Origin: Komagataeibacter melomenusus
Lineage (GTDB): Bacteria > Pseudomonadota > Alphaproteobacteria > Acetobacterales > Acetobacteraceae
Assembly (NCBI RefSeq): GCF_013155395.1
Contig: NZ_JABJWC010000030.1
Coordinates: forward strand, 1 to 43,902
Length of the DNA: 43,902 nucleotides
Reading direction: 5' to 3'
The notes under the pieces were generated by a model. The model was not told where the DNA came from. It saw nothing but the letters and a program-made list of their open reading frames with translations, and did not search any database. Positions 1-43,902 of this stretch are shown here, in pieces; position 1 is the stretch's first letter, and each line of letters opens with the position of its first letter. The position numbers and the translations under genes are program-made.

Positions 1-84
1 CCTCGGGCGAACCTCCTCAATCAGAGGTTCCCAGATCGCCCATGTCTCGTCCGTAAAGGTGCCTGTTCTGTCTCCTTCTTCCAT
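1..84 (-). pseudogene. IS5-family transposase, N-terminal fragment cut by window edge
   Basis: Read on the minus strand from an ATG at 84, the sequence encodes about 28 residues containing FTDETWAIWEPLIEEVRPR. This resembles the N-terminus of a common acetic-acid-bacterial IS5-family transposase type (DETW, EPLIEEVRP). The rest lies outside the window, so it may be an intact gene or a relic. A fragment of the same family appears on the plus strand at 7963-8097. The call rests on motif recognition only. Confidence 0.5.
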
Positions 85-88
85 CCCT

Positions 89-510
89 ACAATATGGGAA
101 GAAATTCAAGATCTAACAGGCCCTAGTAACCATCTTCTGTTTGTTAAAGTCGTATTGTATTGCTATCAAGCAGGCATTCCCCGGTATGATCTGCCAACCT
201 GCTTTGGTGACTGGAAGAATGTTTGCAGGTATCTGCATTACTGGTGCGAAAGCAGTGTCATAGAGCGGATTTTCGGGTATTTGGCTGTCAATCCCGACAA
301 TGAACGCATGATGATTGATAACACCATTCGTTAAGGTACATCAGCACCGTGGGGGAGTCCATAAAAAGGGGGCAGATCAGGCCATCAGACCGTCTCGTAT
401 GCAGGCTGACCTCGAAAATCCACGTGATCATCGACGCTGCAGGAAAGGCGGTTATCCTGTCCCTGACGACGCGCCCCGGATTTTTGCGGGATGCAGATGG
501 TAAAAGATTG
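89..510 (+). pseudogene. Decayed IS5-family transposase (IS427-like), frameshifted
   Basis: Residues encoded from about 89 (IWEEIQDLTGP, LLFVKVVLYCYQAGIPRYDL, FGDWKNVCRYLHYWC, MMIDNT) match the IS5-family pattern of a helical N-terminal domain followed by the first catalytic Asp. The frame ends at 332-334 (TAA). Homology continues in other frames: VHQHRGGVHKKGADQAI from about 336, then LTSKIHVIIDAAGKAV from about 400. The catalytic core after about 480 is missing. It is a multi-lesion relic of about 420 bp on the left flank of the glycan cluster. Confidence 0.65.
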
Positions 511-586
511 AGGGTATTACCTATCAATATTTTTATATAAGCTGCATTATGCCGAATCAGATTTAGGGCGTAGGTTTTGTTTGAGG

Positions 587-1837
587 ATGAAGAGTATTGT
601 GAATCAGCCTAAAGCGATTGATGTTTCAATTGTTATGCCATGCCTTAATGAAATTAAGTCTCTAGAGCACTGTATTCGAAATGCGCATGCTGCATTGGAT
701 TTAATACACGCCGCTTATAACCTGAACGGCGAGATTGTGATTGCCGATAACGGTTCAACCGACGGGAGCCAGGCCCTGGCCTCCAGTCTGGGGGCGCGTG
801 TTGTCCATATCAAACGGAAAGGGTATGGTGCCGCCCTTATTGGCGGATTTGATCAGGCCTACGGGCGCTATCTGATTATGGGAGATTGTGACGGCAGCTA
901 CAATTTCATTGATAGCAAAGAGATGATTGGCAAACTGATCGCAGGAGCGGATCTGTGCATGGGGTCGCGCTTTCAGGGCGGCATTGCGCCCGGTGCCATG
1001 CCGTGGAAGAATCGCTATATCGGCAACCCGATATTGACCGGTATTTTGAACCTGTTTTTCCGCTCGGGTATTGATGACGCACATTGCGGCCTGCGCGCCC
1101 TTACCCGTGCGGCTTACCAGCGGCTTGGCCTGCAAAGCACAGGTATGGAATTTGCCAGTGAAATGGTGGTCAAGGCCTCGTTGCTCAAACTGAAAATTGC
1201 TGAAGTTCCTGTCACCCTTTCTCCCGATCTGCGTGATCGTCCGCCTCATCTTCTGCCCTGGCGCGATGGCTGGCGGCATTTACGCTACCTGTTCATGCTC
1301 AGCCCGACATGGGTCTTTGGCGTGCCAGCGCTATGCGCGCTTGTGGTCGGCGCAGTTATTCTGGGGATTGCTGGCCTGCATGATGTCTGCCTTCTGTCCG
1401 GCAAGGGCATGTTTGGTGATTCATGGGTGATCGTGGGCGGTTTTCTGACCACGATCGGCCATCTTTCACTCATCATGATGCTTGTTACGCATCTGCATGG
1501 TGTTAACCAGCGGTATCGAAATCTCCATCCAGGCATTAATCGCTTTCGTGAGATTCTGACATTGGAAACCACGCTGATTGGCGGAGCCTGTCTGGTTCTC
1601 CTGGCCATCATTGGCATGGTTGGCATTGGTTGGAACTGGACGCACATCGGCTTTGTCGCTTTGCCTTCAGTATTCCCGATCGTCTTGTGCGCGGTTATCG
1701 GCACCATTGGCATCCAGTCTATTCTGGGGGGCTTTCTGCTGGCAATCATCGCCGGGCATAGTGCGCGACTGGTCATCACCTCACCGGAGGCACCCAATCC
1801 AGAAGCGCGCTTGGACGAAACTGGAAACACAATATGA
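587..1837 (+). CDS. GtrB/DPM1-like family 2 glycosyltransferase with membrane domain
   Basis: A polyprenyl-phosphate glycosyltransferase of the GT2 family, expected to move a sugar from a nucleotide donor onto undecaprenyl phosphate at the inner face of the membrane. The N-terminal GT-A domain (about residues 10-230) shows SIVMPCLNE, ADNGSTDGS, the metal-binding GDCDGSYNF and CGLRAL. The C-terminal third has four or so hydrophobic spans. The ATG at 587 is my choice; an in-frame TTG at 581 and GTG at 599 are alternatives, and no strong ribosome site decides between them. It overlaps the next methyltransferase by ATGA and leads a run of six glycan genes. A GtrA-like protein two genes on supports a GtrB-like role. 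The sugar and acceptor are unknown. Confidence 0.8.
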   Translation: MKSIVNQPKAIDVSIVMPCLNEIKSLEHCIRNAHAALDLIHAAYNLNGEIVIADNGSTDGSQALASSLGARVVHIKRKGYGAALIGGFDQAYGRYLIMGDCDGSYNFIDSKEMIGKLIAGADLCMGSRFQGGIAPGAMPWKNRYIGNPILTGILNLFFRSGIDDAHCGLRALTRAAYQRLGLQSTGMEFASEMVVKASLLKLKIAEVPVTLSPDLRDRPPHLLPWRDGWRHLRYLFMLSPTWVFGVPALCALVVGAVILGIAGLHDVCLLSGKGMFGDSWVIVGGFLTTIGHLSLIMMLVTHLHGVNQRYRNLHPGINRFREILTLETTLIGGACLVLLAIIGMVGIGWNWTHIGFVALPSVFPIVLCAVIGTIGIQSILGGFLLAIIAGHSARLVITSPEAPNPEARLDETGNTI

Positions 1838-2520
1838 CGACCCTTGATCGCTCCAGACCCCGTATATGGGATACTGATTGGCTTCTTCTGCGCCAACTGG
1901 TGCATGTCATTCGCAAAGAAACCTCCAGCGCGTTTAGACCAGGGCAGACCTTGCTGGATCTGGGCTGTGTAGACATGCCGTATAGAGAGATCATTGAAAA
2001 TGAGGGTATCCGTTATCTCGGGGCGGATATTGATGGTCGGGCGGATATCCGCATAAGCCAGGATGGCAAGGTTGATGTGCCTGATCACAGCATTGATGCG
2101 GTCCTGTCTGTTCAGGTTCTGGAGCACGTCCGTGATCTGGACAGTTATTGCTGTGAGATTCACCGCCTGTTGCGTCCTGATGGAACGTTGTTCCTGTCCA
2201 CGCATGGCACATGGCTGTATCATCCCCACCCCGAGGATCATCGCCGCTGGACACGTACCGGCCTGATTCATGATCTTGAAACGCGTGGTTTGCATGGCAA
2301 GGAAATGCGTGGATTTGTTGGTCCTCTGGCCACGACAACAATGTTGCGTCTTACGGGGTATGCTTATGTGTTACGCAAGCTTCCCGTAGTGGGTCGTTTT
2401 CTGGCCCGCATTATTGCCGTCATCATGAACCTGCGTGGGTTGATGGAAGATTGTATTACATCGGCGCAGATGTGCATGGATAATGCCTGTGTTTATTGGG
2501 TCAAGGCTCGCCCTGTATGA
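1834..2520 (+). CDS. Class I SAM-dependent methyltransferase
   Basis: A type-11 SAM-dependent methyltransferase of 228 residues. Motif I is LLDLGCVDMPYREI near residue 38. An acidic motif (YLGADIDGRADI) follows, then the post-motif VLSVQVLEHVRDLDSYCCEI typical of the Methyltransf_11 group. The start ATG overlaps the stop of the glycosyltransferase upstream and its own stop overlaps the next start, so translation is probably coupled. The context implies methylation of a sugar or lipid-linked glycan intermediate, but the substrate cannot be read from the sequence. Confidence 0.8.
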   Translation: MTTLDRSRPRIWDTDWLLLRQLVHVIRKETSSAFRPGQTLLDLGCVDMPYREIIENEGIRYLGADIDGRADIRISQDGKVDVPDHSIDAVLSVQVLEHVRDLDSYCCEIHRLLRPDGTLFLSTHGTWLYHPHPEDHRRWTRTGLIHDLETRGLHGKEMRGFVGPLATTTMLRLTGYAYVLRKLPVVGRFLARIIAVIMNLRGLMEDCITSAQMCMDNACVYWVKARPV

Positions 2521-2903
2521 AGGGGCACCGCTCGAAAATTTTGTTTGCAGTGGTATCGGCCATTTGCATGATGACACATAACATCATCATGATCTTACTG
2601 GATTTTCTAGGTGTACCGCTGTTGCTTGCGATTGTCGTATCCTTCGGCATAGTCGGTGGCGTCGGTTATGCGGGCCATAGCAGTTTTGTCTTTCGTCAAC
2701 CGATGAGTTTCCCCGGTTTCGGGCGGTATATACTCAGCATGACGATGGGCGTAGGGGTCGCAATCCCTATCATTTATTGCTGGAAGGTTGGATTGGCCTT
2801 GCCAATGTGGATTGCAGCACCTGCAGCAAGTCTGTGTACCACTATCATAAATTATCTATTGGTGCGTTGGGCTATTATGCGTCCGACCATTGCAGGAGAA
2901 TAA
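2517..2903 (+). CDS. GtrA-like polytopic membrane protein (putative lipid-linked sugar flippase)
   Basis: A 128-residue membrane protein with about four hydrophobic helices, the size and layout of the GtrA family. The central GYAGHSSFVFRQPMSF resembles the conserved GtrA loop (xxFxxxxxWVF) and NYLLVRWAIM matches the last helix. GtrA proteins are thought to flip undecaprenyl-phosphate sugars to the periplasm. I start it at the ATG in the ATGA overlap with the upstream methyltransferase (2517) rather than 21 bases earlier. With the GtrB-like protein at 587 and the large membrane protein at 4763 it forms a gtr-type set. Confidence 0.75.
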   Translation: MKGHRSKILFAVVSAICMMTHNIIMILLDFLGVPLLLAIVVSFGIVGGVGYAGHSSFVFRQPMSFPGFGRYILSMTMGVGVAIPIIYCWKVGLALPMWIAAPAASLCTTIINYLLVRWAIMRPTIAGE

Positions 2904-2907
2904 GGAA

Positions 2908-3564
2908 ATGGAAATAAACGCCTTTCAGGCGACCGACCTGCAAAAAATATTGGCGTCACATCTGCCAATGTATAAGTCCAAAATGCCGCATTATCAGACG
3001 ATGATGCTTAATAGCCTGCGCACTTTATGGACCGGCCATCCCAAACGTCTGATCGACGTGGGGGGCGGAACCGGTGTGATTGCACAGGCCATATCGCAGC
3101 TATTCCCGGTAAATGAAGTTCAGACTATTGATGTTGTTGACCGTTTTTGCAAAAGCTTAACCGTTGCGACCGACTCTTACGATGGACGAACCATACCATT
3201 TGAAACGGGGAGCTTTGATGCGGCAACACTTAACAATGTTTTACATCATGTTCCTGTAGAGGAAAGAGTTAATCTGTTCCGCGAGATCCGACGTGTTGTA
3301 CATGGTCCTCTCTATATCAAGGATCATGTCAGTACTGGCCTGATCGATGATGTCCGTCTGACCGCTTTGGACGCTATCGGGAATATTCCCTTTGGCGGCA
3401 TGATCAAGGCCAAGTATCTGTCACAGCAGGAATGGCAATCTCTGGCCGATAACACTGGATGGACGATTTCAGCCCAGATCAGTAATATTCCATATCGTTC
3501 TGGTCTTTTTGCAGTGTTGTTTCCAAATAGATTAGAAACCACGATGCGTTTTGATCCTTCGTAA
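2908..3564 (+). CDS. Class I SAM-dependent methyltransferase
   Basis: A second SAM methyltransferase (218 residues). Motif I is LIDVGGGTGVIAQAI, an acidic motif sits around VQTIDVVDRF and the post-motif is FDAATLNNVLHHVPVEERV. The rest of the fold, including the proline-poor C-terminus, looks complete. I prefer the ATG at 2908, which has AGGAG ten bases upstream, to the in-frame ATG at 2890 inside the gtrA-like gene. Four bases separate it from gtrA. It probably methylates a sugar or nucleotide-sugar of the same glycan pathway; the target is unknown. Confidence 0.78.
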   Translation: MEINAFQATDLQKILASHLPMYKSKMPHYQTMMLNSLRTLWTGHPKRLIDVGGGTGVIAQAISQLFPVNEVQTIDVVDRFCKSLTVATDSYDGRTIPFETGSFDAATLNNVLHHVPVEERVNLFREIRRVVHGPLYIKDHVSTGLIDDVRLTALDAIGNIPFGGMIKAKYLSQQEWQSLADNTGWTISAQISNIPYRSGLFAVLFPNRLETTMRFDPS

Positions 3565-3584
3565 TATAGTATATTAAAATAAAA

Positions 3585-4715
3585 ATGACCGTAACGCGTT
3601 TTCTTAATGTGACTTCTTTTTTTGCCAGTCATGGTGGTGGCCTGGAAAGGGTTGCCGCGCAGATGTGTCAGCATCTCGCCGCCCTTGGCAACGATGTTGT
3701 CTGGGCGGCAAGCAATGCAGATCCGGCACCGCAAGGCGTTGCCTATCGCACGTTGCCGCTATCGTGCATTAACCCTACGGAAGCGCTGACTGGCTTACCC
3801 ATGCCCATTCCCGGCCCATTGGCCGTGTACCGCTTATGGCGCGCTATTGGCAATACAGATATTGTTGTAGTGCATGACGCGCTTTACTGCACGTCAATCA
3901 TGGCAATGGTGGCAGCCAGACTGCAACGTAAACCGGTTATCATGATTCAACATATCGCGGAAATCGCCTTTTCATCGCCTGTGCTGAGGCTGGTCATGAA
4001 ACTGGCCAATAATATCGTGACACGTTCCATGATGTACGCGGCAGATCAGGTCGTGTTCATCAGTCAGACCGTGCTTGATGACTTCGCCTCTTATCGCAAA
4101 AAGCAGCCACCCAAACTCATTTTCAATGGCGTTGACAGCAGTATTTTTCATGAGATGCCATCGGCGCGCAAGCGTTTTGGTTTACCGGAAAAGGGCAGGA
4201 TCGTTGCCTTTGTCGGCCGGTTTGTAGAAAAAAAAGGCCTGAATGTACTTCGATCCTTGGCCGAGAACCGGCCAGATCTGCAATTCGCCCTGGCGGGTAG
4301 CGGCCCGATTGATCCCCTGGCCTGGAATCTGCCCAATATTCACGTGCTAGGTAGATTGTCCCAGCAGGAGGTTGCATGCCTGTTTGCAACCGCAGACCTT
4401 CTGCTCCTCCCCAGCGTTGGCGAGGGTTATCCCCTTGTCATACAGGAAGCCATGGCAACTGGCCTGCCTGTTGTGTGTGGAAGCGAGAGTGCGCGTGCGG
4501 ATCCGGCAGCACATACTTGGCTACGGGGTGTTACCATTGACTTGAGAAGGCCCGGACAGACAGCCAGTCAGATTGGTGCCGCGATTGACGCGCTGGAAAT
4601 GAGCGCTGGCGAACGGCGGAAGATGATGGATTATGCCAAGACACATTATGACTGGACTCTATTTGCTGAGCGCATCATGGATATCGGTAAAAATATTTGT
4701 GAATTCCATATTTAA
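3585..4715 (+). CDS. Family 4 glycosyltransferase (GT-B fold)
   Basis: A 376-residue retaining-type GT4 glycosyltransferase. The N-terminal Rossmann domain has the glycine-rich acceptor loop SHGGGLERVAAQM near residue 15. The C-terminal domain carries IVAFVGRFVEKKGLNVL and the nucleotide-sugar site GEGYPLVIQEAMATGLPVV with the E-x7-E pair. Length is normal for the family. It lies 20 bases after the methyltransferase, in an AT-rich gap that also precedes the next gene. Cytoplasmic; it presumably adds one sugar to a lipid-linked chain. Donor and linkage cannot be inferred. Confidence 0.85.
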   Translation: MTVTRFLNVTSFFASHGGGLERVAAQMCQHLAALGNDVVWAASNADPAPQGVAYRTLPLSCINPTEALTGLPMPIPGPLAVYRLWRAIGNTDIVVVHDALYCTSIMAMVAARLQRKPVIMIQHIAEIAFSSPVLRLVMKLANNIVTRSMMYAADQVVFISQTVLDDFASYRKKQPPKLIFNGVDSSIFHEMPSARKRFGLPEKGRIVAFVGRFVEKKGLNVLRSLAENRPDLQFALAGSGPIDPLAWNLPNIHVLGRLSQQEVACLFATADLLLLPSVGEGYPLVIQEAMATGLPVVCGSESARADPAAHTWLRGVTIDLRRPGQTASQIGAAIDALEMSAGERRKMMDYAKTHYDWTLFAERIMDIGKNICEFHI

Positions 4716-4762
4716 TACGATAAATATAGAATTAAATAATATTTGTATATTGGGCATGTAAT

Positions 4763-6454
4763 ATGAAAATAGAAAACAAAAAACTATATTATATTTTTTA
4801 TATTATTTCTATAATTTTATTGTTTAGATTTACGCGCATTGATGATATTCATAAAAGCATGGCGGCATTTTATTATGTCCACCAAGATATATGGCTTTTG
4901 CTGGCAGCAATGGGGATTGTCGGTCTAGCAAACTGGTTTTCCGCATTACGGCCGCTCCCCCTGAAATTGACGTTTTTGCCAAGATATATCTGGGCCGTTG
5001 CGGCAGGTCTGTGCGCGTTCTGTCTGGTCGGTCACTGGCTGGTCTTATGTGGATACGACGCCAGCCGTGATGAGCAGATGGCGAATTTTGACTCTTATAT
5101 TTTTGCATCCGGTCATCTGGTCGCGCCTTTAAGTGAATTATGGCGCGATAATTCGGACGTTCTGAATACCAATTTTCTTTATCCATCCGTGCATCGTGGG
5201 GCATGGGTTTCTGCCTATCTTCCCATCAATGCCGCCATAAGGGCTCTGTTTCGCCTGTTTGCCTTCCCGGAACTGGCTAATCCACTCATCACAGCCTTGG
5301 GTGCCATAGCATTATGGGCCTGTGTGCGTCAGTTGTGGCCCAAGGATAAGGAGGCGCCATGGGTCGCGCTCCTGCTTTACTGCTTGTCGGGGCAGATTCT
5401 ATGTCTGGGCATGACGGCCTACGCCATGCCTGCACATCTGACCTTCGACCTTATCTGGCTATGGTTGTACCTGCAGAAACGCTGGTGGTCCGATACCCTT
5501 GCGCTTGTCGTGGCATTTTTTACAGTTGGGCTGCATCAACCCATTATGCATCCGTTATTTGCCGCGCCATTCCTCTGCCTGCTGGTCTTTCAACGGCAAT
5601 GGCCGCGCGTGGCATTTTATTTTATCGGTTATGCCGTGATCGGCCTGTTCTGGTTGAAGTGGCCTGCCTACATATCAACTCTGGTGCAGAGTGGGGGAGT
5701 CGCCCCGCCTCCAGGCGCGGACTATATTTCCCGACTGGTTGAAACAGTGTCACGAAATGGTCTGATGGCCATTCCTTATATGCTCCTCAATATGGCGCGG
5801 TTGATTGCGTGGAATCATCTCCTGCTTCTGCCTCTGGTCTGGATTGGTGTTAGCCTATGCTGGCGACAACGCCTTGTGCAGGCTCTCGCAGGCGGCATTA
5901 TCCTGACCTTTATGGTCATGATGATCATTATGCCCTATCAGGGCCATGCTTTTGGTTACCGTTATTTTAACGGATTGCTGGGCAATTTTATATTGCTGGC
6001 GGTATATGGCTGGAAAATGATTGTTCCGCAGGAGCCAAAATGGCGTTCATTGATGGTGTATACATCAGCAGGTATCGCTATTGTAATGATACCGATGCAA
6101 CTGTTCTTTTCTCATCATTTTTATAGTACTTTTTCGCAGGAGAGTAAGCGCATTGCTTCCATGGATGCAGATTATTTTATTTATACCGGAGCCATAGATC
6201 TTCCTCTTTTTGGTTGGGATGTGGTTCTCAATCGACCCGATCTGAGCAATCGGCCTGTCAGGCTGATTGGTGATCTCATGTCAGACAATTTCGTTAAGGC
6301 GCTCTGTTCTACGCATCCAAGTGTAATGATGCTGCCGATTGAAGCGCTGCGTCCTATTGAAGGTCTATTCAGTCAGAGAAGAGCCCAACTCATGCAGCCA
6401 AATAATGTACATTTTGCCAATATCCTGTACGAGGCTGGCTGTCAGGTAAAATAG
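4763..6454 (+). CDS. Large polytopic membrane protein, putative GT-C-type glycosyltransferase
   Basis: A 563-residue integral membrane protein with ten or more hydrophobic spans and a short soluble C-terminal tail (about residues 470-563). An acidic stretch after the second span (GYDASRDEQMANFDSYIF, near residue 100) occupies the place of the catalytic loop of GT-C enzymes such as ArnT/PMT and GtrC-type proteins, which use lipid-phosphate sugars in the periplasm. Its position as the last gene after GtrA- and GtrB-like genes fits a serotype-specific transferase. I do not recognise a specific family. The first 60 codons are unusually AT-rich, suggesting separate ancestry. A polymerase or ligase role is also possible. 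Confidence 0.6.
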   Translation: MKIENKKLYYIFYIISIILLFRFTRIDDIHKSMAAFYYVHQDIWLLLAAMGIVGLANWFSALRPLPLKLTFLPRYIWAVAAGLCAFCLVGHWLVLCGYDASRDEQMANFDSYIFASGHLVAPLSELWRDNSDVLNTNFLYPSVHRGAWVSAYLPINAAIRALFRLFAFPELANPLITALGAIALWACVRQLWPKDKEAPWVALLLYCLSGQILCLGMTAYAMPAHLTFDLIWLWLYLQKRWWSDTLALVVAFFTVGLHQPIMHPLFAAPFLCLLVFQRQWPRVAFYFIGYAVIGLFWLKWPAYISTLVQSGGVAPPPGADYISRLVETVSRNGLMAIPYMLLNMARLIAWNHLLLLPLVWIGVSLCWRQRLVQALAGGIILTFMVMMIIMPYQGHAFGYRYFNGLLGNFILLAVYGWKMIVPQEPKWRSLMVYTSAGIAIVMIPMQLFFSHHFYSTFSQESKRIASMDADYFIYTGAIDLPLFGWDVVLNRPDLSNRPVRLIGDLMSDNFVKALCSTHPSVMMLPIEALRPIEGLFSQRRAQLMQPNNVHFANILYEAGCQVK

Positions 6455-6564
6455 GCGGCCCACTTTTTACTTTCTGTAGCGGATCTATTCCGGCCGATGT
6501 CAGTACTGCCTTTATGCTATACTTTTTAGATATACGTCATTGGCAGCGACCGCTGCTTTCTAGT

Positions 6565-6778
6565 CTAGTCGGCTTGGTGCCAGAGTTGTGGCAGGCAGTA
6601 ACTGGCGCCAAGTGAGCGTGTAATTGTCTGTGCCGGTGTAATCCCAATTCAGCAAGTAGTGGCCGTTTTTGGAGGGAAGGGGGCAGGCTACCATGTACAG
6701 TCATTCAGCACGTCATTGCTCCGCCGCAGGGGGGGGGCAGGATCGATATGGCTGCGATCGAACCGGGTAGACCGCCGA
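6565..6778 (-). pseudogene. Decayed, internally deleted relative of the papain-like gene at 10897-11721
   Basis: On the plus strand, 6565-6685 aligns by eye with 10944-11150 (shared TGGTGCCAGAG, CTGGCGCCA, GTGCCGGTGTAATCCCA, TGGCCGTTT). 6718-6778 then jumps to the segment matching 11560-11620 (GCAGGATC-ATATGGCTGCG). The middle of the gene (about 400 bp, including the cysteine-site region) is gone and frames are broken. It directly follows the membrane glycosyltransferase gene, so the same backbone gene once flanked the cargo of this segment. Confidence 0.75.
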
Positions 6779-7047
6779 CCTATGTCGTCTGCAATCGTGG
6801 GTATGCTTCGCACAAATTCTGTGAAGAACTCTGGAATCAGAGATCTCGTCCTATCTCATCCTGCCAAGCAGGAATGATCGTGAAGTTGCCCGTCCCAAAT
6901 GGGCTTGCAGGCACCGGCATCTGGTCGAAAACTTGTGAGTAAGGCTCAAGAAATGATGGCCTGTCGCAATTCAATACGAAAAAACCGTCGTATCCTTCTT
7001 CTTCTCTTGATGCTGCTACAGCAGATTATATCAAGACCTGACAGACC
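6778..7047 (+). pseudogene. C-terminal relic of an IS5-family transposase
   Basis: Frames here spell VVCNRGYASHKFCEELWNQ, then ARPKWACRHRHLVENL, two stops, and PVAIQYEKTVVSF. This is the order of the IS5-family C-terminus (ADRGYDSxxFRexl, RHxVENxFxxLKxWRxVATRYeKt). Several stops and frame changes show it is dead. It abuts the papain-like relic. The remaining gap to 7173 (about 125 bp) holds no recognisable gene, only an AT-rich leader to the next reading frame. Confidence 0.65.
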
Positions 7048-7173
7048 CTGGTCCTATTGCATGGAACATCTAAAATATTTCCCGGTGTAAGCGGAGAGAC
7101 GCTTCCATATCTATCAGAAATAAAATAGAAATATATTGAGAAGTGCCGGAACAATTTAAGATGGGAGTTAAAT

Positions 7174-7910
7174 ATGAGCCTTCGAGACGTCATAAACCGT
7201 TGCATTGAGACGGTAGCTAATAGCAGATTATCATTGAAATACCGGATGCCAGACGTGGATGCGCAGACACGTGAAATATATCATCGTATTGCTAAATATA
7301 CGATGACTTCACCTGAGCGTATTGCTGGCTTGTGCCAAGCAGTTCGTTATGTAACTGATGCTAAAATTCCAGGAGCTTATGTCGAATGCGGCGTATGGCG
7401 TGGCGGAAGCAGTATGGCTGCTGCACTCAGCTTTATTGCTGCCGGTGAAACGGAACGCCCCATCTATCTCTTTGATACGTTCGAAGGCATGTCTTCTCCG
7501 TCAACACATGATCTGAGGGCTAAAGACGGAACCGCAGCGGCAGAACTTCTCAGGTTGTCGAAGAAATCAGACAAAATATGGTGCAACGCATCCATAGAAG
7601 ATGTGACCATCAATATGGCCTCAACCTCATATGATATGAAACGAGTAACATTATGCAAGGTATGGTTGAACAGACTCTGCCAATGCAAGCTCCCGAGAAA
7701 ATTGCAGTGTTGCGATTGGATACAGATTGGTACGAATCGACCCGACATGAACTGGAGCACCTTTATCCGCGCTTGGTTCCTGGTGGGGTTTTAATAATTG
7801 ATGATTATGGATACTGGGCAGGTGCTCGAAAAGCAGTCGATGAATATTTCTCAGATAAGCCGATTCTATTAAATCGCCTTGACAATACGGGTCGAATCGC
7901 TGTTAAATAG
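7174..7910 (+). pseudogene. TylF/MycF-type O-methyltransferase, single-base frameshift
   Basis: The family (macrocin O-methyltransferase, SAM- and Mg-dependent sugar methylation) is clear from IPGAYVECGVWRGGSS and YLFDTFEGMSSP in the first frame. RLDTDWYESTRHELEHL and GGVLIIDDYGYWAGARKAVD follow in the second. The first frame runs from ATG 7174 to about 7658 and the rest continues one frame over to the TAA at 7908-7910. The break lies at AAGG 7657-7660, where one missing G would restore KGMVEQTLP. The joined product would be about 245 residues, normal for the family. It is either a recent pseudogene or a sequencing slip in a short G run. It could have methylated the segment 1 glycan. Confidence 0.82.
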
Positions 7911-7962
7911 GAGTATTTATCTTTAATATTTCAATAATAACAGAACGAATTGTATATTTGTT

Positions 7963-8097
7963 GATGACAAGCATGATGCAGTCTGGGACATGCTGATCGG
8001 GGAAGTCCGTCCGAAAGCCTCACCGAAGGCTCTTCGGCGGACGATATCCGCGATTTTCTGGCGCTATCACAGCAGTGCAGAGTGGCGTGCCTTAACA
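7963..8097 (+). pseudogene. N-terminal relic of IS5-family transposase
   Basis: A single open frame reads AVWDMLIGEVRPKASPKALR, then RTISAIFWRYHSSAEWRAL, the start of the same transposase family as the minus-strand fragment at 1-84. Homology stops at about 8097, where integrase-like sequence begins without a gap. The abrupt junction suggests a deletion between an IS and the integrase gene. Confidence 0.6.
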
Positions 8098-8551
8098 CCT
8101 CGAATGGGCACAGATCAAGCTCAGTGCCTGCAAGGGCTATAAGAATTTCCTCCAGCCGCTGAAGGACGGTTGCGGCACTGCTTTCGTGGCTGAACCGAAC
8201 CGGGCTTATTGTGCCTGCATGCGTGAGGAAATCCAGACATTCCTGCGCCAACTGGCCGCTTTCCGATTGCTGCTGGTGCTCGGCACCGGGCAGCGCGGCA
8301 TCGTCTGGCATGGCCGCCTGCGTGCCACAGCAGCTTCGTGGTTGGCGGAAATGGGATGCACGGAACACGAAATCATGTCGATCACCGGACACACGACTAC
8401 TGCATCAGTAAGCGTGTACGTGCGTTATGCTGAGCAGAAAACACGCGCAGTTAATGCCATCGCCAAGCTCTCTAACCGACCCCTGGAACAGGCGGGTAGA
8501 AAGCAGGGAGTGACTAACATTTTCAAACAGGGGAAAAAAGTGACTAACAGC
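8098..8551 (+). pseudogene. Decayed tyrosine integrase, first of three copies
   Basis: The nucleotide sequence aligns with the intact integrase at 22785-23891 in three blocks. 8098-8200 matches the EWAQLKPSTRKDYEKFLQPL region, 8207-8303 matches EIQTFLR through GTGQRGI, and 8300-8551 matches IVWHGLRATAASWLAEMG to the C-terminus. Between blocks two and three about 240 bp are missing, and the breakpoint falls on a GGCATCG present at both ends in the intact copy, as expected for deletion between short direct repeats. The 5' end is replaced by an IS relic. The catalytic Lys region is lost, so it cannot recombine. Confidence 0.85.
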
Positions 8552-8609
8552 GACTGCGGCGGAGCCGTAAAAACGTCGGTTAAGTCACTGAAGATAAACC
8601 CTAACGTGA

Positions 8610-8657
8610 TGGTAGCGATGGACGGATTTGAACCGCCGATCAAGGGCTTATGATTTT
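8610..8657. repeat. att1: duplicated 3' part of tRNA-Met
   Basis: About 48 bp reproduce, with a few changes, the anticodon-stem to CCA part of the tRNA-Met gene at 26948-27022 (shared GGACGGATTTGAACCGCCGA). It follows the integrase relic at the same distance and orientation as in the tRNA-linked copy. This is the classic trace of tRNA 3'-end integration and marks the boundary of segments 1 and 2. Confidence 0.8.
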
Positions 8658-8769
8658 CCTATTTCCCCCATGAAATCAAAGATGTTGGTCAAAAACTGCC
8701 CATATGCAGCATGCCGTAGAATCACGAGTCGTTTGAAGATTGACTAACAGCTTTTGCGATTCGAATTAG

Positions 8770-8813
8770 CACTACAGTTGTTTTTCGAGATGAGAGGCAT
8801 AAGTGTCACTCTA
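8770..8813. repeat. Left part of a MITE-like element truncated by an IS
   Basis: CACTACAGTTG followed by TTCGAG and ATAAG-GTCA spacing resembles the left half of the 87-bp element at 23892-23978. It is preceded by TTAG (compare CTAG there). The right inverted arm is missing because the IS5-family element begins at 8814. Confidence 0.4.
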
Positions 8814-9672
8814 GAGGGTGTTATGCACCTTGAGCGAGTATAGCGGCGTTTCTGAGCATGAAACATGCGAAAGCGACGACATGGAGACTTGCGAGGGTTG
8901 AAGCGTAACGCTCGTAGTCCTTGACGAGCCTGCGGCATCGTGTGGCCCATGCGAAAGACCGCTCGACGACCCATCGGCGCGGCAGCAGGACAAAGCCGCG
9001 CTTGGCTTCGGGCAACTTGACGACTTCGAGTGCGATACCGTGCGTGCGAGCCGCCTCGTCTGGTTTTGAGCCCGTATATCCCTGATCGACATAGGCTAGT
9101 TCGACGCTTTCGTCAGTGGCCTCCTGAATGGCAGCGGCGAGGCGTCCGACCTCGGCGCGATCATCCCGGTTGGCTGGCGTGACATGCAGGGCCAGCAGGT
9201 GGCCCAGCGTATCCACAGCCATATGCAGCTTCGAGCCCCGTTTGCGTTTGGCCCCGTCGTAACTGGCGCGAGGCCCGCTCTCGGGTGTCGAACGCAATGT
9301 CCGGCTGTCGAGGATGGCTGCGGTGGGTTCCGGCTGGCGACCGGAAGCCATGCGCAAGACGGCACGTAGATCGCAGGCCAGCGTCTCGAAGCAGCCGGCA
9401 TCCATCCAACGACGAGACTGCTGATAAACCGCCGACCACGGCGGCAGATCGTTTGGTATCGCACGCCAGGCAATCCCGTAGCGGATCACGTAGCGCAACC
9501 CGTTGAACAGTTCGCGCAGATCATGCCGCTGTTCCGCGTCCTCTCGCATCAGGACCAGATACGGAACGACCAGAGACCATTCTTCGTCTGATACATCAGA
9601 GGGATACGGTTTGCGTGCGGGTGCCATCTCTCATTACTGCACCAATCAGGAACGAAAGTACATAACCCCCTC
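8814..9672 (-). mobile_element. IS5-family insertion sequence, complete
   Basis: An 859-bp element bounded by imperfect inverted repeats (GAGGGTGTTATGCAC at the left, GAGGGGGTTATGTAC read inward from the right, 13 of 15 identical). A TA dinucleotide flanks each end (8812-8813, 9673-9674), which fits an IS5-type target duplication. It contains one intact transposase gene on the minus strand. It inserted into a MITE-like sequence just inside att1. Confidence 0.85.
8821..9627 (-). CDS. IS5-family transposase, intact
   Basis: A 268-residue DDE transposase. The N-terminal DUF4096-like domain is SDEEWSLVVPYL through AWRAIPNDLPPWSAVYQQSR. Catalytic-region motifs are ILDSRTLRSTPESG (first Asp), AYVDQGYTG (second Asp) and RRWVVERSFAWATRCRRLVK (Glu). 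Length is full and no frame breaks are visible, so the element may be active. The ATG at 9627 sits 45 bp inside the right end of the IS. Confidence 0.92.
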   Translation of the reverse strand: MAPARKPYPSDVSDEEWSLVVPYLVLMREDAEQRHDLRELFNGLRYVIRYGIAWRAIPNDLPPWSAVYQQSRRWMDAGCFETLACDLRAVLRMASGRQPEPTAAILDSRTLRSTPESGPRASYDGAKRKRGSKLHMAVDTLGHLLALHVTPANRDDRAEVGRLAAAIQEATDESVELAYVDQGYTGSKPDEAARTHGIALEVVKLPEAKRGFVLLPRRWVVERSFAWATRCRRLVKDYERYASTLASLHVVAFACFMLRNAAILAQGA

Positions 9673-9745
9673 TAGTTAAAGCAGGGGTAGTTTACCTGTT
9701 ACAAGTCTGTAAAAAGAGAGATATTTTTAGCACAAGGAAGCAGTT

Positions 9746-10219
9746 ATGGGTTCTCTCTCTTTTAGACGCTACTACCCTTTCGCAGCGCTGGCATTTTCTG
9801 GGGGTATGCTTGTCGCAGGCATGGCCCATGCCGATAGCGCTAGCCAAGCCAAGCGTCAGCAGCTTCTACAGCAAGAATCAGAAGAAGATAAGCAGTTTCG
9901 TGACAAGGAAACCCAATTAAACAATCATCTCAATCAGTATATGAAGTAATCTGATAATAAAATACAAAAGTTAGTTGACTGGAATGACAATCAAATTTAT
10001 GCAAATGGCCGAAAATGTGATCAGCTTGCAAGGCAGGGGCAGGGTGATGAATGTGTACGCTTAAATACTCAGCAAACCAATGATTTCAACCAGAAGATGA
10101 ATCTGTTGCAGCAGGACCGCCAGAAGTACCAGGTCCAGTTTCAACAGCAGGACGATGATCTGGTGCACCAACACCAATTGATGGTGAGACACATAAGCGA
10201 GAAGCTTAACCAACTCTAA
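9746..10219 (+). pseudogene. Secreted coiled-coil protein interrupted by an in-frame stop
   Basis: From the ATG at 9746 (AAGGA ribosome site 10 bases upstream) the frame encodes a signal peptide (LAFSGGMLVAGMAHA) and a charged, glutamine-rich helix ending at TAA 9947-9949. The same frame then runs open for a further 89 codons (SDNKIQKLVDWN, CDQLARQGQGDECVRLN, KYQVQFQQQDDDLV) to TAA 10217-10219. The composition is continuous, so one CAA-to-TAA type mutation probably split a roughly 157-residue periplasmic protein with two cysteines. The 67-residue product alone may still be made. No family recognised. Confidence 0.75.
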
Positions 10220-10276
10220 CTATGTATTTGTTTGATGCAGGGCTCCAGCGACGGCTCAAGCCCTGCTATGCAGCCG

Positions 10277-10900
10277 TTACTGGTCAGATCTATGGTTGCT
10301 GCCACTTAAAAATGGCCTGACAGGCACGAGGCTGGCGCAATCAATCTCACTCCAATGATTCATCATAGCTTGCACTCGTGCCCACAATTTGTGGCGGCCT
10401 GCGATTAGATGGGCAACCTCAGTGCGCCGGACGACATCATTCTGGTTAAGCAGAGCCGCCTCATAGCTGATCTGCCGGGACATCTCCACATCAGGCATGG
10501 ACGACAGCGGCGCATAGGCCACAGGCAGACTGATCGTCTGCCCGCGCGTCCGGCTGGCATCGGCCTGCACCCCGAACGTCGGCACCGTGGTCGCCGCGCC
10601 CACGCCGAACTGACCGCCCTGCGTGAACTGACCGGAGAGCTGTAGCGTCACGTCGCCTGCAATCGTGCCAACCACCGGGTCGGGCGTATGCTGGCTGCAC
10701 TGGGCGGCGCGCACGGCGCGCGTGAATCGGGCATCCTGCTCTGCCGTCCGGTCACCCGCATGCGAGACCGATACCACCCCGGCCTGCGCCAGACTGGACT
10801 GGATGGAGGCCATGGCCTGCGGGATCGTGGTCTGCACGGGCGCCTGATGGGCGCAGGCAGACAGGCCGAGGGCGCAGGCCAGCGCCAGAAGCGCCCTCAT
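10277..10900 (-). CDS. Putative lipoprotein of phage-like backbone
   Basis: A 207-residue protein with a lipoprotein signal (MRALLALACALGLSAC, lipobox Cys16). The mature part has no domain I recognise; it contains a Gly/Thr-rich middle (FTQGGQFGVGAATTVPTFGV) and a helical end. The start overlaps the stop of the papain-like gene by ATGA, so the two are co-translated. Its position beside that gene and upstream of nothing else on this strand suggests a secreted partner. It is related by context only to the backbone lipoprotein at 17705-18293. Confidence 0.7.
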   Translation of the reverse strand: MRALLALACALGLSACAHQAPVQTTIPQAMASIQSSLAQAGVVSVSHAGDRTAEQDARFTRAVRAAQCSQHTPDPVVGTIAGDVTLQLSGQFTQGGQFGVGAATTVPTFGVQADASRTRGQTISLPVAYAPLSSMPDVEMSRQISYEAALLNQNDVVRRTEVAHLIAGRHKLWARVQAMMNHWSEIDCASLVPVRPFLSGSNHRSDQ

Positions 10901-11721
10901 GCCACACCCCGCAGATATGCATCATTGGCCGCGACCAAGGCCTCCCAGTCCGGCTGGCTCGGTGCCAGAGTCATGGCGGGCTGCAGCTGGCGCCAGGCGA
11001 GCGCGTGCGCTTCCATGATGCGCGAGCGCACCCAGCGCCAGGTCGCGCGCTGCGTGGTGCTCCAGGTGAGCAGGGTCACGATGTCCGTGTCATCCGTGCC
11101 GGTGTAATCCCAGCCCAGCAGGCAATGGCCGTTTGCGGGGGTGGGGTTCGGATCGCCATGTCCGGCCGGGGTGTCGGTATCCCACACCGGAGCCAGCGCA
11201 CCGTTCTCATCTTCCCACAGATCGGCGTCGGCCAGCTGCACGCCGAGATAGGCCGCCGACAGCCCGGCCATGACATTGCGCACGCCATTCAGGTCACCCG
11301 GATCCGCGCTGCCCCAGAGGGGGAACAGGGTCTGGTTGGTCACGGCATACCCATCATGCAGCGCGGTGGTCAGCACATCGACCTCCACGCCGCCGCGGTC
11401 TGTGCCCGGCTGGCCCGGCACATAGCCAGTGGAGCGGGAGTAGAACGCCACGGCCTGCGGCGTAGTGACGTCGGTCTGGAATCCGTTCAGGACGGACGTG
11501 GCGCGGATGTGGTTGCCGATCCCGGCCGAGGTGCAGTCCCCCAGCATATCATTGCCCAGCAGCAGCGGAGCAGGATCAATATGGCTGCGGTCAAGCCGGG
11601 CAGGAGCCTGCCGGGCCATGAAGCTGCGCATGACCGACATAGAGGGCTGCCCTGCGCGCGTTTGAGGAGCAAGGCAGCCGAGTTTACGCTTATTAGCAAA
11701 TCTGGATGGTTTCATGTTCAT
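10897..11721 (-). CDS. Papain-like (C1/C39-type) protein of the element backbone
   Basis: A 274-residue protein. The pattern LLGNDMLGDCTSAGIGN (Cys63), then NGHCLLGWDYTG (His199) and LLTWSTTQRATWRW resembles the Cys, His and Asn-Ser-Trp blocks of papain-fold peptidases, although the third position is Trp-Ser rather than Asn-Ser. No signal peptide is evident. It could be a peptidase or a bacteriocin/virion-type processing protein. It heads a two-gene unit with the lipoprotein at 10277. A decayed homologue lies at 6565-6778. An alternative start is ATG 11715. The protease call is an inference from motif order. Confidence 0.6.
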   Translation of the reverse strand: MNMKPSRFANKRKLGCLAPQTRAGQPSMSVMRSFMARQAPARLDRSHIDPAPLLLGNDMLGDCTSAGIGNHIRATSVLNGFQTDVTTPQAVAFYSRSTGYVPGQPGTDRGGVEVDVLTTALHDGYAVTNQTLFPLWGSADPGDLNGVRNVMAGLSAAYLGVQLADADLWEDENGALAPVWDTDTPAGHGDPNPTPANGHCLLGWDYTGTDDTDIVTLLTWSTTQRATWRWVRSRIMEAHALAWRQLQPAMTLAPSQPDWEALVAANDAYLRGVA

Positions 11722-11882
11722 GAATATCTATATGTCTGCATGTTTGCCAACGGTGATTGACATGGCCATTCGCGTTGAGCGATATCGTGGTCGGAAAAGT
11801 TATGATCGCTATATGGTAGCCGGTAACTCCTGCTCCGTTATTTGTATAAATGGTAAATAGGAAAAGGAAGATTTATAGATTC

Positions 11883-11906
11883 AATAATAATAATAATAAT
11901 AATAAA
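11883..11906. repeat. AAT trinucleotide microsatellite upstream of the FkbH operon
   Basis: About eight tandem AAT units lie 85 bp before the FkbH start in an AT-rich 270-bp gap (11722-11990) that contains no gene. The first 150 bases of the gap hold no feature I recognise. The repeat lies in the leader or promoter zone of the operon. Confidence 0.8.
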
Positions 11907-11948
11907 ATAAATATATCATAAATAAATATAAAATTGATATGTTTACAT

Positions 11949-11954
11949 TATAAT
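11949..11954 (+). promoter_or_regulatory. Possible -10 box of the FkbH operon
   Basis: A perfect TATAAT sits 37 bp before the start codon in the AT-rich leader. No good -35 is seen at 16-18 bp; TTGATA at 11934-11939 is too close. AT richness makes chance matches likely. Confidence 0.3.
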
Positions 11955-11990
11955 AATTTACTTTTAGTTCTGTATGCGGAAGGATTACCG

Positions 11991-13889
11991 ATGTTACAAC
12001 TTTCATGGCTACCGAAACCATCGTCAGAATGGAAAAAACAGTTTGTGGAAGGAATGGAATTATCCGGTAATGACCTGGAATGTTGGGAATTTATACGAAA
12101 AAATTGCCAATATGATCTATCTATATCTGATATCCGGAGAGTGGATAAAGCGATTTCGTCCATATTCATGGATGGCGTCCCAGATGGACTGCCCAATGCG
12201 CCTATCCGATTGGCGATCCTTTCTTCCTGCACGATCGGCCATTTGCTCTCCGCAATTCGTGTGGCCGCGGCACGGCGAAATCTGTGGATAGATATTTACA
12301 CGACTGATTTTGGGCAATATGTGCATGAACTGAGTGATGCAAGCTCTGCATTATATGCATTCAAGCCCGATATTGTGCTCTTCAGTCTCGATTCACATCA
12401 CGCTACAGCTTCTATCGCTTCAGCTAAGGAGCCAATTGTCGCTCGTGAAAAGTTTCTTGCTCATTTGCAATGGGCATGGCGCACTGCACGAGAGGGATTG
12501 GGAGCGACTGTTATCCAGCAGACCTTTCTGCCTCTGTTTCCGACCGTGTTAGGCAACAATGAGGTCAGATGTGAGCATAGTCGCAATGCCACGATTACAT
12601 GGTTGAACGACCGCCTGCGGCATGAAGATGTTTTGCTGCTATCGGTCGATGCAGAAGTTGCGCAGGATGGCCTCGCTGCATGGTATGACCAGATGCTCTG
12701 GTATCGCGCAAAGCAGGAAATCCATCCCATGGCTGCGGCCATGTATGGCGACATGGCGGGACGCCTTCTGGCCGCACTGCGTGGTCTCTCGAAAAAATGC
12801 CTGGTTCTTGATCTCGACAATACCCTGTGGGGCGGGGTAATCGGTGATGACGGCATGGAAGGCATTGCGCTGGGCCAGGGGAGCGCATTGGGAGAGGCTT
12901 ATCTGGCATTCCAGGAGTATGTTCTGGCATTGAAACAGCGCGGGGTCATTCTGGCCGTATGCTCCAAAAATACTGAAAGCGTGGCGAAAGAGGTCTTCGA
13001 GAAGCATCCGGAGATGAAAATCCGCTTGTCGGATATCGCCTGTTTCGTTGCAAACTGGACTGATAAAGCGACCAATCTGCGTATGATTTCTCAGACATTG
13101 AATATCGGCATTGATTCGCTTGTCTTTGCGGACGACAACCCGGCTGAACGGGCAATCGTGCGGCAGGAATTACCGATGGTTGCCGTTCCTGAACTGCCTG
13201 AAGATGCAGGTCTTTACGCAGGGGCGCTTGCACGCAGTGGTTATTTCGAAGGAATACGTGTCACGGATGATGACCTGGCACGGTCAGCACAGTATCAGGA
13301 AAACATTCAACGTCGAAAACTGGCAGAAGTCACCACCGATATCGATGCCTATCTGACCAATCTCGATATGACGATGATCTGGAATGACAAAATCACTCCC
13401 GTAACCCTGCCTCGGGTCACGCAACTCATAAACAAGACCAACCAGTTCAACCTTACGACAATTCGGACGGATGAAGGGGAGATCACACATTTGATGAATG
13501 ATCCCCATTCTGTAGTGCTGGTCATGCGTCTGAAGGACACGTTTGGCGATAATGGCATTATTTCAGTTATTACCTGTCAGGACGCTGATGGTAATAAAAC
13601 AGAAAAAACTTCCGACCTTCGTATCATACGATGGGTTATGAGCTGTCGTGTTCTCAAGCGGGGGGTTGAGCAGGCTGCAATTAACCTGCTTGCAATGATA
13701 GCAGCCCAGCGTGGAAAAACGGCAATCATTGGCGAATACAGGCCAACGGATCGTAATGCCATGGTTGCTGACCTGTATGAACGTCTTGGTTTCTCAAAGT
13801 TCGGGGAACAGGAGGATGGAAGCACATTATGGCGGCTGGACATCCCGCGTCCCGATCTCCCCCATCATATCCATCTTGAAAAGGCCTGA
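11991..13889 (+). CDS. FkbH-like HAD-IIIC/GNAT enzyme, putative glyceryl-ACP synthase
   Basis: A 632-residue multidomain protein. An N-terminal SGNH-like domain (IRLAILSSCTIGHLLSAIRV, near residue 75) is followed by a HAD-IIIC phosphatase domain with KCLVLDLDNTLWGGVIGDDG (Asp274, Asp276), ILAVCSKN and VFADDNPAER. A GNAT-like C-terminal region ends in AMVADLYERLGFSKF. FkbH-family enzymes take 1,3-bisphosphoglycerate, dephosphorylate it and load glycerate onto an acyl carrier protein; an ACP gene lies 3 bp downstream. I start at ATG 11991 (GGAAGG seven bases upstream). It is cytoplasmic and the first gene of a four-gene plus-strand operon inserted between minus-strand phage-like genes. Glyceryl chemistry is inferred from the family. 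Confidence 0.85.
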   Translation: MLQLSWLPKPSSEWKKQFVEGMELSGNDLECWEFIRKNCQYDLSISDIRRVDKAISSIFMDGVPDGLPNAPIRLAILSSCTIGHLLSAIRVAAARRNLWIDIYTTDFGQYVHELSDASSALYAFKPDIVLFSLDSHHATASIASAKEPIVAREKFLAHLQWAWRTAREGLGATVIQQTFLPLFPTVLGNNEVRCEHSRNATITWLNDRLRHEDVLLLSVDAEVAQDGLAAWYDQMLWYRAKQEIHPMAAAMYGDMAGRLLAALRGLSKKCLVLDLDNTLWGGVIGDDGMEGIALGQGSALGEAYLAFQEYVLALKQRGVILAVCSKNTESVAKEVFEKHPEMKIRLSDIACFVANWTDKATNLRMISQTLNIGIDSLVFADDNPAERAIVRQELPMVAVPELPEDAGLYAGALARSGYFEGIRVTDDDLARSAQYQENIQRRKLAEVTTDIDAYLTNLDMTMIWNDKITPVTLPRVTQLINKTNQFNLTTIRTDEGEITHLMNDPHSVVLVMRLKDTFGDNGIISVITCQDADGNKTEKTSDLRIIRWVMSCRVLKRGVEQAAINLLAMIAAQRGKTAIIGEYRPTDRNAMVADLYERLGFSKFGEQEDGSTLWRLDIPRPDLPHHIHLEKA

Positions 13890-13892
13890 TAT

Positions 13893-14153
13893 ATGTCTCT
13901 CTCCCCCCAAAAGCAGCAGATCCTGACCGAACTGACCGAACTCTGTCGTGATATTCTGGACGATGACAGCCTGACCCTTACCATGGCAACGACAGCTGAT
14001 AGTGTTCCCAACTGGGATTCAATGAGCCACATTGCCATTGTAACCGCAGCGGAACAGAAATTTGGCATCAAGTTCCGCACCGCAGAGATCGAAGAACTTC
14101 ATTCTGTCGGCGATTTTGTCGATTTGATTGCCGAAAAAAAAGGCATCGTATAA
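13893..14153 (+). CDS. Acyl carrier protein
   Basis: An 86-residue acidic protein with the phosphopantetheine site NWDSMSHIAIV (Ser43; most ACPs have DSL) and the helical pattern of a stand-alone ACP (LTELCRDILDDDS; AAEQKFGIKF; IEELHSVGDFVDLIAEKKGI). It lies three bases after the FkbH-like gene and 81 before the MBOAT gene, so it most likely carries the short acyl group made by FkbH as a thioester and hands it to the membrane acyltransferase. A host phosphopantetheinyl transferase, not encoded here, would be needed. Confidence 0.9.
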   Translation: MSLSPQKQQILTELTELCRDILDDDSLTLTMATTADSVPNWDSMSHIAIVTAAEQKFGIKFRTAEIEELHSVGDFVDLIAEKKGIV

Positions 14154-14234
14154 AAATCTTCACGCCTTTTGGCTATCGGGACAAGCAGGAAGAAATTTCT
14201 GGCTGTCCCGATTTGTTTTTGTGCCTGGATTAAC

Positions 14235-15866
14235 ATGCTTTTCAATTCTCTCAGCTTTCTGCTGCTTTTCCTACCCGTATGCCTTGTCGCATTTTTTTCT
14301 ATAGGGCGTTTTTCGCTTAAAGCAGGGCAGGCCTTTCTGGGGCTGGCATCTATCATCTTTTATAGCTGGCTTGGCTTTGCGTTTTTGCCACTGCTGGTTA
14401 TATCGATCTTATTCAATTATAGTATCGGAAGGATGATTGCCCGGCAGGAAGAAGGGGATGTACGTGCACGGATGATGCTTGCGTTTGGTGTCATTACCAA
14501 TTTGGCAGCGTTATTCTATTACAAATATATGTTCGATTTTACAACGTGGTTGGGTCTACATATCGGGCATCCGGATATCGCTTTTGGAAGTGCCATTCTG
14601 CCTTTGGGTATCTCCTTCTTTACGTTCACCCAGATAGGATTTCTTGTAGACAGTGCCGCAGGGCTTACGAAATCGCAGAATTTTGTTGAGTACGTTCTAT
14701 TCGTTACGTTTTTTCCGCATGTGATTGCAGGTCCTATCCTGCATCATCGTGAGATGATGCCCCAGTTTCGCCAACGTGAAACATATCACTTCAATCTGAA
14801 CAATTTTTCGATTGGCCTGGCAATTTTCACGATCGGTCTGGCCAAGAAAGTCCTTATTGCCGATAACTGCTTCCGCCCTTATGTGGCATCAACATTTCAA
14901 CCACACATACACTTGACCACAGCTGCTGCCTGGAGCGGCGTACTGTCGTATTTCCTGCAGTTGTATTTTGATTTTTCTGGCTATTCCGAAATGGCAATCG
15001 GTCTGGCGCGTATGTTTAACATTACATTTCCAGCCAATTTTGATTCACCTTATAAGGCAGCAAATGTCATAGATTTCTGGCAGCGCTGGCATATTTCTCT
15101 CACGCGCTTTCTTACGCTTTACGTATACAGTCCTGTAAGTCTTGCACTCAATCGACGTATGGTAACGCGGTACGGTATCATTACCAGTGCTAAGCTAAAA
15201 ATTCCTCATATATTTGCGACACTAGTTGCATTTCCTACAATTCTAACAATGACTCTTGCCGGGGTCTGGCACGGATCGGGCCTTCAATACCTTGTTTTTG
15301 GTATTCTGCATGGGATATATTTAACTATTGCCCATGCCTGGAAAACATGGGGACCGAAACCCGCTAAAAATGTTTCGATATTCCGTGCTCGTCTGGTTCT
15401 GTCAGGAAAAATCCTGCTCACATGTATCGCAGTTTTGATCGGTCAGGTTTTCTTTCGTGCCCCCTCTTTGATGGTCGCATGGAATGTTCTGAAAGCAATG
15501 GTTGGTATTCACGGAACAGAACTTGCCGCATCCACGCAGATTGGTATGGTAGAAACCATGATCAAGGACGGGTGGATGATAATAACTCATCATCCTACAT
15601 TGGTACGGATTGATAAGATGGCAGTTTATGGCCTTGGAAATGCATTGACCATCATTTCTGGTTTATTTGTAGTATGGACATTTCCAAATATTTTGCAGGT
15701 ATTTGGGAAATATGCACCTTCATTGACAAAAATTCGTTCGAAACCTGCCATCTTCCCACTGGAATGGAAGCCAACGGTTATATGGGGACTTGCACTCGGA
15801 ATTCTTTTAATTATTGCCATTCTTGATATGAGTGGCTCGACAGAGTTCCTCTATTTCCAATTCTGA
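14235..15866 (+). CDS. MBOAT-family membrane O-acyltransferase
   Basis: A 543-residue MBOAT of the AlgI/DltB/PatA type, with about ten to twelve hydrophobic segments. The family start MLFNSLSFLLLFLPV fixes the ATG at 14235. Conserved parts include SFFTFTQIGFLVD, FFPHVIAGPI, DFSGYSEMAIGLARM and FWQRWHISLTRF. The active-site region is GVWHGSG (His346) and LHGIYL (His359). MBOATs of this group pass an acyl group from a cytoplasmic thioester across the membrane to a glycan, usually with an SGNH partner, which is the next gene. The preceding ACP and FkbH suggest a glyceryl or related group instead of acetyl. Confidence 0.9.
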   Translation: MLFNSLSFLLLFLPVCLVAFFSIGRFSLKAGQAFLGLASIIFYSWLGFAFLPLLVISILFNYSIGRMIARQEEGDVRARMMLAFGVITNLAALFYYKYMFDFTTWLGLHIGHPDIAFGSAILPLGISFFTFTQIGFLVDSAAGLTKSQNFVEYVLFVTFFPHVIAGPILHHREMMPQFRQRETYHFNLNNFSIGLAIFTIGLAKKVLIADNCFRPYVASTFQPHIHLTTAAAWSGVLSYFLQLYFDFSGYSEMAIGLARMFNITFPANFDSPYKAANVIDFWQRWHISLTRFLTLYVYSPVSLALNRRMVTRYGIITSAKLKIPHIFATLVAFPTILTMTLAGVWHGSGLQYLVFGILHGIYLTIAHAWKTWGPKPAKNVSIFRARLVLSGKILLTCIAVLIGQVFFRAPSLMVAWNVLKAMVGIHGTELAASTQIGMVETMIKDGWMIITHHPTLVRIDKMAVYGLGNALTIISGLFVVWTFPNILQVFGKYAPSLTKIRSKPAIFPLEWKPTVIWGLALGILLIIAILDMSGSTEFLYFQF

Positions 15867-15887
15867 GCGCTGGGCAAGAAACTGATA

Positions 15888-17558
15888 ATGACACAGAATT
15901 CGGGCAGTCCAATGTTACCGGGGCATGAAAACCGCATGATGAAACGCTTCATTGCGGGTTTTACGTTAACAGCATTTGCTGGTTTAAGTCTGACTTGGGG
16001 GGCATGTCACTACAAGAAAAAAATATTTATGGACCCTGAGATGGCCGTTCATAATGCTCATACAGAAATTGAAAAAAAATGCGATGTCGGAAAACTGACT
16101 ATTTTAGGTGATTCCACTGGTATTGCGGATTATCTCCCAGAAGAAATCGGTCCAGACGTAAGAACACTTGCTGTGGGGGGAGGATCTCCACTCGAGAGTT
16201 TTTTTATAATGAAACACATCGTTAATACGTGTTCGTCTTTACCTAAGGCAGTCATTCTTTCCTTCACACCATTCAAGTTGGGTGCAGGTGCGCAGGATAT
16301 GGCATTACTTATGTGGGCTCGATCTGTTCCCTGGAATATAATCTCGTGGCAGGATACTAAGGAAATCTTGCATATTGCTAGAGAAAGTAAGGATACGCAG
16401 CTTTTTGGGTCCAAAAGTCTATTTGACATTGATGCGCGCCTGAAAATATTTCTGTATACGCATAATTTTCCGACATTCTATTTCCCGTCTTTCTTAGGGT
16501 ATTTTCAAGAGGATGTTATACGGCATGATGCATCTGCAAGAAAAAATAAATATAAACATCTTTATAATGATGCTCTTGCTGATGATGGACATGTTTCATA
16601 TGGCCAATCAGTTGAATCGCACTACCCTGATCTTGAAAGTAAAATGCATGGATACTCTATTACGCCAGAGGATGATCAATACTTAAAACGGATCGCTGAT
16701 TTATCTAAAGAGCATGGAATCCACGTTTATTTTGTGGCTCCCCCGCGTAATGCTGAATTCGTACCATTGTATGCAGCAGATATGGTCCAGAAATATGTAG
16801 ATTATATCAAAAGTGGAGAGAAAGCAGGTGAGTGGCATGTGTTAGGTGAGCCATTTAGGGAAATTCCGGCTTCTGCAGTAGGAGATGACTCTCACCTGAA
16901 TGCTCATGGAGAATACTGGTTCAGTCGCGATATCCGACGCGCTCTATTAAGCACTCCGGATGCTACTCTTGCATGGACAGATCAGGCAATTGCGCCTATG
17001 AATATATACGAAAAATCTGAAGCAAGTGTTGCAAATTGGAAGGTAATTGAGCAGAGGGGGCGGTTGCAAAATATGTTTATCGCATCAGACACTATACCTC
17101 CTCGCATGGCATATCAGATGAATGGCCCTGTTGTATCGCTTTCTATTGCACAGCCTGAATTAGAGCATAGTCAAAATGTCTTTTCCATTCAGTCTGATCC
17201 GTCTCCTATCTTGAAACAAGATAGCTATTATGTCGGTTCAATTTTCGTAAAAAATGATAAGGCTCAGTCCGCTACTTGGCGTCTTTTGTTTCCTGGTGGT
17301 TTTGATGGTGCCATTACATGGGATTTTGTGCAGCAGGAAGCACATTGGAATGGCGAGGCAAATCCACTTAATAGTGGCGTTGAAGAATGTGCAGGAGGCT
17401 GGATGCGGTTGTGGGTGAGAGGAAAAACGCGGCCATTCGGTGCAGATTATGAGAATAGTGCTTTTTCTTTTTCTAGTTCTGATGTTGCGGCAGTAAAAAT
17501 ATATGGAGCCTCATTTGAAAATAACTTTAATACTAGGAATGACTGCGCAATAGAATAG
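15888..17558 (+). CDS. Membrane-anchored SGNH (AlgJ/X-like) protein with C-terminal beta domain
   Basis: A 556-residue protein with one N-terminal membrane anchor (about residues 18-36: FIAGFTLTAFAGLSLTWGA) and a periplasmic body. SGNH motifs are LTILGDSTGIADYLP (Ser76) near the start and DDSHLNAHGEYWF (Asp333, His336) near the end of the domain. Residues 350-556 look like a beta-sandwich (VVSLSIAQPEL, SATWRLLFPGGFDG, ITWDF), possibly carbohydrate-binding. Proteins of this type complete acyl transfer to polysaccharide alongside an MBOAT, as AlgJ/AlgX do in alginate O-acetylation. It begins 22 bases after the MBOAT gene and ends the operon 15 bases from the converging phage-like gene. Confidence 0.8.
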   Translation: MTQNSGSPMLPGHENRMMKRFIAGFTLTAFAGLSLTWGACHYKKKIFMDPEMAVHNAHTEIEKKCDVGKLTILGDSTGIADYLPEEIGPDVRTLAVGGGSPLESFFIMKHIVNTCSSLPKAVILSFTPFKLGAGAQDMALLMWARSVPWNIISWQDTKEILHIARESKDTQLFGSKSLFDIDARLKIFLYTHNFPTFYFPSFLGYFQEDVIRHDASARKNKYKHLYNDALADDGHVSYGQSVESHYPDLESKMHGYSITPEDDQYLKRIADLSKEHGIHVYFVAPPRNAEFVPLYAADMVQKYVDYIKSGEKAGEWHVLGEPFREIPASAVGDDSHLNAHGEYWFSRDIRRALLSTPDATLAWTDQAIAPMNIYEKSEASVANWKVIEQRGRLQNMFIASDTIPPRMAYQMNGPVVSLSIAQPELEHSQNVFSIQSDPSPILKQDSYYVGSIFVKNDKAQSATWRLLFPGGFDGAITWDFVQQEAHWNGEANPLNSGVEECAGGWMRLWVRGKTRPFGADYENSAFSFSSSDVAAVKIYGASFENNFNTRNDCAIE

Positions 17559-17573
17559 AATATATTTAAATAA

Positions 17574-17708
17574 TTATTTTATTAGGCTATCGTGAAGCTG
17601 TAAATTTATACGTACTGCATGCAATTTAAGTGGGATCGTAACCAGCAACCCGATGAGGACGACAACGCCGCCCGCACCGGTGATGATGCCCTCCATAAAG
17701 GGCGTCAT
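17574..17708 (-). CDS. Small single-span membrane protein
   Basis: A 44-residue protein with one hydrophobic helix (GIITGAGGVVVLIGLLVTI) and a short basic tail. The ATG overlaps the TGA of the lipoprotein reading frame (17705-17707), a coupled arrangement typical of phage operons. No family recognised. It ends 15 bp from the end of the converging SGNH gene, so part of its original 3' region may have been replaced when the FkbH cassette arrived. Confidence 0.55.
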   Translation of the reverse strand: MTPFMEGIITGAGGVVVLIGLLVTIPLKLHAVRINLQLHDSLIK

Positions 17709-18293
17709 GCCGTCACCCCCAGCACCCTGAGCGCCTGCTGCACTTGTGCCTGCGAAGGGGCAGGCGTGGCGCTGGCCATTGCCCCGACGGGGCGCCGCAC
17801 GGCTACGCTGTCCAGCAGGGCCTTGAATGCCGACACGATGGTGGCCAGCGCGTTGGGCGGTATTGGCATTGGAGAGGTCGGCGCTGGCAACCTTGGTCTC
17901 CACGCCGGTGATGGCGGCGCTCAGGTCTTTCTTGACCGTGCCGAGAGCAGAGAGCACGCTGTCCACCCGGCTTTTCCAGTTCGTGTCATCATAGGTGATG
18001 GTCAGCGTGGAACCGGCCGCCGAAGAAAAGGCGTTCAGGGCAGCATCCAGGGCGGTATCGCCTGCATTGATGATGGCCACGGTCGGCGCGCCGATGGCGC
18101 TGGCCAGCGCCGCGATGCTCAGGATGGTCGAGACGGCGTTCAAGCCTGCCTGCCCGTAATCCTTGATGGCCGCCACGTTGAGGGTGAGGGTGGTGACGTT
18201 GCCGTTCTTCGTGATCGTGCAGGCCGTCAGGGCCGCGCCTGCGACCAGGGCGGACGAGCAGCGCAGGAAGGCGCGGCGGGTGGGGTTGTGCAT
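17705..18293 (-). pseudogene. Tat/lipoprotein of phage-like backbone, frameshifted
   Basis: The start MHNPTRRAFLRCSSALVAG has a twin-Arg-like motif and a lipobox ending LTAC. The body is Ala/Thr-rich (ALASAIGAPTVAIINAGDTA, ITYDDTNWKSRVDSVLSALG). Around 17855-17857 (GGG on the plus strand) the frame changes. Removing one base joins SNANTA to NALATIVSAFKALLDSVAV and gives a protein of about 195 residues that ends by ATGA overlap with the small membrane gene. Without the correction the frame runs 239 codons and fuses out-of-frame sequence to the small protein. It is a pseudogene or a homopolymer sequencing error. Confidence 0.7.
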
Positions 18294-18392
18294 GGAGGGC
18301 TTCCGTTCAAAAATCGCCCGGCTGCGGGGCGGTTACTTTGGGTTGCAATTCAGGACATATTTTCGCCCTAAAGTTGCGTATTATGAGGAGTG

Positions 18393-18434
18393 CAGCCCCG
18401 GAGTGCATCGGCCATCCACCTAGCACCGGGGCTG
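18393..18434. terminator. Inverted repeat, possible transcription terminator
   Basis: Perfect 9-bp arms (CAGCCCCGG and CCGGGGCTG) are separated by 24 bases in the 177-bp gap between the 110-residue gene and the lipoprotein gene. There is no clear T run on the minus strand, so the terminator role is uncertain. Nothing else is recognised in this gap. Confidence 0.4.
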
Positions 18435-18470
18435 TCTTCCTTAAATTTTGCGACCGTTCAGGCCAGCCGC

Positions 18471-18803
18471 TCAGCGCGCGGGCTGGCCCGGCACGACCGG
18501 GCGCTGGGCCTCGACCTTTTCCGGGGCAGGCGCTGCGGCCGGGGTCGCGCTGGCCGTGGCAGGCATGGTCTCGATCGCCGTTTTCAGGTCAGTGATGCCG
18601 GTGAGGATCTTCGTCACGGCGGCATCGATGCCCGCCAGGTCGAGGTTGGGCGCGGCGCGGGCCACGATCACCGGCACCAGCGTCTGCAGCAGGGTGCCTG
18701 CCAGTGCGATGTCAGCCTGCGCGGTGGCCGTGTCTTTCCTGCCCAGCGCGGTCTCGATCAGGGTCTCGAGGGCAGGGATGGCGGTGGTGGTTGTGTCAGC
18801 CAT
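18471..18803 (-). CDS. Small Ala/Thr-rich phage-like protein, function unknown
   Basis: A 110-residue protein, helical in the first 85 residues (AIPALETLIETALGRKDTAT, GIDAAVTKILTGITDLKTAI) with a Pro/Ala-rich tail. I start at ATG 18803, which has GGAGA eight bases upstream, rather than at 18818. No signal peptide or domain is recognised. A strong terminator precedes it, so it may have its own promoter or depend on read-through. Same strand and compositional style as the lysis genes to its right. Confidence 0.65.
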   Translation of the reverse strand: MADTTTTAIPALETLIETALGRKDTATAQADIALAGTLLQTLVPVIVARAAPNLDLAGIDAAVTKILTGITDLKTAIETMPATASATPAAAPAPEKVEAQRPVVPGQPAR

Positions 18804-18820
18804 GAGAGGCATCTCCATAC

Positions 18821-18844
18821 AAAAAAACCGCCTCGAGGGCGGTT
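18821..18844 (-). terminator. Rho-independent terminator after the lysis-like genes
   Basis: Read on the minus strand: AACCGCC, a 5-base loop, GGCGGTT, then a run of T. The 7-bp GC-rich stem and T tract are classic. It ends the unit 19926-18879 and lies just before the 110-residue gene. Confidence 0.85.
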
Positions 18845-18878
18845 GGGGGATCAGGATGATTGAGCCAGGACCGGCCAG

Positions 18879-19217
18879 TCAGGCAGGCGGGGAAGCGCGT
18901 GCAGGCGGCTTTCCGGGGCGCGTGGAGCCGGGCGGGACATCGAGGCGCTGCTCGACTTCCTGCCGGGGCACGGTGGCCGGGACCATCGCGGCCTTCTTTC
19001 CCGGCTGGTAGGCGGGCAGGTTCCACCCGCGCGCCTGGGCGATGGCGGTGACAATGGTCCAGACCAGCACCCATTTCGAGGTGGGGTCCGGCGGCCGCCA
19101 GAACCGCGCGATCAGGGCGCAGGTCGAGATCAGGAACGACAGGATCACCACGACATCCCCGGCATACTGGGCCGGGAGCATCGAGAGCACATCCTGCAGG
19201 AGCGAGAAGGGATCCAT
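18879..19217 (-). CDS. Small membrane protein, holin-like
   Basis: A 112-residue protein with two hydrophobic segments (VVVILSFLISTCALIARFW; WVLVWTIVTAIAQA) and a basic, proline-rich cytoplasmic tail. Its ATG lies one base after the stop of the endolysin-like gene, and a terminator follows, so the pair looks like a lysis cassette. The holin role is inferred from size, topology and neighbour; no family motif was recognised. Confidence 0.55.
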   Translation of the reverse strand: MDPFSLLQDVLSMLPAQYAGDVVVILSFLISTCALIARFWRPPDPTSKWVLVWTIVTAIAQARGWNLPAYQPGKKAAMVPATVPRQEVEQRLDVPPGSTRPGKPPARASPPA

Positions 19218-19218
19218 G

Positions 19219-19650
19219 TCAGGCCTCGGCAGGCTGGGGCAGGGCAGGCAGGCCGTGCAGCGCCTGGTCGATCTGGGGCAGGGTGATGTGCCCCGGTCCG
19301 TTCTCCATCAGCGTGATGCCGAAGATCATCTGCCGCATGGTCTGCGCATCGTTCAGGTCCAGCGTGGTGCCGGGCTGCACGCCCATCCGGCTGCACAGGA
19401 CATGAATATAGGCCCCGGTGGGATTTTCGCTGGGGGGCGCATAGACGGAGATGATGGCCGCCACCGTGGTCAGGCCGCGCTGCCCGTAGCGCAGCAGTTG
19501 CTCACGCAGCGCGCGGATGCCATCCGCCATGGTGGGGAAGGCGGCAAAGCGCGGGCAGGGTACGCCGGTTTCCAGATGCGCGCCGGGCTGGTGGGCAAAG
19601 TCGAGATTGCCGGGGTTATTGTTGCGAATGCCGCGCGGGAGTTCGCTCAT
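19219..19650 (-). CDS. Endolysin-like muramidase/transglycosylase (virion P5-type)
   Basis: A 143-residue protein whose start SELPRGIRNNNPGNLDF is the signature of phage structural/lytic proteins related to lysozyme. It is followed by FAAFPTMADGIRALREQLL, TTVAAIISVYAPPSEN and YIHVLCSRMGVQP. These resemble the peptidoglycan-degrading domain of virion-associated transglycosylases. I start at ATG 19650 (AAGGAA about ten bases upstream) rather than 19698. Its place between a coiled-coil membrane protein and a holin-like gene supports a lysis role. Confidence 0.75.
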   Translation of the reverse strand: MSELPRGIRNNNPGNLDFAHQPGAHLETGVPCPRFAAFPTMADGIRALREQLLRYGQRGLTTVAAIISVYAPPSENPTGAYIHVLCSRMGVQPGTTLDLNDAQTMRQMIFGITLMENGPGHITLPQIDQALHGLPALPQPAEA

Positions 19651-19684
19651 GGCGTCAGGTTCCTTTTCGGGGCATTGCCCGGGC

Positions 19685-19926
19685 TCATGGATGTCCACCG
19701 TGGAGGAGCTGGCCGAACCAGTCGCAGAAGGGCGGATAGGCGAACAGGGCGGCGGCGACGGTGCCGATCACGGTGATCAGGCCGACGATGGCCGCCCCGA
19801 TCTGGCGCAGGGCCTTCATGCCGCCGATGAGCTGGCTCATGCACTCGCGCATCTCGGTTGACAGGTCACGTACCTCGCCGCGCAGGGCGCGCAGGTCGGT
19901 CTCGGTTGATTCGACCTTGGTCTCGA
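19685..19926 (-). CDS. Coiled-coil plus membrane-span phage protein, 5' end lost to the IS
   Basis: The frame entering from the IS3 end encodes ETKVESTETDLRALRGEVRD (coiled coil), then IGAAIVGLITVIGTVAAALF (one membrane helix), FCDWFGQLL and a stop at 19685-19687. No start is seen on the far side of the IS: an in-frame TGA lies there two codons upstream of the junction. The N-terminus has therefore been removed. It resembles accessory phage lysis or XhlA-type proteins in layout only. Confidence 0.6.
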
Positions 19927-19976
19927 TGAACTGCCCCGGGTTTACCGGAGAGTAAAACTCTCGGAGGATGAGCCCT

Positions 19977-20298
19977 ATGGTAGAGAAGAAGAAGACATCG
20001 CGTTATTCGCCTGAGTTCCGTGAGCGCGCCGTGCGCCTTCTGGATGAGCATCGCTCGGATTACCCGAGCCTGTCGCGAGATTGGTGGCAAGCTGGGCTGT
20101 TCGGGCGACAGCCTGCACGACTGGTGGAAGCAGGCCCGACAGGACGCTGGGGCGCAACCGGGACCGACCACGGCCGAGACAGCACGGATCAAGGCGCTGG
20201 AGCGTGAGGTCCGTGAACTGCGTCAGGCCAATGAGATCCTCAAGAAGGCCTCGGCTTATTTTGCTCAGGTAGCGCTCGACCGCCCGTTTCGCAAATGA
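19977..20298 (+). pseudogene. IS3-family OrfA, frameshifted
   Basis: OrfA supplies the helix-turn-helix DNA-binding part of the IS3 transposase. It starts at ATG 19977 (GGAGG nine bases upstream) with SRYSPEFRERAVRLLDEHRS. Near 20062 the family sequence moves to another frame (CREIGGKLGCSGDSLHDWWK; ALEREVRELRQANEILKKAS, the leucine-zipper end). A few codons typical after DYPS also seem missing. The break lies inside OrfA, not at the programmed OrfA/OrfB slip site, so the copy is probably inactive. Confidence 0.8.
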
Positions 20299-21200
20299 TC
20301 GCGTTTATTGAAGCCTACCGTGCCGATTACGGGGTCGAGCCAATCTGTCGCGTTCTGCCGATTGCCCCGTCCACGTTTTACCAGCAGGCGTCCCTGGCAG
20401 GAGATCCGGCCAGGGCCAGCCCGCGTACCCTGCGCGATAGGGAACTGATGGAACATATCCGCCGGATCTGGCAGGATAATCGTGCTGTTTATGGTGCGCG
20501 CAAGGTCTGGCACAGCCTGCACCGTGAAGGGCGACAGGTTGCGCGCTGCACTGTTGAGCGCCTGATGCGGCAGATGGGTCTGAAGGGTGTGATCCGGGGC
20601 CGGAAGGTCATCACGACCCGTCCGGATACGGCGCGCCCCTGTCCCGATGACAGGGTCAACCGGCAGTTCCTGGCCGAGAGCCCCAACCAGTTCTGGGTCT
20701 CGGACTTTACCTATGTCCAGACCTGTAATGGCATGGTCTATGTGGCGTTCGTTATCGATGTATTTGCCCGCAGGATCGTGGGCTGGAAGGTCTCGAATTC
20801 CATGACCACCCAGTTCGTGCTCGACGCCCTTGAACAGGCCATCTGGCAACGAAAGCCCTCGGGAAACAAAGCGCTGATCCATCATTCGGACCGTGGATCA
20901 CAATACCTGTCGATCCGGTATACCGAACGCCTGGCGCTGGCTGACATTGATGCTTCGGTCGGCACGGTTGGGGACAGCTACGACAATGCACTGGCAGAGA
21001 CCATCAACGGTTTATACAAAGCCGAGGTCATCCATCATCTGGGGCCATGGAAATCCATGGCGCAGGTCGAATGGGAAACCCTCAGATGGGTGGACTGGTA
21101 CAATAACCGACGTCTGCTGGCGCCAATCGGCTACAGGCCGCCCGCCGAAGCCGAACGCGTCTTCTATGCAGATCAGAGCAGGCTTGATATCGCTGCCTGA
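20295..21200 (+). CDS. IS3-family OrfB transposase (rve integrase core)
   Basis: A 301-residue DDE recombinase. An HTH_21-like region (YRADYGVEPICRVLPIAPST; AVYGARKVWHSL) precedes the rve core with SDFTYVQTCNGMVYVAFVID (Asp), HHSDRGSQY (Asp) and NALAETINGLYKAE (Glu). The ending WVDWYNNRRLLAPIGYRPP is standard. It overlaps orfA by ATGA. It looks intact, but OrfA of the same copy is broken, so movement would need a helper copy. Confidence 0.92.
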   Translation: MIAFIEAYRADYGVEPICRVLPIAPSTFYQQASLAGDPARASPRTLRDRELMEHIRRIWQDNRAVYGARKVWHSLHREGRQVARCTVERLMRQMGLKGVIRGRKVITTRPDTARPCPDDRVNRQFLAESPNQFWVSDFTYVQTCNGMVYVAFVIDVFARRIVGWKVSNSMTTQFVLDALEQAIWQRKPSGNKALIHHSDRGSQYLSIRYTERLALADIDASVGTVGDSYDNALAETINGLYKAEVIHHLGPWKSMAQVEWETLRWVDWYNNRRLLAPIGYRPPAEAERVFYADQSRLDIAA

Positions 21201-21241
21201 TTACTGAACAAATCGCTCTCCGGTAAACCCGGGGCAGTTCA

Positions 21242-21371
21242 GATCCCCGCTCACCAGATCGACCGCATCCGCAACCATCTGCCCGACATGCAGGAAATCG
21301 CCGCCGCCATTTTCCTGTGCTGCCTTGTGTGGGGCGCGGTGATCCTGCTGGTGCTGGAGGCGCTGCCATGA
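21242..21371 (+). CDS. Small membrane protein, 5' end lost to the IS
   Basis: The open frame entering from the IS encodes IPAHQIDRIRNHLPDMQEIA, a hydrophobic helix (FLCCLVWGAVILLVLEALP) and TGA at 21369-21371, overlapping the next start. The initiator and any promoter are gone. It is the first of a series of ATGA-linked small genes leading to the integrase. Function unknown. Confidence 0.55.
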
Positions 21372-21829
21372 TGGAAACCCGCCAGCTCGATCTTGTCGAC
21401 TACCTTGCAGGCATGTCCGCGCCGCCCGCAGCGGCACCCCAGGAAAACCCGCTGGACCTGCTGCCACGCCGCCCCAAAGCTTGGGAACGCCTGATCGCCC
21501 ACGTCCCGGCCGAGGATGTCCGCATCAGCCTCTCCACGACCTGGACCCGCGTCGTGGTGGAGCAACTGCGCGAAAACGGGCGCGGTGACCTGCTGTTCGC
21601 CACCGGCAAGATCAGATCCGATGACGTGCCGCCCGACCTTATCTGGCCCGAGCCCTGCCGCCTGATCCTGATGACAGCCGCCAGCGCGGCCCGCATTCAT
21701 GAACGCTGGTGCCTGGAGGAAGCCCCCGGCACTGGTCTCACCAACACTTTCCGCTTTGCCCGGCAGCAGCACGCCGACCGGGCAGCCGTGTCGCAGCAGT
21801 TGCGTGCGCTGGCACAGGAGCAGTCATGA
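21368..21829 (+). CDS. Phage-like early protein, function unknown
   Basis: A 153-residue protein starting at tandem ATGs (21368 and 21371) that overlap the preceding stop. A short N-terminal Pro/Ala segment leads to a compact domain (KAWERLIAHVPAEDVRISLS, VVVEQLRENGRGDLLFATGK, PDLIWPEPCRLILMTAASAA). I do not recognise it. Position in a string of overlapping short genes upstream of an AlpA-like regulator and integrase suggests a role in element control or replication. Confidence 0.65.
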   Translation: MMETRQLDLVDYLAGMSAPPAAAPQENPLDLLPRRPKAWERLIAHVPAEDVRISLSTTWTRVVVEQLRENGRGDLLFATGKIRSDDVPPDLIWPEPCRLILMTAASAARIHERWCLEEAPGTGLTNTFRFARQQHADRAAVSQQLRALAQEQS

Positions 21830-22287
21830 CCGAGACGAAAACACAGGGGGCAAAGTATTACGCAGTTCCGGCGCAGCTGACTTACGCGCAGCGTGAAGCA
21901 TTTTATCACGCGTTGGACTGCGTGATGCCCTTAGAAGAAGCCTTCGCTATTGTCGGCACTCCCATCCAGCCGTACTCAAATGTGGAGACTGTTGGCTACG
22001 TGCCGGATAAGGCCAACCTGTTCGCCGACAAGCGTCTAGGCGTGACGAACATCTATCGTTCTGCTGGTGATCCGTGGTCGGTTCCTTTGGTCCGCCGCAC
22101 CGACATGGAGGCGCAGATCGCTGCGCTCAACAACAGGATAGAGCAGCTCAAAAGCTGTCTGGCCAATATCCGCGCAACCTGCCTGCAGGCAGGCGAGGGA
22201 CCGACACCAGCCAACAGTATGGTCGCTGCCGGTATGAGGGCCATGCACCTGGCCGATGCGGCCCTGAACGGGGAGGGGCGGGCATGA
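21826..22287 (+). CDS. Phage-like protein with coiled-coil segment, function unknown
   Basis: A 153-residue protein (start in the ATGA overlap at 21826). It has an N-terminal aromatic region (YYAVPAQLTYAQREAFYHAL), then a helix with heptad character (DMEAQIAALNNRIEQLKSCL). The stop overlaps the next start. No family recognised; it is coupled to its neighbours and probably expressed with them. Confidence 0.65.
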   Translation: MTETKTQGAKYYAVPAQLTYAQREAFYHALDCVMPLEEAFAIVGTPIQPYSNVETVGYVPDKANLFADKRLGVTNIYRSAGDPWSVPLVRRTDMEAQIAALNNRIEQLKSCLANIRATCLQAGEGPTPANSMVAAGMRAMHLADAALNGEGRA

Positions 22288-22508
22288 GCGACCTCGCCAG
22301 TCACCCGATCCTGCAGGGCCTCGAGTTCGGGCGCGAGATCTACAGCATCGAGATCCACGGCAACGGCCGGGGCGACTATGTGGGCATCGTGCGCGAGGAT
22401 GATGGCCCGTGCCGCATCGTGTTCCGTGGCCCGCTGGTAACCGAGAACGGCCGCAAGCTCATTCGGGCGCGCGGCACACTGGCCTGGCCGAAGGATACGG
22501 GAACATGA
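22284..22508 (+). CDS. Small phage-like protein, function unknown
   Basis: A 74-residue protein with mostly beta-type sequence (YSIEIHGNGRGDYVGIVRED, CRIVFRGPLVTENGRKLIRA). It starts in an ATGA overlap at 22284 and ends in another at 22505-22508. No recognisable domain, signal or membrane span. Confidence 0.6.
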   Translation: MSDLASHPILQGLEFGREIYSIEIHGNGRGDYVGIVREDDGPCRIVFRGPLVTENGRKLIRARGTLAWPKDTGT

Positions 22509-22813
22509 AAGATGCATCACGCCTGCCGCACTGGCCGCGTGCGATGAGCGAAGAAATGGCAGCGGCTTATGCGGGCGGCATCAGTGTTGCCACACTCAGG
22601 CGAGAGGTCTCGGAAGGCCGAGCCCCTCGGCCACATCATATCTCCGGTCGCCGTGTCGTGTGGTTCATTGAAGAACTGGATGCATGGATGGATCGGATCA
22701 AAGGACAGGCCGCCTTAACTCAGCCCGAACAGAAGCAAAAAACGAATTCATGGGCTGCAGCAGCTGCTGCAGCAGGAAAGACCAGTGGCCAACGTCGTTC
22801 TCCCTTACGTTAA
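22505..22813 (+). CDS. AlpA-like helix-turn-helix protein, putative excisionase
   Basis: A 102-residue protein with a winged-helix AlpA/MerR-like core (MSEEMAAAYAGGISVATLRR, then ISGRRVVWFIEELDAWMDRI) as found in excisionases and regulators next to integrases. The C-terminal tail contains a run of seven alanines encoded by a GCAGCAGCTGCTGC-type repeat. It overlaps the integrase start by 29 bases. It likely binds the att or integrase promoter region. Confidence 0.75.
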   Translation: MKDASRLPHWPRAMSEEMAAAYAGGISVATLRREVSEGRAPRPHHISGRRVVWFIEELDAWMDRIKGQAALTQPEQKQKTNSWAAAAAAAGKTSGQRRSPLR

Positions 22814-23891
22814 TACCTACCAGTCGCGTCGCAAGAAATATGCCTATTACCGCCGCGCGGGCGTGCGGCTGCGGATTGCCGGAGAGGTGGGTACCCCCAC
22901 GTTTTTCCAGTCCTATCAGGAAATCCATGATCGGTTTGAACGCAATGAGCAGCCACGTCCTGGCATCGTGCCGGGTAGTCTGTGCGAGCTAATCACTCGC
23001 TACCGCGCAACACCCGAATGGGCACAGCTCAAGCCCAGCACCCGCAAGGACTATGAAAAGTTTCTGCAGCCGCTGGAAGATGACTTCGGCACGGCTCTCG
23101 TGGCTGAACTGGATAGGGCTGCTGTGCGTCTGGTCAGAGACAGATACGCGACCCGACCGGGTCGGAAGGAAGGGGATGATCCGATCCCCAGCCCCCGCCG
23201 CGCCAACAAAACCGTATCGATGCTGTCAATTCTGATGAGCTATGCGATCGAGATCGGTATGCGTACGGATAATCCCGCCCTGCGGCCAAAGCGCCTCAAG
23301 ACAGGACCGGGTTACCGTGCCTGGACGCGTGTGGAAATCCAGACCTTCCTGCGCGAAATGCCTGCATTCCGATTGCCGCTGCTGCTGGCGCTCGGCACCG
23401 GGCAGCGCGGCATCGACCTGATCGCTATGACCTGGAGCAGCTTTGACGGAGATGTCATTGAGGTCGTACAGGAAAAAACGGGCGCCAAGGTATGGATCCC
23501 GTGCCATCCTGAATTGAAGGCGGCTCTTGAGAGGGAACTGACCCTGCGCACGGCGCAGACCATCCTGACAGGCGCTACGGGCAAACCTTGGCAACTCGGA
23601 CCCTTTCAGACCGCTGTAAGCAAGGCCATTCGGGGCGCAGGCCTGCAAGGCATCGTCTGGCACGGCCTGCGCGCTACAGCAGCCTCATGGCTGGCGGAGA
23701 TGGGATGCACGGAGAGGGAGATCATGTCGATTACGGGCCACACGACGGCCGCATCGGTGAGCGTCTATGTCCGCCATGCCGAGCAGAAAACCCGTGCCGT
23801 TAACGCCATTGCCAAGTTCTCTGCCCGCGCGCTTGATGCTAGGGAGAAGGCGAGGGGAGTGACTAGCGTTTTTGGAAAAGGGGAAATCTAG
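22785..23891 (+). CDS. Tyrosine integrase, intact
   Basis: A 368-residue site-specific recombinase. The N-terminal arm/SAM-like domain (SLCELITRYRATPEWAQLKP) is followed by a catalytic domain with Arg208 (GTGQRGIDL), Lys in EKTGAKVW (231/235), WHGLR (His293, Arg296), GHTT (His319) and nucleophile SVSVYVRHAEQ (Tyr328). The start is GTG 22785 with AGGAAAG upstream, inside the AlpA-like gene. The stop TAG lies at the edge of an 87-bp insertion; a homologous tail at 26879 reads one codon longer. All catalytic residues are present, so it may still act on the tRNA-Met site. Confidence 0.93.
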   Translation: MANVVLPYVNTYQSRRKKYAYYRRAGVRLRIAGEVGTPTFFQSYQEIHDRFERNEQPRPGIVPGSLCELITRYRATPEWAQLKPSTRKDYEKFLQPLEDDFGTALVAELDRAAVRLVRDRYATRPGRKEGDDPIPSPRRANKTVSMLSILMSYAIEIGMRTDNPALRPKRLKTGPGYRAWTRVEIQTFLREMPAFRLPLLLALGTGQRGIDLIAMTWSSFDGDVIEVVQEKTGAKVWIPCHPELKAALERELTLRTAQTILTGATGKPWQLGPFQTAVSKAIRGAGLQGIVWHGLRATAASWLAEMGCTEREIMSITGHTTAASVSVYVRHAEQKTRAVNAIAKFSARALDAREKARGVTSVFGKGEI

Positions 23892-23982
23892 CACTACAGT
23901 TGCAGTCTGAAATTCGAGTCTTTTGGAACGTATAAGAGTCATGAACAATTAGAGAAAAAACAAATTGCAACTGTAGTACTAG
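23888..23982. mobile_element. MITE-like 87-bp element with CTAG duplication
   Basis: Outer arms 23888-23904 and 23965-23982 are inverted repeats (CTAGCACTACAGTTGCA versus CTAGTACTACAGTTGCA, 16 of 17 identical). The homologous integrase tail at 26703-26879 lacks the segment: there GGGAAAT is followed by CAAG then TGAC, as expected of the empty site with a CTAG/CAAG target duplicated on insertion. No reading frame inside. Confidence 0.6.
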
Positions 23983-24052
23983 TGACTGGCATCGGCTCCG
24001 TTAAAAGGCCATCTCATTCTGCCAAGTCATAGGAAATCAATCCTAATGCAGA

Positions 24053-24085
24053 TGGTAGCAGGGGACGGGTTTGACGCTACGACTT
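24053..24085. repeat. att2: degraded copy of tRNA-Met 3' end
   Basis: TGGTAGC-GG-GGACGG-TTTGA repeats the tRNA 3' end with several changes. The preceding 19 bases, AAATCAATCCTAATGCAGA, match the sequence next to the real tRNA (26929 on) with one mismatch. It lies 160 bp after the intact integrase and marks the boundary of segments 2 and 3. Confidence 0.65.
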
Positions 24086-24757
24086 AGGAATTGCTAATAC
24101 TTCAGAGTCTGTATATGTATTTACAATACGAGCGAGTTCTTCTGCTCTTTCGTAAGCAACAGGCCATTCTTTTTCATTGCAAAGAGATGCGCCAACAACT
24201 TCGTTTGGATAAAAAAACCTCATTCCTATACAGTTTGTATTTTGTACTATTTTTTCTTGTGTTGCCTGGGGGGGGATTCTTTGTAGGCCAATGATAATTG
24301 TACGCTGAGTTTTTTCATCTTTTTGTGTTGGCCATGTCTTTTCATCAAGAAGTAAAAATCCATAACATTTTAGTAATGTTAATATAAAAGTGGCGCATGT
24401 TAGACCTGTGCCACTGTCACTAATAATATTTATGCTTCCATCTTCATTAAAGGAAATTCCATTAGGATCTAGTCCATAAGGAACATCTGGATGTTTGTCT
24501 TGTATGCACCCACATAGCCCAGCAAGGTATTTTTTGTGGGAAGGTAACATCTCTATATTATTCCAGTAATAACCCTCGGGCACTGGATCGCATCGCAGGT
24601 CATAATTCCAAGCTAGATGAAGAAAGCTAATGTTTCCGTCGTCGTCTGCGAACAGACAACCGCAATGGTGATGACCATGCGGTTGTCGCTGTATAGCAAA
24701 GCTAAATATTAAGAAACTGTCTTTGAGGATTTGTTCGCTTTCTATTTTATGCATCAT
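24077..24757 (-). CDS. Putative permuted papain-like (NlpC/P60-LRAT type) protein
   Basis: A 226-residue AT-rich gene. HHHCGCLFADDDGNISFLHL ends in a His block, and about 90 residues later GTGLTCATFILTLLKCYGF gives a Cys followed by a hydrophobic helix. This His-before-Cys order and the helix after Cys are those of permuted NlpC/P60 or LRAT-like hydrolases; the assignment is my inference. It has no signal peptide, so it would act in the cytoplasm. It starts two bases after the stop of the upstream gene, and its last codons run into att2, so the C-terminus may have been altered by integration. Third gene of a three-gene unit. Confidence 0.5.
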   Translation of the reverse strand: MMHKIESEQILKDSFLIFSFAIQRQPHGHHHCGCLFADDDGNISFLHLAWNYDLRCDPVPEGYYWNNIEMLPSHKKYLAGLCGCIQDKHPDVPYGLDPNGISFNEDGSINIISDSGTGLTCATFILTLLKCYGFLLLDEKTWPTQKDEKTQRTIIIGLQRIPPQATQEKIVQNTNCIGMRFFYPNEVVGASLCNEKEWPVAYERAEELARIVNTYTDSEVLAIPKS

Positions 24758-24759
24758 CG

Positions 24760-25344
24760 CTAGAAAATCCCAGATAAAACCTTTATATCGATATGGCCAA
24801 TACGTGATTCGGTTTTGACTTTCTCAATAAAGTGATTCCAATACGGCAATTTACTAGATACAGGGAATAAAGTTCTCGATACCGCAACTATCGCATCTTC
24901 TCCCATCTGAGAAATGTCAAGGGAGGCTATATCTGAACCAATCTCTGCAAATGCATTCTTAGAGAGCCTTGAACTAATATCCTTAATAATAGTCTTGATT
25001 TCTAGGATGCTCAATTCATGCTTGCCACTTTCAGAAATGCGCCTCCACCTAGATCTCTGATCTATGTGAGGGGAAGATTTAGCTAAAACAACAAGGCCTG
25101 AAATGCTCTCGACATTTGTCATCCTACTAATTACAAACACTTGTTGTTTGTGAAAATCATCAAATATTTGTACACAAGTTCCGTCAGTATAAACATATTC
25201 ATCCAGATTGATAGTAACTTTACTTCCAATCAGATAATCTAAACCGGCGTCAGTGTTCCAGGCAGGAGCGGTTAGCTCATTCGAAAATGGGGTAATGGGT
25301 GGAAGACTGTTTGTTATCGATTGAGACAAGTGCGAATGGCTCAC
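24760..25344 (-). CDS. Unknown protein of the three-gene cassette
   Basis: A 194-residue protein starting at GTG 25344 (GGGAG eight bases upstream). The first half is beta-rich (YLIGSKVTINLDEYVYTDGT, CVQIFDDFHKQQVFVISRMT), the second helical (ILEIKTIIKDISSRLSKNAF). No motif or family recognised, no membrane span. It lies 22 bp after the TIGR04255-like gene and is followed immediately by the papain-like gene. Translation coupling suggests the three act together. Confidence 0.6.
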   Translation of the reverse strand: MSHSHLSQSITNSLPPITPFSNELTAPAWNTDAGLDYLIGSKVTINLDEYVYTDGTCVQIFDDFHKQQVFVISRMTNVESISGLVVLAKSSPHIDQRSRWRRISESGKHELSILEIKTIIKDISSRLSKNAFAEIGSDIASLDISQMGEDAIVAVSRTLFPVSSKLPYWNHFIEKVKTESRIGHIDIKVLSGIF

Positions 25345-25366
25345 TTATTCGCTCCCTTTAGTTTAA

Positions 25367-26185
25367 TTATTGATTTAAATTAATGGAAGATTGCTTTTCA
25401 TCTGTCAAAAGAGAAGACAAAATTTCTTTATCTCGCTCGTGTAGATGATGGAATTTATTGAGTAGAGCTTCTTCTAAAGAGGTTCCATCTTCATGGAGAA
25501 CATGCCCGTCTTTCCCTTGTTCCGATATTACTTGCAATATAATAATATTTCTTTTTTCGCTGCTGTCATTTACAGAGTCTATATTTATATTTAGAAGTGT
25601 CCTTCTATTTTGGTCTGTACTCTCAAACCAACCAATATGTTGATGGAGCATTTCTTTTTTATCTAAGAGATTAGACGATATGTAAGGAGAATCAGATCTA
25701 ATTACATTTGATAAACTTGGTACGTCATCACCATGAAGCATGAACCGGTCAATGCATCGTAACTCTACAACAGATACTGACGAAAGATCACCACCACATA
25801 GAGTGTTAGCTAAAGGAATAAGAACATCCTGAATTTTTCGTACAACATCGTCCCATCTATTATACTTATGTGTTCTGTAGGTAATAGCGCTCCGCTCAAG
25901 AGTAATTTCTTCAACGACAGTTCCATTGGGCGCCACTCGCTGATATAGCATGCCAGGCGTTCCCATTTGCATCGGAGCGTAACCTGGAGAAATAACTTGT
26001 CGTCCCATGAACAGTGCCATTGGATCTAATTGCATTTTCCCGGGGAGATTGTTTGAAACTGCTAATACGTCAGCTTGTTCACAGGCTCGTTTGTAAACGT
26101 CATCAGGTGCAATTTTTGAGATACGTACTCCGACCACAGCTTGCTCTATCGCGTGATTGGATTTGCATGGACGAAAATCGCTCAT
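25367..26185 (-). CDS. TIGR04255-like protein
   Basis: A 272-residue protein. An N-terminal NHAIEQAVVGVRISK, the central ITLERSAITYRTHKYNRWDD and VELRCIDRFML follow the layout of the sporadically distributed TIGR04255 family (beta strand, FxL-type Y..W segment, then Arg-x-Ile-Asp-Arg strand). Function of that family is not established. I start at ATG 26185, with GAGGGA five bases upstream, instead of 26206. It is the first gene of the unit; the AT-rich sequence upstream should hold its promoter. Base composition differs strongly from the host core. Confidence 0.6.
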   Translation of the reverse strand: MSDFRPCKSNHAIEQAVVGVRISKIAPDDVYKRACEQADVLAVSNNLPGKMQLDPMALFMGRQVISPGYAPMQMGTPGMLYQRVAPNGTVVEEITLERSAITYRTHKYNRWDDVVRKIQDVLIPLANTLCGGDLSSVSVVELRCIDRFMLHGDDVPSLSNVIRSDSPYISSNLLDKKEMLHQHIGWFESTDQNRRTLLNINIDSVNDSSEKRNIIILQVISEQGKDGHVLHEDGTSLEEALLNKFHHLHERDKEILSSLLTDEKQSSINLNQ

Positions 26186-26206
26186 AATTCCCTCACAGCC
26201 TTCCAT

Positions 26207-26702
26207 TTATAGCTTACTAAAATTCTTAACGTATTTTCGCAGGAATGGTTGAAAATCCTGCCCTGTCGCCCGCACAACATCACATTATTTCTTCTTTGCA
26301 AACCCTCGAGGTATGCAGTCTACATATGTGCAAAATGGTATGACATTTAGAAAACCATATATCGAAAAACAAAATAGGAACGAATACTACATATTGTGTT
26401 TTGGGCGGTGAGTTATGGTGATATACGCGGCATGATCGGAATAATATTCATCATCTTAAGGTCAATCTCCGCTATTCTGTCGTGATAGAGCAGAGCTGTA
26501 ACGATGGCTGCGCCAGGGCGTGGACGAAAGAGGCACTGTTCGCACGTAGCATGGCTACTACAGATCAGCCCAGCAGACTGTCTCCCGGCGTGGGGTGGGC
26601 GGCGGTGGCTTCGCATCCGTCATGATCCGTAGTCACGGGCAGACAGTCCCTTAACAGGCCTGCGGCTGTCCAGCACCCTTTCATATGGGGCATATGGCTT
26701 GT
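26207..26702. other. Gene-free stretch upstream of the three-gene cassette
   Basis: About 230 AT-rich bases (probable promoter zone of the minus-strand cassette) are followed by about 260 GC-richer bases. I find no reading frame with recognisable homology on either strand. The GC-richer part could be a very decayed transposase or integrase fragment. Confidence 0.5.
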
Positions 26703-26879
26703 ACTGATGATCACGGGCTGCACGACGCAGCGGCAGCATCAGGGAGCGTCTATGTGCGCCATGCCGAGCAGAAAACCTGTGCCGTCAGCGCCATTGCCAA
26801 GTTCTCTGCCTGCGCGCTTGATATCAGGGAGAAGGCGAGGGGAGTGACTAGCGTTTTTAGAAAGGGGGAAATCAAGTGA
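26703..26879 (+). pseudogene. Integrase 3' relic, third copy
   Basis: The sequence encodes GSVYVRHAEQKTCAVSAIAK and EKARGVTSVFRKGEIK, ending in TGA 26877-26879, and matches the last 55 or so codons of the intact integrase, including the catalytic Tyr. Everything upstream of the GHTT region is lost. It lies 68 bp from the tRNA-Met 3' end, the natural position of the integrase tail, and shows the uninterrupted form of the site occupied by the MITE-like insert in the second copy. Confidence 0.88.
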
Positions 26880-26947
26880 CTAGCATCGGCTCCTATAACG
26901 AGCCATCTCGCTCTGCATAAGTCCTTGAAAATCAATCCTAACGCAGA

Positions 26948-27022
26948 TGGTAGCGGTGGACGGATTTGAACCGCCGACCAAGGGATTATGATTCCCCTGC
27001 TCTACCGCTGAGCTACACCGCC
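26948..27022 (-). tRNA. tRNA-Met (CAU), elongator type
   Basis: A 75-nt cloverleaf with encoded CCA. Acceptor GGCGGTG pairs with CACCGCT, the D arm is GCTC/GAGC, and the anticodon stem GGGGA/TCCCT encloses the loop ATCATAA (anticodon CAT). The T arm is GGCGG-TTCAAAT-CCGTC. The overall sequence matches alphaproteobacterial elongator tRNA-Met better than tRNA-Ile2. Its 3' end is the attachment site repeated at 8610 and 24053. Confidence 0.93.
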
Positions 27023-27199
27023 ATCGCGTTAGGATGAGTGCGGAATACCCGTGCTCATGGGGCAAGTCAACCCGTGTTTTCGCATTCGGGTACAAAACAC
27101 ATAAAAAAGCCCCGGATTTGGTACATCCACCCGGTAGGGGGTACTAAGGCAGACCCACCCCTTCAAACGGAAACGACCAGAAAAGGCTGTGCATCCTTC

Positions 27200-28429
27200 G
27201 TGAAAACCGAATTCCTTACACTTCTGACCCGTATCAGGCACCTGTTCGGATGGCTGCCGGGGCTGCTGTCCTCCATCCTCATGCTGTGCGTGGCGGGACT
27301 GGTGGCGGAAATGTTCAGCCGGTTCATCACGAAACTCATCGTGCGCATACCGGGGCAGAAGCGTGGGGCCTTCGTGCGTTCGTTCACCATGGCCATGCAG
27401 CGCCCGGTGCGCATCATGCTGGTCATCATGTTCGTGGGCACGGCGCTGCCGGTGTCGGGCCTGCCCTATGACATCATGCAGGCCACCACCCACGCGCTGG
27501 TGGTGCTGTTCGTGCTCATGCTGGGCTATGCCGCCGTGGTGGCCACCCGTATCCTGTCCGATGCCTACCTCAAGCGCATCAACGGCCAGGATGACAAGGA
27601 TGACATCCTGCTGCGCACCCACATGACACAGGTGCGCGTGCTGCGCCGCACGAGCGACCTGCTGATCGGCCTGCTCACCATAGGGGCCGCACTCATGACA
27701 TTCGAGCCGGTGCGGCAGTACGGGCTGAGCCTGTTCGCCTCCGCCGGTGCCGCATCCCTTGTCGTGGGTCTGGCTGCCCGCCCGCTGCTGACCAACCTGT
27801 TCGCGGGCATGCAGATCGCCATGACCCAGCCCATCCGCATGGAAGACCTCATCATCATCAATGGCGACTGGGCCTGGGTGGAGGAGATTACCTCAACCTA
27901 TGTTGTGCTGCGGGTGTGGGACTGGCGGCGGCATATCGTGCCGATCTCGTATTTTCTTGAAAACACGTTCCAGAACTGGACCCATAATTCGGCGGCCCTG
28001 ATCGGGGTTGTGTTCCTGCATCTTGATTTCAACGCGCCGATGGACCGCATCCGCGAGCGCCTGCGTGAGATCGTGCATTCAGCACCCTTGTGGGATGGCA
28101 AGGAGTTTGCCGTGCAGGTGGCTGACTGCAATGCACATGTCATGACCGTGCGCGTGATTGCCAGCGCGCGTTCGGCCATGCAGAGCTGGGACCTGCGCTG
28201 CGAGATCCGCGAACAGATCATCGCCTATCTTCGTGATGAATGCCCAGAGGCGCTGCCGCGTGAGCGCCTGTCGCATGTGGCGTCCGTCTCGGGGCTGGAT
28301 GTGATGACCGACCCGGCAGCGCTGTCGCCCCCTGTCAGGCGGCCGCCGCCGGGGGCCTATCTTGGCCCGCGCAATGGCGCGGGTGGCGGTGGCATGGGGC
28401 TCGGCGATGGCGGCCAGGGCCATGGCTGA
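27200..28429 (+). CDS. MscS-family mechanosensitive channel
   Basis: A 409-residue membrane protein that should release solutes on hypo-osmotic shock. Several N-terminal helices precede the MscS core: GLAARPLLTNLFAGMQIAMT (pore-lining TM3 and neck), PIRMEDLIIINGDWAWVEEI and WDWRRHIVPISYFLENTFQN (beta domain). The C-terminal alpha-beta domain and a Pro/Gly-rich tail follow. I prefer GTG 27200 (VKTEFLTLL) to the in-frame upstream codon at 27038; the choice is not firm. It converges on uppP with 18 bp between. Confidence 0.85.
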   Translation: MKTEFLTLLTRIRHLFGWLPGLLSSILMLCVAGLVAEMFSRFITKLIVRIPGQKRGAFVRSFTMAMQRPVRIMLVIMFVGTALPVSGLPYDIMQATTHALVVLFVLMLGYAAVVATRILSDAYLKRINGQDDKDDILLRTHMTQVRVLRRTSDLLIGLLTIGAALMTFEPVRQYGLSLFASAGAASLVVGLAARPLLTNLFAGMQIAMTQPIRMEDLIIINGDWAWVEEITSTYVVLRVWDWRRHIVPISYFLENTFQNWTHNSAALIGVVFLHLDFNAPMDRIRERLREIVHSAPLWDGKEFAVQVADCNAHVMTVRVIASARSAMQSWDLRCEIREQIIAYLRDECPEALPRERLSHVASVSGLDVMTDPAALSPPVRRPPPGAYLGPRNGAGGGGMGLGDGGQGHG

Positions 28430-28447
28430 GCGCGCCATGCAACTGGC

Positions 28448-29290
28448 TCAGAACGACAGGTAGAGAAACGCGGTTGCGCCTGCGCCAATGCAGTACCAGC
28501 CAAACGGGCGCAGCGCCCAGTCCTCATGGTCGCGGAAGTAGCGCATGAGGATGCCGGTGCACACCAGCGCCACGACACCGGCCACGATGGCGGCGATGAT
28601 GGCCATGTGCATCTGCTCGGGCTGGGGCGGGGCATGGCGCAGTTTCAGCGCCTCGAGCACGGTGGCGGCCAGAATGACCGGTTGCGCCATGAGGAAGGAG
28701 AAGCGCGCCGCATTCTCATGCGACAGGCCGCGCAGCAGCCCGCCCACGATGCACGCGCCCGAGCGCGACAGGCCGGGGAAGAAGGCCAGGCACTGGAACA
28801 GCCCGATCACCAGCGCCTCGCCAAAGCCAAGGGCTGCGAGCGGGCGGTCGTTGTGGTGGCGCAGGGTGGCGCGCATGCGGTCGACAGCCAGCAGCATGAC
28901 GCCGTTGAGGGTGAGGAAAACCGCAGCGTAACGCGCCGTGCCGAAAAGGTTGCGGATGGCATGCTCGAACAGGCCGCCAATCAGCACGGCGGGAATGGTG
29001 GCCACGACCAGCAGGGCAAGGATGCGGATGCTGTCCATCTGGCAGGTCTCGCCATGCCGGCCCGCAGCGCCGGTGAACAGCGCAACCCAGTCGCGCCAGA
29101 AAAAGACCAGAAGGGCTGCACAGGTGCCCAGGTGCAGCATGACCAGCAGGGGCAGGAACATCTCCCCATGCAGGTCGAGTGGCCAGTGCAGCATGGCTGG
29201 CACGATGGCCGCATGCCCGAGGCTGCTGATGGGGAACTGTTCGGTCGCCCCCTGAATGATGGCAATAATGATAGCCTGAAGGAGTGTCAT
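28448..29290 (-). CDS. uppP: Undecaprenyl-diphosphate phosphatase (UppP/BacA family)
   Basis: A 280-residue polytopic protein that dephosphorylates undecaprenyl diphosphate and so recycles the lipid carrier for cell-wall and polysaccharide synthesis. The first family motif reads GATEQFPISSLGHAAI, where most members have E-x-LP-SSTGH. The second, PGLSRSGACIVGGLLRGLSH, is standard with the catalytic Ser/Arg region intact. The start ATG 29290 is preceded by a GGGGG site. The variant first motif suggests a divergent subgroup rather than loss of function. Confidence 0.85.
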   Translation of the reverse strand: MTLLQAIIIAIIQGATEQFPISSLGHAAIVPAMLHWPLDLHGEMFLPLLVMLHLGTCAALLVFFWRDWVALFTGAAGRHGETCQMDSIRILALLVVATIPAVLIGGLFEHAIRNLFGTARYAAVFLTLNGVMLLAVDRMRATLRHHNDRPLAALGFGEALVIGLFQCLAFFPGLSRSGACIVGGLLRGLSHENAARFSFLMAQPVILAATVLEALKLRHAPPQPEQMHMAIIAAIVAGVVALVCTGILMRYFRDHEDWALRPFGWYCIGAGATAFLYLSF

Positions 29291-29413
29291 TGTCCCCCCG
29301 TCCATGACGCAGTAGAATGAAAAGATAAGGCAAGATGTCGCGCCGCATTCCCCTCGCACCGCATTGCGGCAGCTTTCGGGATGGTGTGGCGCACGGGCGG
29401 GCAGGGAGCCAGC

Positions 29414-29872
29414 ATGGCACGGCAGAGAAGTGGGGCGATCATATGCAGCGGGCTGGTCCTTCTGGTGGCGGGCGGCTTCTGTATTTACGCCCGTGCCGCG
29501 CAAAGCGGTGGATCACATGACCGCTATCCCGTCATGGCGCGTTTCGTGTCGGCCAACGGGCTGAAGGTCGGCGCGGATGTTGACATGGATGGCGTGCCCG
29601 TGGGCCGCGTCACCTCCATTGCGCTCGACCCCGCCACCTACATGGCCAATGTGGGTTTTACACTCGACCGCACCGTGTTGCTACCGGAAGATACAGTCAT
29701 TTCAATCGGTAGCCCCACGCTCACGGCCGATACCGCCCTGATGGTCGAGGCCGGGCAGGCCCCGGGCCGCATCGCGCCGGGCACGGTCATCACCAATACG
29801 CGCGAACCCCTCAGCCTTGAGCAGCAGGTGAGCAACTACATCTTCGGCAATGGTGGCCTGCCCGGTAATTAA
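29414..29872 (+). CDS. MlaD-like MCE-domain protein
   Basis: A 152-residue protein with an N-terminal membrane anchor (GAIICSGLVLLVAGGFCIYA) and one MCE/MlaD domain (YPVMARFVSANGLKVGADVD, MDGVPVGRVTSIALD, LTADTALMVEAGQAPGRIAP). It has the length of MlaD, the periplasmic lipid-binding subunit of the Mla phospholipid transporter. The start ATG 29414 has AGGGAG upstream. No mlaE, mlaF or mlaC is adjacent, so partners must lie elsewhere. Confidence 0.82.
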   Translation: MARQRSGAIICSGLVLLVAGGFCIYARAAQSGGSHDRYPVMARFVSANGLKVGADVDMDGVPVGRVTSIALDPATYMANVGFTLDRTVLLPEDTVISIGSPTLTADTALMVEAGQAPGRIAPGTVITNTREPLSLEQQVSNYIFGNGGLPGN

Positions 29873-29954
29873 ATGGTCCTGTTGCGGCGGCATGGCATGA
29901 AAAAACCATTCAGGATGTCATTGATTAGCAGTCGTTCCTGAACAAAACGATGAT

Positions 29955-30224
29955 ATGGCAGGGACTGTCAGCATCACACTCGGCAGGGCAGAAGCGCTGA
30001 TCCTGTTTGAAATCCTGTCACGGGAACCGGACCGCCCTGAATGTGGAAAATTTCAGGTTCCTGGCAATCGGGATGCAGACTATTGGGCCTTTGACGAACT
30101 GCTTGGTACCCTCGAGCGTGTGCTGCCTGAACCTTTCGGCCCCGGTTATGACCAGTATCTGTCAGATGCCGCCCATAACCTGATCCGGCGGCGTGGTCGC
30201 CTGCCGGGGCCGGATCATACCTGA
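29955..30224 (+). CDS. Small hypothetical protein
   Basis: An 89-residue soluble protein (ITLGRAEALILFEILSREPD, AFDELLGTLERVLPEPF, YLSDAAHNLIRRRG) with mainly helical character. No signal, membrane span or known motif. The ribosome site is weak, but coding-like composition and the isolated position between two clear genes support it. Function unknown. Confidence 0.55.
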   Translation: MAGTVSITLGRAEALILFEILSREPDRPECGKFQVPGNRDADYWAFDELLGTLERVLPEPFGPGYDQYLSDAAHNLIRRRGRLPGPDHT

Positions 30225-30353
30225 CCTTGCGGCCATCATCCGTAACGGTCACGCGTCATTCACCGTGGTTCTGGCCTGATTGCCCTTACGGGGCACGGTA
30301 TTGTCTTGTATGGCAGGCATGATCTGCAACTGCATTTCTGTCTTGAGGTCGTG

Positions 30354-31517
30354 ATGACTGTGCCCCGGATTGATCCTTTTCATGCAATGACCATCAGCGC
30401 GCTGGCGCATCAACTCGCGGGCGAGGGGCGCAGCATCATCCATATGGAGTTCGGCCAGCCTTCCACCGGCGCGCCCCGTGCCGCGATCGAGCGCGCGCAG
30501 CACGTACTCGCCACCGACCCCATGGGTTATTGGGAAAGCCAGCCCCTGAAGGCCCGCATCGCCCGCCATTATCACGATACCTATGGCGTCACCCTGGCAC
30601 CCGATCAGGTCATCCTGACCTGTGGCGCATCGCCCGCGCTGGTGCTGGCCGTGACCGTCAGCTTCGTGCCGGGTGCGCGCGTGGCCATGGCGCGGCCGGG
30701 TTACGTGGCCTATCGCAACGTGCTGCGCGCCCTGCACATGGACCCCATCGAGATCGCCTGTGGGGAGGCCGAGCGTTTCCAGATCAGCGCGCAGGCCATC
30801 GCAGCCCTCGACCCGGCGCCTGACGGGCTGATTCTGGCCAGCCCCGCCAACCCCACCGGCACCATCCTTTCAGCGGATGAGATGCAGGCCATTGCCGCAG
30901 TGTGCCGCGCGCGCGGCATCCGCATCATTTCCGATGAGATCTATCACGGCCTGAGCTACGGCGAGCCCGCCCACAGCGTACTGGAATATGACCCGCAGGC
31001 GCTGGTGGTGAACAGTTTCTCCAAATATTTCAGCATGGCCCCGTGGCGGCTGGGCTGGCTTGTCGTGCCGCCTGAAAAGGTGGAGGCCGCCCGCGCGCGC
31101 ATGGGCAACCTGTTCCTGACCCCTCCGGCGCTGAGCCAGCATGCCGCGCTCGTGGCGTTTGACTGCGGGGCGGAGCTTGAAGGCCACCTGGCCACCTACC
31201 GGCGTAATCGCGACCTGCTGCTCAAGGCCCTGCCTGAAATGGGGCTGACCCATATCGCCCCGCCCGATGGCGCGTTTTACATCTATGCCGATATTCGTCA
31301 CCTGACCGATGACAGCATCGCCTTCTGCACGCAACTGCTGCGTGACACGGGGGTGACCACCGCGCCGGGCGTCGATTTTGACCCCGTGGACGGGCAGCAT
31401 TTCATCCGCTTCAGCTTTGCCGTATCGACCGACCTGATCGAGGAAGCCATCCGCCGCATGGTCCCGTGGTTTCGCGCGCAGGCCGAAAAGGCACAAAACG
31501 CCCTTCATACCGCCTGA
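30354..31517 (+). CDS. Class I/II PLP-dependent aminotransferase
   Basis: A 387-residue fold-type I aminotransferase. Landmarks are LTCGASPALVLAVTVSF, SPANPTGTILSADEM, ISDEIYHGLSYGEP and the PLP-binding Lys in NSFSKYFSMAPWRLGW, with a C-terminal substrate Arg region FIRFSFAVSTD. I start at ATG 30354 (GAGG seven bases upstream). The family includes aspartate, aromatic and alanine aminotransferases; the substrate cannot be assigned. The 168 bp after the gene hold nothing recognisable. Confidence 0.87.
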   Translation: MTVPRIDPFHAMTISALAHQLAGEGRSIIHMEFGQPSTGAPRAAIERAQHVLATDPMGYWESQPLKARIARHYHDTYGVTLAPDQVILTCGASPALVLAVTVSFVPGARVAMARPGYVAYRNVLRALHMDPIEIACGEAERFQISAQAIAALDPAPDGLILASPANPTGTILSADEMQAIAAVCRARGIRIISDEIYHGLSYGEPAHSVLEYDPQALVVNSFSKYFSMAPWRLGWLVVPPEKVEAARARMGNLFLTPPALSQHAALVAFDCGAELEGHLATYRRNRDLLLKALPEMGLTHIAPPDGAFYIYADIRHLTDDSIAFCTQLLRDTGVTTAPGVDFDPVDGQHFIRFSFAVSTDLIEEAIRRMVPWFRAQAEKAQNALHTA

Positions 31518-31685
31518 TTATGACCCGGCCTGCCGCGTGAGCGCGTGCGCTCCGCGCCATGCACGGACACGGCGCCCGATGGATGCGGCTGGTGGAAAAA
31601 ATCCGGTCGCTACCGCCCGGTGCATCTGCCTGCAATGATGGAGCGCCGCGCGTTGGGAACCGCGATGCATGACCACCGCGCGGGT

Positions 31686-32780
31686 TCAGTCGTTAAGCGG
31701 GTAGGTGGCCATGAGTTTGCGCTGGCGCAGCCAGGCGCGCAGCATGGCCATCGCGCCGCTGCTCTTCCAGCCCTCGCGGCGCTTTTTCGCACCGATGCGA
31801 AAGGTCTCGCCATAGTGCAGGAACTGCGTGGCGTAGGCATCGCGCAGGGTGGTGCGCGCATCCCAGATATGGGTGGCCTCGGAGCCCACGCCATTGATCT
31901 CGATGATCTGGAAATCCTTGCCCTCGCGCAGATGGGCGAGGCTCGGGGCCTTGGCGTCGATGCGGCCAAAATGAAAATCGGGAATATCGCGCATGATCGC
32001 ATTCACCCGCGCGGTGAGGGCGGGCGTGATGTCGGTGGCGCAGTCATGGAAGATCGAGCCCTTGCAGTGATTGCCTGCAAAGACCAGCGGCAGGGATTGC
32101 CCGGCGGGCGGCACCTCCTGCAGGCGCGGCCTGAGGCGGGGAATATAGATGTGCGGCACGAGGCGGGTGCGCGGGTCGGCGTGGAGCAGGTCTTCCACCG
32201 TGGAGTGGCCATCACCCGTCAGGCAGGGTACTTCCTTGTAGGTGAGCGAGGTGATGCGCCCCTCCACCTCATCAGGGTGGCGGATGTAGAATATGCCCAC
32301 CTCATGCCCGTAGGGGATCAGGTGCTGGAGCATGACCGCAACCCCGCGGCCAAAGGCGGCCAGGCCCTCGCGCAGGCTGTCGGCATCGCGCATGATGCGC
32401 ACGCCCGTGCCGTTGCAGCCCACATCGGGCTTGAGCACGACGGGAAAGGACAGCCCCGCCTGCTCCATGGCGGCCAGGGCGCGGGTGGTATCATTCTCGC
32501 CCGTGGTCAGCACCGCGTAGGGGGCGATCCACTGGCGGGCCTCATCGCCTGCCATGTCCAGGATCGAGCTTTTGCTCTCGCCACACAGCCCGCCGGTCTC
32601 GATGCGGGGGTTGGCGGCGGTGGGCAGGCTGAAATCGCGGTAGCGCAGCCCGAGCAGGATCCAGTACAGCACGATGGGGGTATAGAAGATCCAGCCGGGC
32701 CAGAACTCGAAGGCGGAAACCGTGGGGGCGGCAGGCCGCGCATCGGGCCGGCCGTTCACGGTGGTGGTGGTGTCGGTCAT
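31686..32780 (-). CDS. ATP-grasp family protein with N-terminal membrane segment
   Basis: A 364-residue protein: an N-terminal hydrophobic span (FWPGWIFYTPIVLYWILLG), then an ATP-grasp fold (FPVVLKPDVGCNGTGVRIM for the nucleotide loop, HFGRIDAKAPSL and FQIIEINGVGSEATHIWD for the Mg-binding strands). It is like D-Ala-D-Ala ligases and other carboxylate-amine ligases, but the product is unknown. It overlaps the downstream DedA gene by ATGA. The membrane anchor suggests action on an envelope precursor. Confidence 0.7.
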   Translation of the reverse strand: MTDTTTTVNGRPDARPAAPTVSAFEFWPGWIFYTPIVLYWILLGLRYRDFSLPTAANPRIETGGLCGESKSSILDMAGDEARQWIAPYAVLTTGENDTTRALAAMEQAGLSFPVVLKPDVGCNGTGVRIMRDADSLREGLAAFGRGVAVMLQHLIPYGHEVGIFYIRHPDEVEGRITSLTYKEVPCLTGDGHSTVEDLLHADPRTRLVPHIYIPRLRPRLQEVPPAGQSLPLVFAGNHCKGSIFHDCATDITPALTARVNAIMRDIPDFHFGRIDAKAPSLAHLREGKDFQIIEINGVGSEATHIWDARTTLRDAYATQFLHYGETFRIGAKKRREGWKSSGAMAMLRAWLRQRKLMATYPLND

Positions 32781-33355
32781 CTGGTCTCGTTACCCTGCAA
32801 ACGTGCGATCATGCGGCTTATCAGAAGGATGGTCAGGACAAAACCGCCCATGCCCGCCCATTTCCATGTTCCCAGATGGTCGATCAGGAACTGCCCCACC
32901 TGGAGCGAGACAAGGAACAGCATGGTTGTCCAGATCAGCGTGGCCGCGATGGCCGCGATGCAGAACAGCCCGAACCGGGCCTGGAAGAAACCACATGCGG
33001 TATAAAGCGGCAAGCGGGCGCCGGGTATGAAGCGGCTGATGAACACGATGCGGAACACGTTGCGGTCGAACCACTTGCCCTCGCGCGCGCCGCCGGGCAG
33101 CGTGATCCACCGCCGCGCGGGCGGCCACAGGGCAGCCAGCCTGCCCATGCCATACAGCCCCATGTCACCCACCACGATGCCGATATACAGCGCCACCAGC
33201 GCCACCCACAGCGCCACATGGCCGGTGCGCACCTGCATGGCGGTCAGGATGGTGGCCGCATCCTCCAGTATGAAGGTGCCGACGATGATCGCCAGCGCCT
33301 GCATGAAGGGGGAGGCGCCCGCCGTGGCAAGGAAAGCGGTCAGCGACGCGGGCAT
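32777..33355 (-). CDS. DedA-family membrane protein
   Basis: A 192-residue DedA (SNARE-associated/VTT) protein, a family that includes undecaprenyl-phosphate and phospholipid scramblases. Visible parts are GTFILEDAATILTAM (acidic re-entrant loop), IGIVVGDMGLYGMGRL and FISRFIPGARLPLYTACGFF (the conserved F-x-R-x-x-P-x-x-R segment). The start ATG 33355 is preferred to 33451. Translationally coupled to the ATP-grasp gene. The 281-bp gap to the divergent transglycosylase gene probably contains both promoters, but I cannot define boxes. Confidence 0.85.
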   Translation of the reverse strand: MPASLTAFLATAGASPFMQALAIIVGTFILEDAATILTAMQVRTGHVALWVALVALYIGIVVGDMGLYGMGRLAALWPPARRWITLPGGAREGKWFDRNVFRIVFISRFIPGARLPLYTACGFFQARFGLFCIAAIAATLIWTTMLFLVSLQVGQFLIDHLGTWKWAGMGGFVLTILLISRMIARLQGNETR

Positions 33356-33636
33356 GCGGCGCGCTTTTGCACATCCGGGCGGGGCAGGCAGGGTAAACCG
33401 TGGCTGGACAAGAACGTGCCTTCTGGTCGGCCCGGCATGCGGGCGGGGCATGCGGGCAGGTAAAAAAGATCGGCCATCCGCCCAACGCGGGGCGGCGTCC
33501 GGCGTTCTTGTTGCATGCTTCGCCTATGGTCACAAACGCGAAATTATGTCGCATAATGTATCGCGCCACCCGCCAGGGGGCCGCAGGCGCAAGTCAGAGA
33601 TTGAAACGGGCGTGGGGGCGTGGCACAGCATCTGAC

Positions 33637-34653
33637 ATGCTCGTACGTCGTCGCCTCCTTCATGCCGCCGCCGCCTCCCTTGCCGGGGCGGGTGCCGCAT
33701 GGCTGCTGCCCGCGCAGGCAGCACGCCACACGCCCCCGGCCGCACCGGCGGGGGGCGGGGATTATGCCGCCTTTCTTGCCGGCATCCGGCGCGAGGCGAT
33801 TCGGCAGGGGCTGGACGCGCCAGCCGTAACCCAGGCGCTCGACCTTCACGCCCCCAATGCGCAGGTTATCCAGCGCGACCGCAACCAGCCCGAATTCCAC
33901 CTGACCTGGGCGCAGTACCGCAGCCGCGTGCTCGGCGCGCGCAAGATCAGTGACGGACGCACCGCCTTCGCAGCCCAGCGCAACGTGCTCGAGCAGCAGG
34001 TGCTGACCCGCTATAACGTCTCGCCCGGCGCGGTGATGGGCATATGGGGGCTGGAATCGGCCTATGGCACGCTGACCGGCCGATTCACGGTCGTCGATGC
34101 GCTGTGCACGCTGGCCTTTGAGGGCAGGCGGGCGAAATTCTTCCATGATGAGCTTTTCCACGCGCTTGCCATCCTCAACGCGGGCGACATCACGCCCGAC
34201 CTCATGACCGGCAGCTACGCCGGCGCGATGGGCCAGCCGCAGTTCATGCCCAGCGCCTACGTGAAATACGCCGTGGATATCGACGGCGATGGCCGGCGTG
34301 ACATCTGGCACTCCATGCCCGACATCTTTGGCTCCATCGCCAACTACCTGGCAGGCTCGGGCTGGGTGGGCGGCGAAAGCTGGGGGCAGGAAATCACCGT
34401 GCCGGACAGCGTGGCGCAATCCGAACTCGGGCGCGGCCACATCCGCACCCATGCCCAATGGATGAGCCTGGGCATCCGCCAGATGGGCGGCGCTCCCTTT
34501 GCCGACCCCACCACGACCGGCGCGGTGCTGCGCCCCGATGGGCCAGGGGGCGAGGCTTTCATGGTCTATCGCAATTTCGCCGCGATCCGTCGCTATAATC
34601 CTTCCGATTTCTATGCGCTGGCCGTGGGCCTGCTCGGCAACGAAATCACCTGA
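33637..34653 (+). CDS. MltB-family lytic murein transglycosylase
   Basis: A 338-residue secreted enzyme that cleaves peptidoglycan to 1,6-anhydro-muropeptides. After a Tat-like/Sec signal (MLVRRRLLHAAAASLAGAGA) come PEFHLTWAQYRSRVL, VMGIWGLESAYGTLTG with the catalytic Glu, SYAGAMGQPQFMPSAY and DIDGDGRRDIW. These are all hallmarks of the SLT_2/MltB family. The usual C-terminal peptidoglycan-binding domain is absent. I start at ATG 33637; the frame is open upstream but the signal peptide fixes the start. Confidence 0.9.
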   Translation: MLVRRRLLHAAAASLAGAGAAWLLPAQAARHTPPAAPAGGGDYAAFLAGIRREAIRQGLDAPAVTQALDLHAPNAQVIQRDRNQPEFHLTWAQYRSRVLGARKISDGRTAFAAQRNVLEQQVLTRYNVSPGAVMGIWGLESAYGTLTGRFTVVDALCTLAFEGRRAKFFHDELFHALAILNAGDITPDLMTGSYAGAMGQPQFMPSAYVKYAVDIDGDGRRDIWHSMPDIFGSIANYLAGSGWVGGESWGQEITVPDSVAQSELGRGHIRTHAQWMSLGIRQMGGAPFADPTTTGAVLRPDGPGGEAFMVYRNFAAIRRYNPSDFYALAVGLLGNEIT

Positions 34654-34709
34654 CGGCTCCCGTCACGCCAGTCCTGCGCGCGGCTGGCACCTACCGGACC
34701 AAGGACGCA

Positions 34710-35930
34710 ATGCACACCCGACGTTTCCTTCTGGCTGGGGCCACCAGCCTTCTTTTCTCCACCACGGCGCTTGCCGCCCCCGCGGCCCGGCGCCGCCACC
34801 TGGCCGGTCCTGCCGCAGTCGATGCGGCAGCGCCTGTCGTTGCGTCCTCGCCCGCCAACAGCCTGATCGGCCCGATCGACACCATCGCGCGCTGGGCGTG
34901 CATCGTCGATTACACCACCGGCGCGGTGATACTGGAGAAGGCAGCCGACGAGCGCATGCCGCCCTCATCACTGACCAAGATGATGACCGCCTATATCGTG
35001 TTCAGCATGCTGCGCGCGGGCAGGCTGACGCTGGAGCAGATGCTGCCGGTCAGCGAGAAGGCATGGCGCATGCAGGGCTCGAAGATGTTCGTGCCGCTCA
35101 ACGGTACCGTGGCCGTGGCCGACCTGATCCAGGGCATGGTGATCCAGTCCGGCAATGATGCCTGCATCGTGCTGGCCGAAGGCATTGCAGGCTCCGAAGA
35201 CCAGTTCGTCAGCCTCATGAACACGCAGGCGGCACAACTGGGCATGACCAACACCCACTTCCTCAACGCGACCGGCTGGCCGATGGACGGGCATTACATG
35301 TCCGCGCGCGATGTGGCGACCATCGCCATGCACCTGATCCATGATTACCCCGAATACTACCATTTCTTCTCGGAAAAGAGCTTCCGCTACAACAAGATCG
35401 CGCAGGAGAACCGCAACGCGCTGGTGGTCAGGGGCGTGGCTGACGGGCTCAAGACCGGCCATACCGATGCCGGTGGCTTCGGCCTGTGCGCCAGCGCCGA
35501 GCGCGGCGGCAACCGCGTGGTCATGGCCATCAACGGCCTGCCCAGCAGCAACGCGCGCGCCAATGAGGGCGAGCGGCTGTTCGAGTGGTCGTTCGTCAAT
35601 TTCGAGAACGCGACCCTGCTCCATAATGGCGCCGTGGTGGATCATGCCCCGGTGTGGCTGGGCCACGCCCCCACCGTGCCGCTGGTGGCCACGCGTGATG
35701 TCACGCTCACCCTGCCGCATGGCTGGCAGAACCGGGTGCATGTGAGCATGGACTACCGCAGCCCCGTGCCCGCCCCCATAACCGCGGGCCAGCAGCTTGG
35801 CGAGATGGTGATCGCCAATACGGGCCTGGCCGAGATCCGCATCCCGCTGGTGGCGGGGGCCGATGTGCCGCGCCTTGGGCTGATGGGCCGCGCCACGGCG
35901 GTGCTGGGCCGCAAGCTGGGGCACGGCTAG
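34710..35930 (+). CDS. dacC: D-alanyl-D-alanine carboxypeptidase (PBP5/6 type)
   Basis: A 406-residue penicillin-binding protein that trims D-Ala from peptidoglycan stem peptides. It has a signal peptide (MHTRRFLLAGATSLLFSTTA), active-site SLTK in MPPSSLTKMMTAY, SGN in IQSGNDACIVLAEG and KTG in GLKTGHTDAGGFGLCAS. A C-terminal beta domain (VPLVATRDVTLTLPHGW) follows. It starts 56 bp after the transglycosylase and ends 3 bp before tmk, heading a conserved alphaproteobacterial operon. The dacC symbol is by family, not proven orthology. Confidence 0.9.
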   Translation: MHTRRFLLAGATSLLFSTTALAAPAARRRHLAGPAAVDAAAPVVASSPANSLIGPIDTIARWACIVDYTTGAVILEKAADERMPPSSLTKMMTAYIVFSMLRAGRLTLEQMLPVSEKAWRMQGSKMFVPLNGTVAVADLIQGMVIQSGNDACIVLAEGIAGSEDQFVSLMNTQAAQLGMTNTHFLNATGWPMDGHYMSARDVATIAMHLIHDYPEYYHFFSEKSFRYNKIAQENRNALVVRGVADGLKTGHTDAGGFGLCASAERGGNRVVMAINGLPSSNARANEGERLFEWSFVNFENATLLHNGAVVDHAPVWLGHAPTVPLVATRDVTLTLPHGWQNRVHVSMDYRSPVPAPITAGQQLGEMVIANTGLAEIRIPLVAGADVPRLGLMGRATAVLGRKLGHG

Positions 35931-35933
35931 GCC

Positions 35934-36569
35934 ATGACCGGCCTGTTCATTACCCTTGAGGGCGGCGAGGGGGCGGGCAAGTCCACCCAGGCGCGGCTGC
36001 TGGCCGACTCCCTGCGCGCGCAGGGGCATGATGTCGACCTCACGCGCGAGCCGGGTGGCACGCCGGGGGCCGAGGCGCTGCGTGAACTGCTGCTGTTTGG
36101 CGGGCACGGCCTTTCGGCCCGCGCCGAGGTCATGGCCCATTTCGCCGCCCGTGCCGACCATGTCGATCAGCGCATCGCGCCCATGCTGGCCCGTGGCGGC
36201 GTGGTGATCTGTGACCGCTTTACCGATTCAACCGAAGCCTATCAGGGTTACGGCCTGAGCCACGGCGACCCCGCCATGCTGGGCCTGATCGCCACCCTGC
36301 GTGAGTTGATCCCGGTCACGCCCGACCTGACCTTCATGCTCGAGGTGCCCCCTGCCGTGGCGCAGGCCCGCCTGGCCGGGCGGGGTGATGCCCGCACCGA
36401 CCGCTACGAGGCGGAAGGGGCCGCCTTCCATGCCCGCGTGGCCGCGGGTTTTGACGCCATTGCCCGGCGCGACGCCGCGCGCTGCCGCCGCATTGATGCC
36501 AGTGGCACCCCGCAGGCGGTGCAGCAGGCCCTGCGCGATGCCGTAGCCCCGCTACTGCCCCATGCATGA
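35934..36569 (+). CDS. tmk: Thymidylate kinase
   Basis: A 211-residue dTMP kinase (dTMP to dTDP). It has the P-loop LEGGEGAGKSTQARLLA, the DLTREPGGTPGAEALR substrate loop, VICDRFTDSTEAYQGYG and the LID region RGDARTDRYEAEG. Full length. It begins 3 bp after dacC and overlaps holB by 8 bp. Confidence 0.95.
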   Translation: MTGLFITLEGGEGAGKSTQARLLADSLRAQGHDVDLTREPGGTPGAEALRELLLFGGHGLSARAEVMAHFAARADHVDQRIAPMLARGGVVICDRFTDSTEAYQGYGLSHGDPAMLGLIATLRELIPVTPDLTFMLEVPPAVAQARLAGRGDARTDRYEAEGAAFHARVAAGFDAIARRDAARCRRIDASGTPQAVQQALRDAVAPLLPHA

Positions 36570-37524
36570 CCCACGCGCCTGCCGCCGCCTGCTGGGCCAT
36601 GACGCGGCATGGCGGGAATTCCAGGCGGTCATGCACACGGGGCGACTGCACCATGCCTGGCTGCTGACCGGGCCGGAGGGCATTGGCAAGGCCAGCATGG
36701 CTTTTCTCATGGCCCGCGCCCTGCTGCGCGCCGAGGACCATGACAGCCCGGTGGGCCGTCGCGTCACGGCTGGCACCCATGCCGACCTGCTGGTCATTGC
36801 GCGCGGCATGGATGAAAAGCGCAATCGCCTGCGCCGCGAGATCGTGGGCGATGACATCCGCCCCATCGGTGCCTTCCTGCGGCGCACGGCGGCCGAGGGC
36901 GGCTGGCGGGTGGTGATCGTCGATGGCGCGGAATACATGAACCGCACGGCGGCCAACGCCATCCTCAAGATTCTGGAGGAACCGCCCGAGCGCGCGATCC
37001 TGATCCTGACCACCGCCGTGCCCGGCCGCCTGCTGCCCACCATCCGCAGCCGCTGCCGGGTGCTGGGCCTGTCGGCCCTTGATGAAGCGACGATGCGCGC
37101 GGCACTCGCCGCCATGCCCGATGCCCCCCCGCCCGATGAGATCGAGGCCATCATTCCACTTGCGCATGGTGCGCCGGGCAAGGCGCGCGAACTGCTTGGC
37201 GGTGACGGCCCGGCCCTGTCGCGGCTGGTGGCGGATGTGATGGCGGGCACGGCAGGCGAGGAGGCGGGTTACGACATCGCAGCGCAGGTCACAAAACGGG
37301 AAAATGACTTTTACGTCTTTTTCGATCTGCTGTGTGATGCCATATCTCAGAAGGCACGCGCCTTGGCCGCCAGCACGGACAGGGTGCAAAAAGAGGATCT
37401 GCGCCCGGCCCGCCTGGCCCTGCTGTGGCAGGACATGATGCGGCTGCGCGCGGAGACGGAACAGTTCAATCTGGATAAACAGCAGGCGGTCCTTACGGCC
37501 CTTGCGCGGGTGAGTGAAACATGA
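36562..37524 (+). CDS. holB: DNA polymerase III delta' subunit
   Basis: A 320-residue AAA+ clamp-loader subunit. The start is HDPRACRRLLGHDAAWREF, and HHAWLLTGPEGIGKASMAFL holds a P-loop-like segment. VVIVDGAEYMNRTAANAILK is the Walker B/sensor 1 region with LEEPPERAILILTTA after it. It acts with tau and delta to load the beta clamp. Its order after tmk and before metG is conserved in Alphaproteobacteria. Overlaps: 8 bp with tmk, 4 bp with metG. Confidence 0.93.
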   Translation: MHDPRACRRLLGHDAAWREFQAVMHTGRLHHAWLLTGPEGIGKASMAFLMARALLRAEDHDSPVGRRVTAGTHADLLVIARGMDEKRNRLRREIVGDDIRPIGAFLRRTAAEGGWRVVIVDGAEYMNRTAANAILKILEEPPERAILILTTAVPGRLLPTIRSRCRVLGLSALDEATMRAALAAMPDAPPPDEIEAIIPLAHGAPGKARELLGGDGPALSRLVADVMAGTAGEEAGYDIAAQVTKRENDFYVFFDLLCDAISQKARALAASTDRVQKEDLRPARLALLWQDMMRLRAETEQFNLDKQQAVLTALARVSET

Positions 37525-39059
37525 CACGGCGCTACTACGTCACAACACCAATCTATTACGTGAACGGGGCGCCTCATATCGGCCACGCCTACACCTCGGT
37601 CGCAGCCGACGTGATTGCCCGCTTCAAGCGGCTGGCGGGGTTCGACGTCTTTTTCCTGACCGGTACCGACGAGCACGGCCAGAAGGTGGAGCAGGCCGCC
37701 GCAGCGAAGGGCATGCAGCCGCAGGCCTTCGCCGATGCGGTGGCAGCCGACTTCCGCGACATGTACGACACGATGGACATCTCCTACGATGACTTCATCC
37801 GCACCACCGAGCCGCGCCATGTGCAGGCGGCGCAGGCGCTGTGGAAGAAGCTTGAGGAAAACGGCCACATCTACCTCGATGCCTATGAGGGCTGGTACGC
37901 AACCCGCGATGAATGCTTCTATGGCGAGGAAGAACTCATCGACGGCCCCGACGGCAAGAAGGTCGCCCCCACCGGTGCCGCCGTCGAGTGGGTGAAGGAG
38001 CCGTCCTACTTCTTCAACCTGTCCAAATTCGGTGACAGGCTGCTCGAACTCTATGAAACCCGCCCCGGCTTCATCGAGCCTGCCAGCCGCCGCAACGAGG
38101 TCAGGAGCTTCGTGAAGCAGGGCCTGCGCGACCTGTCGGTCAGCCGCACCAGCTTCAACTGGGGCATTCCCGTTCCGGGGGACCCGAAGCATGTGATGTA
38201 TGTGTGGGTCGATGCGCTGGCCAACTACCTCTCGGCCGTAGGCTATCCGGACGAGACAGCCCCGCGTTGGGGCTTCTGGCCGCCCAACCTGCACCTTGTG
38301 GGCAAGGACATCCTGCGCTTCCACGCCATTTACTGGCCCGCGCTGCTCATGGCGGCCGACCTGCCATTGCCCGAGCGCGTGTTCTCGCATGGCTGGTGGA
38401 CCATCGAGGGCCAGAAGATGAGCAAGTCGCTGGGCAACGTGGTGGACCCGCGCGACCTGGTGAAGACCTTCGGCCTCGACCCCATCCGCTTTTTCCTGAT
38501 GCGCGAGATGCCCTTTGGCGGCGATAGCGACCTGAGCCGTCGCGCCATCATCACGCGCATGAATGTCGAACTGGCCAATGACCTTGGCAACCTCGCCCAG
38601 CGCACGCTCTCGCAGGTTGCGCGCAACTGTGAAGGCAGGCTGCCCGCGCAGGGCAGGCACACCGATGAGGACCGCGAACTGCTGGCCACCGCCAGCCTGC
38701 TGCCCGACATCATGCACCAGCAGATCGACCGTCAGGCCCTGACCGATGCGCTGGAGGAAGTGTGGAAGCTGATCCGCGCCTGCAATGCCTATATCGACCA
38801 TCAGGCGCCATGGAAGCTCAAGAAAACCGACCCCGAGCGCATGGCCGACGTGCTGCGCGTGCTGGCCGATGCGCTGCGCATCATCGCCACCGTGCTCCAG
38901 CCCTACATGCCCGGCAGCATGGACAGGATGCTGACCCAGCTTGGCGTGGAAAAAGGCGAGCGGGATTTTGCAGCCCTCGACACCCCGCTGCCCGCAGGTC
39001 GCGTGCTGCCCAAGCCCGAAGGCGTGTTCCCGCGCCATGAGGAGCCACAGGCATCATGA
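37521..39059 (+). CDS. metG: Methionyl-tRNA synthetase
   Basis: A 512-residue class I synthetase that charges tRNA-Met. The HIGH motif is in GAPHIGHAYTSVAADV, with FFLTGTDEHGQKVEQA, and the KMSKS loop is in EGQKMSKSLGNVVDP. The WYATRDECFYGEEELIDG region lacks the paired zinc-binding cysteines, so it is the short, zinc-free type. No C-terminal dimerisation domain is present. Overlaps holB and tatD by ATGA at each end. Confidence 0.96.
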   Translation: MTRRYYVTTPIYYVNGAPHIGHAYTSVAADVIARFKRLAGFDVFFLTGTDEHGQKVEQAAAAKGMQPQAFADAVAADFRDMYDTMDISYDDFIRTTEPRHVQAAQALWKKLEENGHIYLDAYEGWYATRDECFYGEEELIDGPDGKKVAPTGAAVEWVKEPSYFFNLSKFGDRLLELYETRPGFIEPASRRNEVRSFVKQGLRDLSVSRTSFNWGIPVPGDPKHVMYVWVDALANYLSAVGYPDETAPRWGFWPPNLHLVGKDILRFHAIYWPALLMAADLPLPERVFSHGWWTIEGQKMSKSLGNVVDPRDLVKTFGLDPIRFFLMREMPFGGDSDLSRRAIITRMNVELANDLGNLAQRTLSQVARNCEGRLPAQGRHTDEDRELLATASLLPDIMHQQIDRQALTDALEEVWKLIRACNAYIDHQAPWKLKKTDPERMADVLRVLADALRIIATVLQPYMPGSMDRMLTQLGVEKGERDFAALDTPLPAGRVLPKPEGVFPRHEEPQAS

Positions 39060-39853
39060 CCCGCACGGGACTGACCGACTCCCACTGCCATCTCGACCAC
39101 TTCTCCGCTGAGGAAATGCCTGAAGTCCTGGCCCGCACGCGCGAGGCCGGGGTGGACGGGCTGGTGACCATCGGCACAAGGCTGTCACGCGCGGCGCAGC
39201 AGAAGGCGCTGGCCACGCTCGATGCGCCGGAGCTGCGGGTGTGGTGCACCATCGGCACCCATCCCGACCATGTGGACGAGGAGGCGCTGCCGACCGGCGC
39301 CGAACTCGCGGCCATGGCCGATGATGCCCGCGTGGTGGGCATTGGCGAGAGCGGGCTGGATTACTTCCATGGCAAGGAAGAAGTCCGCCCCCGCCAGCAG
39401 GAGAGCTTCCGGGTGCATATCGACGCCGCCCGCCGCACCGGCCTGCCACTGGTCATCCACACGCGTGAGGCCGATGACGATACGCTGGCCATATTGCGTG
39501 ACGAGACCGAGAAGCACGGCGCGTTCCCGTTCCTGATCCACTGCTTCTCATCCGGGCCTGCGCTTGCGCGCGGCGCGCTGGAACTGGGGGGGTATATCAG
39601 CTTCTCGGGCATCGCCACCTTCAACCGTGCGCAGGCGGTGCGTGACGTGGCAAGGGACGTGCCCGCCGAGCGGCTGCTGGTCGAGACCGATTCGCCCTAT
39701 CTTGCCCCGGTGCCGAAGCGCGGCAAGCGCAACGAGCCGGGTTACGTGGCCTATACCGCGCGCATGCTGGCCGAGCTGCGCGGCATGGAGGATGCGGCAT
39801 TTGCCGAGATGACCACGCGCAATTTCAGTCGACTGTTTACACAGGCGGTATAA
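39056..39853 (+). CDS. TatD-family metal-dependent hydrolase
   Basis: A 265-residue amidohydrolase-fold protein of the TatD DNase family. It has TDSHCHLDHFS (metal His pair), IGESGLDYFHGKEEVRPRQQ, LVIHTREADDD, FLIHCFSSGP and VETDSPYLAPVP. Usual length. Likely a 3'-5' DNA or RNA exonuclease acting in repair or RNA quality control. It overlaps metG by four bases and precedes the MBL gene by four, as in many alphaproteobacterial genomes. Confidence 0.92.
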   Translation: MTRTGLTDSHCHLDHFSAEEMPEVLARTREAGVDGLVTIGTRLSRAAQQKALATLDAPELRVWCTIGTHPDHVDEEALPTGAELAAMADDARVVGIGESGLDYFHGKEEVRPRQQESFRVHIDAARRTGLPLVIHTREADDDTLAILRDETEKHGAFPFLIHCFSSGPALARGALELGGYISFSGIATFNRAQAVRDVARDVPAERLLVETDSPYLAPVPKRGKRNEPGYVAYTARMLAELRGMEDAAFAEMTTRNFSRLFTQAV

Positions 39854-39857
39854 CGGC

Positions 39858-40643
39858 ATGGACATGATCATACTGGGCTGCGGCGGTTCATCGGGGGTGC
39901 CCATGCTGGGCGGGCCGGATGGTGCAGGGGACTGGGGCGAATGCGACCCGACCGAGCCACGCAACCGCCGCACGCGGGCCTCCGTGCTGATCGATGACGG
40001 GCCGGGCCGCAGGCTGCTTGTTGATACGGGGCCGGACCTGCGTGACCAGTTTCTTGCGCAGCGCATCGGCATGATCGATGCGGTGGTCTACACCCATGCC
40101 CATGCCGATCATATTCTGGGGCTTGATGAACTGCGCGCCATCAACCGCATCATCAACGGCCCCATTCCCATTTACGGCACAAAGACGGTGCTCGAGGAGA
40201 TCCGCACCCGCTTCGACTACGCCTTCCGCCCCTGGACACCGCCTGCCATCTTCCGCCCCATATTCGACGTGAATGTCGTCAGCCTGCCCTCCACGCAGGT
40301 CATGGCCGGGATGGAGGTGCAGCTTTTTGCCCAGACCCATGGCCGCACCGAAACGCTGGGCCTGCGCGCGGGGCCGCTGGCCTACTGCACGGACGTGGCC
40401 GAGATGGACGAGCACGCCCTTGCCGTGCTGCGCGGGGTCGACACATGGGTGGTGGACTGCTTCCAGCGCGAAACCCATCCCTCGCATGGCTGGCTGGAGC
40501 GCGTGCTGGCGTGGCGCGATGTCATACAGCCGCGCCGCACCGTGCTGACCCATATGGGGCCGGACATGGACTGGGCCTGGATGCTGGCCAACCTGCCCGC
40601 CGGGGTCGAGGCGGCGTATGACGGCCTGCGCCTGACAGCATAA
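39858..40643 (+). CDS. Metallo-beta-lactamase-fold hydrolase, PhnP-like
   Basis: A 261-residue MBL-fold protein. It begins MIILGCGGSSGVPMLGGPDG, has the metal motif VYTHAHADHILGLDELR (HxHxDH), then FAQTHGRTETLGLRAGPLAY and VLTHMGPDMDW. The family includes PhnP phosphodiesterases and other small cyclic phosphodiesterases. No phn genes are nearby, so the physiological substrate is uncertain. Last gene of the tmk operon. Confidence 0.82.
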   Translation: MDMIILGCGGSSGVPMLGGPDGAGDWGECDPTEPRNRRTRASVLIDDGPGRRLLVDTGPDLRDQFLAQRIGMIDAVVYTHAHADHILGLDELRAINRIINGPIPIYGTKTVLEEIRTRFDYAFRPWTPPAIFRPIFDVNVVSLPSTQVMAGMEVQLFAQTHGRTETLGLRAGPLAYCTDVAEMDEHALAVLRGVDTWVVDCFQRETHPSHGWLERVLAWRDVIQPRRTVLTHMGPDMDWAWMLANLPAGVEAAYDGLRLTA

Positions 40644-40725
40644 ACGCAGCCTGCCTGTGTTTTTTTGCCCCATGCGGCCAGAAAGCGCACGAAGCCCGCG
40701 CGTAATGCTTGCCAGCGCCCGCCAA

Positions 40726-40742
40726 GCCCCCTAAGAGGGGGC
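40726..40742. promoter_or_regulatory. Perfect hairpin in the guaB leader
   Basis: GCCCCCT-AAG-AGGGGGC, a 7-bp stem with a 3-base loop, lies 62 bp before the guaB start in the 160-bp gap after the MBL gene. No T run follows, so it is not a standard terminator. It could be a leader structure or a factor-dependent stop. Confidence 0.45.
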
Positions 40743-40788
40743 GCCAACGGTCGGTGACCCGAGGCGCGGGGTAGCCGCCATCTGCTGA

Positions 40789-42306
<1,518 letters not shown>

Positions 42307-42343
42307 TCCTGTCGGCCCCTCCACAATAACGGTTCCCTGATTC

Positions 42344-43642
42344 ATGACACCCAGCGCACGGCTTTCCGCCGCCATTGACCTGCTTGCCGCAATGGAGGCC
42401 ACGCCGCAGCGCCCCGCCGATGCGCTGGCCAATGCCTTCTTTCGGGAGCGGCGTTATATTGGCGGCGGCGACCGCCGGGCCATCTCGGCGCGCGTGTGGC
42501 GCGTGCTGCGGCACTGGCGCAGGTTGCACTGGTGGATCGAGCGCGTGGGGGGCAAGGTCACGCCGCGCACGCTGGTGCTGGCCATGATGGCGCTCGACCC
42601 GGAGGCGCGTGAGAACCCGCAGCACCTCTTTACGGGCGAGCGGTACGCGCCGCTGGGGCTGATCGGCTCGGAGAGCAGCCTGTATGCCCAGCTTGAAGGC
42701 CACGGGCTGCTGCACCCCGACATGCCGCCTGCCGTGCGGCTGGAGGTACCCGACTGGCTGCTGCCCCGCCTTGAGCGCACCTTTGGGGAAGGGCTGGAAG
42801 CCGAACTCGCCGCCATGGATGGCGAGGCGACGCTTGACCTGCGGGTCAACCTGCTCAAATCCGACCGCCCCACGGCACGGGCGGCGCTTGAGGCGGAGGG
42901 CATCCACGCGGTTGATACCGCGCTCTCGCCGTGGGGGCTGCGGGTTGCGGGCCGCCAGCCCATTACGTCGTGCGCGGCCTTTCGCAGCGGGCTGATCGAA
43001 ATTCAGGATGAAGGCAGCCAGCTTGTGGTGGCTGCCGTGGGCGCGCGGCCGGGCATGCGCGTGCTCGATTACTGCGCAGGCGCCGCGGGCAAGACGCTGG
43101 GCATGGCCATGACCATGGAGAACCGCGGGCATATCGTGGCGTGCGATGTGTCCGAACCCCGGCTGGAAGGGGCGGTGCGCCGCCTGCGCCGCGCGGGCGT
43201 GCATAATGCCGAGCGCCACCTGCTGGTGGCGGGCGACCGCTGGGCGCGCCGCCGCAGTGGCAGCTTTGACCGCGTGCTGGTCGATGCGCCGTGCACCGGC
43301 ACCGGCACATGGCGGCGCAACCCCGATGCCCGCCTGCGCCTGCGCGAACAGGACCTTATGGAACTGACCGAAAAGCAGGCCGCCATCATGGACCGCGCCG
43401 CAGCCCTGGTGCGACCGGGCGGGCGGATGGTCTATGCCACCTGCTCCGTGCTGCGCGAGGAAAATGGCGACCAGATCGCAGCCTTCCTGGCCCGTAACCC
43501 GGGCTTTTCACTGGTCGTGCCCGATGGTGCGGCGGATGACCTGCCTGCGGGGCTGAGCACGGATGGGCAGGTCAGCCTGACGCCGCGCCAGCACCATACG
43601 GATGGCTTTTTTGCCGCCATCATGCAGCGTGACGCGGGCTGA
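42344..43642 (+). CDS. RsmB-type rRNA (cytosine-C5) methyltransferase
   Basis: A 432-residue RsmB/NOP2/SUN-family enzyme that makes m5C in 16S rRNA. An N-terminal helical NusB-like part precedes the catalytic domain: IQDEGSQLVVAAVGARPGMR, VLDYCAGAAGKTLGMAM (SAM motif I), DRVLVDAPCTGTGTWRRNPD and MVYATCSVLREENGDQ, which contain the two catalytic cysteines. It starts 37 bp after guaB. A GuaB-RsmB-GuaA order is known from related bacteria, but guaA is not next here; an IS end follows instead. Confidence 0.88.
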   Translation: MTPSARLSAAIDLLAAMEATPQRPADALANAFFRERRYIGGGDRRAISARVWRVLRHWRRLHWWIERVGGKVTPRTLVLAMMALDPEARENPQHLFTGERYAPLGLIGSESSLYAQLEGHGLLHPDMPPAVRLEVPDWLLPRLERTFGEGLEAELAAMDGEATLDLRVNLLKSDRPTARAALEAEGIHAVDTALSPWGLRVAGRQPITSCAAFRSGLIEIQDEGSQLVVAAVGARPGMRVLDYCAGAAGKTLGMAMTMENRGHIVACDVSEPRLEGAVRRLRRAGVHNAERHLLVAGDRWARRRSGSFDRVLVDAPCTGTGTWRRNPDARLRLREQDLMELTEKQAAIMDRAAALVRPGGRMVYATCSVLREENGDQIAAFLARNPGFSLVVPDGAADDLPAGLSTDGQVSLTPRQHHTDGFFAAIMQRDAG

Positions 43643-43733
43643 AATCCGTTTCGCGAAAAATCTTTTGGCAATGCTTTTTTAAGAAACTGTTTGAAAACAA
43701 ATCATTGATAAAAAATGACAAAAGTTTTTGGGT

Positions 43734-43757
43734 GCTGCCTTTTTTCAAAAAGGTGGC
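43734..43757. repeat. Hairpin within a repeat-like intergenic stretch
   Basis: GCTGCC-TTTTTTCAAAAA-GGTGGC forms an 11-bp stem with two G-U pairs. It lies 90 bp after the RsmB-type gene within an AT-rich block (43660-43775) that reminds me of a dispersed intergenic repeat in acetic acid bacteria. It could also terminate transcription from either side. Confidence 0.4.
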
Positions 43758-43789
43758 ATTCTTCGAAGCTTTCTGGGGCCTGTTGGGAA

Positions 43790-43902
43790 TTATCGTGAAT
43801 TGATGATTGCAGCGGAGAGATAAATCATCGCTGCGAATGATCTGTCTGTCTTGTCGCTCCGCGTGGCGATACGCTTGAACTCCTTGAGCTTGCAGAAGAA
43901 GT
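43790..43902 (-). CDS. IS5-family transposase, C-terminal part cut by window edge
   Basis: The minus-strand frame from the window edge encodes FFCKLKEFKRIATRSDKTDR then SFAAMIYLSAAIINSR and TAA at 43790-43792. This is the standard C-terminus of IS427-group IS5-family transposases (N-x-FCKLKxFRRIATRYDKt). The element end is probably near GGGGCCTGTTGGGAAT (43775-43790), but its partner repeat is outside the window. Intact or not cannot be judged. Confidence 0.85.
   Translation of the reverse strand, partial: FFCKLKEFKRIATRSDKTDRSFAAMIYLSAAIINSR

Follow-up and report, generated by a model that had tools for sequence, protein, structure and literature searches.

What are an FkbH-type protein, an acyl carrier protein, a membrane-bound acyltransferase (MBOAT) and an SGNH-like protein doing side by side in a prophage remnant of Komagataeibacter melomenusus? 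The window, by which we mean the whole 43,902-nucleotide stretch of contig NZ_JABJWC010000030.1 that was analysed, had been predicted to hold four adjacent plus-strand genes at 11991–17558, and all four open reading frames were found open on that strand, as follows.

11991–13889, plus strand: FkbH-type protein, 632 amino acids, the proposed loader, with FkbH_N, HAD-IIIC and GNAT-like parts
13893–14153, plus strand: acyl carrier protein, 86 amino acids, with a proposed DltC-like role and Ser43 as the phosphopantetheine site
14235–15866, plus strand: MBOAT, 543 amino acids, with a proposed DltB-like role and built-in shuttle (His286/His346, FLYFQF, Tyr540)
15888–17558, plus strand: SGNH-like protein, 556 amino acids, with a proposed DltD/PatB-like role (Ser76, Asp333, His336)

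The reading frames are uninterrupted and the catalytic motifs are kept in all four genes, which are real and intact. We propose that together, as cargo of the prophage, they probably form a Dlt-like machine for acylating glycans across the membrane.

The neighbourhood search originally suggested for FkbH, carrier and MBOAT revealed, across 385 genomes, a carrier and an MBOAT near FkbH in 17 of 39 FkbH loci, the window included, with the full triad missing from the other 22. Conversely, none of 40 MBOAT loci away from those FkbH matches has a carrier or FkbH nearby; these control loci were chosen by us among the matches listed, away from FkbH contigs, and include the second MBOAT of the window's own genome (L165) and four loci on short contigs (L128, L134, L139 and L146). 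Chance adjacency of the cassette genes was rejected on these counts. Although built from carriers that neighbour FkbH, the carrier profile still detected those of L235 and L240, which are DltC-like. The triad also occurs in a Verrucomicrobiales genome (L003), on pSymB of S. meliloti (L015) and in a Rhodobacteraceae genome (L017), and a contig scan with FkbH alone confirmed one locus. FkbH, carrier, MBOAT and SGNH-like partner are thus supported as a recurring unit.

The MBOAT scores 75.7 bits against PF03062 (cut-off 27), and DltB is its sole sequence match in the PDB (E = 8.9e-23). DltB is also its best fold match, weak evidence because the structure list held neither PatA nor AlgI. Of the two histidines named in the original prediction, His346 stands and sits in a WHG motif, whereas the counterpart of DltB His289 in the alignment is His286 and not His359; the latter aligns with a conserved histidine kept in 7 of 12 MBOATs of the FkbH clade described below, compared with 41 of 42 controls. 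The last six residues, FLYFQF, include Tyr540 and match the FXYXXF shuttle motif, described as essential in PatA in passages of PMC12148441, and the window MBOAT therefore has both the catalytic histidine and the C-terminal motif of MBOAT-SGNH pairs. The C-terminal motif is absent from four FkbH-linked MBOATs (L097, L100, L003 and L109).

The region between His286 and His346, here termed the docking segment, matches the carrier-docking helix HC of DltB, which binds DltC according to passages of PMC11035591. The distance between the histidines is 45–60 residues in 18 of 19 distinct FkbH-linked MBOATs (a set omitting L019, a duplicate of L101, and L027, whose MBOAT is cut by a contig end) and exactly 40 in all 42 controls. 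It is also 40 in 55 of 55 other carrier-free MBOATs, 54 of them on viral contigs and the remaining one L169. The window MBOAT, at 60, departs from the 40-residue form of both carrier-free sets, and the PDB sequence alignment gives 47 for the solved DltB. On the three distinct viral contigs that do encode a carrier, the distances are 47, 52 and 56. A further sample consisted of the 30 best matches to a linked MBOAT, three of them already among the first controls; in it a carrier was found near six of seven long MBOATs as compared with none of 20 new short ones (Fisher P = 2.4e-5, uncorrected for kinship), with FkbH within the retrieved DNA for three of the seven. Four cases do not fit the length rule: L109 has a distance of 38 despite FkbH and a carrier, L271 one of 53 with no carrier found, L274 one of 40 with FkbH and no carrier found, and L277 one of 60 with a weak carrier match (E = 4e-5). 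Because the long segment is mostly a trait of one clade, the cases are not independent. In the tree, 12 of the 19 linked MBOATs, including that of the window, form this clade (support 97/98) apart from the 42 controls, and the FkbH-linkage label requires three changes, where shuffled labels average 16.3 and none of 500 shuffles is as low. L107, L097, L100, L003 and L101/L102 fall outside it, most of them on long branches. The 12 clade members appear to be a dedicated lineage. Position 355, where Trp gives way to Phe in the clade, was abandoned as an indicator of carrier use in general, because Trp is present there in linked MBOATs that fall outside it.

Assignment of the fourth protein is at the level of motifs: it carries GDS (Ser76) and Asp333-x-x-His336, and a distant homologue, 24% identical, adjoins another MBOAT. 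The neighbouring proteins in this motif check were hand-picked. A Pfam search with the protein returned no family, and its profile had no significant match in the PDB, the top entry being DltD (6o93, E = 0.47); relatives were not found on the viral contigs. The C-terminal beta domain once proposed for it was not upheld, the sole match being to a phage spike-fibre domain at 20.9 bits, below the cut-off of 36, and the single-sequence structure prediction having a mean pLDDT of 33.7.

The D-alanine (Dlt) acylation system is found in Gram-positive bacteria, whereas the cassette's host is Gram-negative. Both cluster a loader, a carrier, an MBOAT and an SGNH-type partner, the last of these putative in the cassette, both have a long docking segment, and the carrier of each has a phosphopantetheine serine (Ser43 in the cassette). 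The loader, however, is the adenylating DltA in Dlt and, as proposed, FkbH in the cassette, where DltA has no match among the four open reading frames, and the FXYXXF motif, borne in Dlt by the separate microprotein DltX, here ends the MBOAT itself. True Dlt membership was rejected, as the DltB equivalog model TIGR04091 gives the MBOAT 158.7 bits, below its cut-off of 375. PatA-PatB and AlgI-AlgJ/X share the C-terminal FXYXXF and an SGNH-type partner, putative here, with the cassette, which departs from them in having its own carrier and proposed loader and a docking segment that is not of the 40-residue form; MBOAT/SGNH pathways other than Dlt are described as working without a carrier protein in passages of PMC12148441, and the cassette and its relatives may be exceptions. 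The original prediction called a carrier donor for an MBOAT unusual. Such a donor has its textbook precedent in DltC-DltB (passages of PMC12148441 and PMC11035591); the unusual feature is that it occurs together with an FkbH loader and a shuttle motif of PatA type fused to the MBOAT. The cassette may accordingly be viewed as a variant of known acylation machinery, Dlt-like in its working and built from different parts.

The candidate acyl group is taken from the family of the loader. The FkbH assignment of the latter, first made from the DLDNT motif, was confirmed by a score of 286.8 bits against TIGR01686 (cut-off 146.65), with DLDNT at residues 274–278; it scores 33.4 bits against FkbH_N (PF21211; cut-off 27) and matches 3slr in the PDB (E = 7.3e-67). 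All 19 cassette FkbHs are invariant at D274, D276, S325, K359, D381, D382 and C552, a set that includes the catalytic residues of the HAD part and the conserved cysteine of SCRV. The 86-residue carrier was likewise recovered as predicted, at 21.6 bits against PF00550 (cut-off 20.8) with Ser43 in WDSM, and the host genome encodes an AcpS-type transferase. In polyketide and tetronate pathways, FkbH adjoins a stand-alone carrier as it does here (for instance Mad7/Mad8 and Mad14/Mad12), and passages of PMC7489565 assign glyceryl loading to the FkbH members they describe. Downstream of those pairs lies a synthase, whereas in the cassette it is a putative membrane acyltransferase pair; no polyketide synthase was found among the window open reading frames searched, in line with the original prediction, and a polyketide pathway for the cassette was rejected. 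Glyceryl is the candidate acyl group suggested by family membership.

In the proposed mechanism, FkbH would use 1,3-bisphosphoglycerate as the source of a C3 acyl group, strip the phosphate and load glyceryl onto the phosphopantetheine of Ser43, as expected of its family. The charged carrier would then dock at the cytoplasmic face of the MBOAT, on the lengthened helix matching DltB HC, and His346 would shift the acyl group to Tyr540 of the MBOAT's own C-terminal FLYFQF, as in PatA. With the shuttle motif fused to the MBOAT, no DltX microprotein would be needed. Sequence evidence speaks for the docking step and the motif for the transfer to Tyr540. Finally, Ser76 of the membrane-anchored SGNH-like protein would accept the acyl group and esterify a periplasmic or surface glycan. 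The same machine might instead transfer a lactyl, methylglyceryl, hydroxyacyl or other C3-C4 group, or one supplied by the host. We consider this unlikely, yet it is the alternative that survives best: genes for MaoC, short-chain reductase, methyltransferase or VOC/glyoxalase proteins accompany several related cassettes, so the transferred group may differ among cassettes, and a glycerate-derived acyl group, di-O-methylglyceroyl on flagellin pseudaminic acid, is known from a C. jejuni glycan (passages of PMC3068675). That group is an amide on a nucleotide-activated sugar, unlike the cassette proposal, and the same passages do not name an MBOAT or contain carrier-protein terms. Against another acyl group stand the glyceryl role of the FkbH members noted above and the window cassette itself, whose four genes are not interspersed with any tailoring gene.

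The earlier notion of mobile carriage can now be made specific, the edges of the insert having been mapped against other prophages.

8581–8655: probable left attachment site, an 87% copy of the tRNA-Met 3' end
10277–10900, minus strand: prophage gene A (phrog_28078)
10897–11721, minus strand: prophage gene B, left border of the cargo slot (phrog_19005)
11691–17616: inserted segment; similarity to prophages of the genus ends near 11690 and restarts at 17617
17574–18293, minus strand: prophage gene C, which bounds the cargo slot on the right
18471–19217, minus strand: small prophage genes D (18471–18818) and E (18879–19217)
19219–19698, minus strand: endolysin-like prophage gene (phrog_873)
19927–21244, plus strand: insertion sequence, 90.2% identical to the L087 copy
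22785–23891, plus strand: phage integrase, its C-terminal part 95% identical to the integrase beside gene A in L079
24008–24092: probable right attachment site, a 79% copy of the tRNA-Met 3' end
26948–27022, minus strand: tRNA-Met, the probable integration target

The right edge falls at 17617 or 17618 in 11 of 17 compared loci and the left edge between 11649 and 11721. The cassette genes are low in GC and lie on the opposite strand to the flanking conserved late prophage genes, and in other prophages the same slot holds IetS, DndB-like or HicAB genes; the position taken by the cassette in this prophage remnant is a cargo slot of varying content. In phiKX1, tRNA-Met likewise adjoins the same prophage gene pair. 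Phage moron genes that alter the host surface are similarly inserted between conserved late genes; the cassette differs in being a four-gene machine, proposed to be carrier-dependent, in phages of Komagataeibacter type. Given that the prophage is a remnant, its similarity to others ending at 19926, at the insertion sequence, and that a related FkbH in G017 is split in two pieces, the cassette might be decayed, silent cargo. We regard this as improbable with four open genes and their catalytic motifs kept, and the AT-rich stretch upstream could hold a promoter, although promoter matches there show no excess (12 versus 11.5 in shuffles). For a functional acylation machine, the benefit to the lysogen would likely be an altered cell surface; the antigenic or phage-receptor change originally suggested is hypothetical.

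That FkbH and carrier serve a separate pathway, for instance to a small metabolite, beside an ordinary acetyl-CoA-dependent O-acetylase is the least credible reading. In its favour, acyl-CoA-dependent MBOAT-SGNH pairs are the common kind, 22 of the 39 FkbH loci lack the full triad, and one without an MBOAT (L020) has a type I polyketide synthase. It is opposed by the recurrent adjacency, the MBOATs' own clade, their altered docking segment and the loss of a basic residue at position 294, present in 39 of 42 controls and in none of 12 clade members.

In the open-access literature searched, FkbH and MBOAT are named together in two papers, which concern the natural products aeruginosin and suomilide. 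The carrier-dependent acylation machine favoured here might tentatively represent a second, unrecognised class of glycan acylation, beyond teichoic acid D-alanylation, in which carrier-dependent MBOATs with a built-in shuttle place C3 acids derived from glycolysis on surface glycans and are spread by phages. Its loader would draw on a glycolytic intermediate and not on an amino acid. If this is true, docking-segment length separates carrier-dependent from acyl-CoA-dependent MBOATs, and the length rule would predict the donor class from sequence alone. Phages would then spread a carrier-dependent acylation class that changes the host surface, adding a new chemical group to those they place there.

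The cassette is composed of four adjacent genes, each an open frame:

11991-13889, plus strand, FkbH, matching TIGR01686 above the curated cut-off
13893-14153, plus strand, carrier protein (Ser43), matching PF00550 above the curated cut-off
14235-15866, plus strand, MBOAT, matching PF03062 above the curated cut-off
15888-17558, plus strand, SGNH-like protein, with motifs GDS (Ser76) and Asp333-x-x-His336

The GC content is 42–51% per kilobase across the cassette (12–17 kb), compared with 61% at 10–11 kb and 66–67% at 18–20 kb. An AAT repeat of 9.7 copies (11883-11910) sits ∼80–110 bases upstream of the FkbH start, and a change in its copy number could alter cassette expression, as a candidate effect. 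No description of such a cassette was found in searches of an open-access library.

FkbH matches (E 1e-20 or better) were observed in 34 of 385 genomes of the class, at 39 places that were all fetched. The triad of FkbH, carrier protein, and MBOAT lies within the fetched stretch at 17 of these loci, the window among them; L101 and L102 belong to a single genus, and L094 and L105 to a single genome. Further occurrences of the triad are on a Verrucomicrobiales contig (L003), a Rhodobacteraceae plasmid (L017), and Sinorhizobium meliloti pSymB (L015), where capsule genes lie ∼5 kb away. Viral contigs contain FkbH at 11 loci and the triad on one contig (L176 and L237 are the same viral contig). As controls, 40 MBOAT loci away from FkbH contigs were chosen among the matches listed in the same search, and neither FkbH nor a carrier protein was present at any of these 40, which include a second MBOAT from the genome that contains the window (L165). 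The 18 other genomes examined within the genus contain no comparable FkbH except broken pieces in one (G017), with weaker FkbH-like matches (28–32% identity) in others. The pieces in G017 (L087, 7947-8358), from a related FkbH, are 46 and 62% identical and lie ∼6 kb from an insertion sequence resembling that of the window.

In a tree of 19 linked MBOATs (those with FkbH nearby) and 42 controls, 12 linked enzymes, including that of the window, form one clade (97/98), and the linkage label requires 3 changes versus a shuffled mean of 16.3. The placement of several linked MBOATs outside this clade is unsure because of long branches; that of L107 clusters with two controls (95/81). The window MBOAT terminates in FLYFQF, matching the acyl-shuttle motif FXYXXF, and resembles PatA in having a fused C-terminal shuttle; the tyrosine of this motif is auto-acetylated in PatA, according to one report (PMC12148441). 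The motif is C-terminal in 14 of the 19 distinct linked MBOATs and 41 of the 42 controls, L107 ends in YLYFQF, and the four linked enzymes that lack the motif (L097, L100, L003, and L109) are ∼400–440 residues long.

PMC11035591 reports DltC on helix HC of DltB, contacting Met302, Val305, Ile306, and Met309, and a gap-free alignment places this helix at residues 299–306 of the window MBOAT. The putative docking stretch is short and of RDYLYIPLGGNR type in controls, and longer and hydrophobic in clade members. The spacing of the conserved histidines (His286 and His346 in the window MBOAT) is 60 in the window, 45–60 in 18 of the 19 distinct linked MBOATs (the exception, L109, has 38), and 40 in all 42 controls and all 55 additional carrier-free MBOATs. 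The DltB-like MBOAT of L235 has a spacing of 47, with 52 in L176 and 56 in L240. Genes for an adenylating-type loader, a carrier, an MBOAT with FIYNQF at its end, and one further protein are arranged in a row at L240 (5902-10290); this locus is a relative of Dlt in which the shuttle is fused and the loader is of the amino-acid type, the loader being judged by eye. Position 294 is basic in 39/42 controls and 0/12 clade members. At position 355, which corresponds in the alignment to Tyr345 of the DltB active-site pocket, 12/12 clade members have Phe and 42/42 controls have Trp; as a general marker of carrier-linked MBOATs, this position does not hold outside the clade. A model built from the window sequence and 39 viral-contig MBOATs (mean pLDDT 83.4) predicts a single helix at residues 287–312, with low confidence at 311–318, and its best matches among PDB folds are DltB chains (E 5.8e-12), followed by HHAT.

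A further sample comprised 30 MBOAT loci (27 new) from 388 genomes of the phylum. The spacing differs from 40 at seven loci, with a carrier near six and FkbH near three; among the seven, L271 has no carrier nearby and L277 has a weak carrier match only. No carrier was found at the 23 loci with spacing 40 (20 new), one of which (L274) has FkbH. The association of spacing with a carrier over the 27 new loci gives a Fisher P of 2.4e-5, uncorrected for kinship, and the sample is support rather than proof because best-match selection favors relatives of the linked clade.

The fourth protein matched no Pfam family and is named SGNH-like because of its two motifs; structure prediction yielded no usable model. 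Within the class sample, the protein most similar to it (G208, 24% identical) follows an MBOAT ending in FIYFQF. Among hand-picked neighbor proteins at 14 linked loci, eight loci have one that combines a G[DST]S block close to the N terminus with DxxH in the last third, which fits, at the level of motifs, an SGNH or DltD-like partner as the rule beside linked MBOATs. Residues 435–545 gave a sub-threshold match to a phage head spike fiber domain (20.9 bits, cut-off 36).

The cassette is located within a prophage, flanked on the minus strand by genes assigned to phage families phrog_28078 and phrog_19005 and by an endolysin gene. Prophages of the genus repeat the order A-B-slot-C-D-E-endolysin, which the Komagataeibacter phages phiKX1 and phiKM1 show in part. 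Similarity to other prophages ends near 11690, and 11 of 17 compared loci resume matching at 17617 or 17618. In Komagataeibacter-type prophages the cargo between B and C is variable: elsewhere this slot is occupied by an IetS defense protein (L077, right border not seen), a DndB/DpdB-like protein (L076), HicAB together with an HD-domain enzyme (phiKM1), a polytopic membrane protein with no family match (L080), or an insertion sequence (L078). The content of the slot varies across L075–L086 and L091, several occupants having no family match, and a second variable site lies between A and B in L081–L084. Features of the element are:

8581-8655, copy of the tRNA-Met 3' end
19927, insertion sequence, truncating the prophage
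22785-23891, integrase
24008-24092, copy of the tRNA-Met 3' end

The tRNA-Met copies and integrase suggest a prophage remnant of ∼15.5 kb, truncated at the insertion sequence. A possible glycan locus to its left (581-4715 and 7174-7794) comprises two glycosyltransferases, a TylF-type methyltransferase, and two further methyltransferases. The region separating tRNA-Met from the right attachment copy has three minus-strand ORFs of ∼38% GC (24077-26206), which had no Pfam matches, one matching phrog_11836, and are perhaps a second small element.

The cassette is proposed to work like the D-alanylation (Dlt) system but falls outside it, with FkbH taking the position of the loader. The carrier protein is the likely acyl donor of the MBOAT, and an AcpS-type enzyme in the host genome is predicted to arm it. 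No variation occurs at the HAD residues or the SCRV cysteine among 19 cassette FkbHs, and glyceryl is a plausible acyl group given the FkbH family, to which one source (PMC7489565) assigns glyceryl loading from 1,3-bisphosphoglycerate. MaoC, short-chain reductase, methyltransferase, and VOC genes are absent between the four genes of the window cassette. Related cassettes carry one or another of these extra genes, and other members may therefore transfer modified groups.
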